Shown: piece after piece, positions 1-56,963 of the stretch
Numbering within the stretch: position 1 is the stretch's first letter
Layout of the letters: each line of letters opens with the position of its first letter
Source of the DNA: Candidatus Rifleibacteriota bacterium
GTDB taxonomy: Bacteria > Muiribacteriota > Ozemobacteria > Ozemobacterales > Ozemobacteraceae
Direction of reading: 5' to 3'
Length of the DNA stretch: 56,963 bases
Assembly (NCBI GenBank): GCA_012520995.1
Contig: JAAYNI010000038.1
Coordinates: 1 to 56,963, forward strand
The notes under the pieces: generated by a model
What the model was told of the DNA's origin: nothing
The model's database searches: none
The model's input: only the letters and a program-made list of their open reading frames with translations
Position numbers and translations under genes: made by a program

Positions 1-1067
1 ATTTCCAGCAGTTTATTTGGGGTTTTGGTGAACTTATGAAGTCCTTTTTCTTCTACTAGGAAAGAGTCTTCTATTCTGATTCCGCCCCACCCTTCTATGT
101 AAATGCCTGGTTCCACTGTACAAGTATGTCCCGTCTGTACAATTTCCTCGCAACTCTGAGATAAAGCAGGTTTTTCGTGAATTTGAAGTCCGAAAGCGTG
201 CCCCAATCCATGACCGAAGTTTTTGCCGTAGCCTTTGGATGCAATATGCTCGCGGGCAATAGCATCTATTTCTTTGCAAGGAACACCTGGTTTTATAGCA
301 TCAATCGCCTTTTTCTGAGCAGTGAGCACTATGTCGTAAATTTCTTTGAACTTCTTGGTCGCTTTGCCCATGAAGATAGTTCTGGTCATATCGGAATGAT
401 AGCCATTATAAGTGGCTCCGAAATCTATCTTGACCATTTCACCTTCTTTGATCTTCTTACTTGTAGGCTTGGCATGAGGTGAAGAAGAATTTTCGCCCGA
501 AGCTACAATCGTGTCAAAGCTGGGAACATGCGAACCGTTGGTCTTCATGAAAAATTCCAAATGAGACGCAACTTCGATTTCAGTCATACCAGGCTTAATA
601 ATTTTCATCAGCTCTGCAAAAGCAGCATCAGCTATAGCAAAGGCTTTGTCCAAGTTCTTTTTTTCGTCAGGAGTTTTAATTTTGCGCAATTCTTCAGCGA
701 GATTGTCTGTAGGAAAAAGCTCTGCAGTAAGCTTTTCATGGAATTTCAAATATCTTTCAACAGTCATAGACTTTTCAAAGCCTATAGCACCCTGATTTTT
801 GCTGTTTATAAAATCATACATTGCATTCGGCTCATTGGCAGGCAATATAACAATCTCCACATTTTTGCCTGCTTCTTTTTGGCTTTGCTCCTGATAACGA
901 AAATCAGTGAAAAGATAGGTTTTGCGCGGAGTCAGGAAAAGAGTACCGTTTGAGCCAGTAAAGCCAGACAAATACCTGACATTATCTAAGTTTGTTATCA
1001 AAAATGCTTTGTAATTTTCACTAAACAGCTGTTTAAAATTTTTGATTCTCGTTTTAAAAGTCATCAT
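1..1067 (-). CDS. Xaa-Pro aminopeptidase, M24 family (C-terminus cut by window edge)
   Basis: Metallopeptidase of the M24B (PepP/PepQ) family, expected to remove residues before proline from peptides in the cytoplasm. The N-terminal creatinase-like domain opens with NVRYLSGFTGSNG. The catalytic domain shows the metal-ligand stretches DFGATYNGYHSDMTR, GHGLGHAFGLQIHE and EPGIYIEGWGGIRIED, in family order. About 355 residues are present. The frame is still open at base 1, but the conserved C-terminal region is nearly complete, so few residues are missing. Two ATGs in tandem can start it (1067 or 1064); AAGGAG lies 3 or 6 nt upstream, which favours the second slightly. It is the last visible gene of the minus-strand run and begins 24 nt after the M16 protease gene ends, so it is probably co-transcribed. 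Family identity is clear; exact substrate is not. Confidence 0.93.
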   Translation of the reverse strand, partial: MMTFKTRIKNFKQLFSENYKAFLITNLDNVRYLSGFTGSNGTLFLTPRKTYLFTDFRYQEQSQKEAGKNVEIVILPANEPNAMYDFINSKNQGAIGFEKSMTVERYLKFHEKLTAELFPTDNLAEELRKIKTPDEKKNLDKAFAIADAAFAELMKIIKPGMTEIEVASHLEFFMKTNGSHVPSFDTIVASGENSSSPHAKPTSKKIKEGEMVKIDFGATYNGYHSDMTRTIFMGKATKKFKEIYDIVLTAQKKAIDAIKPGVPCKEIDAIAREHIASKGYGKNFGHGLGHAFGLQIHEKPALSQSCEEIVQTGHTCTVEPGIYIEGWGGIRIEDSFLVEEKGLHKFTKTPNKLLE

Positions 1068-1091
1068 TAACTCCTTGAAATTAATACACCT

Positions 1092-2399
1092 TCAATTTAC
1101 AGACTTTATTGAATGCGAATTGATTTGTGAAGAATCGAACATTGTACCCTTCAAATGCGATCTGGTCACTTTATGCGGCGATACAACAGTCAGAGCGAAC
1201 TTATCAGGTTTAAGTATTTCAGCCGCCAGACTCTTAATATCCTCAACAGTTACTTTCTTATAGGGCTTCAGCATTGCTTCAGGGGTCACAGGTTCTATTC
1301 CATATAAAAAGCCGCTGGCTAAGCGGTTCATACGATGATTTGTTGACTCAAGCCCAATCAACAAGTTGCCTTTGAATTTGTCAAAAGTTGATTTCAGCTC
1401 TGATTTTGAAATGCCCTTTACAGCTATCTTTTCTATTTCCTCTCTGCAAATAGACAATATAGAATTTATATTCTCAACGGATGTCCCCGCATATATAGCA
1501 AACATTCCCGTATCAGCAAATGAGGAATGATAAGAATACACGTTATAGGCCATTCCCCGCTTTTCTCTTATTTCTTGAAAAAGCCTGCTGCTCATTCCGC
1601 CGCCCAAAACAGTGGATAAGTAAAGCATAGCATATCTTTTCGGGTTTTTGTATGAAACTCCTTCGGCTCCGAGAGCTACATGAACCTGCTCCATATTATT
1701 GATATAAATATTAACATCATTTTTAGGTCTGACACGGTGTTTCACTCTGTTAAGAGTTCCTAAAGGAACTGCGGAGAACTTTTCTTCAATCAGAGACTTC
1801 AACACCTCAAAATCAAAGTTGCCGGCTGCCGCTATTAAAAGGTTTCCGCCGACATATTGTTCATTGTAGACTCGCATTATATCGTCTCTGGTTATAGCCG
1901 AAACAGAGTCGCTGTTGCCTAATACCGGCTCTGCAAGCTTAGAACCATGCCATACAGATTGACCTAAGAACTCGTGAATTTGCTCCTCGGGCGAATCAGA
2001 ATACATCTTGATTTCTTCAAGTATCACTTTTCGCTCTTTTTCAATCTCATGTTCAGCAAACAGTGAGTTCAAATACATATCCGATAAAACATCAATAGCC
2101 ATTTTAAGTTTGTTTTTGACTACTATTCCAAAATAGGAGCAGAAATCTTTGGCAGTAAAAGCATTCAAGACTCCGCCCACATTTGAAAACTCCTGAGCTA
2201 TTTTTTTAGCTGAGCGCTTATGAGTGCCTTTAAAAAGCATATGTTCAATAAAATGAGATATGCCATTGAGCTTTGGGGGCTCATAAATTACTCCGGTGTG
2301 CAGAAACAAGCCCAACGAAACTGTCTGAACTGTAGGAATTCGCTCTGCTATGAGGGAGATGCCGTTGTCAAATCTATGCGTATAATATGGTTTGTCCAA
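1092..2399 (-). CDS. M16 family zinc protease (processing-peptidase type)
   Basis: 435-aa member of the M16 (insulinase / mitochondrial processing peptidase beta) family. The inverted zinc motif HFIEH sits at residues 49-53, with the downstream glutamate region VILEEIKMYSD, so it should be catalytically active. The C-terminal half holds the second M16 domain (GGGMSSRLFQEIREKRGMAY). The length matches the single-chain bacterial YmxG/PqqL-like form of about 400-440 aa. There is no signal peptide, so it is probably cytoplasmic. The start codon is TTG at 2399, with GGAG 9 nt upstream; no suitable ATG lies nearby. It follows scpB by 25 nt on the same strand. Pairing of an M16 protease with an M24 aminopeptidase suggests a peptide-processing or turnover pair, but that is inference. 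Confidence 0.93.
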   Translation of the reverse strand: MDKPYYTHRFDNGISLIAERIPTVQTVSLGLFLHTGVIYEPPKLNGISHFIEHMLFKGTHKRSAKKIAQEFSNVGGVLNAFTAKDFCSYFGIVVKNKLKMAIDVLSDMYLNSLFAEHEIEKERKVILEEIKMYSDSPEEQIHEFLGQSVWHGSKLAEPVLGNSDSVSAITRDDIMRVYNEQYVGGNLLIAAAGNFDFEVLKSLIEEKFSAVPLGTLNRVKHRVRPKNDVNIYINNMEQVHVALGAEGVSYKNPKRYAMLYLSTVLGGGMSSRLFQEIREKRGMAYNVYSYHSSFADTGMFAIYAGTSVENINSILSICREEIEKIAVKGISKSELKSTFDKFKGNLLIGLESTNHRMNRLASGFLYGIEPVTPEAMLKPYKKVTVEDIKSLAAEILKPDKFALTVVSPHKVTRSHLKGTMFDSSQINSHSIKSVN

Positions 2400-2424
2400 A
2401 ATAGGGTTCTCCGCAGTTAAAGTT

Positions 2425-3216
2425 TCAATCGTCTTCTTCTATCGGCAAAAATCCCTGACTTTCATTGAATTCTTTTTGAGTATTTTGTTCTTTCAGCAAA
2501 TATTCGGGTGAGCCATCCTCTGGAAGCAGGCGTGTATCAAAGTCCAAAACCGGTCTGGGCAGCTCATTAAGATTTTTAATTCCGAAATAATAAAGAAAAT
2601 CTTGAGTCGTTGAATATAACCTTGGACGGCCTATAACTTTTTTTTCGCCTGAAATATAAATAAGCTTTTTTTCCAGAAGTGTGGAAATAACCCCGTCACA
2701 GTTCACTCCTCTGACAGCATCTACCTCAGCCTTAGTAACCGGTTGCTTAAAAGCTATGACAGAAAGGGTTTCCAAAGCAGGCAAAGAAAGAGAAACCAGT
2801 TTTTGGCCATCCATCTTTTTAATGTAGTCCGAAACCTTGGCTTTGGTAGCCAACTCAATGCCTGAATCAAGCAAAACTACTTGCAAACCCGACCTGCTAT
2901 CTTCATCATATTGATGTTTTCGCATCATCACAAGTTCATGAGCAGCTTCAGGAGAAATTTCCAGAATTTCAGCCAGCTTTTCCACTGGAATAGGCTTATT
3001 ATTAACAAGCAAAATCGCATCCAAAGCAGAAAGCAAAAGTTCCAATTCAGACTGAGGCATATCAGACAATTCTTGTCTATAGGAATCACTTGAATCAATC
3101 TGCGCTCTCTCATCAGTTATGCCTTCATCTGTTTCTGGCACATTGATATTTTCCGCATCTGTATTAATTTCTGGAGTTAATTCAGCAAAGTCGTTCATTT
3201 CTATTGTATCTTGCAT
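2425..3216 (-). CDS. scpB: Segregation and condensation protein ScpB
   Basis: 263-aa ScpB, the winged-helix partner that binds ScpA and SMC to form bacterial condensin. Hallmarks are the first winged helix from about residue 55 (LELLLSALDAILLVNNKPI) and the second domain with LPALETLSVIAFKQPVTKAE, VRGVNCDGVISTLLEK and GRPRLYSTTQDFLYYFG. An acidic N-terminal extension of about 50 residues and an acidic tail are less typical but common in diverged ScpB. The gene begins 14 nt after scpA ends, which is the usual scpA-scpB pairing. The Shine-Dalgarno sequence is weak (AAGAAG), consistent with translation coupled to scpA. Confidence 0.96.
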   Translation of the reverse strand: MQDTIEMNDFAELTPEINTDAENINVPETDEGITDERAQIDSSDSYRQELSDMPQSELELLLSALDAILLVNNKPIPVEKLAEILEISPEAAHELVMMRKHQYDEDSRSGLQVVLLDSGIELATKAKVSDYIKKMDGQKLVSLSLPALETLSVIAFKQPVTKAEVDAVRGVNCDGVISTLLEKKLIYISGEKKVIGRPRLYSTTQDFLYYFGIKNLNELPRPVLDFDTRLLPEDGSPEYLLKEQNTQKEFNESQGFLPIEEDD

Positions 3217-3230
3217 CTTCTTTTTACCTG

Positions 3231-3983
3231 TTAAAAAGCTTGTTTTAAGGCTGTAGGCTTAATATGTATTTCTGAAAAGTTTTCTTTCTGGTTAAAGGTT
3301 ATTTCTCCGGTTTTTGTCATTTCAAGCATAGCCATAAAAGAAAGGACTGTCTCATATCTTGTAGCTTCTTCTGTCAAACGCTTAAAAGTAATATCACCTT
3401 TAAAAGTTTTCAGTATAATCCTAAGCTCATTAATTCTTTCCGCTACGCCAAGTTTTTCCAATACAACATTGTAAACTGGCGGCGCTATCCTGCGTTTGAC
3501 CAAAGCGTGGTAAATACCTAAAAGTTCGTAAGGCCCTACATTTATTTCTAGTATTTCTTCAGGAGAACGTTCGGCATTGGTTTGTCTCACATATATTCTG
3601 GAAGCGTTTTGCTCCATCTCGCGCAACTTTGCAGCCATTTCCTTAAAGCTCTTGTATTCGATAAGCCTTTCTACCAATTCTGCTCTGGCATCTTCTTCAG
3701 CCATTTCTTCGTCATAGAAATCATCAAAATCACTATCCAATGGCCTCTCTTTAGGAAGAAGCATCTTGGACTTGATTTCTAGCAAAGTTGCGGCCATAAC
3801 CAAGAAGTCCGAAGCTATTTCCATGTCCAGTATTTCCATAAGCTGGATATACTCAAGATATTGCTCCGCGACTTGAGCTATGGGGATATCATAGAGATCA
3901 ATCTTTTGCTCTTCAATCAAGTGATAGAGCAAATCAAAGGGCCCCTCGAATACGGGAAGTTTTACCTGATAACCTTCATTCAT
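3231..3983 (-). CDS. scpA: Segregation and condensation protein ScpA (kleisin)
   Basis: 250-aa kleisin subunit of SMC-ScpAB. The N-terminus has the diagnostic FEGPFDLLYHLIEEQKIDLYDIP, followed by the SMC-neck-binding helices (LEYIQLMEILDMEIASDFLVMAATLLEIKSKMLLP, spanning about residues 42-80). An acidic middle and the C-terminal winged helix that contacts the SMC head follow. The start ATG comes directly after the trpS stop codon (TGAATG), so the two genes are translationally coupled. Condensin subunits here, and parB 3.5 kb away on the other strand, place chromosome organisation genes close together; smc itself is not in the window. Confidence 0.96.
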   Translation of the reverse strand: MNEGYQVKLPVFEGPFDLLYHLIEEQKIDLYDIPIAQVAEQYLEYIQLMEILDMEIASDFLVMAATLLEIKSKMLLPKERPLDSDFDDFYDEEMAEEDARAELVERLIEYKSFKEMAAKLREMEQNASRIYVRQTNAERSPEEILEINVGPYELLGIYHALVKRRIAPPVYNVVLEKLGVAERINELRIILKTFKGDITFKRLTEEATRYETVLSFMAMLEMTKTGEITFNQKENFSEIHIKPTALKQAF

Positions 3984-4964
3984 TCAGTAATACAGCCCCA
4001 AGCCCTTTCTTACTTCCGCTATCGTCTGATCCGCTACCAATGAGGCTTTTTTCTCACCCTCTTTGAGCACGTCAGTAATATAGTCAGGCTGCTTTTCCAG
4101 TTCCGCCCTCTTTTGCCTGAAAGGCTCAAGCATATTGTTGATGCGTTCAAAAAGTATCTTTTTGCAATCCTTGCAGCCAATAGAAGCTGTTCTGCAGCCG
4201 TCCGCTGTCGCTTCCAGCTTATCTTTGACATAGATTTTATGATACGCATACACATTGCAAACTTCAGGCTCGCCAGGATCAGTCTTTCTGATTCTTTGTG
4301 GGTCAGTGATCATCTGCTGAATCTTCGCCTTAAGACTCTTGGGTTCTTCCCGCAAGTTTATCGCATTATCATAGGACTTGCTCATTTTGCGGTTATCAAC
4401 TCCGAGCATCAAAGGAACATCCGAGAGCAGCTCTTTGGGTTCTACCAAAACATCGCCGGCATACTGATTAAAGCGCCTGATAATTTCTCTGCTTAATTCC
4501 ATATGTGGAATCTGATCTTTTCCGACCGGCACCAAATCTGCTTTGTAGACAGCTATATCGGCAGTCATCAAAACAGGATAAGTCAGTTTTCCTGCTGAAA
4601 CGCCAGCTCTTGTAGAATCGTCTCTTACAAAGTCTTTATAGGTCGGACATCTTTCCAGCCATCCTAACGGAGTGAAGTTGTTTAATATTATGCTCAATTC
4701 AGCATGTTGCGGCATCGCGGATTGTCTGAATATCACAGATTTCTCCGGATCAAGACCAACACTCAGCCAGTCTATTATCATGCTGTGAGTTTTTTCTTTG
4801 ACATCGCTTATAATTGTATCTGTAAAAGCATGCCAAACGGCAGCAAAAAAGTAGCATTCATAATCTTCCTGCAAGTTCACCCAGTTTTTGAGAGTGCCTT
4901 CCAAATGTCCTAGATGTAAATCGCCTGTTGTTCTCATTCCGCTAACGAGAATCTTTTTTGGCAT
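3984..4964 (-). CDS. trpS: Tryptophanyl-tRNA synthetase with iron-sulfur-type cysteine motif
   Basis: 326-aa class Ic synthetase that charges tRNA-Trp. The ATP signature HLGH is at residues 17-20 and KMSKS at 193-197. The C-terminal anticodon-binding part carries C236, C257, C264 and C267 (spacing C-x20-C-x6-C-x2-C). This closely parallels the C-x22-C-x6-C-x2-C motif known to bind a 4Fe-4S cluster in Thermotoga maritima TrpRS, with a two-residue shorter first gap. Cluster binding here is inferred by analogy. AAGGAG lies 11 nt before the ATG at 4964. It heads the trpS-scpA-scpB-M16-M24 stretch; 54 nt separate it from the TPR gene upstream. Confidence 0.96.
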   Translation of the reverse strand: MPKKILVSGMRTTGDLHLGHLEGTLKNWVNLQEDYECYFFAAVWHAFTDTIISDVKEKTHSMIIDWLSVGLDPEKSVIFRQSAMPQHAELSIILNNFTPLGWLERCPTYKDFVRDDSTRAGVSAGKLTYPVLMTADIAVYKADLVPVGKDQIPHMELSREIIRRFNQYAGDVLVEPKELLSDVPLMLGVDNRKMSKSYDNAINLREEPKSLKAKIQQMITDPQRIRKTDPGEPEVCNVYAYHKIYVKDKLEATADGCRTASIGCKDCKKILFERINNMLEPFRQKRAELEKQPDYITDVLKEGEKKASLVADQTIAEVRKGLGLYY

Positions 4965-5018
4965 GTCTTATATATCTCCTTTACGAACAAAATTAATGTG
5001 TTTTAAAGAGTAAATAGT

Positions 5019-6167
5019 TCAGTAGCCCATTCTGTCCAGTATTCTTTTTACTTCGTATTTAAGGGTTTCAGGCGGATTTGAATTTAAAGTTCTCATGAAG
5101 TAATCAGCCGCTCCGTCAGTTTCGCCTTGTCTGAAAAGTAAAACGGCTATATTAAAATAAGCCTCTGAGAAAAAAGGGTCAAGTTCTACAGTTTTTTTCC
5201 ACTGAGTTATAGCTTCTTCAGGTTTATCTTTTTTATCCGCAATGTTTCCAAGATAAAAGCTTACAGTAGGATCTGAAGAGTTTTCATAGACTCTTAAAAT
5301 TTCCGCGGAACGTTCCAAGTTGCCGTTAAGATAATAGAGCTGTCCCAAACGTTTTTCCAATCTTTCGTCCAAAGAAAAAGACAAGTCGGGGGCAGACAAG
5401 GCCAATAAAGCATCATAATCTTTCGACAGTTTCATAAGAGTCAGAGTGTAGAGATCCATTTCCGCAGCAGAATCAAAATCTCTGTAGTTAACACTATCTA
5501 AGAAACGTTCATCTCCAATCCCCGGAGTTTGATTGCGGGAAATTTCTATATAAGCATAAAGCAAATTATAAAAGTTTTGACTGTTAAAGGAGAGGCCTTG
5601 GGTGTTAAAAAGATTGCTTGCTTCGCCAAAGTCGGCATCAACCACATTTGATTTTATATTTGCAATAAGAGCATCTTTGGAATTGGAAGTTCTACCGTAT
5701 GAAGTTTCAGTGTCTTCTGAGAAATAAAACACTACTTCATCTCTTCCATATGTGTATGCAATCTTTTTAAGAGGCAGATCTGAAGTTTTTACCTCAAAAA
5801 CAACATTGTCTTCAAAAAGCATGCCTGGCTTCAAGTTGTAATTCCGTCCATAGAAAGCTCTCTCTGCATCCGGCATAGGCTTGTAAGGAGTATTTGAGAG
5901 ACCGTAAAGAGTAAAGTTGTCTAATGGCTCCATAAGTTTGGGCAAAAAGGCAGTATTAGTAAATTGATAATGCACTGTTACTTTGCTAATAGGCTCTTTT
6001 ACGCCCATAAGCATGCTTGTCTTGCTTTCAATAGAAGGTTTATAGACTCTTAAAACAAAGTTGCGCTCAAGCGGACTATCATAACCGACTTCGCCTCTTA
6101 CAGTCGCTGCAAAAGCAGCAGGCAAAGCAATTGAAATCAAAGTCAGCGCCAACAGAATCTTTTTCAT
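5019..6167 (-). CDS. Exported TPR protein, function unknown
   Basis: 382-aa protein with a clear Sec signal peptide (MKKILLALTLISIALPAAFA, cleavage after residue 20). The first half (about 25-190) is a beta-rich domain I do not recognise. The second half (about 200-380) is helical with TPR-like units such as PTVSFYLGNIADKKDKPEEA and PFFSEAYFNIAVLLFRQGET. No cysteine follows the signal peptide, so it is a soluble periplasmic protein rather than a lipoprotein. Its ATG shares one base with the stop of the TPR gene upstream (TGATG), so the two are translationally coupled and probably work in the same envelope complex. A partner role in outer-membrane or polysaccharide assembly is possible but unproven. 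Confidence 0.75.
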   Translation of the reverse strand: MKKILLALTLISIALPAAFAATVRGEVGYDSPLERNFVLRVYKPSIESKTSMLMGVKEPISKVTVHYQFTNTAFLPKLMEPLDNFTLYGLSNTPYKPMPDAERAFYGRNYNLKPGMLFEDNVVFEVKTSDLPLKKIAYTYGRDEVVFYFSEDTETSYGRTSNSKDALIANIKSNVVDADFGEASNLFNTQGLSFNSQNFYNLLYAYIEISRNQTPGIGDERFLDSVNYRDFDSAAEMDLYTLTLMKLSKDYDALLALSAPDLSFSLDERLEKRLGQLYYLNGNLERSAEILRVYENSSDPTVSFYLGNIADKKDKPEEAITQWKKTVELDPFFSEAYFNIAVLLFRQGETDGAADYFMRTLNSNPPETLKYEVKRILDRMGY

Positions 6168-7381
6168 CAGTAATTGTCTTTCAGATATCTTACTTTTTCT
6201 CTGATCTCATTAGCTCTTGAGCTTCCCGAAAAACGACTGAGGTAATCTTCATAAATACTGATCGCTTCGCCGACTTCATTAAACTCCGTTTCATGAATGG
6301 CTGCTTTACGTATCAAAGCTTCTCCCGCTTTATCCGAATAGGGGTAGTTATCAATAAGAGTGTCATAGTATTTAATAGCAGTATTCAGCGAATCTCTTGT
6401 TTTTTTGTATCTGACTTGGTTGTCCACGACCACTTTTTGCATCGAACTGACATCATTTTCATATATCATGGCTACTCTGAAAATCATTTTGTCTATACCT
6501 TCCGCATCGTGATACTTGGAAGAGACTTCTTCCAGAACTTCTATAGCACCGTCATAATCCTTAAGTTTTTCGTCTAAAATCGTAACGAGCTTTTTATAGG
6601 CAGCGATAGCCTCTTCATCTGTATCCGCCAAATGAGCCGCATCACGATAAGCATCGGCCGCATCTCTGTAATCGCCAGACTGAGTATACATATCTCCTAA
6701 TGTGACATACTCTTTATATTCAGTGCCATGATCCATATCATCAATGAGATTCTGCTGGAGTTCTATTGATTTGCCCGCTTCTGAAGTAAGCGGAGCAAGT
6801 TTTGTCATTTTTTGGCGTGCTTCTTCATAGTGAGGACTATATGGATACTTATCTACAATTACAGTATAATTTGCCGCAGCCTCTTCAAGCATGCTTAAAA
6901 ATTCCTGTGTAGATGCAAGGCTCCAGTATACTTTGTCGATAGCTAAATATGAGGGATATTCATCCACTATGTTTTGATAAATCTCTAAAGCTTGGGGGTA
7001 ATGCTTAAGCTTGGTTTCATATAGCTGTGCTATCTGATACAAGGTTTCCGGAGCTTGAGGCCCCTTTACGCCGCCTTCATTCATTGCCGAGACCATCATC
7101 TGGGCAGCTTCATAATAGTACATAGTAGCCTGTGACATAGCCGCATCAGCTTGCTGTTGCCTGATTTTGCCAATTTCCAGCAAAGCCATTGGTCTGTATC
7201 GAGGATGATCAAGCAATGGCTGCAAGACTTGGACAGCCAAGTCAGGATTACTGTCTCTGTTAGCCTGCATTGCTTTTTGATATTCCGGTGTATATTGTAT
7301 TGCTTGAGCAAAAACGGTGTTAACTCCTGTTAAAAGACAAATCACAAGTAATAGGGTTAGGCTTGTCTTGTTATTTAGCAC
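6167..7381 (-). CDS. Exported TPR protein (BamD/YbgF-like repeats)
   Basis: 404-aa exported protein. The signal peptide is MLNNKTSLTLLLVICLLTGV plus NTVFAQ. The rest is a chain of TPR units whose second helices end in 'YPYS' or 'YPSY' phrases (IVDEYPSYLAIDKVYWSLAS, IVDKYPYSPHYEEARQKM, DNYPYSDKAGEALIRKAAI). This spacing is typical of BamD, YbgF/CpoB and related periplasmic TPR proteins. There is no lipobox cysteine. The start is GTG at 7381, preceded by GAGGGG 9 nt upstream. It is the first gene of the minus-strand run and diverges from parB across a 77-bp spacer, so its promoter must lie there. Confidence 0.78.
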   Translation of the reverse strand: MLNNKTSLTLLLVICLLTGVNTVFAQAIQYTPEYQKAMQANRDSNPDLAVQVLQPLLDHPRYRPMALLEIGKIRQQQADAAMSQATMYYYEAAQMMVSAMNEGGVKGPQAPETLYQIAQLYETKLKHYPQALEIYQNIVDEYPSYLAIDKVYWSLASTQEFLSMLEEAAANYTVIVDKYPYSPHYEEARQKMTKLAPLTSEAGKSIELQQNLIDDMDHGTEYKEYVTLGDMYTQSGDYRDAADAYRDAAHLADTDEEAIAAYKKLVTILDEKLKDYDGAIEVLEEVSSKYHDAEGIDKMIFRVAMIYENDVSSMQKVVVDNQVRYKKTRDSLNTAIKYYDTLIDNYPYSDKAGEALIRKAAIHETEFNEVGEAISIYEDYLSRFSGSSRANEIREKVRYLKDNY

Positions 7382-7458
7382 TTTAAAACACCCCTCTTTT
7401 TTTATTTTGTTTTAATGTCTCTTATGATAGCATAACTTATTCTCTTTAATAATCTTTT

Positions 7459-8334
7459 ATGAAAAAACTAAACTTAAACACATCATCTGACGATATAAAT
7501 AGACAAGACCGCTTTGCAACTGATCACGAAGAGGGTCTGGATTTCGCTCTGGTTCCAATTGAGGCAATAGTCCCCAATCCGGGTCAGCCGCGAAAGTTCT
7601 TTGAAAAATCAAAATTGGACGAACTCGCCGAGTCAATCAAGCATAACGGACTCTTACAACCAATGCTTTTAAGAAAAACTGGAGACACCTACCAGATAGT
7701 TTCCGGAGAGCGCAGATATCGTGCATGCAAACAAGCTGGATTGCGAAAAATCCCTGCTTTTATCAGGCATATAGATGACAGAGCCACCGACATTGCGGCT
7801 CTGATTGAAAACATTCAGCGCGAAGATTTAAACCCTCTGGAAGAAGCAGCGGCTTTGAAGAAAATATTGCTGAAATACGGCATGACTCACGACAAGCTCG
7901 CAACAAAACTTGGAAAAAGCCGCTCTGCTCTGACAAACAGGCTTAGACTCCTCAAGTTGCCACGCTACACTCAGAATTTGATTGCAAGCGGAACCTTAAG
8001 CACGGGTCATGCAAAAATGCTTGCTGGACTCAATGACGAAAAAGAAATACTCCAATGGAGCCAAAAAATCGTCAACGAAGGTTTGTCCGTTTTTGAAACA
8101 GAAAAACAGCTGAAAATAGCAAAAAAAGCATCACTGAAGCTTGTACGCCAATCATCTAAAAGACCCTCTGCAAAAGATGTTAATTTGAAAGCTGTCGAAG
8201 AAACACTCCAAGAAGCTCTTGGGGCCAAAGTTAAAATATTGCAAAAGAAAAACAAAGGTTCGATTCTGATTGAGTTCTATGATAACGAAGATCTGCAGCG
8301 TGTTGTAGAGCAAATTACTAACATACTACTGTAA
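7459..8334 (+). CDS. parB: Chromosome partitioning protein ParB
   Basis: 291-aa ParB/Spo0J. The N-terminal CTPase domain has VPNPGQPRKFF, ELAESIKHNGLLQPMLLRK and the GERRYRA box at about residues 82-88. A helix-turn-helix parS-binding domain follows (MTHDKLATKLGKSRSALTNR, LSTGHAKMLAGL), then a linker and a C-terminal dimerisation segment (IEFYDNEDLQRVVEQI). ParB loads on parS, slides as a CTP-gated clamp and recruits SMC. Canonical ParA is not adjacent; the only ParA-like sequence nearby is the degenerate domain on the giant protein two genes downstream. The start lacks a Shine-Dalgarno sequence, and TTTAAT (7445-7450) lies 8 nt before the ATG, so the mRNA may be leaderless. Confidence 0.96.
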   Translation: MKKLNLNTSSDDINRQDRFATDHEEGLDFALVPIEAIVPNPGQPRKFFEKSKLDELAESIKHNGLLQPMLLRKTGDTYQIVSGERRYRACKQAGLRKIPAFIRHIDDRATDIAALIENIQREDLNPLEEAAALKKILLKYGMTHDKLATKLGKSRSALTNRLRLLKLPRYTQNLIASGTLSTGHAKMLAGLNDEKEILQWSQKIVNEGLSVFETEKQLKIAKKASLKLVRQSSKRPSAKDVNLKAVEETLQEALGAKVKILQKKNKGSILIEFYDNEDLQRVVEQITNILL

Positions 8335-8348
8335 AAGAGGAAATACCT

Positions 8349-9209
8349 TTGAAAGTAAAATTTTGGGGAGCCAGAGGCTCAATACCCTCTCCTGGACCGA
8401 ATTATACTAAATTCGGCGGCAATACGACTTGCATTGAAGTCTTAACTTCTGAAGGCAGAATTATTATAGATGCAGGCACTGGAGCCCGTCCACTCGGAGA
8501 CGAAATCCTCAGCGAAGGCGATTCTTCCTCTCGCAACATTAACTTTCTGATTACTCACACGCACTGGGATCACATACAGGGGTTCCCTTTTTTCCAGCCT
8601 ATCTTTGAATCAGCCTCAGATCCGAAAAAAGCCCGGAAAATTTCTATTTATGGCCGTGCCAGCACAGGCTCAGATCTTCGCCAAGCTTTTGCAAATCAAA
8701 TGAATAATACCTATTTTCCAGTTCTCATGCGCAATATAGCCGCCAACTTAAAATTCCACGACATTGAGCCTGGAAATTCCTTCAACATTGGCAAAGTTCA
8801 GATAAAAACCGCTCTGTTAAATCATCCAGGCGGAGTATTGGGCTATCGTATTGAAGATAATGGCAAAGTTATAGCAATAGCCACCGACTATGAACATCCC
8901 GAAGACGGCCAAAAAGATGAAAATCTTGAGTATATTGGAAGAGACAGCGATATTTTGATTTATGATGCACAATATACATGCAATGAATACAACGGTTCAC
9001 CAGAAACAGGCGAATCCTCGAAAAAAGGCTTTGGTCACTCAACCCCGAGTAAAGGAGTTGAAGCAGCTAAAGAACTCAATACGAAAATGCTTGTGCTCAC
9101 TCATCATTCACCGTCACATGACGACAAAATGCTGGCTGCAATGGAAACTAATATAAAGAAAAGATTCAACTCCTGCTTTGCCAAAGAAGGATTAGTAATA
9201 GAAATTTAA
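8349..9209 (+). CDS. MBL-fold metallohydrolase
   Basis: 286-aa metallo-beta-lactamase-fold protein. The opening MKVKFWGARGSIPSPGP, the substrate-loop phrase GGNTTCIEV and the metal motif THTHWDHIQGFPFF (about residues 69-82) are typical of a bacterial subfamily often found with regulatory domains. Further metal ligands come from LLNHPGG, IATDYEH and VLTHHSPSHDD. It probably hydrolyses a phosphoester, possibly a cyclic nucleotide, but the substrate cannot be read from sequence. The start is TTG at 8349 with AGAGG just upstream. It begins 14 nt after parB ends, so it is co-transcribed with it. Confidence 0.88.
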   Translation: MKVKFWGARGSIPSPGPNYTKFGGNTTCIEVLTSEGRIIIDAGTGARPLGDEILSEGDSSSRNINFLITHTHWDHIQGFPFFQPIFESASDPKKARKISIYGRASTGSDLRQAFANQMNNTYFPVLMRNIAANLKFHDIEPGNSFNIGKVQIKTALLNHPGGVLGYRIEDNGKVIAIATDYEHPEDGQKDENLEYIGRDSDILIYDAQYTCNEYNGSPETGESSKKGFGHSTPSKGVEAAKELNTKMLVLTHHSPSHDDKMLAAMETNIKKRFNSCFAKEGLVIEI

Positions 9210-9249
9210 ATTTCTGCTTACTCTCCTGTAGTTCCGTCTGAATTTGTGG

Positions 9250-9255
9250 TATATT
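9250..9255 (+). promoter_or_regulatory. -10 box for leaderless start of giant protein 1
   Basis: TATATT preceded by TGTGG, six bases before the ATG at 9262. The expected transcription start falls on the A of that ATG. No Shine-Dalgarno sequence is present. A -35 box is not convincing, but the TGTGG context resembles an extended -10 promoter. Confidence 0.45.
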
Positions 9256-9261
9256 TTCCGC

Positions 9262-12200
9262 ATGTTTCCGGTTCACAAATCAAAACGGATCCTTTTTTTC
9301 AGCGCCTTAGCACCAAACTCTGGCAAGTCCTCACTTCTTGCCGCCCTTGCTGCTATGTACAGAAACAGCGGTTTAAAAACTGCTGTGTTAAATCTGGACG
9401 GAGACTGTCCAGAGAAATTGCCAGCCAAGCTTCGCATACTCGCAGCAATTCAAGAATATGCACAGCTCACGGACGTAATCTTCTCAAGAACCTCAAAATC
9501 CGGGAAAAGCTTTTATTTCACTAACACACATTTAATTTCTTATTTTCCCGCAACAAAGTTAAAAAAAACCTCGGATATAAACCGTGATGTTTCATTGAGA
9601 GACTTTTGTCTTCAACTAGCCTCGTTTTTTGATGTTTTGCTTATTAATCAAAGAGCCTCAAAAAATGAAGTGGCAGCTCTCCCGCGTCTTCTCGCCCAAT
9701 CTATTTTCACCAGAGGCTCAAAAGCTACAGGGATAACCATCTCAGAAGTATCTTACGATTCTATAGTTCAACTGGACTCTGTACTTCAGGAAAACAAAGA
9801 CTTTTATTATTACGCTGCTGAAAAAGGCGTATTTGTTTTTAATCGTAACACACCTTCCGATCCTGACCAGCCATCTCAAACTGAATTAAATAAGCTCTTA
9901 AATTTGCCACGCAGCATGTTTTTTGCTGAAACCCCATTGCTTGATTTTGAATCACGCCACAGCCGTGATCTTTCACAAACCGCACAGCTGAGAGAAAAGC
10001 TCAACAGAGACCTCGCTGCCCTTGACACTTTGCTGTTTGAACCTCTTCTTCCTCAAACCAACGAACATGATGAAGAAACATATTTCAACATTTATGACGA
10101 AGAGCTTAGAAGCAAAATATTTGAAATAGCTGAAAAACTTCAGCAAAAAGCTGCCTCTGCCTTAATGATTCCGACCAGCTTTATTCAAATTTTCTTAGAA
10201 GAAAGCACAGATAACTGCAGAATCCGCTTGCGTATCGCCGATAACAAACAACTGTTTTTGCCGGTTTATGCCCCTATCTCTATAGAATTAGACACTAAAC
10301 CTAATATTAAAACTGAAACAGACTCCTTCTCAACTAAGCCTTTTTTCTCCTATCAGCTCTATACTGCTTACGACACTAAACCCGAGACTTGTGTAATACA
10401 GCTCTCTCCTGTTTATAGCTTTGACGATTCGAAAAATCTGGTTCCTGAAAAGAAAATAGACTCCTCATCCACTTTAAAAATGGCCCGTCCGCTTTACCCG
10501 TCGCCAATTCTTATCCATTATTTGACGACCTTGCCGGATATTCCCACTTTTATGTCCGCATTAGGCCTGGATCCGGTTTTTGACGCAAACAAAGCCCTCT
10601 ATGCTGGAACATCTCTTCCCAAAAGCGTCTACAGCAATTTAACAGCACTAGTGCCTTCTACATTTCTTCTGCCTGAAACCTCATCAAAACCCGCTTTTAT
10701 AAGCAGCTATTCTCTTTCCGAAAAATTATATTCTGCCGCCTCATTCCTATCTTTAGACTATTCACAGGAAATACCCCTAAAACGGCAAAACTTTTTGAGC
10801 TTTGGAATACGCAAATCAGATAAAAAGCCGTTTATATCTGAAACACCTAACCCACAGATAAATCTGGTCTTTAAAACTCCTCAAAAAACTTACTCCCCCT
10901 CTTCTGAATCATCTTCAATAGGCAAATTTCGGATTTTTTCTCCCGAATACTCTCCTCAAGAGTTCTGGACTCCCAAAGTCTCAGACTTCTCAATTGCTCA
11001 AACAGAACCTTTTGCTACTTTAGAAAATCCACTTAAAGCACTTCCTTTAGAAATTGCCTTTGAAAGCCCCATATCACCTTTATATAATGACAAGCCGCTA
11101 GACAATCTCTGGCAAACATACAGCTATAACTCTTCAGATTTTTCAGATATCTACTTGCTTAAGCCTATTTCCGTTTTTTCTGGAAAACCTGATGTATCCT
11201 TGTCAAAAAACATTGCATTTACACCATATCACGATGAAAATCCGCTTTTCCAAGAACCCATCATAGCAAAACCACCTTCCCTTGCTGCCCCTCCTTTTTT
11301 CTATATGGAAACGGACATTGTTCATGACCTTATAGATAAAGCCGCAGATTCATTAGATATTCTGTGTTTTCCTCACAACTGCTCTTTTTTGGAAAAACTC
11401 GATCTTTCTTCAAGAACTGTCCTAGCCTTTTCTAATCTTACCGAGAACAACCAACTCTTCAAAGAACCCATTCTATTACAGAAAGAGTCACTTGCTCTCT
11501 TTTCTTCAGATGAAGAAAAAGCAATTTTTCAAGCTCTAAAAGAGAAAATCTGCCGCCACAAGAAATTTTCTTCTGAGTTTCCTCTCTCTGAAGACCTTCT
11601 CTATATTCCTCGCTCTTCGGTTTACGGACAGATTCCTAACCTATTTCTGAGCAAGCGAGATTCACTCTCCTTAAAAGTCACTCAAGAACTTGCTGAAACC
11701 TTACCCCAGTCTTCACGCTCCTGCGGTTATTCCGTTCTTTCAAGAATCAGCGATATATTGCAGCCTTACATTGGGTTCCAAACCACTTTTGACATACATG
11801 AACCTGTCCTTGCAAGCTTTTCACCATTGCCAGAGAAACCCGAAAACTTGCCGCTGCTCGGATTACAAGCTCCCCCTCTTGCAACAGACAAAGTCAAATC
11901 CGAATCTGCCCATTTAAGGCCCGATGACTTATTCAGCAACACTCCGTTTGCCTATGTACCCTCTCTAGCAAACGAAGACTTTGAGCTCACCTCTCCCTAT
12001 ACTCTCTTCAAGCTTCTAAGCGCAAATAAAGTTGCAGCAACTTTAAACACAGCTGTTGTAAACGAACAGCTTCAAACCTCCTCGACTTTCCATCCGCCCT
12101 TGCTCAAAACCTCTGTTCTCAGCGAACCAGAACCTTTCAACTCCTATTCTTATACTATTTATCTTGCATCGGCAAACCCACGCTACAGAACTTTCTTTAT

Positions 12201-12966
12201 GAGTCTTTCTGAGATGGAATATAAAAATCTCTCTTTGAAAGAATTTGAGCCGCAAATAAACACCCTTCCTGTAAGGCCTTGGTCTTGCGATCCGCCTTTG
12301 ATAAAAGATTACGGAATGACTTATATAGCAGCAAAAATGCCCTCAACCTGCAACTTAATTTATCCGGCAATAGCTGAGAACAACCTATCATTTATTAGCA
12401 ATGCAACCGACAAACTCCCTTTGCTTGAATCAGAGTTTTCTATTTCCACAGCCTCCTATGAAAAAACTCTGCCAAAACAAAAAATTGAAAAACTTTTTCC
12501 GAATATTGCCAAACATACTCCAGAACATCCAGAAGAACCGTCTCTTAGCCTTATTGCAGTGCTAAAAAACAAGCCAGAACTTATATTCTGCGACTTGGAA
12601 GTTAACCGTGAAAAGCTTTCAATTAACACCCCTTCCACGATAGAAGTCTTTTACCAAAATTTGATAAAGGAACTTTACCTGAATACTTTTGTATTATTAC
12701 CCCAATCAAAATTTGAAAAAGAATTTAAAGCAAAGCACAATTTCCTTAAAAACTTTAAATATCTTAAGCAAAAACCGCTTAAGGAAAAAAATGAAAAATC
12801 CGTAGCCTTTACTCTATCAAAGAAAAAAAACTTCACCTCTCGGTCTTCAATCAAAGAGCCGACTTCCATAACCTTCGAACAAGAGTTCCCTGATATAACT
12901 TATAAGGAACTTCTACAAATCATGAAAGACTCCAATGCCGCCTTGGCTCGGATTAAGCAACTATAA
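9262..12966 (+). CDS. Giant unrecognised protein 1: degenerate ParA/MinD-like domain plus about 900 residues of Pro/aromatic motifs
   Basis: 1234 aa counted from the ATG at 9262; an in-frame TTG at 9244 lies inside the probable -10 region, so I reject it. Residues 1-200 resemble a ParA/MinD/CpaE fold: strand RILFFSA, P-loop LAPNSGKSS (G21-K22-S23) with neither the first glycine nor the ParA signature lysine, KTAVLNLDGD as the second strand, FDVLLINQRAS where a Walker B strand is expected, and VFVFNR near the domain end. A small helical/strand region (about 265-325) follows. From about 330 onward there is no recognisable fold: short hydrophobic-aromatic-proline phrases recur every 10-20 residues in Ser/Thr/Pro-rich sequence, with at least one clear repeat pair 70 residues apart. 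The last 100 residues are lysine-rich. Nothing in my knowledge matches it. The position after parB suggests a link to chromosome or cell organisation. Confidence 0.8.
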   Translation: MFPVHKSKRILFFSALAPNSGKSSLLAALAAMYRNSGLKTAVLNLDGDCPEKLPAKLRILAAIQEYAQLTDVIFSRTSKSGKSFYFTNTHLISYFPATKLKKTSDINRDVSLRDFCLQLASFFDVLLINQRASKNEVAALPRLLAQSIFTRGSKATGITISEVSYDSIVQLDSVLQENKDFYYYAAEKGVFVFNRNTPSDPDQPSQTELNKLLNLPRSMFFAETPLLDFESRHSRDLSQTAQLREKLNRDLAALDTLLFEPLLPQTNEHDEETYFNIYDEELRSKIFEIAEKLQQKAASALMIPTSFIQIFLEESTDNCRIRLRIADNKQLFLPVYAPISIELDTKPNIKTETDSFSTKPFFSYQLYTAYDTKPETCVIQLSPVYSFDDSKNLVPEKKIDSSSTLKMARPLYPSPILIHYLTTLPDIPTFMSALGLDPVFDANKALYAGTSLPKSVYSNLTALVPSTFLLPETSSKPAFISSYSLSEKLYSAASFLSLDYSQEIPLKRQNFLSFGIRKSDKKPFISETPNPQINLVFKTPQKTYSPSSESSSIGKFRIFSPEYSPQEFWTPKVSDFSIAQTEPFATLENPLKALPLEIAFESPISPLYNDKPLDNLWQTYSYNSSDFSDIYLLKPISVFSGKPDVSLSKNIAFTPYHDENPLFQEPIIAKPPSLAAPPFFYMETDIVHDLIDKAADSLDILCFPHNCSFLEKLDLSSRTVLAFSNLTENNQLFKEPILLQKESLALFSSDEEKAIFQALKEKICRHKKFSSEFPLSEDLLYIPRSSVYGQIPNLFLSKRDSLSLKVTQELAETLPQSSRSCGYSVLSRISDILQPYIGFQTTFDIHEPVLASFSPLPEKPENLPLLGLQAPPLATDKVKSESAHLRPDDLFSNTPFAYVPSLANEDFELTSPYTLFKLLSANKVAATLNTAVVNEQLQTSSTFHPPLLKTSVLSEPEPFNSYSYTIYLASANPRYRTFFMSLSEMEYKNLSLKEFEPQINTLPVRPWSCDPPLIKDYGMTYIAAKMPSTCNLIYPAIAENNLSFISNATDKLPLLESEFSISTASYEKTLPKQKIEKLFPNIAKHTPEHPEEPSLSLIAVLKNKPELIFCDLEVNREKLSINTPSTIEVFYQNLIKELYLNTFVLLPQSKFEKEFKAKHNFLKNFKYLKQKPLKEKNEKSVAFTLSKKKNFTSRSSIKEPTSITFEQEFPDITYKELLQIMKDSNAALARIKQL

Positions 12967-12967
12967 A
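12962..12967 (+). promoter_or_regulatory. -10 box for leaderless start of giant protein 2
   Basis: TATAAA overlaps the stop codon of the previous gene and lies exactly six bases before ATG 12974, the same geometry as at 9250-9262. No Shine-Dalgarno sequence is present. It could instead be chance AT-richness, with translation coupled from the upstream gene. Confidence 0.4.
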
Positions 12968-12973
12968 AGCACG

Positions 12974-15900
12974 ATGGCTCTTTACACAGACGGATACAAA
13001 TACCAAGCAGTCTTTGACAAATCGCAACCTCAGCAGAGTGCTCGTCCATTTGTCATACGCCGTATCCTATCTTCCGCATCTCGCCCTATACTTGGAAACT
13101 CCTCTCCAAGAAGCTCCTCCAATTCCTCAAATTATCCGAAATGTTTTTCTGCTTCTCCGAACATATACAAGATGGCTGCAAGCTATAAACCATGGAAAGC
13201 CAACCTTAAGTCTTCTTTTTCTGCACCTCGGATGGCAATGGCCGAACCTCACTTCTATTACTTTTTCAAGCAACTATTGCCAAAGAAAAGAAAATCTAAA
13301 GATAGACCGTCTTTTGTTCCTAACACAGATTTTGCATATGACACATTTATAAAAAGAGACATTGCTCAGAGAGACGATTTTGAGCCGGAAACCGTGCTTT
13401 ATGAGATTCCTTTGAATCGCATGCTGGAAAGGCCTTTCAAACAAATTCCTATCAATCAGAGAAGGCTTCATTCATTTAAATTCAAACATCAAAAAATTAC
13501 TTCAGAAATAGAACAGCCACAAAAAAAACTCTCTTCTGTTTTTCTCAGAAAAACCGTCGAAAAAAAACATCCTCTTTCCCCTCTGTCAGGTTTGCTTAGA
13601 ACCAGCAATTATCCTGGCTACAAGAGCAGATTTCAGCCTCTTCACGCCCTCAATTCTTTCGACTTGAAAGTATCCCAAGTTCTGCTTACTGTTAACTTAA
13701 CACCACTTTGGTTACCGAAACTTTCCAGCCGAAAACTGGAATCTGCTTATACAGGAAACCCGCCCGCGTTTGAATCCCTCCTGAGCGAAAACAAAAAACT
13801 CCTGGATTTTGCTCCCTCACAACTATCCAAAACACTACCTCTTTCTATTCTGATAGCTATTAAGCGAGCTGAAAAAGTTCTCACTATGGACAGAACCAAA
13901 CCTGAACGAAAAGAAAAGGCTTGGTTATTCTCAGAGAAAGGCAAAAGACCAAAGCTTCTTACGCCAGCTCTTTTCCAACATTCTCTTAAAACTAAGTTTG
14001 AAACTCCGAAAAGCATCTTTTCTGCGGCCTATGAAAAACTTACACTCACCTCGCCAAGAACAATTGCCTATCCTTTAGAGGCTTCCCTCAAACCTCTTCC
14101 CGATTATTTCGAAACCTCTTCTCAATTGCAAAATGAGAAATTTATCCCCCCTCCTCAAGCCTCCTTTTGTCGCCATAAGTTCCAAAAAGACACTTTATCA
14201 TCCATTGACTCCCCCGCCAAAAAAATATCTAAAGCAGCCAAACATACCTTTAATCCTGGAATCCACCTGGAATCAGCGGATAAAGTTTTCAAGCAAAAGC
14301 ATCTCATCAAGTTTAGAAGATTTTATAAGAGACTGGAAAACAAACCTGCTAAATTGACTTTTATTAGCGATTTATCGGAAGAGCTGAAGGGCACAACACT
14401 CAAAAACATCAAATGCGGAAAACCTTTCACAAAAGCTTCTTATAATAGTGCAACCGCCACACAGCCTTATTTCATGAATCCGCCGGCTTTTATTCTTGAA
14501 GAAGATCATATTGCCTCAGCCGCACTAAATTCTTTACAGTTTAATCTTTTCTCCAAAAAACCATTTAAAAAGTTTAAACCTGGGATTATTTCTGTTGAAG
14601 ATTCTCTGAAAGATTTTGCTCCCTTTTCGCAAGTTCCTATAGAGATGCAGCGAACTACTCACTACTTCCTGCCTATATCCGACTTTCAGGATTTCCATCC
14701 TATACCTATAACTTTTGCGACTTTACAGAAGACTATGAAGCCGGAAGGCATAAAAAAACCATTTTCTGCCAGTCTGCTCGCTCTCGCTGATTTTCTAGCT
14801 CCGAATTTTACCGATCGGCCTATAGAGCCTGACATTAAAGAAGACCTTTATAGAGACTCAATCTATTGCAAACATTTAAAGCCCAAAAACATAAAAGCTT
14901 TAAAACAGGATTCTCCTTCAATAAAGAAAACACCGTTGCCTCGTTCGTTCCTCTACAGAATGACATCATTAGAAGAAGCCGAAATAACTTTCAAATTGCC
15001 TGAACATGTTATCTCAAAATGGATAATAAAATTCAAAGTATCTCCTGAGGCAGCAGTCCATAACGAAATGCTAAAAGCGGATATACTGCCGTTGCCGACT
15101 TGGCAAAAGAAACTTCATTCTTTCCATGCAACGCCCCCCAAATCTTTAAGGGCATTTGATTTTCCAAGGTTCGCTCTTCCCAAACTGGAAGATTTTTCAA
15201 TAGTAACCAAGAAGCATGTTATTAAGCCCAAGAGCCTCTTAGCCCAAAAACTGCCATTTAATTTGGAGTTTTTCCAAAAGAGAGAAAAAATCTACAGAAA
15301 GCCTCTGAACCTCAAAGAGCCTCGACAATTTCTTTTCACCAGAAAAGTTGCCTTTTTCCAGGAAGCATACTCTTCTGAATTAGCAGAACCCCTTTCCCCT
15401 CTTTCTGCTCTGCCTCCGCCACCCTCTTTCCTACCTGAAGCAACTTTCTATCCAAACAACATGAAAAACTGCGAAATCTTTGAGAAATTTAGACTTGCAA
15501 AGGGAAAGACCCCAAAGTTTGCATGCAAACTCAAAATATTTAGACCCCCCTACTCTTTTTCACAAAATATTCTCCCTGATAAAATACACTTTTTTGAAAA
15601 TCTCTTTTCAGCTATCTTCATCAAATTTAATCCTGTCAGTTTACCGGCAAAAATATCACTTAATAAACTGCCAGTATTAAAAGAGCCTCTTTTCAAATCT
15701 TTTTCACCCTCTTTAAACAAACACCACTTTAAAATAAAAGATATTACTGTTGATTCATTCGGGATAATGCCCGTTTTATATATAAAACACCTCTTTCCTC
15801 CAAAGGATATCAAGAGAATAGCCGCTTGGAGTTACAAATTCCGAGTAAAATCTCTATTTGCTGCTTACAAACCTGATTACGCAAGCATGCTTATGTTAAC

Positions 15901-16444
15901 CCGAATCCCCTACTCGGCTGTTAAGCCTGCCAAAAAGCGTAAAAAAATAGAACCGCCCTCATACATTTCACATCAACTTGATGGCAGCTTCAAGGAAGAG
16001 AACTTTACCGCTCTGTTCGAAGAAAAATACCGTCTAGAAGAAATTCATTCCCAAGACCCTGTTAATCCGAAATTAACTTTTTCAGATAAAAGTTTTTCAG
16101 CATTAACCTCAACCTGCATGGAAACCAGATCTGATTTTGAAAAACCTCAAACTTCTATAGAGTCGCCATCTTCAGGCTTCTTTACTTTGCCAATACTAGA
16201 TCACAAAACTGCACAAGAAACTCATAACCACTTCTTAATCGGAGATGCAAAAACTTTCACCCCCTTTTCTTTCAAAAACCCATTCCTATCAAACCAAGAA
16301 ATCTCCTCTCATTACTTAGCAAAAACATCTGTCCAGACACCTTCTAACTTAATACCTTTGTCTGATGTTTTTTGGCTAATAAAATCAGAATTTGAAAATC
16401 CTGATTTAAACTTTAATGATTTTGAGTTACAATCTTTATCTTAA
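12974..16444 (+). CDS. Giant unrecognised protein 2: basic, Pro/aromatic-motif chain
   Basis: 1156 aa from ATG 12974; an in-frame ATG at 12935 would overlap the upstream gene by 32 nt and also lacks a Shine-Dalgarno sequence. The whole protein is rich in Lys, Phe, Pro, Leu and Ser and clearly basic. It is built from phrases such as KPLPDYFETS, KKPFKKFKPGIIS, ALPKLEDFS and LPVLKEPLFKSFSPSL. No signal peptide, membrane segment, coiled coil or known catalytic motif is visible. The style matches the second part of giant protein 1, but with opposite charge bias, so the two may bind each other. The absence of stops over 3.4 kb and the lack of any longer competing frame support real coding. The last about 100 residues turn acidic. 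Function unknown. Confidence 0.75.
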   Translation: MALYTDGYKYQAVFDKSQPQQSARPFVIRRILSSASRPILGNSSPRSSSNSSNYPKCFSASPNIYKMAASYKPWKANLKSSFSAPRMAMAEPHFYYFFKQLLPKKRKSKDRPSFVPNTDFAYDTFIKRDIAQRDDFEPETVLYEIPLNRMLERPFKQIPINQRRLHSFKFKHQKITSEIEQPQKKLSSVFLRKTVEKKHPLSPLSGLLRTSNYPGYKSRFQPLHALNSFDLKVSQVLLTVNLTPLWLPKLSSRKLESAYTGNPPAFESLLSENKKLLDFAPSQLSKTLPLSILIAIKRAEKVLTMDRTKPERKEKAWLFSEKGKRPKLLTPALFQHSLKTKFETPKSIFSAAYEKLTLTSPRTIAYPLEASLKPLPDYFETSSQLQNEKFIPPPQASFCRHKFQKDTLSSIDSPAKKISKAAKHTFNPGIHLESADKVFKQKHLIKFRRFYKRLENKPAKLTFISDLSEELKGTTLKNIKCGKPFTKASYNSATATQPYFMNPPAFILEEDHIASAALNSLQFNLFSKKPFKKFKPGIISVEDSLKDFAPFSQVPIEMQRTTHYFLPISDFQDFHPIPITFATLQKTMKPEGIKKPFSASLLALADFLAPNFTDRPIEPDIKEDLYRDSIYCKHLKPKNIKALKQDSPSIKKTPLPRSFLYRMTSLEEAEITFKLPEHVISKWIIKFKVSPEAAVHNEMLKADILPLPTWQKKLHSFHATPPKSLRAFDFPRFALPKLEDFSIVTKKHVIKPKSLLAQKLPFNLEFFQKREKIYRKPLNLKEPRQFLFTRKVAFFQEAYSSELAEPLSPLSALPPPPSFLPEATFYPNNMKNCEIFEKFRLAKGKTPKFACKLKIFRPPYSFSQNILPDKIHFFENLFSAIFIKFNPVSLPAKISLNKLPVLKEPLFKSFSPSLNKHHFKIKDITVDSFGIMPVLYIKHLFPPKDIKRIAAWSYKFRVKSLFAAYKPDYASMLMLTRIPYSAVKPAKKRKKIEPPSYISHQLDGSFKEENFTALFEEKYRLEEIHSQDPVNPKLTFSDKSFSALTSTCMETRSDFEKPQTSIESPSSGFFTLPILDHKTAQETHNHFLIGDAKTFTPFSFKNPFLSNQEISSHYLAKTSVQTPSNLIPLSDVFWLIKSEFENPDLNFNDFELQSLS

Positions 16445-16455
16445 TAGCCATTCTG

Positions 16456-16484
16456 TTGACTTGAAAATTCAAACTATGTAAAAT
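16456..16484 (+). promoter_or_regulatory. Sigma-70-type promoter for the PP2C gene cluster
   Basis: TTGACT (16456-16461), a 17-bp spacer and TAAAAT (16479-16484). This is the best promoter match in the window. It lies just after the giant protein 2 stop codon and 25 bp before the PP2C start, so PP2C, coiled-coil and TPR genes can be transcribed independently of the giant genes. Confidence 0.75.
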
Positions 16485-16508
16485 AGCCGAAAAGCTTTGG
16501 AGATATCG

Positions 16509-17318
16509 ATGGGTTTTTACACACTTACAAATGTTGGCAAAGTTAGAGCAAACAACGAAGACTTTGCTGAAAGTCTCGAATTCACCACCTGCACTGCAAC
16601 AGGGAAAAAGATTAAGCTTACAGCCCTTATATTAGCTGATGGAATGGGCGGAGCAGCCGCAGGCGAGTTTGCCTCGATGCTAGCAGTTTCAGAACTTAAA
16701 AACTGCATAATTTCGCATCTATGTGCCCAAGGCACCAATGAAATGTTCGAACTGGACAAGCTCGCCCTTATGGAAAGATACTTCCGATCGGCTAACAGCA
16801 AAGTATATTCAGCCTCCTGTGAAAACCCTGATATGGCTGGCATGGGCACAACACTTGTAAGCGGTATAATATTGGAAAACCAGCTTTACTTGGCTCACGT
16901 AGGAGACAGCAGAGCTTATAAATATAATTCTGCAAAAGGTCTTGTGCGCCTCACCAAAGATCATTCTTTGGTTCAAGAATATGTTGACGCAGGCAAAATC
17001 ACTGATGACGAAGCTTTTGAACACCCCGATAACAATGTCATCACTAAAGCCATAGGCATTATGCCTGAAGTCGAATGTGACAAGCAAACCATTCAATTGG
17101 CCGAAGACGACCTCCTAATGTTCTGCTCCGACGGACTTTCGTCTCTTGCAAAAGACGTGCTGATTGCAGATATCATAAAATCCAAATATGCCACTGAAAA
17201 TGGCACAAACCTGCCAGAGCTGGCCAATAGTCTTATAGATCTCGCTAATTTATATGGCGGCACCGACAACGTCACAGTTTGTCTTTATCAGCACAGGAGC
17301 CTACTTACTGATAAATGA
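16509..17318 (+). CDS. PP2C-type serine/threonine protein phosphatase
   Basis: 269-aa PPM/PP2C phosphatase (PrpC/Stp type) that removes phosphate from Ser/Thr using two metal ions. All signature blocks are present: RANNEDF, ILADGMGGAAAGEFAS, GMGTTLVSG, AHVGDSRAYKY, LTKDHSLVQEYVDAG, VITKAIG, MFCSDGLSSL and GGTDNVTV. The metal-binding aspartates in these blocks are intact. It is a stand-alone catalytic domain with no membrane or sensor part. I chose ATG 16509 because GGAG lies 6 nt upstream; an earlier in-frame TTG (16497) would overlap that Shine-Dalgarno. Its stop overlaps the next start (ATGA). No Ser/Thr kinase is in the window. The neighbouring Ser/Thr-rich giants are candidate substrates, which is inference. 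Confidence 0.95.
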   Translation: MGFYTLTNVGKVRANNEDFAESLEFTTCTATGKKIKLTALILADGMGGAAAGEFASMLAVSELKNCIISHLCAQGTNEMFELDKLALMERYFRSANSKVYSASCENPDMAGMGTTLVSGIILENQLYLAHVGDSRAYKYNSAKGLVRLTKDHSLVQEYVDAGKITDDEAFEHPDNNVITKAIGIMPEVECDKQTIQLAEDDLLMFCSDGLSSLAKDVLIADIIKSKYATENGTNLPELANSLIDLANLYGGTDNVTVCLYQHRSLLTDK

Positions 17319-18733
17319 CCCTCCAGAATGACAGCAATGATGAGAAAAAAAGATTAGAGATTGACAGCGATAAAAACTCTTCCGCGGAATCTCTTATCTC
17401 TTCATCTTTTATTGCAGGCTTAAACAATTCTGAAAACTCTTCTCCCTTGCCGGGAGTAGTTCCTTCAGAGAATCCTTCATCTGTCAAAAACTCTATAGAC
17501 CGCTTGCAAGAAGCAGCTGAAACTAACTCGAAAAAGAAGAATCTTCAGACTTCGCCAGATCATATCAAAACCATAAATGATCTGATCCGAGAAATAAATG
17601 TTTTGCGCTCCGCATTAAATATTTGCAAAAACAGTCATGCAGATGAAATAGTAGCTTTTGAAAACCTGGAAGCAAAACAGCAAAATCTTCTAAACCACCT
17701 TAAAACCCAGAAAGCAGTCTTGGAATCAGCAAATTTCGAGACAGAAAATCTCAAAATTGCATATGAACGACAAGCTGAACATATAAACTTGCTTCTGGAC
17801 GAAAATTCAACTCTTCGTCACAAGAACAAGCTTTTGACAGACAAAAAGGACTCCCTGGAGACAGCAGTAAAAAACCTGCTCTTCAAAAACAGCATAATCG
17901 CTGGTTCTCCTTCCCTAATCAATCCGTCAGAAGAACTTTCCGCAAGCGAAATCTCTTACCGTTTTTCTCTTTCGCTGCCATTTTGTTTTCCGGACAGACC
18001 TCCTTTAGAGAGAACCTTCAAAACGGCAATCGCAAGAACCTACAGATATCAGCTTAAACCGGTTGTTACCATAGCGCCCAAAGTTTTTTATATGCCCGCC
18101 GCTGTTGCGGCTCCTAAAACAGAAGCCTTGAGAATTTCATTTGAACAAGAAGAAAAATTCCCAGCCAAGGCAATTTTACAGTATATGATAGAAAAGATGC
18201 GTAATAAAATCCGCATCAACCCTCTAGCTTACAGCCTCTCAAAAAACAAAGTTGAGACATGCTGTGAAAACATACAACAAAGAGATTCTCTTGACTATCT
18301 GACTTTACCTGACAGACTGTCATTCAAAAGAAAAAAAGACGTCAGCTTTTTCATCTCCCATGTTAAAGAAGACGCAGTATATAAAATCGACGTTTTTTCA
18401 CTGGAACTGTATCTTAAATATCTCCTTTCCTGTATTGAATTTATGTCGAATTCCAAGACAGAAGCCAGAAGTTTGGCTAAACATTCTTTTAAGAAAACCT
18501 CTTTTGCAATGCCGATTCTTAAGCTTGCAAAAGAGGTCTTTTTAAACAATTGTCCTGAAAAGCTTGCTTTCCGGACACAATATACACTAAAATCCGCTAG
18601 CCTGAGTTTTGAACGTGAAAACTTTGAATTCACATTCGAAAAAGATACTGGCGATCGCAAACTCTCAAGAGTTCTGGAAACATTCGGAAAAGCTATAACC
18701 AACATGACAAACAATTTGCGCGTTATCAAATAA
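17315..18733 (+). CDS. Coiled-coil protein with giant-like C-terminal half, unknown function
   Basis: 472 aa, no signal peptide. Residues 1-80 are Ser/Asn-rich and probably disordered. About 80-190 form a coiled coil (DHIKTINDLIREINVLRSAL, then heptads to TDKKDSLETAVKNLLFK). The C-terminal half has Phe/Pro/Lys phrases such as YRYQLKPVVTIAPKVFYMP and KKTSFAMPILKLAKEVF, similar in style to giant proteins 1 and 2, and ends in a helical tail. The ATG overlaps the PP2C stop by 4 nt, so translation is coupled and the product is likely to act with the phosphatase. It could be an adaptor that brings PP2C to the giant proteins. I know no matching family. Confidence 0.75.
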   Translation: MTLQNDSNDEKKRLEIDSDKNSSAESLISSSFIAGLNNSENSSPLPGVVPSENPSSVKNSIDRLQEAAETNSKKKNLQTSPDHIKTINDLIREINVLRSALNICKNSHADEIVAFENLEAKQQNLLNHLKTQKAVLESANFETENLKIAYERQAEHINLLLDENSTLRHKNKLLTDKKDSLETAVKNLLFKNSIIAGSPSLINPSEELSASEISYRFSLSLPFCFPDRPPLERTFKTAIARTYRYQLKPVVTIAPKVFYMPAAVAAPKTEALRISFEQEEKFPAKAILQYMIEKMRNKIRINPLAYSLSKNKVETCCENIQQRDSLDYLTLPDRLSFKRKKDVSFFISHVKEDAVYKIDVFSLELYLKYLLSCIEFMSNSKTEARSLAKHSFKKTSFAMPILKLAKEVFLNNCPEKLAFRTQYTLKSASLSFERENFEFTFEKDTGDRKLSRVLETFGKAITNMTNNLRVIK

Positions 18734-18766
18734 GAATACGCAAGCAAATAGAATTTCGGAGGAACT

Positions 18767-20905
18767 ATGAAGCGCACTTACTTACATGACGAAGCCAATA
18801 CCCATTATAATCTCGGGATCGCTTATTATACTAAAGGACAGTATGAACAAGCCATAAACGAATGGGTTAAATCACTGGCCAAAAAGCCTCAGAACAGCGA
18901 AGCCAGATTCAAACTTGGCGTAGCCTATTACCAGTTGAATCGCATTGAAGAAGCTGTTAAAGAATGGCAGCTTGCGCATTCCATAGACCCCGAAAACTTC
19001 GAAGTTTTGCACAACCTTGGAATTGCCTATTATAACAAGGGTGAAGACACCAAAGCCATCGAGTTTTGGGAAAAATGCTTGGAGATCAAATCTGAAGATG
19101 CCGAGATCCACTTCAAGCTTGGTATCGCATATTACAACCTAGGACGCGACGACAGAGCCATAGCTCTTTGGGAAAAAGCATCAAACCTTGATACTGAAAA
19201 TGCGGATATTTTCTTCAGATTAGGCGTAGCTTATTACAACAAAGGCTTAGATGACAAGTCTGTAATCGCTTTTTCCAAATCCATAGACCTTAACCCCAAA
19301 AACCCCGAAGCGCATAATAATCTTGCTATAGTTTTCTACCGCCTTGAAATGTTCCAGCAGTCTATTGATGAGTGGAACAAAGCCTTAGCTCTGAACCCTC
19401 GCCAGCCCGAAATTTTCAACAACCTCGGAAACGCTTACTCAAAGCTGAATCAACATGCCGAAGCTATTTCCACTTGGCAAAAAATTCTGGACATCACTCC
19501 CGACAGCTCCGAGGTCTACTTCAAGATAGGTTCCGCCTATGCAAAGCTGGACGACCTCAGCCAAGCCATAACCAACTGGGAAAAGTGCATATCTATCAAC
19601 CCGAACGATATTGAAGCTCTTTTCAACCTTGGTGTCGCCCAATATAACTCAGGCAACTTCAAAAAGGCCATCTCCTACTGGACCTCAGTTCGCGAGAAAC
19701 GCACTGAAGACGCGGATATTTGTGAAAAAATAGGCAACGCCTATTGCGGACTTGAAGACTACACTGAAGCAGCAAAATTCTGGAATCGTGCCATCTCATA
19801 TGTCACGGATGATCCTCACCTCTTCCACAAGCTCGGTATTGCCTACTCTAAGCTGAATAAAACCCAAGACGCTATTTTCCAGTGGCAAAAAGCCATAGAA
19901 CTGGATCCGGAACATTTTGAAGCCAGACACAACTTGGGTATAGCTTACTACAACCTCCAGCGCTTTGATGAAGCTCTCCAAGAATGGGAACAAGCAAAAA
20001 AAGCCAATCCCAACGATCCGGATCTTTATTTCAAATTAGGCCACGCCTACAGACAAAAACACAAACTGGATAAAGCCATTGCAGCTTGGAGCAAAACCAT
20101 AGAATTGGATCCCAATAATCCAAACGCATACTTTGTTCTGGGCAACGCTTATGATGAAAAAGGCCTTATCGACGATGCTATAATGGCATGGCAAAAAGTA
20201 ATTTCATTGGTGCCAAACGATGTAGATGCTCAAAACAATCTCGGCATTGCCTACTTCCAAAAAGAAATGTATGACAAAGCAATCGCTGAGTGGGAAGATG
20301 CTATCAGAATTACTCCTGAAAACGGAGAACTCTATAACAAGCTCGGTATAGCTTATATTAAAACAGAAATGTTCGACAAAGCCGTGGAATATTGGGAAAA
20401 AGCTCTTCGCTATAAACCCGAAGATTCAGACATTCTTTCGAATCTGGCTACAGCCTATCACAACCGCGAAATGTTCGATAAAGCAATCGATATCTGGAAG
20501 CGTGTTATTAAATATAACCCGCAAGACACAGAAGCTCGCAACAAACTAGGCATAGCCTACTACAACAAGGGTATGTATGACCAGGCCATTGAACTCTGGA
20601 GAAAGGCCATAGAACTCAACCCGACTGATGCGGCAGCCTATTACAACATAGGTACCGAAGAACTGGAAAAAGGCCGAATAAACGAAGCGATAGAAGCCTA
20701 TATGAGAGTTCTTGAAATAGATCCCAAGTTCACTCAGGTTTACTACAACTTGGCGGTAATCTATGCAAGAAAACGCCAGTTCAGAGATTCCATTGATGCT
20801 GCCAACAGATATCTTGCCGCCAACCCGAGCGGAATAGAAGCTGAAAACCTTCAGACTCTTATTGAACAATGTGAAAAAGAAATAGAACAGGAAGCTATGC
20901 AATAA
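18767..20905 (+). CDS. TPR solenoid protein, about 20 consecutive repeats
   Basis: 712 aa made almost wholly of 34-residue TPR units, about 20 by my count. Typical units read NLGIAYYNKG then AIELWRKAIELNPTDAAAY. Seventeen of the 20 units have Trp at the second-helix position where TPRs normally have Phe or Tyr (EW, FW, LW and so on), which is unusual uniformity and suggests repeat amplification or a specialised binding groove. No signal peptide or membrane segment is present, so it should be a cytoplasmic scaffold. GGAGG lies 5 nt before the ATG. It follows the coiled-coil gene by 33 nt in the PP2C transcription unit and closes the cluster. A short acidic tail follows the last repeat. Confidence 0.92.
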   Translation: MKRTYLHDEANTHYNLGIAYYTKGQYEQAINEWVKSLAKKPQNSEARFKLGVAYYQLNRIEEAVKEWQLAHSIDPENFEVLHNLGIAYYNKGEDTKAIEFWEKCLEIKSEDAEIHFKLGIAYYNLGRDDRAIALWEKASNLDTENADIFFRLGVAYYNKGLDDKSVIAFSKSIDLNPKNPEAHNNLAIVFYRLEMFQQSIDEWNKALALNPRQPEIFNNLGNAYSKLNQHAEAISTWQKILDITPDSSEVYFKIGSAYAKLDDLSQAITNWEKCISINPNDIEALFNLGVAQYNSGNFKKAISYWTSVREKRTEDADICEKIGNAYCGLEDYTEAAKFWNRAISYVTDDPHLFHKLGIAYSKLNKTQDAIFQWQKAIELDPEHFEARHNLGIAYYNLQRFDEALQEWEQAKKANPNDPDLYFKLGHAYRQKHKLDKAIAAWSKTIELDPNNPNAYFVLGNAYDEKGLIDDAIMAWQKVISLVPNDVDAQNNLGIAYFQKEMYDKAIAEWEDAIRITPENGELYNKLGIAYIKTEMFDKAVEYWEKALRYKPEDSDILSNLATAYHNREMFDKAIDIWKRVIKYNPQDTEARNKLGIAYYNKGMYDQAIELWRKAIELNPTDAAAYYNIGTEELEKGRINEAIEAYMRVLEIDPKFTQVYYNLAVIYARKRQFRDSIDAANRYLAANPSGIEAENLQTLIEQCEKEIEQEAMQ

Positions 20906-20997
20906 CAGTCAGTGTACAGAGATTAGCGGACAGTATAAGTTTAGAAAATAAAAAACAATCTGAAAATAAATAAAAAGTAAAAAACTTTCCCCCTTCC

Positions 20998-21026
20998 AAA
21001 ACATTTCACTCTTTTTCGGGTATAAT
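20998..21026 (+). promoter_or_regulatory. Promoter shared with a decayed paralogue
   Basis: AAAACATTTCAC (20998-21009), 11 bp, then TATAAT (21021-21026). The same 12-mer at the same distance from TATAAT precedes the deleted paralogue at 26469-26497. Both have a long leader (about 130-145 nt) before the start codon. No consensus -35 box is present, so the 12-mer may be an activator site or an unusual -35 region. Confidence 0.6.
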
Positions 21027-21157
21027 GTACTTGGAGGGGTTTTTATTATTGAAAAGTTGCGACAATACTTACTGAAAACCTTCTTCGAAATAACCACACA
21101 TTGCAAACTTTAAAGTTTCTTATCAAACCTCATTCTAGAAGTCTCAGGAGGCTAAAA

Positions 21158-22651
21158 ATGTTCAAAATGCCAAAAGGGTTCAAGTTCTTAACAGTTTTTA
21201 CACTGGTCTTTTCAATACTCTTCGGGCCAATGCTCCCAGAGATTTATGCCCAATCCACAGCTGCTGAAATAGAACAAGCCCAAGCAGATTTTCAACCTAT
21301 TTACAATGAGATAATGAAACTCGAGACTCTGGAAGCTCAAGCCTCAATGTCACTGATGGATTTTGCTTCCGGTGTTCACAACGCTGGCGAATGGATCAAA
21401 GAGAAAGCAGGTGCTGTCGCAGCTTGGTTTACTGGAGATGACAGCCACAAGTATGAAGCCCAGTATGAAGACTATAAGGCCAAGATAGAAGAAGCCAACC
21501 AAGGCATCAGAGATGCCAAGGCACAGGCTCAAGAGATTATGTCACTCATCCAAAGCGGTGACCTTAATGCAGCCAAACAAAAACAAAAAACCTCAGGCTT
21601 TGGTTCACTGGAAGAAGCAGCGTCAGCCAAAAAAGCTCAGCAAGACACCTTAACAAAGGCTGGGACAGACTTAAAGAATGCCGGAGAAGTCTTAGAAACA
21701 ACTGGAACGGTTCTATCGATAGTATCGGCAGCAGCCAAGCTTGCCGCTGCATTATTTCCACCTGCTGCGGGAGCCATTCTTGCAGTCACAAAGATTGCAG
21801 ACGTAGCTATTGATGCGATAGAAATTGGCGGAGCTCTGATGAAAGCTACAGGCGAATCTCTTATTGCCACTGCGCAAAGCGGAATGGTTTCAGACGGAGC
21901 GCTCCTTGGCAACGTTGTAAAAGACGTGGCTGTTGAAGGCGCAAAACAATATGTTACCAGAGTAGCCTCCAAGAAAATAGCAGAACTCGGCTCTAACGCT
22001 CTAAAAGGCAGTAAGGCACTTGCAAGTGCGGGCAAAGAAGGAGTCGAAGAATTAGCAAAAATAGGGCAAAAAGCCACTAAAGAAATAACAGAAGAAATAG
22101 TCGAAAAAGGCACCAAAGAAATAACTGAAGAAATAGTCGAAAAAGGTACCAAAGAAATAACTGAAGAAGTGATCGAAAGAGGCGGCAAAGAAGTAGCAGA
22201 AGCAGCAACTGATGCTATTGTCGACAAAGGAGCCAAAGAAGCCGCAGAAGCAGCTGCAAAGAATGGCGGAAGAATTTGGAACGGTTTAGGATTCAAAACT
22301 ATGCTTTCCAAGAGCAAACCCGTTACCGCTATGTATGAAAAGCTTATGAGCAATCCAAAACTTGGCGAGGATACCCTTAAAGCTTTGAAAGCAGACAAGT
22401 TCTTGGAAGGCGCTATTATGGATATTACAAAAGGCAGCGCCACGTTCTTTGACAAGACCGAGATACTCCCAGTTAAAGTTAGCAAAGTAATTGGTGTATT
22501 TGACAAAGGTGTCACTGGTATTTTGGAGCCAACTGGCTTAGCAAAAGACTATATGGACATTTTCACAACAAAATCTTTAAATAGTATTGATGAAGATGCA
22601 GGCGGATATTTATTTAAAAAACTAGTTAAGGATAAAGTTGGTCTCAGATAA
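21158..22651 (+). CDS. Exported alanine/lysine-rich helical protein, unknown function
   Basis: 497 aa from ATG 21158, chosen because AGGAGG lies 6 nt upstream; an in-frame TTG at 21101 is earlier but unsupported. The signal peptide starts MFKMPKGFKFLTVFTLVFSI and ends at YAQ (about residue 32). The mature part is helical: an acidic N-terminal region, a hydrophobic stretch at about 180-230 (SIVSAAAKLAAALFPPAAGA), and a tandem 12-residue repeat KEITEEIVEKGT at about 307-342. The C-terminus (about 380-497) could be a separate domain. Its leader is shared with an internally deleted paralogue at 26644 and resembles that of a frameshifted gene at 27093. The modular leader plus variable body invites comparison with secreted polymorphic proteins, but I see no toxin motif. 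Confidence 0.7.
   Translation: MFKMPKGFKFLTVFTLVFSILFGPMLPEIYAQSTAAEIEQAQADFQPIYNEIMKLETLEAQASMSLMDFASGVHNAGEWIKEKAGAVAAWFTGDDSHKYEAQYEDYKAKIEEANQGIRDAKAQAQEIMSLIQSGDLNAAKQKQKTSGFGSLEEAASAKKAQQDTLTKAGTDLKNAGEVLETTGTVLSIVSAAAKLAAALFPPAAGAILAVTKIADVAIDAIEIGGALMKATGESLIATAQSGMVSDGALLGNVVKDVAVEGAKQYVTRVASKKIAELGSNALKGSKALASAGKEGVEELAKIGQKATKEITEEIVEKGTKEITEEIVEKGTKEITEEVIERGGKEVAEAATDAIVDKGAKEAAEAAAKNGGRIWNGLGFKTMLSKSKPVTAMYEKLMSNPKLGEDTLKALKADKFLEGAIMDITKGSATFFDKTEILPVKVSKVIGVFDKGVTGILEPTGLAKDYMDIFTTKSLNSIDEDAGGYLFKKLVKDKVGLR
22076..22183 (+). repeat. Three 36-bp tandem repeats inside the exported helical protein
   Basis: Three near-identical 36-bp units encode KEITEEIVEKGT-like segments, and a fourth, more diverged unit (KEVAEAATDAIVDKG) follows. 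Such in-frame repeats can change copy number by slippage. They encode an amphipathic helix or coiled coil. Confidence 0.8.
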
Positions 22652-22663
22652 GGCTGACAGTAT

Positions 22664-22688
22664 AGGGCAAGGCTTTACGCCTTGCCCT
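22664..22688 (+). terminator. Hairpin terminator after the exported helical protein
   Basis: A perfect 10-bp stem (AGGGCAAGGC / GCCTTGCCCT) with a 5-nt loop, 12 nt after the stop codon. The following tract is T-rich but interrupted (CTTTGCTTCCTT), so termination may be partial. Confidence 0.65.
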
Positions 22689-22747
22689 CTTTGCTTCCTT
22701 GTGCTATTATAAAAAGCACTTTCAACTAAAAAAAACAAGACAAAAAC

Positions 22748-24883
22748 ATGAAGAAAAAGAAGGGTTTTATAGTCTATGCAGTAGCGGCCATAGCTTTAGG
22801 GTTGCTGCTCCTTGCTTTTTCTCTTACCAGATTTAAGAGCGGCACCATATTCAGGCTCGCAAAAAATATGGAGCAAGAAAAAATGTATTTTCTTGCCAAC
22901 GCAGCTCTCAATGAGATAACAGCCCAAGTTAAACTTTCCGTCAACGATACTTCTTCATCACTAGGTTCCAGCATACATGGCCTTTGGAGCGCTCAACAAA
23001 ATGTAACACCCGGACAGATAATATGGAATGGAACCTTTGCAATAGGCGATCTCCCTAACACCTCTTCCTTAAAATCCGCACATTTCGAAGAAACATGCGA
23101 TATAACAGCTGAAGCCAAGCTTGAGGCAGTTTCAGCTTTCAACACTCCGAGAGCCTCCTATCTTTGCAATTTAAATATACAGGTTACAGCTTCAACAACA
23201 AAGCCTGAAGCTGTTTTAACACTCACGGAAACCAGAGAAGTCAAAATAATTGATTTTGCTGATCCGTTCGTTGACAAATATGCCCTATTTTTAAAAGATT
23301 TTTGTCTTCAACTCAACTCTGACACATCGAAAAGACTCACTATTGAGGGTTACAAAGAACCCGGAAAATATTCTTTTATCTATTTAGGAAATCGTGGATA
23401 CCCTGAATGTAATGCTTACCCGCAAGGTTCCAAAAGCAACCCGACCCCATTCACTGTTTTTGACATAGACGCGGATAAAGACAAAAAACTTTTGGGTGCA
23501 TCATTTCACAATCCTGCCGGTTTTAACAGTCAAGATCCTGATCTTAAAACTCTTACAGACAAAAAACTTTTTTGGGTAGGTTCTGTCACGAATTTTTCAG
23601 ACTATTCTCCCCAATTCGCTATAACAAGCCATTATCATCAAGTTCCTGAAATCGCATCATTTTATACCCAAATGGCAGATGCCGCCAGACCTGCTTATAG
23701 ACCTGGAGAAGATATTGTTTCGGCAACAGGTCTTTTTGCCATGTGGCACGTGACACAAGGCGGTATGCCCAATGCAGAATCTTTCAGAACTCTTTTGGTA
23801 GACTGCATTAAAGTATGGAAATACCATTTCGGCTTTATAGATTATACCAACATAGATCCTCAAAACCCTGATTCTATCATCTTAAAACATCCTGTTGTCG
23901 CCTCAATATTTCCATATTTTGAGAAAAATGCCGAGTCAGATCCTCCCAAAGCCTTTGGCGGAAAAATGCCCGCAATTTTCGGTCCCAACAGAGATATTCC
24001 AGCTTTTGTCGAAGGGCCGGTCAATTTACGTTTTTTTAAGCTTGGAATGGTAGATGCCTCAGCGGTTAGATTCCCCGCTCTATTGGGCTCGGATCCTATT
24101 AACCTACCTGCTATCGCTTTGCCATATGAGGTTGACAACCCAGGAAAAACCTTTGCTTCGGTCAAACTCTCTAGCCCTATAGACCCCTATTCCGACGTAC
24201 TTATGTCACATCCAGTTGAACATCTGCCTGTAAACGCCCCAAATTTTGACATTACTGAGACTGCCTCTATTAATGTTGCCTCAAATGGAACAGAGCAAGT
24301 CCCTGGCTACGATGTTTTCCCCTACACCATTCCTTATGAAGCCATCTCACATTTCTATACATCTCAAGATACTTTTTATAGCGAGCGAATTATTGAACTG
24401 GATGGCAAACCAGTTCTCTACTTGGACGGCTTAACAATAGTCGATGCTCCTGATACGGCTCTCAACCTTTACGGCGTAGAACAATATACGGGAAATGGTA
24501 AACTTGTGGTAACCAGAGGCAATTTAGCTATCGGCAACCTGCAACCTCTGAATCCGCCCGATTACCTTAAAATCTATTTAATGAGTGGCAGATTCTATAT
24601 TGGAGGTTCAGAGCCAGTAACAATCAAAGCTTCATTGTCTTCTATGGCGATGCACTCTGACAATTCAATGCACAGTACAACTGACTGTGGCGGATTACTC
24701 CCTAAAAATAATGATGTCACCATAGAGGGCAATCTCTTAGTCGACAGTTTTTTCGATATGCATACTTATAAAAACATAAATATAAAACACACAAAAGAAG
24801 TTTTTTTTCCGGAATATCCAGTCAGAGCTTCTGTAGGCGAATCTGCAAAAGCCTTTAACATCACTTATTCAGAAGGGAGTTAA
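22748..24883 (+). CDS. Large prepilin-like minor pilin (PilX/GspK type)
   Basis: 711 aa. The N-terminus MKKKKGFIVYAVAAIALGLL fits a type IV prepilin leader: basic residues, Gly before Phe as the cleavage site, then a 20-residue hydrophobic helix. The glutamate normally at mature position 5 is missing (Ala), as in GspK and many PilX-like minor pilins that sit at the tip of the fibre. The helix continues into LAKNMEQEKMYFLANAALNE. The remaining about 640 residues are an unrecognised, probably extracellular beta-rich domain. It opens a four-gene run of prepilin-type genes. A -10-like TATTAT (22705-22710) lies upstream; the Shine-Dalgarno sequence is poor. Confidence 0.72.
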   Translation: MKKKKGFIVYAVAAIALGLLLLAFSLTRFKSGTIFRLAKNMEQEKMYFLANAALNEITAQVKLSVNDTSSSLGSSIHGLWSAQQNVTPGQIIWNGTFAIGDLPNTSSLKSAHFEETCDITAEAKLEAVSAFNTPRASYLCNLNIQVTASTTKPEAVLTLTETREVKIIDFADPFVDKYALFLKDFCLQLNSDTSKRLTIEGYKEPGKYSFIYLGNRGYPECNAYPQGSKSNPTPFTVFDIDADKDKKLLGASFHNPAGFNSQDPDLKTLTDKKLFWVGSVTNFSDYSPQFAITSHYHQVPEIASFYTQMADAARPAYRPGEDIVSATGLFAMWHVTQGGMPNAESFRTLLVDCIKVWKYHFGFIDYTNIDPQNPDSIILKHPVVASIFPYFEKNAESDPPKAFGGKMPAIFGPNRDIPAFVEGPVNLRFFKLGMVDASAVRFPALLGSDPINLPAIALPYEVDNPGKTFASVKLSSPIDPYSDVLMSHPVEHLPVNAPNFDITETASINVASNGTEQVPGYDVFPYTIPYEAISHFYTSQDTFYSERIIELDGKPVLYLDGLTIVDAPDTALNLYGVEQYTGNGKLVVTRGNLAIGNLQPLNPPDYLKIYLMSGRFYIGGSEPVTIKASLSSMAMHSDNSMHSTTDCGGLLPKNNDVTIEGNLLVDSFFDMHTYKNINIKHTKEVFFPEYPVRASVGESAKAFNITYSEGS

Positions 24884-24889
24884 AGCAGC

Positions 24890-25264
24890 TTGTCTAACAA
24901 TACCAGAACAATTATATATCTAGGCTGCTTTTTCTTAGCTTCGATTTTTGTTTTGTGGTTTGCATTAAAATTAGCACTGCCAGCTAAAAAAACAAATGAG
25001 ACTGATAAAGCTCACCAGGCTTCCACTGTCCAAAAACCTGTTGAACCACGTCCTGTCAATAGGGAAAAAAAGACAAAAAAACAATCTATTTCATCAGCTG
25101 ATTCCTTAGCAGAACGCCACAATTTAGACAGTGCATATTTTGATATACGGCCAGTTCGAGAAGTCCGAAGAGATATGAAAAAATTAAACAACTTTGTCTC
25201 GGCAAGACGTGAAGCTGAAAAACAAGCTCAAGAACATAGAAAAGCAAAAGGACTGCCAGAATGA
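24890..25264 (+). CDS. Small single-pass membrane protein of the pilin operon
   Basis: 124 aa, starting at TTG 24890 with GGGAG about 10 nt upstream, 6 nt after the large minor pilin gene ends. One membrane segment (about residues 8-30, IIYLGCFFLASIFVLWFALK) is followed by a charged, Lys/Arg/Gln-rich tail with no recognisable domain. Its stop overlaps the next gene's start (ATGA), so it belongs to the operon. It may be a PilN/PilO-like linker or assembly factor, but sequence similarity does not show this. Confidence 0.65.
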   Translation: MSNNTRTIIYLGCFFLASIFVLWFALKLALPAKKTNETDKAHQASTVQKPVEPRPVNREKKTKKQSISSADSLAERHNLDSAYFDIRPVREVRRDMKKLNNFVSARREAEKQAQEHRKAKGLPE

Positions 25265-25767
25265 CCAAGAAAGCCTTTTCTTTAACTGAAGTAATGATTG
25301 CTATAACAATTGCGGCATTCCTCTTCGGCGCATTGGTTTTAATGACCAGCTCATCGGCGGCGGACACACAAAAAACCGCAAATCGTCTTTTGGCTATGCA
25401 GCTTGCTTTGGAAACACTGAATATAATACAGTCTTTCCCGCCTGACTCAATTACAACTCTTGTTCTAAATCCTTATAATGGCCCTATTACAGATTCTTCC
25501 GGCGAAACAATTGTACAGCCTGGGCAGGCTGTCACATCCGGTTTGGAAATGAAATATGCCGACTCTTATCAAAAAGGATATTTTTACAGAGAAATCACGG
25601 TTGAAGATCTCCCTGAAGGTAACGATACAGCAAGATTTTTAAAAAAAGTAGTCGTAAAAATTGGATGGAATGAAAACAACAATATCCCCTCAAGTATTGA
25701 AAATCCTCACAGAGATAAATCAATTGAAGTAGCCACCTTTGTTCTTAACGAAAAACAATATTATTAA
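25261..25767 (+). CDS. Type IV prepilin-like minor pilin
   Basis: 168 aa with a short prepilin leader MTKKA, predicted cleavage before FSLTEVMIAITIAAFLFGAL, and Glu at mature position 5. This is the classic signal for prepilin peptidase (PilD) processing and assembly into a pilus or pseudopilus (PilV/GspI-like). The small globular remainder is not recognised. The ATG overlaps the upstream stop by 4 nt. Confidence 0.85.
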   Translation: MTKKAFSLTEVMIAITIAAFLFGALVLMTSSSAADTQKTANRLLAMQLALETLNIIQSFPPDSITTLVLNPYNGPITDSSGETIVQPGQAVTSGLEMKYADSYQKGYFYREITVEDLPEGNDTARFLKKVVVKIGWNENNNIPSSIENPHRDKSIEVATFVLNEKQYY

Positions 25768-25768
25768 A

Positions 25769-26404
25769 ATGAGATTAAAAAAAGCTTTTTCTTTAATGGA
25801 ACTTATAGTCGCGATTGCAATTGTAGCACTCGTGATTGGTATTATTTCCCGTGTAACATCAAGGGTAAGAGTAGATGTGGCAAAGGGCACTGCAAATCTT
25901 ACAAACCAACAATACGCCCAAATTGCTATGAACTATCTTAGACGCGATTTTCTGGCCGCTTCACCCAACTATGACCTTTCAGATAACCTAGAAAATATTG
26001 AAGATGTAAAAGCTGAGCCTATCAGAGATGCAGCTGTTTTTACCAGCAGCGGCAATTCGAAACCTATATTGGTATCCGAAAAAGAAATACACATGTTTAA
26101 AGCAGAGATAGAAAACGGAAAAACTAAATACACTCCAATATCCTATTTGTTTGATCCTGTAGCAAAAACATTGGTTAGACATTCATCTGAAGGCGAGAAA
26201 AGGTTCAATAATATTTCCGATGTGAAATTCGGACTCTTTTTGCCTGAACAAAATCCCCGTTCCCCATTAGTATGGGTTGATATGACAGCGGAAACCTACG
26301 AAGGAAACAATCAAACCAGAACATTTACTCTTAACACCTCTCTGGTAAGCTCTGTCTTAAACAGTATTATGAACAACCCTCATTCCCTCACGACTTTTCA
26401 ATAA
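25769..26404 (+). CDS. Type IV prepilin-like minor pilin
   Basis: 211 aa from ATG 25769, one base after the upstream stop codon; an earlier in-frame ATG (25739) would put extra residues before the leader and overlap the previous gene. The leader MRLKKA precedes FSLMELIVAIAIVALVIGII, with Glu at mature position 5, so it should be cut by prepilin peptidase. It resembles PilW/GspJ-like minor pilins in position and size. It is the last gene of the four-gene run; no terminator is obvious directly after it. Confidence 0.85.
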   Translation: MRLKKAFSLMELIVAIAIVALVIGIISRVTSRVRVDVAKGTANLTNQQYAQIAMNYLRRDFLAASPNYDLSDNLENIEDVKAEPIRDAAVFTSSGNSKPILVSEKEIHMFKAEIENGKTKYTPISYLFDPVAKTLVRHSSEGEKRFNNISDVKFGLFLPEQNPRSPLVWVDMTAETYEGNNQTRTFTLNTSLVSSVLNSIMNNPHSLTTFQ

Positions 26405-26468
26405 ACCTTATAGTATAAAGCACTGTACACTTAATTGGCGTTTTCTTATAAAAAGTTCTGGCAAAAAC

Positions 26469-26497
26469 AAAACATTTCACGTTTTAATTACTATAAT
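26469..26497 (+). promoter_or_regulatory. Promoter copy upstream of the deleted paralogue
   Basis: AAAACATTTCAC, 11 bp, TATAAT (26492-26497): the same arrangement as at 20998-21026. The leader to the ATG is about 146 nt and ends with GGGGAGGA. It shows that the promoter was duplicated together with the gene. Confidence 0.6.
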
Positions 26498-26643
26498 ATA
26501 AGTAGAGTTTTATTTTTCTAAAATTCTTATTCATTAAAACGGTTGTAACTTATTAAAAATATCTTCTAAAACACAAAGTTTGTTGTAAAACATCACACAA
26601 ATTTTACTCTAACAATTTAAAAGTCTAGGGGAGGATTAGAAGA

Positions 26644-26888
26644 ATGTTCAAGATGCCAAAAGGCTTCAAATTTTTAACAGTTTTAACGCTGGTCTTTTCA
26701 TTATTTTTTGGACCTATCCTCCCAGAAGTTTATGCCCAAGCAACAGAAGCTCAAATAACACAGGCTAAGGCAGAGTTTCAGCCTATTTATGATGAGATAA
26801 CAAGCCTTGAGCCTCTGGAAATAGTCTTATTAACGATCCTGTTGAACATATAAAATCAAAGGCTAAGAGTGCAGTAGGTCTCAGGTAA
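26644..26888 (+). pseudogene. Internally deleted paralogue of the exported helical protein (21158-22651)
   Basis: The first about 60 codons (MFKMPKGFKFLTVLTLVFSL to DFQPIY-like AEFQPIYDEI) are a close copy of the gene at 21158. About 1.2 kb of the body is then missing. In another frame the sequence ends NDPVEHIKSKAKSAVGLR followed by stop, which keeps the VGLR end of the intact gene. The start frame itself stops at 26851-26853 after 69 codons. A good Shine-Dalgarno sequence and promoter remain, so a short secreted peptide could still be made. The remnant ends at a terminator. Confidence 0.75.
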
Positions 26889-26921
26889 ACAATAGAAAAT
26901 AACCATTAATTGAATAGACAA

Positions 26922-26950
26922 AAGGCCGCCAAGACTGGCGGTCTTTCTTT
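26922..26950 (+). terminator. Rho-independent terminator after the deleted paralogue
   Basis: Stem GGCCGCC / GGCGGTC (one G-T pair) with a 6-nt loop, followed by TTTCTTT. It lies about 34 nt after the remnant's stop codon. Confidence 0.8.
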
Positions 26951-27092
26951 ATACAGCATTTATAATCAAAAAATAGCAAACTTTAATTATTTCGGCAACA
27001 GGCAGACAGTTGCCTCATTTATCAGTATAATTAATATGTATATAAGATTGTCAGGTTTTAAAAAGAGCCTTCATAACTGGAGGTATAAGAAG

Positions 27093-27674
27093 ATGTTCCG
27101 AATATCGAATAAAATAACTTTGGCAACAACCTTCTTGCTTGCCTTCTCGATTATATTTACCCCTTTTTCTTACGAGCTTTACGCTCAGAAGGTGTAGGCG
27201 GTCCTGTAAAAAAATATCTCGGTGACACTGATGTCCTGAAACATGCATATGATACATTAGCAGAGTCATATGGTGAAGATTATGCAAAGAAATTGATGAA
27301 AGACAAGTATATAGATAGAAGGAGCTATTGTAAGTCTTGGAGCCATCCCCTTAAAAAAAGCTGAAAGCCTCCTATATCATGAGAAATCACCTGTCAAGGA
27401 CTACATGCCCCCTATAAAACCCAGCACAATAATAATTGGTGGTTACAGCAAAGCTCCAGGAGCAATAGCTGGAATGGATGGTGTCGTAGGACCCCATGGA
27501 GTCGTTAACAACGCCATCAAAGATGCCATAGGACTTCCTCGTGGCACAGAAAAACCATATAGTGGCACAGCAGCAACCACAACTACCTACGTACCCCATG
27601 TGAACAACTTAGGCAGCGAGAACTACAGATATAATGGACCTCCTCTGGAAGCAATTCCCAGAAGAAGAAGATAA
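27093..27674 (+). pseudogene. Frameshifted exported protein gene with related leader
   Basis: The ATG at 27093 follows GGAGG and opens a signal peptide (MFRISNKITLATTFLLAFSI, ending ELYAQ). The frame stops at 27195. An uninterrupted reading continues in another frame from 27188 (EGVGGPVKKYLGDTDVLKHA to KKLMKDKYIDR), then returns to the first frame near 27315 (IEGAIVSLGAIPLKKAESLL) and runs to the stop at 27672 through a Pro/Gly/Thr-rich tail ending IPRRRR. Two compensating frameshifts best fit a decayed gene, originally about 190 codons. A terminator follows. The original function is unknown. Confidence 0.7.
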
Positions 27675-27718
27675 TTTTTAAGTCAGAATAAAGTAAATCT
27701 TAGGCTTGCCTGAAAATC

Positions 27719-27764
27719 AAAAGCTGCGGTTTGGAGTAAATTTTCAACCGCAGCTTTTATTTTT
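27719..27764 (+). terminator. Terminator after the frameshifted gene
   Basis: An 11-bp stem (AAGCTGCGGTT / AACCGCAGCTT) with a 14-nt loop and a following TTATTTTT tract. Confidence 0.8.
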
Positions 27765-28130
27765 AGGAGAATACAAGTGTTTTATTTTCTCTAAATGTTT
27801 ACTGTCAAGTGCATTTATTTGAAGTTTTCTTCTCTGTTTTTCAAATTTTAAAGTTTCGATTATTTATGAGCTTCTTAAAGCAGTCGTTGGCTATAATGCT
27901 GAGTTGAAAGGTATTTCACTACCCCCCGCCCCCCCTACACCCTACTCCCTGCTTTTAAGCTATGCTTAAAATCCCATCTGTGTAATCTGTCCACAGATTA
28001 CTCCTTGGCCCTTTATTTTATGGTGTACACCTTGACACTTGGCACTTAAATCCGTAAAATTATCATGGATTGTAAATAACAATATAAACCAATAAGAGAC
28101 GACAAGTTGTGCGATAAGGAGTATAAGAGT
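27765..28130. other. Non-coding spacer with repeats
   Basis: No convincing gene. It holds a C-rich period-7 array (27919-27951), a hairpin TTTTAAGC-TAT-GCTTAAAA (27953-27971), the palindrome TAATCTGT-CC-ACAGATTA (27983-28000) within a 'CATCTGTGTAATCTGT' phrase seen elsewhere in the window, and a TATAAT at about 27892. The Shine-Dalgarno sequence of the next gene is at 28116-28120. Confidence 0.6.
27919..27951. repeat. Period-7 C-rich tandem repeat
   Basis: Degenerate heptamers of the type CCCTACT/CCCTACA, preceded by long C runs. The complementary strand has regularly spaced G runs and could form a G-quadruplex. The same heptamer type occurs at 39421-39462, 40284-40320 and 48690-48739. Confidence 0.75.
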
Positions 28131-30638
28131 ATGAGACAACGACATATGCTACTTGTGCTGGCATCTTTTTTACTGATGCTAAGCCTGACTTCGTCGCTTT
28201 GGGCATCAAATAAAAATTGGCCTGTAAAAGTGACCTTTATCAATGTTGACCAGGGAGAGTCCACTTTAATCAGAACTCCCCAAAAGACTATACTTATAGA
28301 TGCTGGCGATGATACCAAAGATGCAGCCGTCACCTATATAATACCTTACTTGAAAAAAGAAGGTATTAAGCAGATAGACCAAGCTATAATAACCCACCCC
28401 CACAGAGACCACTTCGGCGGTTTTTTGGAACTTATCAAACAATATGATGTTAAAGAAGTTATCTATTCAGAAGATAACAAAATGGATCCTGAAACCGGCA
28501 AAAAAGCTTCAGCTGACGCGCTCTTTTATAACCAGCTGAAAGATCTCATAAAATCCAAAAACATACCTTATCGCCAAGCAAAGCTCGGTGAGTTTCTTGA
28601 TTGGGGAAAAGGCGTAAAAGCAGAAGTATTGTCATGCGATCAGCCAGCTATTTATGAAGGCGTTAAAACCGTTAATCCTAATGAGCTTTCTATAGTCATT
28701 AAAATGACTTTTGGCAAAATCAGCTACCTTTTCACTGGTGACGCAGAGAAAAAAGCTGAATCTTTAATGATCGAAAAATACGGAAGCAAATTAGCTTCTA
28801 CAGTTCTTCAAGCTGGTCACCACGGCAGCAATACCTCCTCAAGCCATGCTTTCATGGATATGGTACGCCCTGCTTACGGCATCATCAGCTGCGGTAGAAG
28901 AAATCAGTTCAAGCACCCTTCACAATCAACATTAGATATTTACAAATACTACAACATGAAGATCTTCAGAACCGATGAAGACAACACCATCGAAAGCTAT
29001 ACAGATGGCAAAAATATTGTCTTTGTTACAGAATCTTCACCCATAGAAATAACCCAGCCTCCTCAAGTAATATCTATTTCTCCAACATCCGCTACAGTAG
29101 CATGGAAAACAAATCGTGAAGCCACTTCGGCTGTCTACTATAATCTAAATGGCAAACAGGTAGCCAAAACATTTGATAATGCTACTAAGAATCATATTGT
29201 AACTCTGACAGGTCTTTCTCCTGAAAAAACATATAAATTCACAGTTGTATCAACTGACCCCAGAGAAAAAACAGATAAAGCTCAAGCCACAGGCTCTCTT
29301 ACAACGCCAAAAGGCTCAGCTGCCAGTGCTGTTATAGCCGGCATTCAACCCAATTCCATGCCGATTTATATGAAGCAAGCATTCAAGATTTCTGTTCCGG
29401 TAACAAATAAAGGCAATGCAGCAGCCACCGGTTTGACACTGACTCTCTATCACTCAGCAATAGACAGCACAAATCAGCTCGGCACCGCCAAGCTGCAAAG
29501 CATTGCTGCAGGCAAAAGCCTAAATGCTGTATTCGAAGCATCCTTTGATTGGCTTGGTTCTTTTGACCTGATAGCTGTCTTGAAAAAAGGCAATCAAATA
29601 GTTGATACCACCTCTCTCTCTATAGCTGTAAAACCTAAGATAATTCTGGTTGATGCCTCTCACGGAAATATAGATTACTTCACTGGCAACTTTGCCGGAT
29701 TCAAGATGGATCTTTTCCAAACTCTTGGTTTCCAGCTCTCAAGTATTTCTAAGCCTATAACCTATGAATTCATCAAAGACGCTTTCGTAGTAATGATTCC
29801 AAGTCCTAGAAAAGAATTTGCAAGCACTGAAATAACCGCTTTGAGCAAGTATGTAAAAGAAGGCGGCTCAGTCATGATGTTCAGCATGTCGGACTATAAG
29901 AACCTTTCGAATCCGCAGATTCTGAATAAGGTTTTGCAAGGCATAGGAAGCACCATGAGGTTCAATGACGACCAAGTCTGCGATCCTAAGAACAACATTG
30001 GTCCCCATTACAGATTCTTTGTAACTCACTTCCCATCTCCGGCTGTCACAGGCAGCAAAGTCAAAAAGCTTCTTATGCTTAGTTCCTCCTCTTTGCTTAA
30101 CTCCCAGATGAAACCTATGAAAAACACCAAAAAGGTGAAACTGGTTGCTTGTGCAGGAGCAGGCGCCTACAACTTAGACAGCGACGGAAACGCAGACGCT
30201 GTATTTTATCCCAAATCGGAAACCTCTCTGATTCCTGTAATTGCCGTTGAAGACACAGGAGCCGGCAGAATAGCCTGCTATGGCGAAGCTCTCTATCACG
30301 ACAAATGGTATGCAGACAGTTCTTCCAACAAATCGCTTGATACCAATCATATCAACAGAGCTATCACTCTGTGGCTCAGCTATGCACGAAGAAGAGAAAT
30401 CAGCGATATTATGGAAAGATTGGCGGCCTTGGACAACGAAAGAGATCTCACAGTCAAAGCTGACCGATATAAAGAAGCTTCTGCAGAAATCTTTGAAAAA
30501 ATCAACACCGCTTCCGTGCGTAATGATATCATTGAAGCAATACGTTATGAAGCCGCATTCCATGCAAGTGAATCTGTGACTTCGCTTCTTGAAGACTTAG
30601 AATCGATAGTTAGATTCGATGAGCTTCATAGATACTGA
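28131..30638 (+). CDS. Secreted ComEC-like MBL-fold protein with FN3 and accessory domains
   Basis: 835 aa from ATG 28131 (AAGGAG 9 nt upstream); an in-frame TTG at 28107 is less likely. A signal peptide (about residues 1-24) leads to a ComEC/Rec2-type metallo-beta-lactamase domain: FINVDQGESTLIRTPQ, LIDAGDD, ITHPHRDHFGG (about residues 86-96), LFTGDAE and LQAGHHGSNTSSSH. An FN3 domain follows (about 307-393; PTSATVAWKTN, GLSPEKTYKFTVVSTDP), then a CARDB/adhesion-like beta domain (about 407-500), then a domain resembling a glutamine-amidotransferase-like fold (about 502-627; YVKEGGSVMMFS) and a helical C-terminus. The metal ligands appear intact. It lacks the ComEC membrane channel, so it is not a DNA-uptake pore; it may be an extracellular nuclease or phosphodiesterase. 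Confidence 0.85.
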   Translation: MRQRHMLLVLASFLLMLSLTSSLWASNKNWPVKVTFINVDQGESTLIRTPQKTILIDAGDDTKDAAVTYIIPYLKKEGIKQIDQAIITHPHRDHFGGFLELIKQYDVKEVIYSEDNKMDPETGKKASADALFYNQLKDLIKSKNIPYRQAKLGEFLDWGKGVKAEVLSCDQPAIYEGVKTVNPNELSIVIKMTFGKISYLFTGDAEKKAESLMIEKYGSKLASTVLQAGHHGSNTSSSHAFMDMVRPAYGIISCGRRNQFKHPSQSTLDIYKYYNMKIFRTDEDNTIESYTDGKNIVFVTESSPIEITQPPQVISISPTSATVAWKTNREATSAVYYNLNGKQVAKTFDNATKNHIVTLTGLSPEKTYKFTVVSTDPREKTDKAQATGSLTTPKGSAASAVIAGIQPNSMPIYMKQAFKISVPVTNKGNAAATGLTLTLYHSAIDSTNQLGTAKLQSIAAGKSLNAVFEASFDWLGSFDLIAVLKKGNQIVDTTSLSIAVKPKIILVDASHGNIDYFTGNFAGFKMDLFQTLGFQLSSISKPITYEFIKDAFVVMIPSPRKEFASTEITALSKYVKEGGSVMMFSMSDYKNLSNPQILNKVLQGIGSTMRFNDDQVCDPKNNIGPHYRFFVTHFPSPAVTGSKVKKLLMLSSSSLLNSQMKPMKNTKKVKLVACAGAGAYNLDSDGNADAVFYPKSETSLIPVIAVEDTGAGRIACYGEALYHDKWYADSSSNKSLDTNHINRAITLWLSYARRREISDIMERLAALDNERDLTVKADRYKEASAEIFEKINTASVRNDIIEAIRYEAAFHASESVTSLLEDLESIVRFDELHRY

Positions 30639-30650
30639 TAAACCTGAATA

Positions 30651-30684
30651 AAAAAAAGCCCCGCTTTTGCGGGGCTTTTTTTTA
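30651..30684. terminator. Strong terminator, probably bidirectional
   Basis: GCCCCGC-TTTT-GCGGGGC flanked by A and T runs on both sides. It ends the MBL/FN3 gene and could also stop transcription of the converging DUF1232 gene, though about 175 bp from it. Confidence 0.92.
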
Positions 30685-30857
30685 TTGCTAATGAGCGCAT
30701 ACATACCTATCCACAAATTGTTAGAAAGGCTGGATAGCAGGAGGCAAATAGCAGGCAGAGAAGCACCGAACTTAATAATGTAGAGTTTGGAAATATAAGG
30801 CAAAGTTCAGTTTTGAGTTCTAAAGAATTCTACTGTCCACGCTTCACAGAGCACTGT

Positions 30858-31142
30858 CTACTGTTTTTCAGGTGTTTCGGTATCCTCTGGCAGTTCCTTT
30901 CCTGTTATGATAGAGAACTCCTGCTTGAAAAGCCACAGAACAAAAGCCGTTACACTTGCGTCATCAAGGATCCCAACAAATGGCAAGGCGTCCGGGATTA
31001 AATCTACAGGCATAATCCAATAAATAAATAGAATTATTAAATAAATAAAAACTCTGATCATGGAAAAAACTTTTCTTCTAGTCATATTTTTCCTTTTCTC
31101 TGCGGCTTCTGCCTTTTCTTCTAATTTAGATTTTTTTACCAT
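30858..31142 (-). CDS. DUF1232 (YkvA-like) small membrane protein
   Basis: 94 aa. The central segment, about residues 28-65, holds the DUF1232 signature IYWIMPVDLIPDALPFVGILDD inside a hydrophobic helix; a basic N-terminus precedes it. Family members are small inner-membrane proteins of unknown function. There is no Shine-Dalgarno sequence; TAAAAT lies 8 nt upstream of the ATG. It stands alone and converges with the MBL/FN3 gene. Confidence 0.85.
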   Translation of the reverse strand: MVKKSKLEEKAEAAEKRKNMTRRKVFSMIRVFIYLIILFIYWIMPVDLIPDALPFVGILDDASVTAFVLWLFKQEFSIITGKELPEDTETPEKQ

Positions 31143-31413
31143 ATAAAAACATTTTACATTGTATAACAGCTGGTTATAAGATCTAAATGTTTTATATTAC
31201 ACACTCCTTTATCTTTTATCATGTTTTACTCTAAATACTAAGTAATTTCACTTATTCCTCAGCATCTTAAAGCAACTATTTGACTTTATCCACTGTCCGC
31301 TCTGTGAGGTTGCAATATAGATAGCATGAAGATATTGTTTGCCTTGGATGTGAAGAAACAAGTAATTTCTAGATGTTAAACACCACTTTAAGCTAAGATT
31401 TATAGATTATCAT
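31143..31413. other. Divergent spacer between DUF1232 gene and amidase
   Basis: I see no gene here. It carries the minus-strand -10 box of the DUF1232 gene (31151-31156) and a faint period-7 phrase around 31289-31305 (CACTGTCCGCTCTGTGAGG). Confidence 0.5.
31151..31156 (-). promoter_or_regulatory. -10 box for probable leaderless DUF1232 mRNA
   Basis: TAAAAT on the minus strand, 8 nt before the ATG at 31142. A weak -35 match (TTATAA) lies 17 bp further upstream. Confidence 0.45.
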
Positions 31414-31442
31414 TTCAAATTTACTCCAAATCTTGATATAAT
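31414..31442 (+). promoter_or_regulatory. Promoter for the amidase gene, probably leaderless
   Basis: TTCAAA (31414-31419), 17-bp spacer, consensus TATAAT (31437-31442), then 8 nt to the ATG at 31451. There is no room for a normal ribosome binding site. Confidence 0.6.
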
Positions 31443-31450
31443 ATCAGGCA

Positions 31451-32881
31451 ATGTTCACATCAAATAACAGACTATTCTCTTCATCTATTACAGCCATCTT
31501 CTTCTTGGCAGCTTTTCTGTTCCCCGTCAATCTCTTTTCGCAAGAGAAATCCTCAATAACTGACATAAGACTTTGGGAATCCGCTACAGAAGCCACAATT
31601 ATAATAGAGCTGACAAATTCTGTAAAACTCTCAGAACTTAAAGATCTTAAAGGCAGAAGATCTTTTTTTGATATAGAAGAAGCAACTTTTAAAGCTAAAA
31701 TCAAGCAATTTGATCTGAAGAGCAAGTTTCTGGAATATATACAATTTGAAGATCTATCCAAATTTGACAAAGTCAGAGTCACCTTTAAACTCCCAAGAGG
31801 CATAAGGTCTCAAATTTTCATGCTTCCTAAGAATGAGCATAAAAAAGAACGAATTATAGTTTTTCTCAGACACCCCAAAGACCTCTTAAACCAAAAAGCG
31901 GAAAAAGAATTAGAAGAAGTCCGCAAATTAAAAGCTCTTGGAAAGAAGATAATCGTAATAGATCCTGGTCACGGCGGAGAAGACCCAGGTACATCCGGAA
32001 ACGGCGTTGTAGAAAAAAAATATGTATTATCTGTTGCCCATCTTCTAAAAGCATATATAGACCGAGACAGCCGTTTTCAAGCTTTTCTGACCAGAGACGG
32101 CGACTATATTATACCTCTAGAGGGCAGAAGACAAATAGCTGAAAAGCTTCAAGCAGACGCTTTTGTCAGTCTCCATGTTAACTCTATTAACGCAAAATCT
32201 GTCAACGGTTTTGAAGTCTATTATGAATCCACAGAAGGCGCAAAAAATGAAGCAGCTCGCCTAGTTGCAGAGATGGAAAACAAAGATGAGTTTGCCGATT
32301 TAGCCGCTTCAGATACCGAATCAGATAGCGATTCTGAAGAAAAGAAATCCATGACCAAAACACAGACGGACGAAGAAAAAAAGAAGCTATTAGAGAAACA
32401 AGCTCAAAACATTCACAGAAGCAGACTATTAGCTGAAGCTCTCGAAAAGAGCATGCGAGATGCCAAGTTTGGAATTAAGTCAAGAGGAGTTAAAAGAGAA
32501 GGCTTTAAGGTTCTGCACTCTCTGGAAATGCCTTCAGCTTTACTAGAATTAGGTTTCATCTCTAACCAGACTGAAGCCAAAGTTTTAAATCTTTACGCAA
32601 CCAAGACCAAAATAGCCCACTCTATCTACCAAGGTCTTGCAGACTTCTTATCAGCTCCTGCAAATGAAAAGTTGGATACAGCCTATCTCAATTACATGAA
32701 AAAAAATTTGCCTAACCTTTCTGCTGCAAAAAAAGAAAAAACTCACATAGTAGCAGCAGGAGAAAATTTATCTACAATTGCTCTAAAATATAATGTATCA
32801 TTATCTCAGCTTTTAAAACGCAATGATCTCGGGATGAAATCAATAATAAGACCGGGACAGACAATAATAATACCCGAATAA
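31451..32881 (+). CDS. N-acetylmuramoyl-L-alanine amidase (AMIN, Amidase_3, LysM)
   Basis: 476-aa periplasmic cell-wall hydrolase of the AmiC type. It has a signal peptide (about 1-30, ending LFSQ), an AMIN domain (about 35-140) that targets peptidoglycan, and an Amidase_3 zinc domain from about 165: [12 protein letters not shown] (zinc His about 174), VVEKKY (Glu), SLHVNS (His) and LLELGFISN (catalytic Glu). A LysM domain closes the protein (about 432-476, [19 protein letters not shown]). An acidic insert of about 50 residues inside the catalytic domain ([16 protein letters not shown] region) matches where regulatory blocking helices sit in division amidases. The chemoreceptor gene follows 5 nt after its stop codon, so both are on one mRNA. 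Confidence 0.95.
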
Positions 32882-32886
32882 GGAAA

Positions 32887-35157
32887 ATGGTTCACTTGGA
32901 CTATTTAAAAAGTTTCAAAATACGCACCAGACTTTTTTTGACCCTGTTCATACTCTCCTTGGGTTTTCTGATCATAACTCTATTTGCATCAATAAATATA
33001 AAGCAGGCTTCTAAAAATCAGATTCCTCTTCAGCTTTGCACTATAATTCATGAAAAAGCCAGAAACATAGATCTGACTATAAAACATTATAAGTTTTTAG
33101 GCAAAGTCTTGGCTAACCAGAATACCACTAAAAAGGTTCTGAGCGACTTTTTGCAAAACAAACCTGAAGCTATCGCAAATATCAACAAAGTCCTTCTGGC
33201 GGACTTTTTTGCTCCTATGATGGCATCAGACAACAGCATTACGCAAAATCTTCTCGTAGAAGTCTCTCTTTTTACTCCCCAGATGAAAAATGTCCTTTCT
33301 GTCAGATCTGACGGAAAAGCAAAGGACAATTCCACTTCCCCTCCCCCATTTGTTGACAGCATTCATCTTCTTTTCAAGGATAAAATAACAGAAACAACCA
33401 ATCCAACTCTTTCTGATGTTTATTATCAACCTGTCATCACAGGTAATAATACCCAACAAGACAGGGTCGCCTATGTTTTAGCTCCTGTTTTATCAGGAGG
33501 CGAACATATAGGTTTTGTTTCGTTAACCCTATGGCTGGAAAACATAATCGAAGAGGATTGGATCCAATCTGACATGCTTGACGGCAAAATCTATATGGTA
33601 TCAGCAAGTGTGAGCACGACTGCTCAATTCATAGGACACGAAAAAGAAGAATATATTTTAAATCCCAATATCACTCTATTCACCTATGACGATCCTTCAT
33701 TTGGAATTCAAGATTACGCCCAAAACATATTAGGTATTAAACAAAACGCTGACGGAACCGTAAGCAGAGGGGCAAGAATCATGTATTTTTCCTACCTCAC
33801 CCCTCCCAGAGACGGCCTGCTTTTAATTTCTGAGCCCATTACCGAATCAGATTGGATTCTATATGCTCTGATAGATACAGCAACTATTTTAATGCCTCTA
33901 AACAGCGTTCAGAATATTTCAATGATACTTAACATAGTCGGGCTTTTCTCTCTGACAATAGTAGCCTTAATAGTCATTAATAGTGTTGTAGTTCAGCTTA
34001 AAGGTGTTTCAAGCGGACTTGAGGAAATGTCCAGAGGCCGCGGCGACTTGACAAAACGTCTTTCTGTTAACAGCCAAGATGAGGTTGCCGAAGTTTCGGA
34101 AAGATTCAATCGCTTCATTGCCTATATACAAAAACTTCTTTTGCAACTTCAAGACGTTATCAACCGTCTCGGGCAAATGTCCGCGAATATATCAAATCTT
34201 ACCCTGCAATCCAACGACTCAATTCAAAATATTTTTGGAAATACTCAACGAATAACAAAAGCCACAAAAGAATCCTCAAATGCTTTAGAAACCACAGCTG
34301 CCGCAACCGAAGAAATCTCTGCCAATGCTCAGCTGGTAGCAAAACGCTCTGGAAAAGCCTATGAAAAGTCTGTTCAAAACAGATTGAAAGCCACGCAAGG
34401 CACCGAATCGGTAAGAAATGTCGCCACTACTGTAAAAGAAATTGAGAGAGCTGTAAGAGATTCATCAAAAGTTCTTGAAGAACTGAAAACCCAGTCCAGA
34501 CGTATTGGCAAAATAGTAATCACTATTACTACTATAGCAAGACAAACCAACCTATTGGCTCTGAACGCTTCTATTGAAGCAGCCAGAGCAGGTGAGCAAG
34601 GACAAGGATTTGTAGTTGTTGCCGAGAACGTTAAGGTTTTAGCTGAACAAAGTGCAAACGCAGCGGAAGAAATTGGCCAGCTCATAGGCGAAATACAAGA
34701 CAAAACAACCTTGGCTGTCAGGGAAATGACTCTAAGCCGTGAAAAGGTAGAAGAAGGAGTTGCTATAATAAACCAAGCAGGTGAATATCTTGACGAAATA
34801 GGAATAGCTTCTGAAAGCGTCAATATTCAGCTCCAAGATATAAGCAAATCCTCCGCTGAGCAGAGTAAAAATATAGAGTCTATAAGCCAGCTCATAGAAG
34901 AACTTTCCATAACAACCAAGTCAACAACTCAGGAAGTAGACGATGTTCTGCACTCTTTACGCCTCCAAAGAGATTCTATACAAGAGATTACAAAAGTCAC
35001 CAGGCACCTCACCATGGTTTCAGATGAAATGACTAAGATGCTCACTCACTTTGTCATAGAGCAAAAATCGGAATATGAAAAACAGGCGGAAATACAAAAA
35101 TCAGAAGAATCGCAAGACAACTCCGCTACCCAAAAAAGTCCAAACTCGGATTCATAA
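32887..35157 (+). CDS. Methyl-accepting chemotaxis protein
   Basis: 756-aa transmembrane chemoreceptor. TM1 lies at about residues 14-36 and TM2 at about 341-368, enclosing an about 300-residue periplasmic ligand-binding region of dCache-like size. A HAMP domain follows ([20 protein letters not shown]), then a long helical signalling domain with the conserved hairpin tip [20 protein letters not shown] and [20 protein letters not shown]. The C-terminus is Gln/Ser/Asn-rich with no CheR-binding pentapeptide that I recognise. AAGGAAA overlapping the amidase stop codon serves as ribosome binding site. No other che gene is in the window. It is also followed within about 60 nt by oraS, so an amino-acid ligand is a reasonable guess. 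Confidence 0.95.
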
Positions 35158-35217
35158 TATGGAGAAACAAAAAAACATAACTTGTTTATAAAATATTTAG
35201 GTGAAAGGAATTATTTT

Positions 35218-35580
35218 ATGCAGGATGCAAGAATTGCAAAATTCGAAAAACGCCGTGCCGAATTGTCACAGCTAAACGATCAGCAACTCAAAACCCTATT
35301 CTGGGAACTTTGTGACAAGATCGTTGAACCTATGCTGGAGTATGGCAAAAACTACACATCTCCTTCAATCGAACGCTCAGTTCTCCACAGAATGGGCTTA
35401 AATACTGCTGTTTCAAAAGAGCTGGTTTCAAAAATTACTGAAGCAGGTCTTTTAGGCAAGGGAGCCGGCAATATATTGCTCAAATACTCACAAAAACATT
35501 CTCTTTCTCTTCCTGAAGCGGCTGCGGCTTTAATCAAAACTCCAGAAGCCATGAATACCCTCTTTAAGAAGGAGAACTGA
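35218..35580 (+). CDS. oraS: D-ornithine 4,5-aminomutase, small subunit OraS
   Basis: 120 aa from ATG 35218 (AAAGGA upstream; an in-frame TTG at 35182 is less likely). The size and sequence (KRRAELSQLNDQQLKTLFWE, SPSIERSVLHRMGL, GKGAGNILL) match the alpha/S subunit that partners OraE. It is required for the enzyme that turns D-ornithine into 2,4-diaminopentanoate in ornithine fermentation. It ends 1 nt before oraE begins. Confidence 0.93.
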   Translation: MQDARIAKFEKRRAELSQLNDQQLKTLFWELCDKIVEPMLEYGKNYTSPSIERSVLHRMGLNTAVSKELVSKITEAGLLGKGAGNILLKYSQKHSLSLPEAAAALIKTPEAMNTLFKKEN

Positions 35581-35581
35581 C

Positions 35582-37777
35582 ATGAAAAAACTTATACCTG
35601 AACAAAAAATAGATATTGAAAAGCTGTTAGAAGGTCTTGAAAATTATAAACCCAGACGCAAAGAATGGGTTTGGAGAAAACCTGCTGCAAATGGCGGCAT
35701 CAAGAGTTCTTTTGAGTTCAAAGATATGTCAGAACCTCTTAAACGTTCTATTCCACTGCCAGCAGCAAAATATTTCGGGGACATAGATCCTCAGCCTATG
35801 CCTGTTATTACAACAGAAATAGCTTCAGGCCGCTTTGAAGATGACATCAGACGTATGAGAATGGCTGCTTGGCATGGCGCCGACCATATAATGGTCATAA
35901 GAACCACAGGCCAAAGCCATATAGACGGTCTAATAGAAGGCACTCCGGAAGGAATAGGCGGAGTTCCGATAACCAGAAAGCAAATCAGAGCCTCTAAAAA
36001 GGCTTGCGACTTGATAGAAGATGAAGTCGGCAGACCTATCAATTTCCACTCCTATGTTTCGGGAGTTGCAGGCCCTGAAGTCGCAGTTCTTTTCGCAGAA
36101 GAAGGAATAAACGGTGCACACCAGGATCCTCAGTACAACGTGCTTTACAGAAACATCAACGTTTATCGTTCATTCGTTGACGCGGCCTCCGCAAAAAAGG
36201 TTATGGCTGACGCTCAAATTTTCCAGATAGATGGCGCTCATAACGCAAACGCCACTGCCAAAGAAGGCTGGGCTGTTATGCCTGAACTGCTTGTTCAACA
36301 CGGCATCAACTGTGCTTTTTCTGCAGCAGTCGGTATGGACAAAGCACACATAGGTCTTTCAACCGTTCCTCCCTGTGCTCCTCCTGCTCCTAAACTCTGG
36401 TATGACTTGCCTTATGCAGTAGCTTTGAGAGAATTCTTCAGCGATTATAAATTCAGAGCTCAACAAAATACCAGATACATTGAGGCTGACATTGAAGAAG
36501 CTACCAGAACACACGTTATAGATACCTTGATTTCGGCTCTTACTTCTGCAGACATTCAAAGCACTATAACCCCTGATGAAGGCCGAAACGTCCCTTGGCA
36601 TTATAACAATATCAGAGGTATTGAAACAGCCAAACAGACCTTAGTAGCCCTTGACGGAATCAAACAGCTTGTCAAGATCGACCGTGACGGTCCTCTCGGC
36701 GATATGGTAAGAGATATTCAAGAGAGAGCCGTTTGCTTCTTGGAAGAAATCCTCGAAAACGGAGGCTACTTCAAAGCTGTTGAAAGAGGTTTCTTTGTCG
36801 ACTCAGGGCACTACCCCATAAGAAATGATGACGGTATAGCCAGAGACGCTCAAGGCGGCGTTGCAGCTGGAACTATAGTCAAGAGAGATGATGACTACAT
36901 GGCACCTGTCTGCAGCACTTTCGGAATAAACAACCTTCCCAAAAACCTCAAGAAACCCTGTGAACTGATAGGCGGGTGTACGCTCTGCAATCACGATAAA
37001 ATACCATATATTGACGAGGTTGACGAAACTGACAACTGTAACTTGCGTCTTGCAAAAACTGTCGAATACAGAAAAGGCAATATGCTCAAGCCCGAAACAG
37101 AATGGGCAGGTGACGGCACAGTTTTGATACAGCTTTTCATTCCGGAATCCTTAGAGCTCGCAAAAGCAGCAGCTGTTGAAATGGCGAAAAAAATGGGTCT
37201 CCTGGATCCCGAAGTTATAAACTCACAAGTAATGCACCCATCAGAGGGTACATTCATAGAAGTCAAAGGCAAAGTAGATTTTGCAATTGATAAAACCACT
37301 ATAAAGATTCCTCCGAAACCTGAGATGCTCAGTGAAGATGAAATCAAGGCAATAGTGAAAAAATCCAATCTTACTGTTGTAGCTGGCACAGTCGGCGAAG
37401 ACGAGCACTCGGTTGGGTTGAGAGAAATATTGGATATCAAACACGGCGGTATTGAGAAATTCGGTGTCAAATATCACTATCTGGGCACCTCTGTTCCTGT
37501 TGAAAAGATGGTAGATGCAGCAATTGAAACAGGCTCTGACGCAATTCTGATAAGCACAATTATCAGCCACAACGATGTGCACCGCAAGAACATGATCAGA
37601 CTAGATGAAATTTGCAAAGAAAAAGGCATCAGAGATAAAATAATCTGCATGTCCGGCGGAACTCAAGTAACCAGCGAAATGGCAAAAGAATGCGGCATGG
37701 ATGATGGCTTTGGAAGAGGCACAAAAGGCATAGACGTTGTAAACTCTCTTGTCAAGATCATCAAGAAAAAACTCTGA
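35582..37777 (+). CDS. oraE: D-ornithine 4,5-aminomutase, large subunit OraE
   Basis: 731-aa catalytic subunit that uses adenosylcobalamin and pyridoxal phosphate for radical amino-group migration. Near-invariant blocks are AKYFGDIDPQPMPVITTEIA, GRFEDDIRRMRMAAWHGADH, GVAGPEVAVLFAEEG and GAHQDPQYNVLYRNIN. The C-terminal B12-binding domain has VGEDEHSVGLREILDIKHGG, HYLGTSVPVEKMVDAA and D665-x-H667 in SHNDVHRKNM, the cobalt-binding histidine region. The length is normal. GGAG sits 8 nt before the ATG. The other ornithine-pathway genes (racemase, 2,4-diaminopentanoate dehydrogenase, ortAB) are not in the window. The preceding gene is a chemoreceptor. Confidence 0.97.
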   Translation: MKKLIPEQKIDIEKLLEGLENYKPRRKEWVWRKPAANGGIKSSFEFKDMSEPLKRSIPLPAAKYFGDIDPQPMPVITTEIASGRFEDDIRRMRMAAWHGADHIMVIRTTGQSHIDGLIEGTPEGIGGVPITRKQIRASKKACDLIEDEVGRPINFHSYVSGVAGPEVAVLFAEEGINGAHQDPQYNVLYRNINVYRSFVDAASAKKVMADAQIFQIDGAHNANATAKEGWAVMPELLVQHGINCAFSAAVGMDKAHIGLSTVPPCAPPAPKLWYDLPYAVALREFFSDYKFRAQQNTRYIEADIEEATRTHVIDTLISALTSADIQSTITPDEGRNVPWHYNNIRGIETAKQTLVALDGIKQLVKIDRDGPLGDMVRDIQERAVCFLEEILENGGYFKAVERGFFVDSGHYPIRNDDGIARDAQGGVAAGTIVKRDDDYMAPVCSTFGINNLPKNLKKPCELIGGCTLCNHDKIPYIDEVDETDNCNLRLAKTVEYRKGNMLKPETEWAGDGTVLIQLFIPESLELAKAAAVEMAKKMGLLDPEVINSQVMHPSEGTFIEVKGKVDFAIDKTTIKIPPKPEMLSEDEIKAIVKKSNLTVVAGTVGEDEHSVGLREILDIKHGGIEKFGVKYHYLGTSVPVEKMVDAAIETGSDAILISTIISHNDVHRKNMIRLDEICKEKGIRDKIICMSGGTQVTSEMAKECGMDDGFGRGTKGIDVVNSLVKIIKKKL

Positions 37778-37785
37778 AAAACAGT

Positions 37786-38275
37786 GACTAGTGCTGCTTT
37801 TTCTCTAAAACTTGCCTAACAGCCTTTTAAAATTCACAAGACAATATCTGCTAAAAAATATGCATCGCATAGGGTGGCGAGTTAATGTTTAGACTCAATT
37901 ACAGAAACTGATAATTATTCTAAGCTGCTGATAAACTGTTGAGGCTCCGATAAAAATAAACCTTGTATTTTTTGTAAGAGTAAAAATCGACTAAAATCTT
38001 ATGCAATGAAATAAGATTTTAGTCAGATCTCAGATTAAAAGAGCTATTTAGCAAAGTGATTTGATAAATAGCTCGCTTTAATCGGAGACTAGCAAAAACG
38101 AAGTTTTAGCGTAATTTTTACCCTGTCGGTGTATTTTTCCGTGTATTCTGTGTATTCCGTGGTTTAGAAATATTTCGGTTCTTCATCTGCAGTCATCTGT
38201 GTCATCTGTGGATAAAAAAATATTCTGGAATTTCGTGATTTTCGTGTGTTTCGTGGTTTCAAAAGGTCGCTAACT
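37786..38275. repeat. Dispersed intergenic repeat, copy A
   Basis: No gene lies between 37778 and 38522. This part resembles 42926-43264: both start TAGTGC, share CTAAAACTT, TTCACAAGACAATA and ACTCAATT phrases in the same order, and end in 'TGTGTATTCCGTGGTTTA'-like text. Copy A additionally has 'CATCTGTGTCATCTGTGGAT' and 'TTTCGTGTGTTTCGTGG' phrases. It carries three hairpins in its middle. Confidence 0.7.
37989..38113. ncRNA. Three consecutive hairpins (possible structured RNA)
   Basis: Hairpin 1: perfect 14-bp stem, 37989-38002 with 38011-38024 (GACTAAAATCTTAT). Hairpin 2: 38028-38089, an inner perfect 10-bp stem (GAGCTATTTA with TAAATAGCTC) inside an outer stem TCTCAGATTAAA / TTTAATCGGAGA with one mismatch. 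Hairpin 3: about 38092-38113, GCAAAAAC-GAA-GTTTTAGC, one mismatch. No promoter is clear. It could be an RNA, a mobile miniature element or a recombination site. Confidence 0.4.
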
Positions 38276-38288
38276 AAAATCTAAAATA

Positions 38289-38317
38289 AAAAACTCCCCA
38301 GCTAAGGGGAGTTTTTT
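38289..38317 (+). terminator. Rho-independent terminator
   Basis: AAACTCCCC-AGCTAA-GGGGAGTTT followed by more T. It could end transcripts from oraSE (500 bp upstream) or from the hairpin region, and works in both directions because of the flanking A run. Confidence 0.85.
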
Positions 38318-38522
38318 GCAGTTTCAGCAAAAGAACCTAGGTGTGACTTTTAATAGTGCAACTTTGTTAAATAGTGTGACTTAGTTCAAAAGAACTCTGT
38401 GCAGATAGTATTGTCAAAAGAGTAATGATAAGTATTGTAACTAGAGCAGTATAAGTTTTGACAACCTGTTGCGTGATAAATGCTGTTAATATATGTTTCG
38501 CAGGTGTGTGTGTAAATCATTG
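38318..38522. other. Spacer without recognised content
   Basis: I see no gene. A loose 'GTGTGACTT' phrase occurs at about 38341 and again at about 38375, and downstream AT-rich sequence shows nothing further. Confidence 0.4.
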
Positions 38523-38618
38523 TCAATGTCCTGATGGCGGAAGTTTAACCCAAACGTCTAAGGTTGAGTTTTTCTCAGTTCTCACCAAAACATAGTCTTT
38601 GTATTGTTCATTTTGCAT
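38523..38618 (-). CDS. Possible 31-aa small protein or gene remnant
   Basis: ATG at 38618 with GGAG 7 nt upstream opens a 31-codon frame (MQNEQYKDYVLVRTEKNSTL and so on, ending KLPPSGH). It looks protein-like, but nothing similar continues beyond the stop, so it may be the 5' end of a lost gene. The converse-strand 95-aa frame at 38604-38891 looks like chance. Confidence 0.3.
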   Translation of the reverse strand: MQNEQYKDYVLVRTEKNSTLDVWVKLPPSGH

Positions 38619-38809
38619 CGGCGGGCTCCTTTGCTTGCTGTTACTTTATTAGTAGCAAACTGCATGCCAACTTTTCTCACATTATATATATCGGCTAAAA
38701 GCCTTTGTTTATTTAGCTTTTCACTACATTCAGCATTCAGAGAGCCTTTTAGACAAATGTGTGTTTTATTAAAACTGTGCAAAAAGTTCGCAAATTGTCG
38801 AGAAGCTGC

Positions 38810-39250
38810 TCAATTTTTAAACAGCTCTTTATCTTTAGGATTGCTCCAAATTGCTACAAAAATGCCCACTAGTGCTAAAATGAACCAGTAAACACCGTTG
38901 TCAGTAAATCTTTCCCCATTAATTCTGACAAAAATGCTCCATCTTTGTTTTTGTAAAAAGTCCCCTACTCCAGCCCTAAAAAAAGCTATTTTAGAAACTC
39001 CGTGTCTGGAAGGTTCTATTTTTAAGAGTGCGAAAAGATTTTCTTCAGAGGAAATGTTTTGCGGTAGCTCAGGGACAACATACAAATCATAGGCAGAAGT
39101 AATAAAGCCTTGCACTTCACTTTTTTGCACTATAATACCGCTGAATTCGCGTCTTACAGATTTAAAAGCCTTAACCGCAAGAGCTGAACTCAGCAATAAA
39201 AGAAGGATTGAAACACCCTTCAGCCAGTTTTTTATTTTATTCTCGTTCAT
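38810..39250 (-). CDS. Two-TM membrane protein of unknown function
   Basis: 146 aa. One membrane helix near the N-terminus (about 10-30, KGVSILLLLLSSALAVKAF) and another near the C-terminus (about 117-137, NGVYWFILALVGIFVAIW) enclose an about 85-residue segment likely to be periplasmic. The organisation resembles small DUF3592-like proteins, but I cannot confirm that family. TATAAT sits 8 nt before the ATG and there is no Shine-Dalgarno sequence, so the mRNA is probably leaderless. It stands alone. Confidence 0.65.
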   Translation of the reverse strand: MNENKIKNWLKGVSILLLLLSSALAVKAFKSVRREFSGIIVQKSEVQGFITSAYDLYVVPELPQNISSEENLFALLKIEPSRHGVSKIAFFRAGVGDFLQKQRWSIFVRINGERFTDNGVYWFILALVGIFVAIWSNPKDKELFKN

Positions 39251-39258
39251 TAAAAAGC

Positions 39259-39264
39259 ATTATA
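39259..39264 (-). promoter_or_regulatory. -10 box for probable leaderless two-TM protein mRNA
   Basis: Consensus TATAAT on the minus strand, 8 nt before the ATG at 39250. No good -35 box; the upstream region is T-rich. Confidence 0.55.
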
Positions 39265-39420
39265 AACCGAAAATAAAAAAATAAACAGTTATTAGAAGAC
39301 CAAATGATATGAGTAAAAATATTTATATTTTTACAAGCAGAGCCGACTGAAACTCATATTTAGGAAGTTTACTTAATAAATATGAGTTTCAAGCAGAAAT
39401 GCGGGGAAAGATTGGATTCT

Positions 39421-39462
39421 ACACCTACCCCCCTACCCCCTACGCCCTAACCCCTAGTCCCT
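39421..39462. repeat. Period-7 C-rich array overlapping a stop codon
   Basis: Heptamers such as CCCCCTA, CGCCCTA and ACCCCTA in tandem. The minus-strand TAG stop (39454-39456) of the beta-helix transferase lies inside the array, so its last residues are encoded by repeat sequence. Confidence 0.8.
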
Positions 39463-40161
39463 GTTTGCTACAATGCGGGTTTGCTGCTGTTTCAGCTTTA
39501 CTATGGTGTTTTTTGAGAAGTAGCCATGAATCGAGGCACAAGCATAAACCATGCAACCTGGTTCCATAATAGTTCCAGGATTAGTGACAACATTGCAGCC
39601 TATTTGGCATCCATCGCCCAAGATTACTCCAAACTTTTTCAGATTTGTTTGGATATATTGTCCATTTATTACAGCTTTTACAAGTGTTCTGTCATGCTTA
39701 AGGTTTGAAAGCTTTGAACCTGCTCCAAGGTTTACTTTTGAGCCAAGAATAGAGTCTCCGACATAATTAAAATGAGGAGCTTTGGCTTCCGGAAGGAAAA
39801 CCGAACGAACAACTTCTGTGGTGTGACCAACTACTGCGCCATCCCCGCAAATAACATCGCCTCTGATCAAGGCACCGTGACGAACTGTAACATTTTTACC
39901 TATTATAGCAGGCCCGCAAACGCAAGCACCTGCTTCTATTACGGAGCCTTCACCTAAGTAAATATCGCCTTTTACAATAGCTCCATCTTCAATAGTGCCA
40001 AGAATTTGCGGTTTAACAGTGTTTTTCACAAAGCCCTGCTGTATTCTGAGCAGAACGTCCCAAATATTTTCGAGATCAGCATAACCGTCTAGTTTTGGGC
40101 TGAAAAGCTCAGGGCAAATAAAATCATCAATTCTGGAGAAAAACAAACTGAAATCTGGCAT
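39454..40161 (-). CDS. Left-handed beta-helix transferase (GlmU C-terminal-like)
   Basis: 235 aa from ATG 40161 (AAGGA 7 nt upstream); a TTG-initiated longer frame from 40200 would begin inside the promoter. After about 50 residues it is a hexapeptide-repeat left-handed beta helix: GDIYLGEGSVIEAGACV, GPAIIGKNVTVRHGALIRGD, then HTTEVVRS, APHFNYVGDSILGSKVNLGAG and NPGTIMEPGCMVY. These phrases match the acetyltransferase half of GlmU and related sugar-nucleotide enzymes. The nucleotidyltransferase half is absent, so it is a stand-alone acyltransferase or a sugar-nucleotide assembly partner. Substrate unknown. Confidence 0.82.
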   Translation of the reverse strand: MPDFSLFFSRIDDFICPELFSPKLDGYADLENIWDVLLRIQQGFVKNTVKPQILGTIEDGAIVKGDIYLGEGSVIEAGACVCGPAIIGKNVTVRHGALIRGDVICGDGAVVGHTTEVVRSVFLPEAKAPHFNYVGDSILGSKVNLGAGSKLSNLKHDRTLVKAVINGQYIQTNLKKFGVILGDGCQIGCNVVTNPGTIMEPGCMVYACASIHGYFSKNTIVKLKQQQTRIVANRD

Positions 40162-40188
40162 TCTTTGGTTCCTTAAAATTTTTTTTTT

Positions 40189-40198
40189 ATAATACCAC
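40189..40198 (-). promoter_or_regulatory. Extended -10 promoter of the beta-helix transferase
   Basis: On the minus strand TGTGGTATTAT-like sequence precedes the gene by about 28 nt. The TGTGG context recurs before giant protein 1. Confidence 0.4.
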
Positions 40199-40200
40199 AA

Positions 40201-40260
40201 TTAAAACATCGATCCTAAACAATTCAACCCGCCACTCAGCACCCGCCACCCATCACTGGC
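40201..40260. repeat. Fragment of the dispersed repeat, reverse orientation (copy C)
   Basis: On the minus strand, GGGTTGAATTGTTTAGGA follows a G-rich period-7 stretch (AGTGGCG-like heptamers). The same join occurs in plus orientation at 43010-43055. Confidence 0.65.
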
Positions 40261-40283
40261 TGTTATGGATGTTGGTCCTCGCT

Positions 40284-40320
40284 ATTCCCTACACCCTACG
40301 CCCTACTCCCTTTCCCTTAG
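40284..40320. repeat. Period-7 C-rich array reaching the ahcY stop codon
   Basis: TCCCTAC, ACCCTAC, GCCCTAC, TCCCTTT heptamers run directly into the TAA stop of ahcY (40317-40319 on the minus strand). Confidence 0.8.
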
Positions 40321-41720
40321 TATCTATACATGTCCGACTTATATGGGCCTTCTACCTTGACGCCTATATAATCAGCCTGTTTTTGGGTAAGTTTTGTAAG
40401 GTTTACTCCCAGCTTTCCAAGATGCAATCTTGCAACTTCTTCATCAAGGTGTTTCGGAAGAGTATAAACACTAAGTTCATAATTGTTTTGCCATAGATCA
40501 AGCTGAGCTAAAACTTGATTTGTAAATGAAGTGCTCATTACAAAGCTGGAGTGACCAGTAGCACACCCAAGATTTACCAGTCTGCCGTCAGCTAGCAAAT
40601 AAATGCTTCTTCCGTTGGGGAAAGTATATTTATCGACCTGAGGCTTAATATTGATGTGTTTAACTCCAGGCCATTTTTTTATTTCTGAAACCTGAATTTC
40701 GTTATCAAAGTGGCCTATATTGCAAACTATTGCCTGATCTTTCATTTCAGAGCAATGCTTAGCTGTTATAACATCTATATTGCCTGTAGCAGTAACGAAA
40801 ATATCGCCTTCGCTCAGAGCTTCTTCTAAGGTGACAACCTGATAACCTTCCATAGCTGCTTGAAGAGCGCAAATGGGGTCTATTTCAGTTACGAGAACTC
40901 TTGCTCCGAAACCTCTTAAACTCTGAGCACAGCCTTTGCCGACATCCCCGTAGCCACAAACAACCGCGACTTTGCCAGCCACCATTACATCAGTAGCTCT
41001 TTTGATACCATCGGCAAGGCTTTCTCTGCAACCGTACAGGTTATCAAATTTGGACTTGGTTACTGAATCGTTTACGTTTATAGCAGGAAAAAGAAGCTTT
41101 TTTTCCTCCAGCATTTTATAGAGCCTGTGAACGCCAGTAGTAGTTTCTTCACTTACACCTTTAACTGAAGCAGCTATTTTTTGCCACATATCAGGATGTG
41201 TTTTAAGAGTCTTTTTCAAATTTCTATAAAGAGCTGCTTCATCTTCGCTTTCAGGGGTTTTATCAAGCAGAGAGTTGTCTTTTTCAGCTGCACAGCCAAG
41301 ATGAATCATAAGAGTAGCATCTCCGCCGTCATCAACTATAAGATCTGGGCCAGCGCCATCAGGGAAAATCAGAGCTTCGCGCAAGCATTCCCAGTATTCA
41401 TCAAGGCTTTCATCTTTCCAGGCAAATACCGGCACACAAGCTTTAGCAATAGCTGCAGCTGCAGTATCTTGGGTTGAATAAATATTGCAGCTGGACCATC
41501 TGACATCGGCTCCCAATTCCACCAAAGTTTCAATTAAAACAGCTGTTTGCACCGTCATATGCAAAGAACCTGTTATTTTAGCTCCTTTGAGCGGTTTTTC
41601 TGTTCCATATTTTTTCCGCAAAGCCATGAGCCCTGGCATTTCATGCTCAGCTATTTCTATTTCTTTGCGGCCTGTTTCCCATAAATTAATATCTTTTACT
41701 TTGTAAGGCAGTCTAGACAT
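40317..41720 (-). CDS. ahcY: S-adenosylhomocysteine hydrolase
   Basis: 467 aa, cytoplasmic NAD-dependent enzyme that splits S-adenosylhomocysteine into adenosine and homocysteine, keeping the methylation cycle running. Signatures: [49 protein letters not shown], the NAD-binding [20 protein letters not shown] and [15 protein letters not shown]-like [14 protein letters not shown]. It is the long form with the roughly 40-residue insert ([20 protein letters not shown] region) found in many bacteria, and ends in the typical KSDMYRY. AAAGGAT precedes the ATG. It is a single-gene unit; a perfect inverted repeat lies about 54 bp upstream. Confidence 0.98.
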
Positions 41721-41773
41721 GATTTTATCCTTTAAAATATTGTGGCAATATTAAAGCACGAAACTAATTAAAA

Positions 41774-41812
41774 AACCAGAGATTAGTGGATAGTGTCCAG
41801 TAATCTCTGGTT
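41774..41812. repeat. Perfect 12-bp inverted repeat upstream of ahcY
   Basis: AACCAGAGATTA (41774-41785) and its exact complement (41801-41812) flank a 15-nt loop that itself has period-7 character (GTGGATAGTGTCCAG). It could be an operator, a terminator-like structure or part of the dispersed repeats. Confidence 0.6.
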
Positions 41813-41960
41813 ACTGTATGTTACATTTATGGTTTAGAAAAAGACCTTTGTTATGAAGTTCTTCTATGCTTTCTGCCCGCTCCCTATTTTCAAAAATACT
41901 TAAAATCCTGCTGTCAACTCATCACTCGTATTTTACAGGCTCCTGACCGATATATAACTG

Positions 41961-42434
41961 ATGGCAAGAAAGAAATTAAACGGCAAAACAAAAATGACTC
42001 GCAGTGAAAATATGGCCAGAGTCAAAGGAAAGGACACAAAGCCTGAGCTTTATGTAAGAAAACTTTTAAGAAGCGCAGGTTATGGCTATAGAATTCATTG
42101 TGACTGGCTCCCTGGAAAGCCGGACATATATTTGCCTAAATATAAAACGGCAATTTTTGTACACGGCTGTTTTTGGCATGCTCATGAAAACTGCCGTATG
42201 TTTCGTCTGCCGCAATCTAATACCAAATATTGGATTGAGAAGCTCAAAAAAAATACAGAGCGGGATGCAAAAAACCGCACTGAGCTTTTAAAGCTTGGAA
42301 TTAAGACAATCATAATCTGGGGCTGTACAGTCAAAGATATGATGAAACATGATTTGAAGCAAATCATAGAGATGGAAACTATCAGCGAAATATTAGAACA
42401 AGTTGAAGAACCTCCCGATGTCTACGAGCTCTGA
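41961..42434 (+). CDS. vsr: Very short patch repair endonuclease Vsr
   Basis: 157 aa, DNA mismatch endonuclease that nicks beside T:G mismatches arising from 5-methylcytosine deamination. Family blocks: SENMARVKGKDTKPELYVRK, GYRIHCDWLPGKPDIYLPKY, the zinc/catalytic FVHGCFWHAHENC and TERDAKNRTELLKLGIKTII. All are intact. No cytosine methyltransferase lies beside it, though one is usually adjacent. No Shine-Dalgarno sequence; TATATA just upstream may be a -10 box with a leaderless start. Confidence 0.94.
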   Translation: MARKKLNGKTKMTRSENMARVKGKDTKPELYVRKLLRSAGYGYRIHCDWLPGKPDIYLPKYKTAIFVHGCFWHAHENCRMFRLPQSNTKYWIEKLKKNTERDAKNRTELLKLGIKTIIIWGCTVKDMMKHDLKQIIEMETISEILEQVEEPPDVYEL

Positions 42435-42599
42435 CTTTTCAAAGTGACTTTCTCACATATAAAGGTTTATAATCTTCTCTAGAACTGTTAAGCTTATTGT
42501 CACGCTCTTGGCTATATTTTCTTGGGTGTCTTCCATTGTCTTTTTTATCCAGGATACATTACCCTAGAATCTATAGCATCCACTTTCAGGAGACTCAAA

Positions 42600-42929
42600 A
42601 TGCTAGCTATATCAATACTTTTATATCTAATGATGCTCTTCGCTACAATTATAGCTATTAATACACTAAAAAAAGCCAAACGCGATGGAGTCATATTATT
42701 GGGAGGAAAAGGCTCTGAACTACGCCGAAAAGACCACCCTATGAAATTCGATCAAACATACGAGGCTTTAACTTTTGTAACCTATATTTTTCTAGGAATC
42801 TTAATCCTCATTCCTTTATTAAGTCTAATAGGCTTAATAGTAGTAGCTATCGACAATCCTGTTTTGACTCAGATATTTGATAAATTAATGCATATTCTTG
42901 AAGTAATAATGAATGCTTTATCTGACTAG
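42600..42929 (+). CDS. Small two-TM membrane protein, unknown function
   Basis: 109 aa from ATG 42600 (AGGAG 7 nt upstream); the longer in-frame start at 42522 lacks a site. TM helices at about 2-20 (AISILLYLMMLFATIIAI) and about 57-83 (LTFVTYIFLGILILIPLLSL), separated by a basic cytoplasmic loop (KKAKRDGVILLGGKG). No domain recognised. It lies 165 bp after vsr and need not be related to it. Confidence 0.6.
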   Translation: MLAISILLYLMMLFATIIAINTLKKAKRDGVILLGGKGSELRRKDHPMKFDQTYEALTFVTYIFLGILILIPLLSLIGLIVVAIDNPVLTQIFDKLMHILEVIMNALSD

Positions 42930-43264
42930 TGCGGTATTTTCACTAAAACTTTCCTATTTGCTTTTCAAACTTCACAAGACAATAGCTGATAATAATATGC
43001 CGCCGCACTAGAGTGGGTAGTGGTTAGTGGGTGGTGGGTTGAATTGTTTAGGACTCAATTGCTGAAAACTGATAACAGTTGGAAATCCTGATAGATTAGT
43101 GTTGTTTGTTTTTCTGTAGTTTACTTGTAAAATCAATGGTCTAAGCCGAGAGTGAGAAAAAGCAGATATGCTTTTTCAATATTTTTTCTGCTGGAGCTTT
43201 TTCTGTGTATTCCGTGTGTTCTGTGGTTTAAAGAGTTTTGGCTCTTCTGTGGTTTGTTTCGTTG
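42926..43264. repeat. Dispersed intergenic repeat, copy B
   Basis: Resembles 37786-38275 over most of its length (see there). It adds a G-rich period-7 array (43010-43041, AGTGGGT-type heptamers) and a hairpin GAAAAAGCA-GATA-TGCTTTTTC (43156-43177). No gene is present between 42930 and 43264. Confidence 0.7.
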
Positions 43265-44578
43265 TTAGCGTTCTGTCAGAGCTTGGTTTTTGGCTTTGAA
43301 AATCGGCTTGAGCAAATAATCCATAACAGACTTTTTGCCTGTAAGAATATCTACTGAAACAATCATGCCTGGCGTAATCTTTAAAGGCTTATCTTCTTTT
43401 CCTAAATAGTTTTTTAAAGGTCTGATTCTGACTAAAAAGTAAGGCATCCCATTAGGTTCCATCAAAGAATCGGCGCTTATATCAATTACTTCGCCGTCCA
43501 GACCGCCATAAATAGAAAAGTCATAAGCAGTTACTTTGATCTTTGCTGTTTGCCCCGGATGAAGAAAAGCCACATCTGACGGCCTCATCTTTGCTTCAAT
43601 TATCAATGAGTCATCGCTGGGAACTATTTCAACCAAATCCATGCCTGGTCTTATAACACCATTAATAGTGTTTACAGACATCTGTTTTACTGTACCCTTG
43701 ACCGGCGATACTACCAAGGTTCTTTGCATCTGGTCTTTCAATGCGTTTTGTCGTTCTGTAATCTGAGAGATCTGCACAGTAAGCTCATTTAATTCTTTTT
43801 GAGCCCTGCCCTGAAAGCTGATTTTGATTTCATTCTTTTTGCTCTCAAGTTCTTTAATAGCAGCTTCAATACGAGGCTTTGCTACTTTAGATGTTTCCAG
43901 CTGATCTGTTACATTTACTCTGTCTCTTTCCAAACGCAAAAAATCTGTCTGAGATTCAACACCCTTTTCTACAAGGGGTTTTGTCATATCAATCTGCTTG
44001 TTGAGAATTTCAAGAGTTTTAACAGCATTTTCCCCTCTTATTTTCGCCTCTGCCAGCTCGCCTTTTCTTTGAGTTATCTGCTGCTCAATTATATTATATT
44101 GATTCTCAATATATGCCATATTAGTTTTCAATAATGAAATTTCACGCTCCATCAGTTCAGGAGAAATGTTCTCGGTCTCTGTACATTCTATGAAATTTTC
44201 GCCTCTGATTTCAGCATTCAATCGGAGCTGTCTGGTCAGCAGCTCTTCTTTTCTCAGATTAGATTCAGCAAGAGTGCTCGCCCACATCATATTTTCTATT
44301 CGTAAAAGCGGTTGTCCGACTTCAACCGAATCACCCTGACGCACAAAAATCTCTGTCACTATTCCGCCTTCCAGGTGCTGAACCACTTGATTTTTAGACG
44401 AGGGAATAATTTTCCCTATGCCGCGGGTAATTTCATCTAATTGTGAATAGTTAGCCCAAATAATAAAAGTGAGAACCATGATGAAAATCAAATAAATCAA
44501 AAGTCTGGATTTAACCGGAGCTTCCGTGACAGACGCAAAGTTAGCTTCCAGTATGCTTTCGGGAGTTTTATCAGTCAT
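43265..44578 (-). CDS. Type I secretion adaptor, HlyD family
   Basis: 437 aa from ATG 44578, which overlaps the exporter's stop by 8 nt; the longer frame from 44659 would overlap it by 89 nt. One N-terminal membrane helix (about 24-43, LLIYLIFIMVLTFIIWANYS), then the biotinyl-lipoyl-like half GGIVTEIFVRQGDSVEVGQP, a long periplasmic coiled-coil hairpin (about 120-280), the second half-motif VVSPVKGTVKQMSV, and a beta-barrel C-terminus. This bridges the inner-membrane ABC exporter to the TolC channel. It is the last gene of the operon. Confidence 0.95.
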   Translation of the reverse strand: MTDKTPESILEANFASVTEAPVKSRLLIYLIFIMVLTFIIWANYSQLDEITRGIGKIIPSSKNQVVQHLEGGIVTEIFVRQGDSVEVGQPLLRIENMMWASTLAESNLRKEELLTRQLRLNAEIRGENFIECTETENISPELMEREISLLKTNMAYIENQYNIIEQQITQRKGELAEAKIRGENAVKTLEILNKQIDMTKPLVEKGVESQTDFLRLERDRVNVTDQLETSKVAKPRIEAAIKELESKKNEIKISFQGRAQKELNELTVQISQITERQNALKDQMQRTLVVSPVKGTVKQMSVNTINGVIRPGMDLVEIVPSDDSLIIEAKMRPSDVAFLHPGQTAKIKVTAYDFSIYGGLDGEVIDISADSLMEPNGMPYFLVRIRPLKNYLGKEDKPLKITPGMIVSVDILTGKKSVMDYLLKPIFKAKNQALTER

Positions 44579-46304
44579 TTTTCGCTGGCGCCTCTCTGAT
44601 AAATGCTTTCTTGAAAGCTTCAAGATTGCCGTCAAAAACAATTTTTCCGCCATCAACAATCATGACTCTGTCAGCCAAATCAAGCATTGTATGTTTATGG
44701 GTAGTCATAATCATGGTCTTATCTTTTAATTCATTTCTTATAAAAGTTTTTACTTGTAATTCTGTGTTGGGATCCATAGAGTTGGTAGGCTCATCAAGCA
44801 GAACCAAATCCCCGGAACGCAAGAAAGTTCTCGCTATAGCAATTCCTTGCCTTTGTCCGCCGGAAAGGTTTTGTCCGCGTTCCAGCACAAAGCTGTCCAA
44901 TCCTCTTGGGCTTGTCTGCAAAAGATTTTCTAAGCCGCCTGCCGAGATAGCTCTAACCCAAACCTTGTCTTCAGGAGGTTCTGCTCCTAATAAAATATTT
45001 TCTCTGACAGTGCCTGAGAAAAGATAAAAATCTTGAGGCACGTAATTGAGCAAAGCTCTGTAACTAGCCATGTTAAGCTCGTTAATATCCAAGCCATCTA
45101 TGAGTATTCTGCCTTCCTTGGGTCTGTAATAACCCATAAGAAGCTTATGAATAGTGGACTTCCCCGCTCCCATGCGGCCTAATATAATGACTTTTTCGCC
45201 TTTATTGATTTTGAAGTTTACATCTTTCAAAGCAATTTTATCAGAGCCAGGATAACTGAAAGTCATATCTTTAAACTCTATAGTGCCATCAAGTCTATTC
45301 TTTTTTATAAGCTCTGGACGGTTATCTTCTTCCTCTCTGGCCATAATATCTTTTAGAGAGTCAAAAGAAAGCCTAGTTTGGTTCCAAGATGAAATCAGAG
45401 CCACAAGCTGGCCAACAGGAGCTATTATCTTGGATGACAAAATCATTGTGGCAATCAAAGCGCCCATAGTCATTTCGCGGTTGCTTATCATGTAAACGCC
45501 CATAATTACGGTTACAATTGTATTTATCTGAATGAGCGCTCCTGTAAGAGTAGAAACAGAGGTCTGGAAAAGCCGCGAAATAACAGCTTTAGCTGCCATT
45601 GACGCTGTTAAGCCTTCCCACCTGTTTTGAAAAAGTTTACCCGAGTTAAGCTGCTTTATATCGCTCAAGCCGTTAACAGTCTCTACAACCAAAGAGTTTT
45701 TTCTGGAAGCATTCTCAAAATTAGCCACAATACTGGCATATAGAGGAGTTCTTATAATAAGAGCGTATAAAAGAATAAGGATCATCATAGTTATTGGAAC
45801 TATTATGATCCTTCCTGCAAGCATATAGACAACTGCCAATAAAATTACTGTAAATGGCAGGTCTATAACTACCAGCATAACAGATGATGTAAGAAAGTTT
45901 CTTATAGCATCGTATTCCCTCAAAGAAGAAGCGAAAGCGCCCACATTCTTGGGAGCTGAGTCTATACGAAGATTGAGAAGCTTTTCAAAAATACGCGCCG
46001 AAATAAGCATATCGCTTTTTTTAGCGGCAATTTCTGTAAGATAGGCCCTCAAAAACTTTAAAAGAGTGTCGAATAAGGTTACCAACAGGGTGCCTATCGC
46101 CAAAACCCAAAGGGTTTCTTTGGCGTTGTTAGGCACTACCCTGTCGTAGACATTCATTGTGAAGAGCGGACCAACCAAAGCAAAGAGATTGATTATAAAA
46201 GAAGCCAGTAAAACATCAAAATATAAAGGCAGACAAAGCCAAATGGCATGCCAAAACCAGTGCTTCTTTTCCTGCTTTGACTGATCCAGTGTTCTTGTTT
46301 CCAT
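44571..46304 (-). CDS. Type I secretion ABC exporter (HlyB/LapB family)
   Basis: 577 aa, permease and ATPase in one chain. It has no N-terminal C39 peptidase or C39-like domain, so it does not cut a leader. Membrane region about 30-300 (FTMNVYDRVVPNNAKETLW is typical of the RTX/LapB subgroup). ATPase: Walker A GRMGAGKST (about residue 375), signature LSGGQRQGIAIA (about 478) and Walker B LVLLDEPTNSMD (about 501). It drives export of substrates with C-terminal secretion signals. The start is 11 nt after the TolC-OmpA gene ends. A weak Shine-Dalgarno sequence suggests coupled translation. Confidence 0.95.
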   Translation of the reverse strand: METRTLDQSKQEKKHWFWHAIWLCLPLYFDVLLASFIINLFALVGPLFTMNVYDRVVPNNAKETLWVLAIGTLLVTLFDTLLKFLRAYLTEIAAKKSDMLISARIFEKLLNLRIDSAPKNVGAFASSLREYDAIRNFLTSSVMLVVIDLPFTVILLAVVYMLAGRIIIVPITMMILILLYALIIRTPLYASIVANFENASRKNSLVVETVNGLSDIKQLNSGKLFQNRWEGLTASMAAKAVISRLFQTSVSTLTGALIQINTIVTVIMGVYMISNREMTMGALIATMILSSKIIAPVGQLVALISSWNQTRLSFDSLKDIMAREEEDNRPELIKKNRLDGTIEFKDMTFSYPGSDKIALKDVNFKINKGEKVIILGRMGAGKSTIHKLLMGYYRPKEGRILIDGLDINELNMASYRALLNYVPQDFYLFSGTVRENILLGAEPPEDKVWVRAISAGGLENLLQTSPRGLDSFVLERGQNLSGGQRQGIAIARTFLRSGDLVLLDEPTNSMDPNTELQVKTFIRNELKDKTMIMTTHKHTMLDLADRVMIVDGGKIVFDGNLEAFKKAFIREAPAKND

Positions 46305-46315
46305 TATTTTAAGAG

Positions 46316-48565
46316 TTAATCACGTAAGACAAACTCTACAATATTAAGACCTATAGGCTTTTCTATAGGAGAATAGAAGTCAAAGTCAGCATCGTAAGTG
46401 CCCCAGCCTATCGGATTGACTTTCTTTGTAAGCCCTAATCTCACCATTTCGCGGCAAATATTTTCTGCCCTCTTCAAGCTTAAGTCTTTATCCAAGCTTG
46501 GATTATTCATATCGTTGGAATAAGCTATTACATCAACTGTCGGTTCTTGAGCCTTGTTGAACCTGTCAGCAAGCTCTCTAAGCCTTACCGTCATATTGTC
46601 GCTGATTTTATCGGACTGGCCTTCAAAAACCATAGAATATTCAATTATAGAAGACAAATGATCTGTAAAGCTTTTGATATCACTCTGAAGAGTGAGAACC
46701 ATTGCATCTTTGCTTTCAGTTCCTTTTGCTTCTCTTGCTTCTACGACTATAGCGTCAGGGTCAAAAAGGTGCATTGTGAGAATCTTCTTAAGATTATAAG
46801 CTCTTCGCAAAGCCAAAAGCTTAGAGTCTATATCAGCTGAACTATCTCCTTGAGTAACAGTGATTTTAATGTTACCGTCATCAGCAAGGCGCTTCAGCTG
46901 AGGCAAGACTTCCCTCATCAATACTTTAGCTCTATCGCTTAATTCTGACGTTCCTGAAACAAAAGTTATAAAACCGATTTCTGTCGGTATATCAGGCCTG
47001 ATTGCTTGCAGTTGCAAATCAGCCTTATTCTTAATTACCTTAAGTTCTTCGCTTAGCTGTGTAAAACGAATAGGTTCTGTCAAATACATCGCAGTCATTC
47101 TTTCTGTTTCGCCAATTTCGTTTACCAGTTGTTCTCGCAAAGAGTTAATACTTACATCAAATCTGTCTTCAACGGTGTCAGAGTCAAAATCAAGGAATAA
47201 AGGCAAGTCGTCTTTGGTAGCAGGTCTGGTTCTCTTGGCTTCTGCCAATTCTTCAGCCAAAGGAATATACAAGCCCAAATCTTCGATAATAGTGCCCATG
47301 CTGTAAAGCAATCTGAATTTGGATATAAGCAAATCGGCTCTGAGAGTGGCCAGCTGGGAACGGGCATTCTGATATTCCACTTCAGCGTCTAAAATATTGA
47401 TGAGCTGACGTTTTCCAAGCTTGAATTCCTGCTGATAAGAACGCAGTGCCCTTTTAGTGAAGAAAAGGCTCTTTCTCATAGCATATATTTGAGTCTCTAA
47501 CTGTTTATAACCTGTATAAATAAGGTTCAAATCGTTCAAAAGAGTTCTTGCTACATTATCGCGCCTGTGTTTTTCATTGTGAACCAAGCTACGATACTGT
47601 TGTTTTTTGTGATGAGCATAGTTTCCGTCAAATATAGGAACACTTACTCTCAGCCAAATTGAGGTTTCATTGTCTTCGCCTCTCAGACCGCTTCTGTTCT
47701 TATTCCAATCTTTTATTCCTTCCAAATAAAAATCAGGCCTGTTTTCTGCGCGTTCTTTCTTGTACTCAAATTCTCTTGAGACTATATTATAATCAGAAGC
47801 TATTAAATTGGGGTTGCACTCCCATTGCCTTTGAATAGAATCTTTAAGTGAATTAGGAATAAGCTCCCCGGAGATAAATGGCATAACAAAGTCACTGCCA
47901 TCAACAAATCTTCCCAAAAGCTTGTGGAACTGGTAAATAGCTCGTTTGTAGTCGTTTTGGCGTACAATATAAGTAGATTGAGCCATCGCCAATCTGCCTT
48001 GAACTCTTTCCAGCTCAGACTTGCCAGCGGTTTCTGCTTCAACCCTTGCTTTAATATTGTTCATAAGCCTGGTATGAATTTCAACGTTTTCTATAGCAAG
48101 AGCCATAAGCTCACGGTATTTCAATATGTTTATATAGCTTTCTGCTGTTTCATAAGCAAGAACGTTGGCAGTATCCACATAAGAAAACAAAGCAGAGCGG
48201 GAATGAGCTTCCAATGCTCTTATGCCATGATTAAGGCGTGAACCGTCACTTAAAAGCTGTCTTGCTGTTACTCTGGCTCCTGAGACATCATTGATGCTTG
48301 TTTTATATCTGGTGCTGGAGTTCTTTACGTTTTGTTTTCCAAGGCTTGAATCCAAATAAACCGTAGGATTCTTTCTGCTGCGTACAGCATCTTTGCTGTG
48401 AACCACAGAATTGTAATATTTAAGTTTTTCAAGAACCCTGGGGTTAGTATCTAAAACCTCTTCTATGCACTCATTAAGAGTAAGACCATATGCGGCCGTC
48501 ATTAAAGCCGGCGTCATAACTGCTATAGCAGATAGCTTCTTAATAATACTTCTTATGTTTCCCAT
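46316..48565 (-). CDS. TolC-family outer-membrane channel fused to two OmpA-like domains
   Basis: 749 aa. Signal peptide about 1-27. TolC/OEP repeats fill about 28-440 (LTLNECIEEVLDTNP, GARVTARQLLSDGSRLNHGI, LRVSVPIFDGNYAHHKKQQY, EFKLGKRQLINILDAE). After a linker come two OmpA/MotB-like regions: about 530-620 (ITFVSGTSELSDRAK) and about 639-749 (MVFEGQSDKISDNM, SLKRAENICREMVRLGL). These would bind peptidoglycan and fix the export channel to the wall. A single OmpA extension on TolC-like proteins is known; two in tandem is unusual, and the first lacks the classic D/R pair in its loop. It lies between the adhesin and exporter genes, so it serves this system. Confidence 0.9.
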   Translation of the reverse strand: MGNIRSIIKKLSAIAVMTPALMTAAYGLTLNECIEEVLDTNPRVLEKLKYYNSVVHSKDAVRSRKNPTVYLDSSLGKQNVKNSSTRYKTSINDVSGARVTARQLLSDGSRLNHGIRALEAHSRSALFSYVDTANVLAYETAESYINILKYRELMALAIENVEIHTRLMNNIKARVEAETAGKSELERVQGRLAMAQSTYIVRQNDYKRAIYQFHKLLGRFVDGSDFVMPFISGELIPNSLKDSIQRQWECNPNLIASDYNIVSREFEYKKERAENRPDFYLEGIKDWNKNRSGLRGEDNETSIWLRVSVPIFDGNYAHHKKQQYRSLVHNEKHRRDNVARTLLNDLNLIYTGYKQLETQIYAMRKSLFFTKRALRSYQQEFKLGKRQLINILDAEVEYQNARSQLATLRADLLISKFRLLYSMGTIIEDLGLYIPLAEELAEAKRTRPATKDDLPLFLDFDSDTVEDRFDVSINSLREQLVNEIGETERMTAMYLTEPIRFTQLSEELKVIKNKADLQLQAIRPDIPTEIGFITFVSGTSELSDRAKVLMREVLPQLKRLADDGNIKITVTQGDSSADIDSKLLALRRAYNLKKILTMHLFDPDAIVVEAREAKGTESKDAMVLTLQSDIKSFTDHLSSIIEYSMVFEGQSDKISDNMTVRLRELADRFNKAQEPTVDVIAYSNDMNNPSLDKDLSLKRAENICREMVRLGLTKKVNPIGWGTYDADFDFYSPIEKPIGLNIVEFVLRD

Positions 48566-48654
48566 GCTATTGTTCTATTTCTCCCTGATTTTATTAGTTC
48601 TGTATTAATACGAATATATAAATATTTTAAATTTTAGCCACAAATCTTTTAGAG

Positions 48655-48739
48655 CAGTGGTCAGTGGGAAGTTGGAAGTGGGCAGTGTTCTACTCCCTTT
48701 CCTAGTTCCTAGTTCCTAGTTCCTAGTCCCTACTCCCTA
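48655..48739. repeat. Two period-7 arrays overlapping the adhesin stop codon
   Basis: 48655-48690 holds AGTGGGA-type heptamers; 48690-48739 holds TTCCTAG repeated three times, then TCCCTAC and TCCCTAA. The minus-strand TAG stop of the adhesin (48737-48739) is inside the array. The array fills most of the 171-bp gap to the TolC gene. Confidence 0.85.
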
Positions 48740-51700
48740 AATAATGTCCATGCCTTGCTGGATAAAGAGTTTGGCAGTTTCGCTTCCCAAAGTGCTTTCA
48801 TAGAGCGAATAGTTAATTCCATCCAAAATATAAGTTTCACCATCTGTAGTCCAAGCCCCAAGATCAAGATCTGTTAAGCCAACCGCATCACCCGCATCAC
48901 CCATTATACGCAGAGTGTTGTTGCTATCTGTTATGTCTAACAAATCCTGTACGCTCAGATTCAAAACAGAGTTAGACTCACCATCAGCAAGGTTTATAGC
49001 TTCTATATTATCGATCTTAGCAGTAATCTCAGGGGTAAAGTCTATACTGAGTCCGCTGTCAAGTTTAAGAGTGTCTATGCCAGCTAATGGAGAGAGAGGA
49101 TCAGTATCATGATCATCGCCGTTTATATAGCCCATACCTTCAGAAGGTCTGATGTATATTGTATCTGAGCCTTCGCCGCCATAGACTTTAGTATTCGGAT
49201 CCACGCCGGCATAGATGGTATCGTTGCCGGCACCTCCGTACATTTCATTTTTGCCTGTGCCAGCCCAAATCTCATCATTGCCATCGCCGCCATAAAGGTA
49301 GTTGTCACCCGAGCCGCCAAAGAGCGTATCAGAACCTGCATCGCCATATAGATAGTTCACGCCTGAACCGCCATAGAGCGTGTCAGAACCTTCTCCGCCA
49401 TGAAGGATGTCATCTCCTTCTCCGCCATGAAGGATGTCATCTCCTTCTCCGCCATGAAGGATATCATCTCCTTCTCCGCCATGAAGGATGTCATCACCTA
49501 GACCGCCCTCAAGGTAGTCATCTCCTTCACCGCCGAAAATGTAGTCATTTCCATCGTAGCCATAAATGCTCTGATTTCCAAAGTGGCCATAAAGAGCATC
49601 GTCAAGAGATGAACCTTCAATCATGGCATTGTCTGGATGATCCAGATCAGCAGGATAAGATGCGTCACTTTTAAAAGTCAAAACAACCTCTTTGTCCACA
49701 CCTGCAGACTCGCTTACCACATTGCCGTCTGCGTCGAGTTCCAAAGAGAACAGTTCGCTGTCAAAAAGCCTTACGCTGTCCAAATCAGACTCCATGCCCA
49801 CATAGAGATTAGCAAGTTGCTCAGGAGTCAGCTTGTCAATAGTGTAAGTATCAGGATTAGTATCCGCATCGGGCAAGAGAATCATGTTGCCCGCATCATC
49901 TTTGGTATAAAGCTGGAAATCTGCAGAATCTTGAGATGTCAAGATAAACTTGAATTGTTCATCGCTTTGATAGGAATTGTCATCAAAATCTTTAAAGGGA
50001 TAGGAATTCAAATCAAGCTGCTCAATCAAATAGCCTTGCAGACCAAGCGCAACCGGTTTATTCCAAGAAGCTGGATCACTGCCTTGGAAAGGTACAGTAA
50101 CTCCGCTGGCAAGAGGATTCATCTTAATTGTGAATGACTCTGAAACCTCTGCCTGATGACTATTTGCCTTTTCTGTAGCCAGAGCGAAGAGTTCAAGGTT
50201 TAATTCTCCTGTATCGTGGAGTCTCGGTATAAACCAGAAGCCATTCTGAGAAGTAAGCATTTCAGGTTTAAATGTCCAAGTGCCATTACCGTTGTTTAAT
50301 CCGACAAGCTTGCCGCTATCGTCTACGAAACGCGCGCCTGCGGGAACACCCTTAATCATTACAGTGTGCAGCTCTGAGCCGTCGTTATCTTCAAAGGCAA
50401 CGCTAAGATCTAATTCTACTTTCTGATCTTCATCTGTAACATACAGCCCTGGGGTTCCTGTGTTTCCCGGTCCCACAGAAACTATCGGAGCATTTGCTAC
50501 CGGAGTTACACTTATAGTAACATCTTGGCTCAATGACTTGCTGTCAGATTCCGAAACACCGTTTACCAAGCTTTCATCTATAACATCTGCTTTCAGTGTA
50601 AACTGAACATCGCCTGAAGCATAGGCTATAGGTTTAAAGTATACAGCCTTGCCGCCGTATTTCAATTGTCCGTCTGCTTCCATAGTAACATTGAGATTCG
50701 TTCCTAAGGCGATACCGTCCTCATCAACAAAGCTGCCATTATCCGGGTTTATAGTAATGCTAATGTTACTTATAGTTTCAGCATAGTCATCAGCGCTTGT
50801 ATACTTATCTTCAGAGGTCAAGGTAACCTTAAGCGCCAAAGAATCATTTTCTAATGTCGAGACAGGAGACAAGGTTACCTCAAAGTCGTCAGCCACAGGC
50901 ATTACATTAACCTGAGCTGATACAGCAGAAGCAGAGGCAGACGGATAATACGGATTGGCCGTTTCAACAGCTGCCGCCTCTATTACAAGCCCTGAAGATC
51001 CCGATACAGTTCCGCTGAAGTTTGCAGGAGGAACCAGACTTATTTGTGAGAGAACCGACTGAATAGCAGTCTGATCAGGATTTGCTCCAGGAATATTTAT
51101 GACATAGAATTCTTTGCCTGTAGTCCGATCAATATAGGTTTTCAAAAGTATGTCAGACTCAATAGTAAAGCCTTCCGGAATACTCTTAATTATCAACGAC
51201 AACACTTCTTGGCCATCATCCGAGTCATTAACGTGAGTTTGATTGCAATCTACTATTTGATCAAACGATATCTTTCCGTCTTCGTTTATAGTCGGAGGAG
51301 GCAACAGAGTCAAAGTAGGAGCAACAACTACCTTATCATGGCCTTCTGGAGGAGCATGTCCGGGGCCTTCTGTAATTGTGAAGTTAAAGTCTTTTGATAG
51401 AGTATGAGTTTCTTCGGTAGCTCCTTCAACAGCATAGGCAGTAACTTCTATTGTGTGGTCTCCTGATGCGCTTTCGGGAGCTATTGCCTGTAATCCGGTG
51501 AGCTCTTCTCTGCTGACAATCCAAGTTCCGTCACTGGATTTGACTCCCTTGTTAAATGACCAGCCGTAGCTCGGCAAATCTCCTTCAAAAACAGTAATAG
51601 CAAAGAATTGAGTCTCATTGCAATCTTGTTGTTCTCCAGGATGTGCTTTATCGGGGAAATCCGCTTCAATGTTTACACCGAAAATTCTGTCATAAAATGT

Positions 51701-54700
51701 TGCAAGAACAGTAATAGCAGTTACTTCAGGCTGATCCGCAACACCAGTCAGATGAACGGATATATCCTTAGTAAATACTTCAGTAGCCGTATCAACACCA
51801 TTTCCAACGTCTATAACAGTCACCTGAACACCTTCCAGCTGAACTGAATTATCATTTATATGACGGTTAACCAAGCTGTCAGAATTTCCAAGAGGCAAAT
51901 TCGGATTTACAGCTATAGCTATGCCGCCGTTAATTTTTGCCGAATCAGTGAACTTGTAGTTTGCTCCATCAAGATAAGATGAATTGTCATCAAGCTTGAC
52001 CCACGAAGAGTCTTCTTTTACGTAGAGTTCCAAGCCTCCGTGAATTCCTGCTATAGGAATAAGAACTTCAGTAACTGTTTCTGAGCCGTCAGGGTCATTG
52101 GTTTCGAAATTCAGCACAGTCATATTGCCAAGACTGCCATCAGCAGCAAGCGTCATGTCTTCTACTCCAGTAACTGTAGCAGGAATCGGGTCGCTTGTGA
52201 TTACAGGCTTGACTTCCAATTCAAAATTCATAGGCACTTTGAGTTGGTCAATCATGTGCCCGTCCATTTCCTGGACTATTGTGATCATCTTAAGATCAGT
52301 AACCTTGCCGCTCCAGCCTACTGGTGTTTCAAAGTAAAGACCCTGTGAACGCATTTCAGCATCAAAAATCCAATTAGCTTTACCGTTGTCGATAGTTATA
52401 AGGATGCCAACCTGGTTACCGTGTTGATCAACTACTTTTATGTCAGTTGGCAAGCCTTTCAATATATAGCTGACAACTTCTGAATTGTCATCAGGGGCTT
52501 TTTCCATATTGAAGTCAGGATTGTCTGAAAGAAGCAGACTCTTATTTTCTCCCGTATCAGCTCTGAAACCAAACGGAATCCTTTGCGAAGAACCGCTGGT
52601 TCTTTCCAAACCATAGAAAGTTACAATGTTGGTTTCATCAACAGGCTCAGTTTTCCAATTGTATGGAGTGCCATAAGCCACTTCCCCATCATTCAGAGTT
52701 CTTACGCCAAAATCAGCTGATTCAAGTTCATCAGTCAGAGTAATGATAGGTATATCGGCCTTGCCTTTCACGTATACCTCAATAGTAAATGGTTCTTCGC
52801 TACAGGAGTTATTTGAGGACTCAACAATTTTTGGAATGAGCTTTAAATCAAACTTGCCGCTGGAATGGGCAGGAGGTGTTATAAAGACCTTCTCAAGATC
52901 TTTGAGCAAAATATTTCCGCTATTTTGGTCCGCCAATGCCGAATTATGAAAATCTGTAGAACCTGTTTCAAGAACTGTTAAAAGGTATTCTGCGTCAGTG
53001 CCTGGCTTGTCATTGACAAATATAGTTTCATATACGCCTGGTGCCTTCTCAACTTTCAAAACAGCTCCATATGGTATTTGAGTCACTTTGAGTGTCTCAA
53101 GGTTTTCGCTGCCGTCTGTATCTGTAGAATATGGGTTAATCTCCAGCCAAACAGATTCATCTTCTGTCGTAAAGACCTTGTAACCTGCAATGTGCATCTT
53201 ATCCGGAACAGCATCAACGTGGATTTGGAACTTATCGATTTGTTCAACGGAATGCTGCTCAGCAAGGTCGTCATCTCCCATATCCTGAACATGCGAGACC
53301 AGTTCAAGCTTGATCGTGTGCACTGCGTCATCACTGGCCCAGTTGTGCACCGGCTTGAAGTGAGCTTGTGACAACTGGTCAAGAGTCAGTTTCCATCCTC
53401 CGGATGTTTTTACACCTATAGCTTTGCCTGCAGCATTGCATATGGTGAAAGGAGTTGTATCACCGTCTCTGGTTCTTATTATGAAATAGGTTTCTTTGCC
53501 TAACTCTGATTCATCATTTGTAGAGTGATTTATGTTTTCATAACTTTTAAAGGAAAGACCCAAGTCAAGAATTTCATCCTCATTCACCTCCAGACAAGGT
53601 CCGCCATCAGTGCGCTCCAGAGTTTGAGCGTTGGCTATTTCTGTATAAAGCCTGCCGACAGTAGCTCTGGGGTCTGCAACGTCTGGAGTATAGGGTACAG
53701 AAAGGTCTACCACACCTTTAACTTCAACAGGCATTTTTCTGACTTCTGTCCACTCAATACTTACTTTACTTACTTTGTCAGTATCATTGACATTATGAGG
53801 ATCATCTATAACAGTGGGGTCAGTAAGATAGTCATCATCTATGTCTACACACTGAAGCTTGTATTCCAAGTTCAAGTCAGTGTTGTCATCTTGAGCCGGT
53901 AACAGATAGAGCCTGCCTTCTTTGCCTTCTGTAGGGTTGCCCAGGAGCTCCAGCATATCTTCCTTGGTCTGCTGATCTATTTTCCAAGTGCCGTCAGTCT
54001 GAGACAATTCAGTATAGCCATCGCCATTCTTCTCAAACAGCTTCGCACCCTCAGGTATGTTTTTGATTTCTATGCCGCTGACATACTCGTTATCGCTCCG
54101 ATAGTCGAATTTAAAGTCCAGTTTAATGTAGGTATCTTCATAGCCTGTGCCTGAAGCCTTTGAGTTAATATCACCAGCTATAGGGCTTACTTCAACTATC
54201 CTGACATTTACAAATGCCGAGGTTTCTTCAGGAGCAGCAAAAGGTGAATCGCTATCGCTATCAATAGCCACCAGCGTTATCTTCAAGTCGGCCATATTAG
54301 TGCTGCAATTGAGTGGCGGCCGAAGCTCAATCTTAGGAGGCTTAGGAGGAGTCGAGCCGTCAAAGGCAACTTCCAGCTTGTTTCCCTCTATCTTGATTCC
54401 CTCGCCAACACCATTAATTCTGTAAAAACAGCCTTTCAGACTCGAGCATTCAAATACATACTTGAATGTTTCAGAACCGTCTGTATCTGTTAAGGTCGGA
54501 AGAAGCTTGCTATCTAGGCTTGTCCAAGTATCTTCACTTACCTTCAAAATGGGAGTAGAAGGAGGATCGTCAGGATTAACAGGATCAGGAGAGAAGTCGC
54601 CTGTCCATTTCAAATCTACAGGATCTGTAACAGCATGAACATCAACCAGCACATCTTGAGAGGCTGAAGCCATCGTATCAGTGTCTGTAGGACTTAGAGG

Positions 54701-56963
54701 AACACCTGTGTCATCAACTTCATATGAGGTGACCGATACAGTTAAAGTGAAGTTGTTGTGAGCATGCTCTGCGCCTTTTGCTTTTAAAGTTTTATATTGA
54801 GCGGTAGTAAGACGACGAACTGCATCAGCATCAGCACAATCTAAACCTTCGTAATGGTAATTTCCATCGCCATCACCATCACCATCAATCACGATTTTGA
54901 AGGAATGTTGTGAAGGCTTGCCAATGAAAATCACCTTATTAGTGTCATCTATAATCTGAACGCCTTCCGGAACACCGCTTATTTCAATCAAACCTAATCT
55001 TTCAGGATGATCTCCTGCTGAAGCGTCGTTATGATCTCCTGCTGAAGCGCCGTTATGATCTGTGTTATCAGTTATTACAGGCCTAACAAGGTTCAAGGGA
55101 ATTGCAGTATCTTCACGGCCTCTTACCGTATAGTCAGCTTTAAATTTCGGAGCATCAGCAATCGGTTTGACGGTTACATTTACCACTGTTTGAATAGTGC
55201 CGCTGCCATCGTCTGATACTGTATCATATGTAAAGGAGTCAGCTCCGCTGTAATGTTCAAATTCCGGTCTAGGAGTATAGGTTATAGTGCCATCTGCGTT
55301 GACAGTAGCTTTTCCATAGGTAGCATCAGTTTTTATATCGATTGAATCCTGAGTAGCGTCAGCATTGGTATTTATGGTTACCGAGGTGTCTTCGTTTGTT
55401 TCTACTGATTTTGTCAGAGGAGAAGCATCGTCAACAACCTTAACGTTTATAGTGCCTCTCACAAAGTCTTCATCAGGATGATCTGTATCTGCTGCAATAA
55501 AGTTAAAGCCAAGCACAGGTTCAGACTCTGTAAATACCGTCGACTTGTGGTCGATAGGCTGATGAAGCGTGAAAGTATAAGAAGCGTCTGTCATTGCACC
55601 AGTTCCGTCAGAGGCAGGGTTATTCAGCTGAACTTCAAACACTGTCTCATTGTCAGCTTTTGCTGTAATCAAGTCGCCTGCCTCATTCACTACATAGCTG
55701 ATAGCCTTGCCCCTTGAGGTTAACCCCTTGTCAATTAGAGCTTGCAAAGCTGTTTGGGATGGATCGAATTTCACAGTCATGGGGTCTGAACCTGCAGTCA
55801 GGTTCAGAACATGAGTAGCAGTAAGATTGTCTTCATCAGGAGTTGTGCCAAAAGGCAAACCTGCTTCAAACACCTCGCCTTGAAGAATTGTGCCCAATGA
55901 GGGTTTAGGGCCATCCTGAATATTTATAACTTGGGTAGCGAAGTTACTGATATCATCGGGGGTGTTCTTTTCAGCTATGCTGTATTGGAATGTTTCCGGA
56001 ATATCATCTCCGAATGGGTTATTTAAGCTGCTATTAGGAGTGAATCTGTAGTTGCCGTCTTTCTGTACAAACAGCTCGCCATATTGGGTCGTAAGAGTAG
56101 TATCGCCAGTTATGTCAGCTGTTTGTTCATCACCGTTAACGTCTTTATACTTCACCTGATGAATGACTACTTCAGTGTCATTGCCCAAGTAATCTTTGCC
56201 GTGCGCATAATCTGCGTCGTCATTTATAAGATTGCCGCTGACAATATTAACTGCTGCAGAATTAAGATTGTTTTCTGTTACCGCTTTGTCTGCCGCCTCG
56301 TTTGCATATGGCAGGTCGTTAATATTTACAGTGACAGTCGCAGGAGCTGAATAGGTTACACTGTCAGCACCGCTTGAGTCTCTTGCTTCTGCTGTAAAGG
56401 TTATTGCGTCTTTTGTCCAGTTCGGACCGAAGGGACTGGCGGATTCATCGGTGCCGTAATTAGGTTTGAAGTAAAGAGTCAAGCTGTTATTGGTTGCCGC
56501 TACATCTGAGCCAAGAACAACCTTTTGAGTGCAAGCAGCGTCTGTATAGAGCTTGCCGTCCGCTTCTTCAGGCAAATTAGTCAGCCTGAAGTGAGAAACA
56601 GCAGTGTCAACGTCAGTAGCTGTAAGCGTTACAGGTATTGCCGCCTTGCCGTCATGTCCAGCGTTTTTATCTCCTGTGAAACTGTGATCGTTCATCACAG
56701 GAGTATCGTTGGTGCCGTTGATTGTGATTGTCAGAGTATTGCTGCTTGTATCACCGTCTGAGTCAGTGATGGTATAGGTGAAGGTGTCTGTTTTGCTCTG
56801 ACCGTTTTGAAGAGCATTTATTACAGAGTTTGTGTTGTCAAGAGCATAGCTGTAGGAACCATCGGCATTCATAGTTAGCTTGCCGTATGTGCCTTGTACT
56901 GGAGCATCAACGTTCCCTGTCGCAAGGGTGCCGGAGTCGTCAGCCTTGACACCTGTCACATAC
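48737..56963 (-). CDS. Giant RTX adhesin, type I secreted (N-terminus outside window)
   Basis: At least 2741 residues; the frame is still open at the window edge. From the visible start: VCBS-type repeats (DSGTLATGNV, YGKLTMNADGSYSYALDN, ITINGTNDTPV), then many cadherin-like beta domains of about 100 residues, each with phrases such as TDTDGSE, GVPEGVQI or GVPAGARFVDDSGK, then about 12 RTX nonapeptides (GGEGDDILH and variants, near 49150-49560) that bind calcium. The C-terminal about 120 residues (IDNIEAINLADG, LNLSVQDLLDITDSNNTL) match the secretion-signal region of LapA-like adhesins. It is acidic and almost free of cysteine. The exporter genes follow directly. Expected role: surface attachment or biofilm. 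Retention-module evidence would be in the missing N-terminus. Confidence 0.95.
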   Translation of the reverse strand, partial: YVTGVKADDSGTLATGNVDAPVQGTYGKLTMNADGSYSYALDNTNSVINALQNGQSKTDTFTYTITDSDGDTSSNTLTITINGTNDTPVMNDHSFTGDKNAGHDGKAAIPVTLTATDVDTAVSHFRLTNLPEEADGKLYTDAACTQKVVLGSDVAATNNSLTLYFKPNYGTDESASPFGPNWTKDAITFTAEARDSSGADSVTYSAPATVTVNINDLPYANEAADKAVTENNLNSAAVNIVSGNLINDDADYAHGKDYLGNDTEVVIHQVKYKDVNGDEQTADITGDTTLTTQYGELFVQKDGNYRFTPNSSLNNPFGDDIPETFQYSIAEKNTPDDISNFATQVINIQDGPKPSLGTILQGEVFEAGLPFGTTPDEDNLTATHVLNLTAGSDPMTVKFDPSQTALQALIDKGLTSRGKAISYVVNEAGDLITAKADNETVFEVQLNNPASDGTGAMTDASYTFTLHQPIDHKSTVFTESEPVLGFNFIAADTDHPDEDFVRGTINVKVVDDASPLTKSVETNEDTSVTINTNADATQDSIDIKTDATYGKATVNADGTITYTPRPEFEHYSGADSFTYDTVSDDGSGTIQTVVNVTVKPIADAPKFKADYTVRGREDTAIPLNLVRPVITDNTDHNGASAGDHNDASAGDHPERLGLIEISGVPEGVQIIDDTNKVIFIGKPSQHSFKIVIDGDGDGDGNYHYEGLDCADADAVRRLTTAQYKTLKAKGAEHAHNNFTLTVSVTSYEVDDTGVPLSPTDTDTMASASQDVLVDVHAVTDPVDLKWTGDFSPDPVNPDDPPSTPILKVSEDTWTSLDSKLLPTLTDTDGSETFKYVFECSSLKGCFYRINGVGEGIKIEGNKLEVAFDGSTPPKPPKIELRPPLNCSTNMADLKITLVAIDSDSDSPFAAPEETSAFVNVRIVEVSPIAGDINSKASGTGYEDTYIKLDFKFDYRSDNEYVSGIEIKNIPEGAKLFEKNGDGYTELSQTDGTWKIDQQTKEDMLELLGNPTEGKEGRLYLLPAQDDNTDLNLEYKLQCVDIDDDYLTDPTVIDDPHNVNDTDKVSKVSIEWTEVRKMPVEVKGVVDLSVPYTPDVADPRATVGRLYTEIANAQTLERTDGGPCLEVNEDEILDLGLSFKSYENINHSTNDESELGKETYFIIRTRDGDTTPFTICNAAGKAIGVKTSGGWKLTLDQLSQAHFKPVHNWASDDAVHTIKLELVSHVQDMGDDDLAEQHSVEQIDKFQIHVDAVPDKMHIAGYKVFTTEDESVWLEINPYSTDTDGSENLETLKVTQIPYGAVLKVEKAPGVYETIFVNDKPGTDAEYLLTVLETGSTDFHNSALADQNSGNILLKDLEKVFITPPAHSSGKFDLKLIPKIVESSNNSCSEEPFTIEVYVKGKADIPIITLTDELESADFGVRTLNDGEVAYGTPYNWKTEPVDETNIVTFYGLERTSGSSQRIPFGFRADTGENKSLLLSDNPDFNMEKAPDDNSEVVSYILKGLPTDIKVVDQHGNQVGILITIDNGKANWIFDAEMRSQGLYFETPVGWSGKVTDLKMITIVQEMDGHMIDQLKVPMNFELEVKPVITSDPIPATVTGVEDMTLAADGSLGNMTVLNFETNDPDGSETVTEVLIPIAGIHGGLELYVKEDSSWVKLDDNSSYLDGANYKFTDSAKINGGIAIAVNPNLPLGNSDSLVNRHINDNSVQLEGVQVTVIDVGNGVDTATEVFTKDISVHLTGVADQPEVTAITVLATFYDRIFGVNIEADFPDKAHPGEQQDCNETQFFAITVFEGDLPSYGWSFNKGVKSSDGTWIVSREELTGLQAIAPESASGDHTIEVTAYAVEGATEETHTLSKDFNFTITEGPGHAPPEGHDKVVVAPTLTLLPPPTINEDGKISFDQIVDCNQTHVNDSDDGQEVLSLIIKSIPEGFTIESDILLKTYIDRTTGKEFYVINIPGANPDQTAIQSVLSQISLVPPANFSGTVSGSSGLVIEAAAVETANPYYPSASASAVSAQVNVMPVADDFEVTLSPVSTLENDSLALKVTLTSEDKYTSADDYAETISNISITINPDNGSFVDEDGIALGTNLNVTMEADGQLKYGGKAVYFKPIAYASGDVQFTLKADVIDESLVNGVSESDSKSLSQDVTISVTPVANAPIVSVGPGNTGTPGLYVTDEDQKVELDLSVAFEDNDGSELHTVMIKGVPAGARFVDDSGKLVGLNNGNGTWTFKPEMLTSQNGFWFIPRLHDTGELNLELFALATEKANSHQAEVSESFTIKMNPLASGVTVPFQGSDPASWNKPVALGLQGYLIEQLDLNSYPFKDFDDNSYQSDEQFKFILTSQDSADFQLYTKDDAGNMILLPDADTNPDTYTIDKLTPEQLANLYVGMESDLDSVRLFDSELFSLELDADGNVVSESAGVDKEVVLTFKSDASYPADLDHPDNAMIEGSSLDDALYGHFGNQSIYGYDGNDYIFGGEGDDYLEGGLGDDILHGGEGDDILHGGEGDDILHGGEGDDILHGGEGSDTLYGGSGVNYLYGDAGSDTLFGGSGDNYLYGGDGNDEIWAGTGKNEMYGGAGNDTIYAGVDPNTKVYGGEGSDTIYIRPSEGMGYINGDDHDTDPLSPLAGIDTLKLDSGLSIDFTPEITAKIDNIEAINLADGESNSVLNLSVQDLLDITDSNNTLRIMGDAGDAVGLTDLDLGAWTTDGETYILDGINYSLYESTLGSETAKLFIQQGMDII
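49392..49499. repeat. Four 27-bp tandem repeats in the RTX region
   Basis: Four almost identical 27-bp units encode GGEGDDILH. They differ at one or two positions (ATGTCATC versus ATATCATC), so they were duplicated recently or kept alike by recombination. Copy number could vary between strains. Confidence 0.9.

Follow-up and report, generated by a model that had tools for sequence, protein, structure and literature searches.

Background

ParABS is the common machine of bacterial chromosome segregation. The ParB component can outlast its partner, as in Streptococcus pneumoniae, where ParB is retained without ParA (PMC7022226). Proteins of the ParA family also occur in other settings: in the McdA/McdB system, a ParA-family protein without the signature lysine works with a partly disordered partner (PMC8262871), and the PomX/PomY/PomZ system of Myxococcus combines an ATPase of the ParA/MinD type with large partners on the nucleoid (PMC7993993, PMC13170346). 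Here we analyze an operon from the Riflebacteria, in which novel gene families are reported to be very numerous per genome (PMC10849945). It lies in a stretch of 56,963 nucleotides (henceforth the window; contig C97 of a 2.84 Mb genome that is 96% complete) and encodes a ParB, an MBL-fold hydrolase, two giant proteins termed A and B, a PP2C-type phosphatase, a coiled-coil protein (CC) and a TPR solenoid.

Like the chromosomal ParABS (Soj/Spo0J), this locus has a ParB with intact CTP-binding, HTH and dimerization domains, parS-like sites in the genome, and a ParA/MinD-fold protein within the parB operon. Unlike it, the family that carries the operon (f1) has no canonical ParA, its ParB lacks the ParA-activating peptide, and the protein with the ParA fold, encoded downstream of parB, is of giant size and has degenerate ATPase motifs. 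The loss of the signature lysine and the pairing with a second protein recall McdA/McdB, but the head of giant A has lost the Walker B aspartate too, both f1 proteins are giants, and a ParB is part of the operon; no carboxysome or microcompartment genes are present among the window genes scanned. The association of a ParA/MinD-type protein with large partners is likewise reminiscent of the Pom proteins, but PomZ is an active ATPase; no likeness of PomX or PomY to the giants surfaced in our searches, which were not aimed at Pom proteins, and the Pom genes are not known to lie within a parB operon. The retention of parB with parA gone is shared with S. pneumoniae, where no lineage-specific operon with a pseudo-ParA giant is known to follow parB. 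As the original prediction for this DNA had it, the gene set matches no described system that we found.

Results and discussion

Organization of the operon

All seven ORFs are present on the plus strand of the window, and the originally reported junctions of 14, 52, 7, 64, -4 and 33 nt are exact when start codons are picked by conservation (giant A, ATG at 9262; giant B, 12974; PP2C, 16509). The first gene, parB (7459..8334, +), codes for a protein with ParB_N, HTH and dimerization domains and intact CTP-binding motifs (GERR and ENIQREDLNPLEEA), which scores 222.9 bits against the NCBIfam Noc model, below its cut-off of 315 bits. It is followed by the MBL-fold metallo-hydrolase gene (8349..9209, +), whose product has an intact HxHxDH motif and is 45-50% identical within f1, and by the genes for giant A (9262..12966, +), with a head and a long tail, and giant B (12974..16444, +), a basic chain that evolves very fast. 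The remaining three genes code for a PP2C-type Ser/Thr phosphatase with its metal-binding motifs present (16509..17318, +), CC (17315..18733, +), the C-terminal half of which resembles the giants in style, and a 712-aa solenoid of about 20 TPRs without a signal peptide (18767..20905, +). Pfam and NCBIfam recover the four families that had been named, as ParB_N/HTH/ParB_C, Lactamase_B_2, PP2C (Stp1/IreP) and a long TPR protein; the phosphatase scores 230.2 bits against the NCBIfam Stp1/IreP model, that is, at the threshold of 230 bits. Giants A and B and CC match no Pfam or NCBIfam family above cut-off.

The TPR gene is the last of the operon wherever this is testable; the gene order 3' of it is not common to relatives, pointing to the end of the operon there, and in the window a terminator-like hairpin, a consensus match only, follows at 21011..21039 (+). 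Two internal promoters had been proposed, but promoter-like matches occur at the level of chance (23 vs 25.7 ± 5.0 in shuffles). One 10/12 promoter match, at 16456-16484, is inside the gap 5' of the PP2C gene. Rfam and tRNA scans of the window gave no match, and a search for anti-phage defense gave weak generic matches only.

Conservation and distribution in the Riflebacteria

The seven-gene set had been predicted to stay together in related genomes, and the order parB-MBL-giant A-giant B-PP2C-(CC)-TPR indeed recurs in a single Riflebacteria family, f1 (24 genomes, 11 genera). In the parB neighborhoods read in the 21 f1 genomes having this gene, ParB and MBL are adjacent in all 20 testable genomes, and MBL and giant A in 17 of 19, the exceptions being G001, with inserted genes, and G019, a rearranged genome in which the giant A tail and giant B are found together on a different contig. 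A second giant ORF follows giant A in 18/18 cases. PP2C follows giant B in 14/18, with a small ORF intervening in G018; the exceptions are G001 and G005, where the operon is split, and G006 and G013, where two more large ORFs are inserted. The extra giants that interrupt the operon in genus g7 are not recognizable as copies of giant A or B, and genus g11 has no coiled-coil gene, with PP2C immediately 5' of the TPR gene. Neither parB nor the giants were found in the assemblies of G007, G008 and G012; that of G008 is also devoid of the neighboring trpS, making a missing contig likely in this case. The gene grouping exceeds chance: parB, MBL and giant A are kept together in 17/19 testable genomes spanning 8 genera, with a variable flank 3' of the TPR gene. 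Not all parts need be adjacent, as the splits in G001 and G005 and the extra giants of g7 indicate. What we found was neither parB away from the giants nor giants alone in unrelated contexts, the two patterns that had been named as speaking against the prediction.

Upstream of parB, the window and genera g4, g5 and g9 have genes for an M16 protease, scpB, scpA and trpS, placing the locus near scpA/scpB in four genera; in the window these SMC partners occupy 2425..3983 on the minus strand, beside trpS (3984-4964). At a threshold of 1e-10, a profile of the giant A head matched 18/24 f1 genomes and 0/358 other genomes. Giant B was detected in 21/24 f1 genomes and 0/16 other Riflebacteria genomes. 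Six Riflebacteria genomes from outside f1 were tested for the 712-aa TPR protein at E <= 1e-100 and yielded no counterpart, and a peptide-pattern search of genome contigs with giant A yielded no relative; the MBL family itself is common across bacteria.

ParB without ParA

No canonical Soj-type ParA was found in f1 (24 genomes, several of them incomplete). In this phylum such a ParA (E < 1e-116) is confined to family f3, where it adjoins parB; the four f3 ParA proteins are 68-95% identical to one another, and the f3 ParB begins with KRGLGRGLGALL or KRALGKGLGALL, retaining the ParA-activating peptide. This peptide (of the GLGRGLGALL type) is not present at the N-terminus of ParB in f1, including the window protein, or in f5; in f5, parB comes directly after rsmG, as if parA had been deleted. 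The ParA relatives of f1 are weak and confined to FlhG/CpaE/Mrp-like or plasmid-type forms: the window genome has FlhG/MinD-like, CpaE-like and Mrp-like proteins only, and the plasmid-type ParAs of G001, G006 and G013 are encoded away from the locus. The window genome contains 9 parS-like sites with at most two mismatches, one of them exact, versus 1 for a reversed control; no good parS is present on the contig of the window. The loss of the canonical ParA, the absence of the activating peptide and the proximity of scpAB had all escaped the original prediction.

A degenerate ParA/MinD-type head on giant A

Of the 13 complete orthologues of giant A, 12 are 1,160-1,240 aa long, and an N-terminal region of about 440 residues is conserved (18-30% identity to the window protein). 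Giant A had been described as a mere chain, an account that overlooks a ParA/MinD-type head in the first ~260 residues (9262..10041, +). CbiA, NUBPL/ParA or AAA_31 profiles are matched by 11-15 of 17 heads. AlphaFold places a P-loop domain up to residue ~260, with pLDDT mostly 70-91, and a helix-strand-strand module at residues 264-325 (10051..10236, +), which is conserved; from residue 327 on, no ordered structure is predicted in the part modelled, in a tail (10240..12963, +) with a proline about every 11 residues and fast substitution. Foldseek comparisons of the head with the PDB retrieved the ParA/MinD superfamily and related P-loop proteins, with MinD and ParA-family ATPases at a probability of 1.00, at TM-scores that are low when query-normalized; a sequence search of solved structures gave weak P-loop matches only. 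When placed in one tree alongside Soj, FlhG-like, CpaE-like, Mrp-like and plasmid-type proteins, the heads group as a fully supported clade of their own on a long branch. The window head is the most divergent one sampled, so that its relatives make better experimental subjects.

The GK of the Walker A motif (9322-9327) is kept in all 17 heads, with GKA in place of GK[ST] in two. The position of the signature lysine (9310-9312) is occupied by alanine in the window and mostly by arginine in relatives, with lysine in G015 only. The Walker B aspartate (9646-9648) has become asparagine in 17/17, and the second aspartate of the A' motif is kept in only part of the heads. The giant A head is a ParA/MinD-fold domain with degenerate ATPase motifs, for which poor or no ATP hydrolysis is predicted.

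These observations bear on the proposal that giant A is a functional replacement of ParA, whose head would cycle ATP and move ParB/parS and whose tail would, with giant B, add nucleoid binding. The fold itself, the position of giant A two genes 3' of parB in 17/19 testable f1 genomes and the want of a canonical ParA in f1 all favor such a role, as does the precedent of type 1 McdA, which positions its cargo without the signature lysine (PMC8262871). We nevertheless consider this replacement unlikely: against it stand the invariant asparagine at Walker B, the unconserved second A' aspartate, the two GKA heads, the want of an activating peptide in the f1 ParB and the fact that elsewhere, as in S. 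pneumoniae (PMC7022226), ParB can persist without ParA.

Evolution of the giants, CC and the TPR protein

Among close pairs, dN/dS is lowest for the TPR protein (0.01) and the giant A head (0.03-0.07), followed by the giant A tail (0.11-0.13), CC (0.16) and giant B (0.22-0.35), all values being approximate because several pairs approach saturation at synonymous sites. Giants A and B are coding and under purifying selection (0.11-0.35). Giant B orthologues are only 12-19% identical to the window protein, and the amino-acid composition of the giants (Arg/Ala/Pro-rich in g5, Lys/Ile/Asn-rich in others) appears to track genome GC, both of which might be expected of decaying or non-coding ORFs. Such an origin is exceedingly improbable in view of the long open frames in all genomes, the dN/dS values, the frame-preserving indels and the recognition of giant B by leave-one-genus-out profiles in 9/10 genera (E = 4.9e-10 for the window; g7 is not recognized). 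The tail of giant A is recognized by such profiles in some genera only, with an E of about 1 for the window.

Giant B has an N-terminal VFD..RR region and a central anchor, PFGFP in relatives and degenerate in the window; CC likewise has one conserved central anchor, LPFCFP (17975-17992). Giant B was rightly called basic, being so in all 13 orthologues examined (net charge +32 to +146), and the giant A tail is positive in relatives, the window (-7) being a near-neutral exception. The description of giant A as Ser/Thr-rich does not extend to relatives, in which serine ranges from 3 to 13%, and that of the giants as motif chains finds no counterpart in internal repeats, periodicity or pair-spacing enrichment surviving multiple testing. 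Homology between giants A and B was considered and rejected, as Smith-Waterman scores were no better than those of shuffles; the giant A tail and the C-terminal half of CC score 68 against a maximum of 59 in 100 shuffles, too weak to call.

The predicted disorder of the giants is plausible. The AlphaFold model of giant B, with a mean pLDDT of 33, is consistent with it, though a thin alignment of 13 divergent sequences makes this no proof; FoldIndex is positive and indels are scarce in genera g4 and g11. In g4 and g11 there are mostly 0-13 internal gap events per 1,000 substitutions, as many as or fewer than in folded controls (8-47); the g4 pair G003-G022 has 49, and g5 and g7 have 23-76. These counts come from alignments at 30-40% identity, in which gaps may be hidden. 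The evolution of the giants looks length-constrained in g4 and g11. Simple disorder gives no account of fast substitution with scarce indels.

The TPR protein, 76-85% identical to its orthologues in other genera and 98-99% within genera, is conserved far more than the giants. This disparity, the scarcity of indels, which suggests a length-constrained structural role, and the continued linkage of PP2C, CC and TPR in G001, apart from the rest of the operon, are what one might expect if a housekeeping parB and MBL were merely co-transcribed with a cytosolic scaffold or ruler (giants A and B, CC, PP2C and TPR) unrelated to the chromosome. We regard this as a serious if doubtful possibility: the linkage of parB, MBL and giant A across 8 genera, against a changing flank 3' of TPR, and the ParA/MinD-type head of giant A weigh against it.

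Conclusions

We tentatively propose, as a possible and somewhat less than probable reading, that the parB operon specific to this one Riflebacteria lineage is a locus in which ParB works independently of ParA and the giants constitute a nucleoid-associated scaffold. We lean to this reading because the operon order is conserved and restricted to f1, because f1 lacks both the canonical ParA and the activating peptide of ParB, because giant A has a degenerate ParA-fold head in a clade of its own and the giants have the dN/dS described above, and because scpAB are nearby in four genera and the window genome has parS-like sites. ParB at parS would then load or organize SMC-ScpAB instead of being pulled along a ParA gradient. 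The giant A head, given its conserved GK, would bind nucleotide or dimerize, with hydrolysis probably poor or nil, and its tail, together with the basic giant B and CC, would build a long, multivalent scaffold that surrounds the ParB/SMC region and associates with the nucleoid. PP2C might tune the phosphorylation of this scaffold, and the rigid TPR protein could serve as a conserved hub for further partners. Against this ParA-independent scaffold stand the lack of a good parS on the contig of the window, the split or interrupted operons of G001, G005 and g7, the failure of profiles to recognize giant B in g7, and the point that shared transcription can join unrelated functions.

In its fullest form, this proposal would amount to a new chromosome-organizing apparatus, in which ParB clamps are coupled, in place of a ParA motor, to two giants, one a pseudo-ParA and the other basic, that build a length-defined nucleoid scaffold regulated by PP2C, something we hold to be rather unlikely. 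A whole family has dispensed with the ParA motor and the activating peptide, with its ParB kept and tied to a unique operon. Family f1 hence offers a natural test of what ParB does when ParA is missing, and of the capacity of ParA-type folds to act as non-motor scaffolds; chromosome handling in these bacteria may follow a so far undescribed mode.

Conservation and variation of the operon

The most strongly conserved member of the operon is the TPR protein (712 aa; window 18767-20905, + strand), whose orthologues at L050, L056, L058 and in relatives show 98-99% identity inside genera and 76-85% across genera, with the length constant in nearly all those compared; the remaining genes are far less conserved. 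The operon has a weak spot at the junction immediately 3' of the MBL-fold metallo-hydrolase gene, given the insertion or rearrangement there in two genomes, G001 (L064:4331-8384) and G019 (L052:1-13148). In genus g7, two additional large ORFs lie between giant B and the PP2C gene (L066:13683-19672; L068:12990-18551); among these ORFs, those of 1,499 and 1,446 aa are related to each other, and none of them gave a profile match to giant A or giant B.

Elsewhere in the window, a 69-aa ORF (26644-26853) close to the pilin-like cluster shares 75% identity with residues 20-78 of the protein encoded at 21101-22651, of which it appears, from this match, to be a partial duplicate. A 2,740-aa ORF (48737-56959, - strand) lies close to HlyD-type and ABC transporter genes.

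At three loci of f5, another family of the phylum (L070, L071, L072), rsmG is followed directly by parB with no parA, and their ParB likewise lacks the N-terminal ParA-activating peptide. This absence of parA may represent a second loss of ParA within the phylum or, alternatively, one shared loss.
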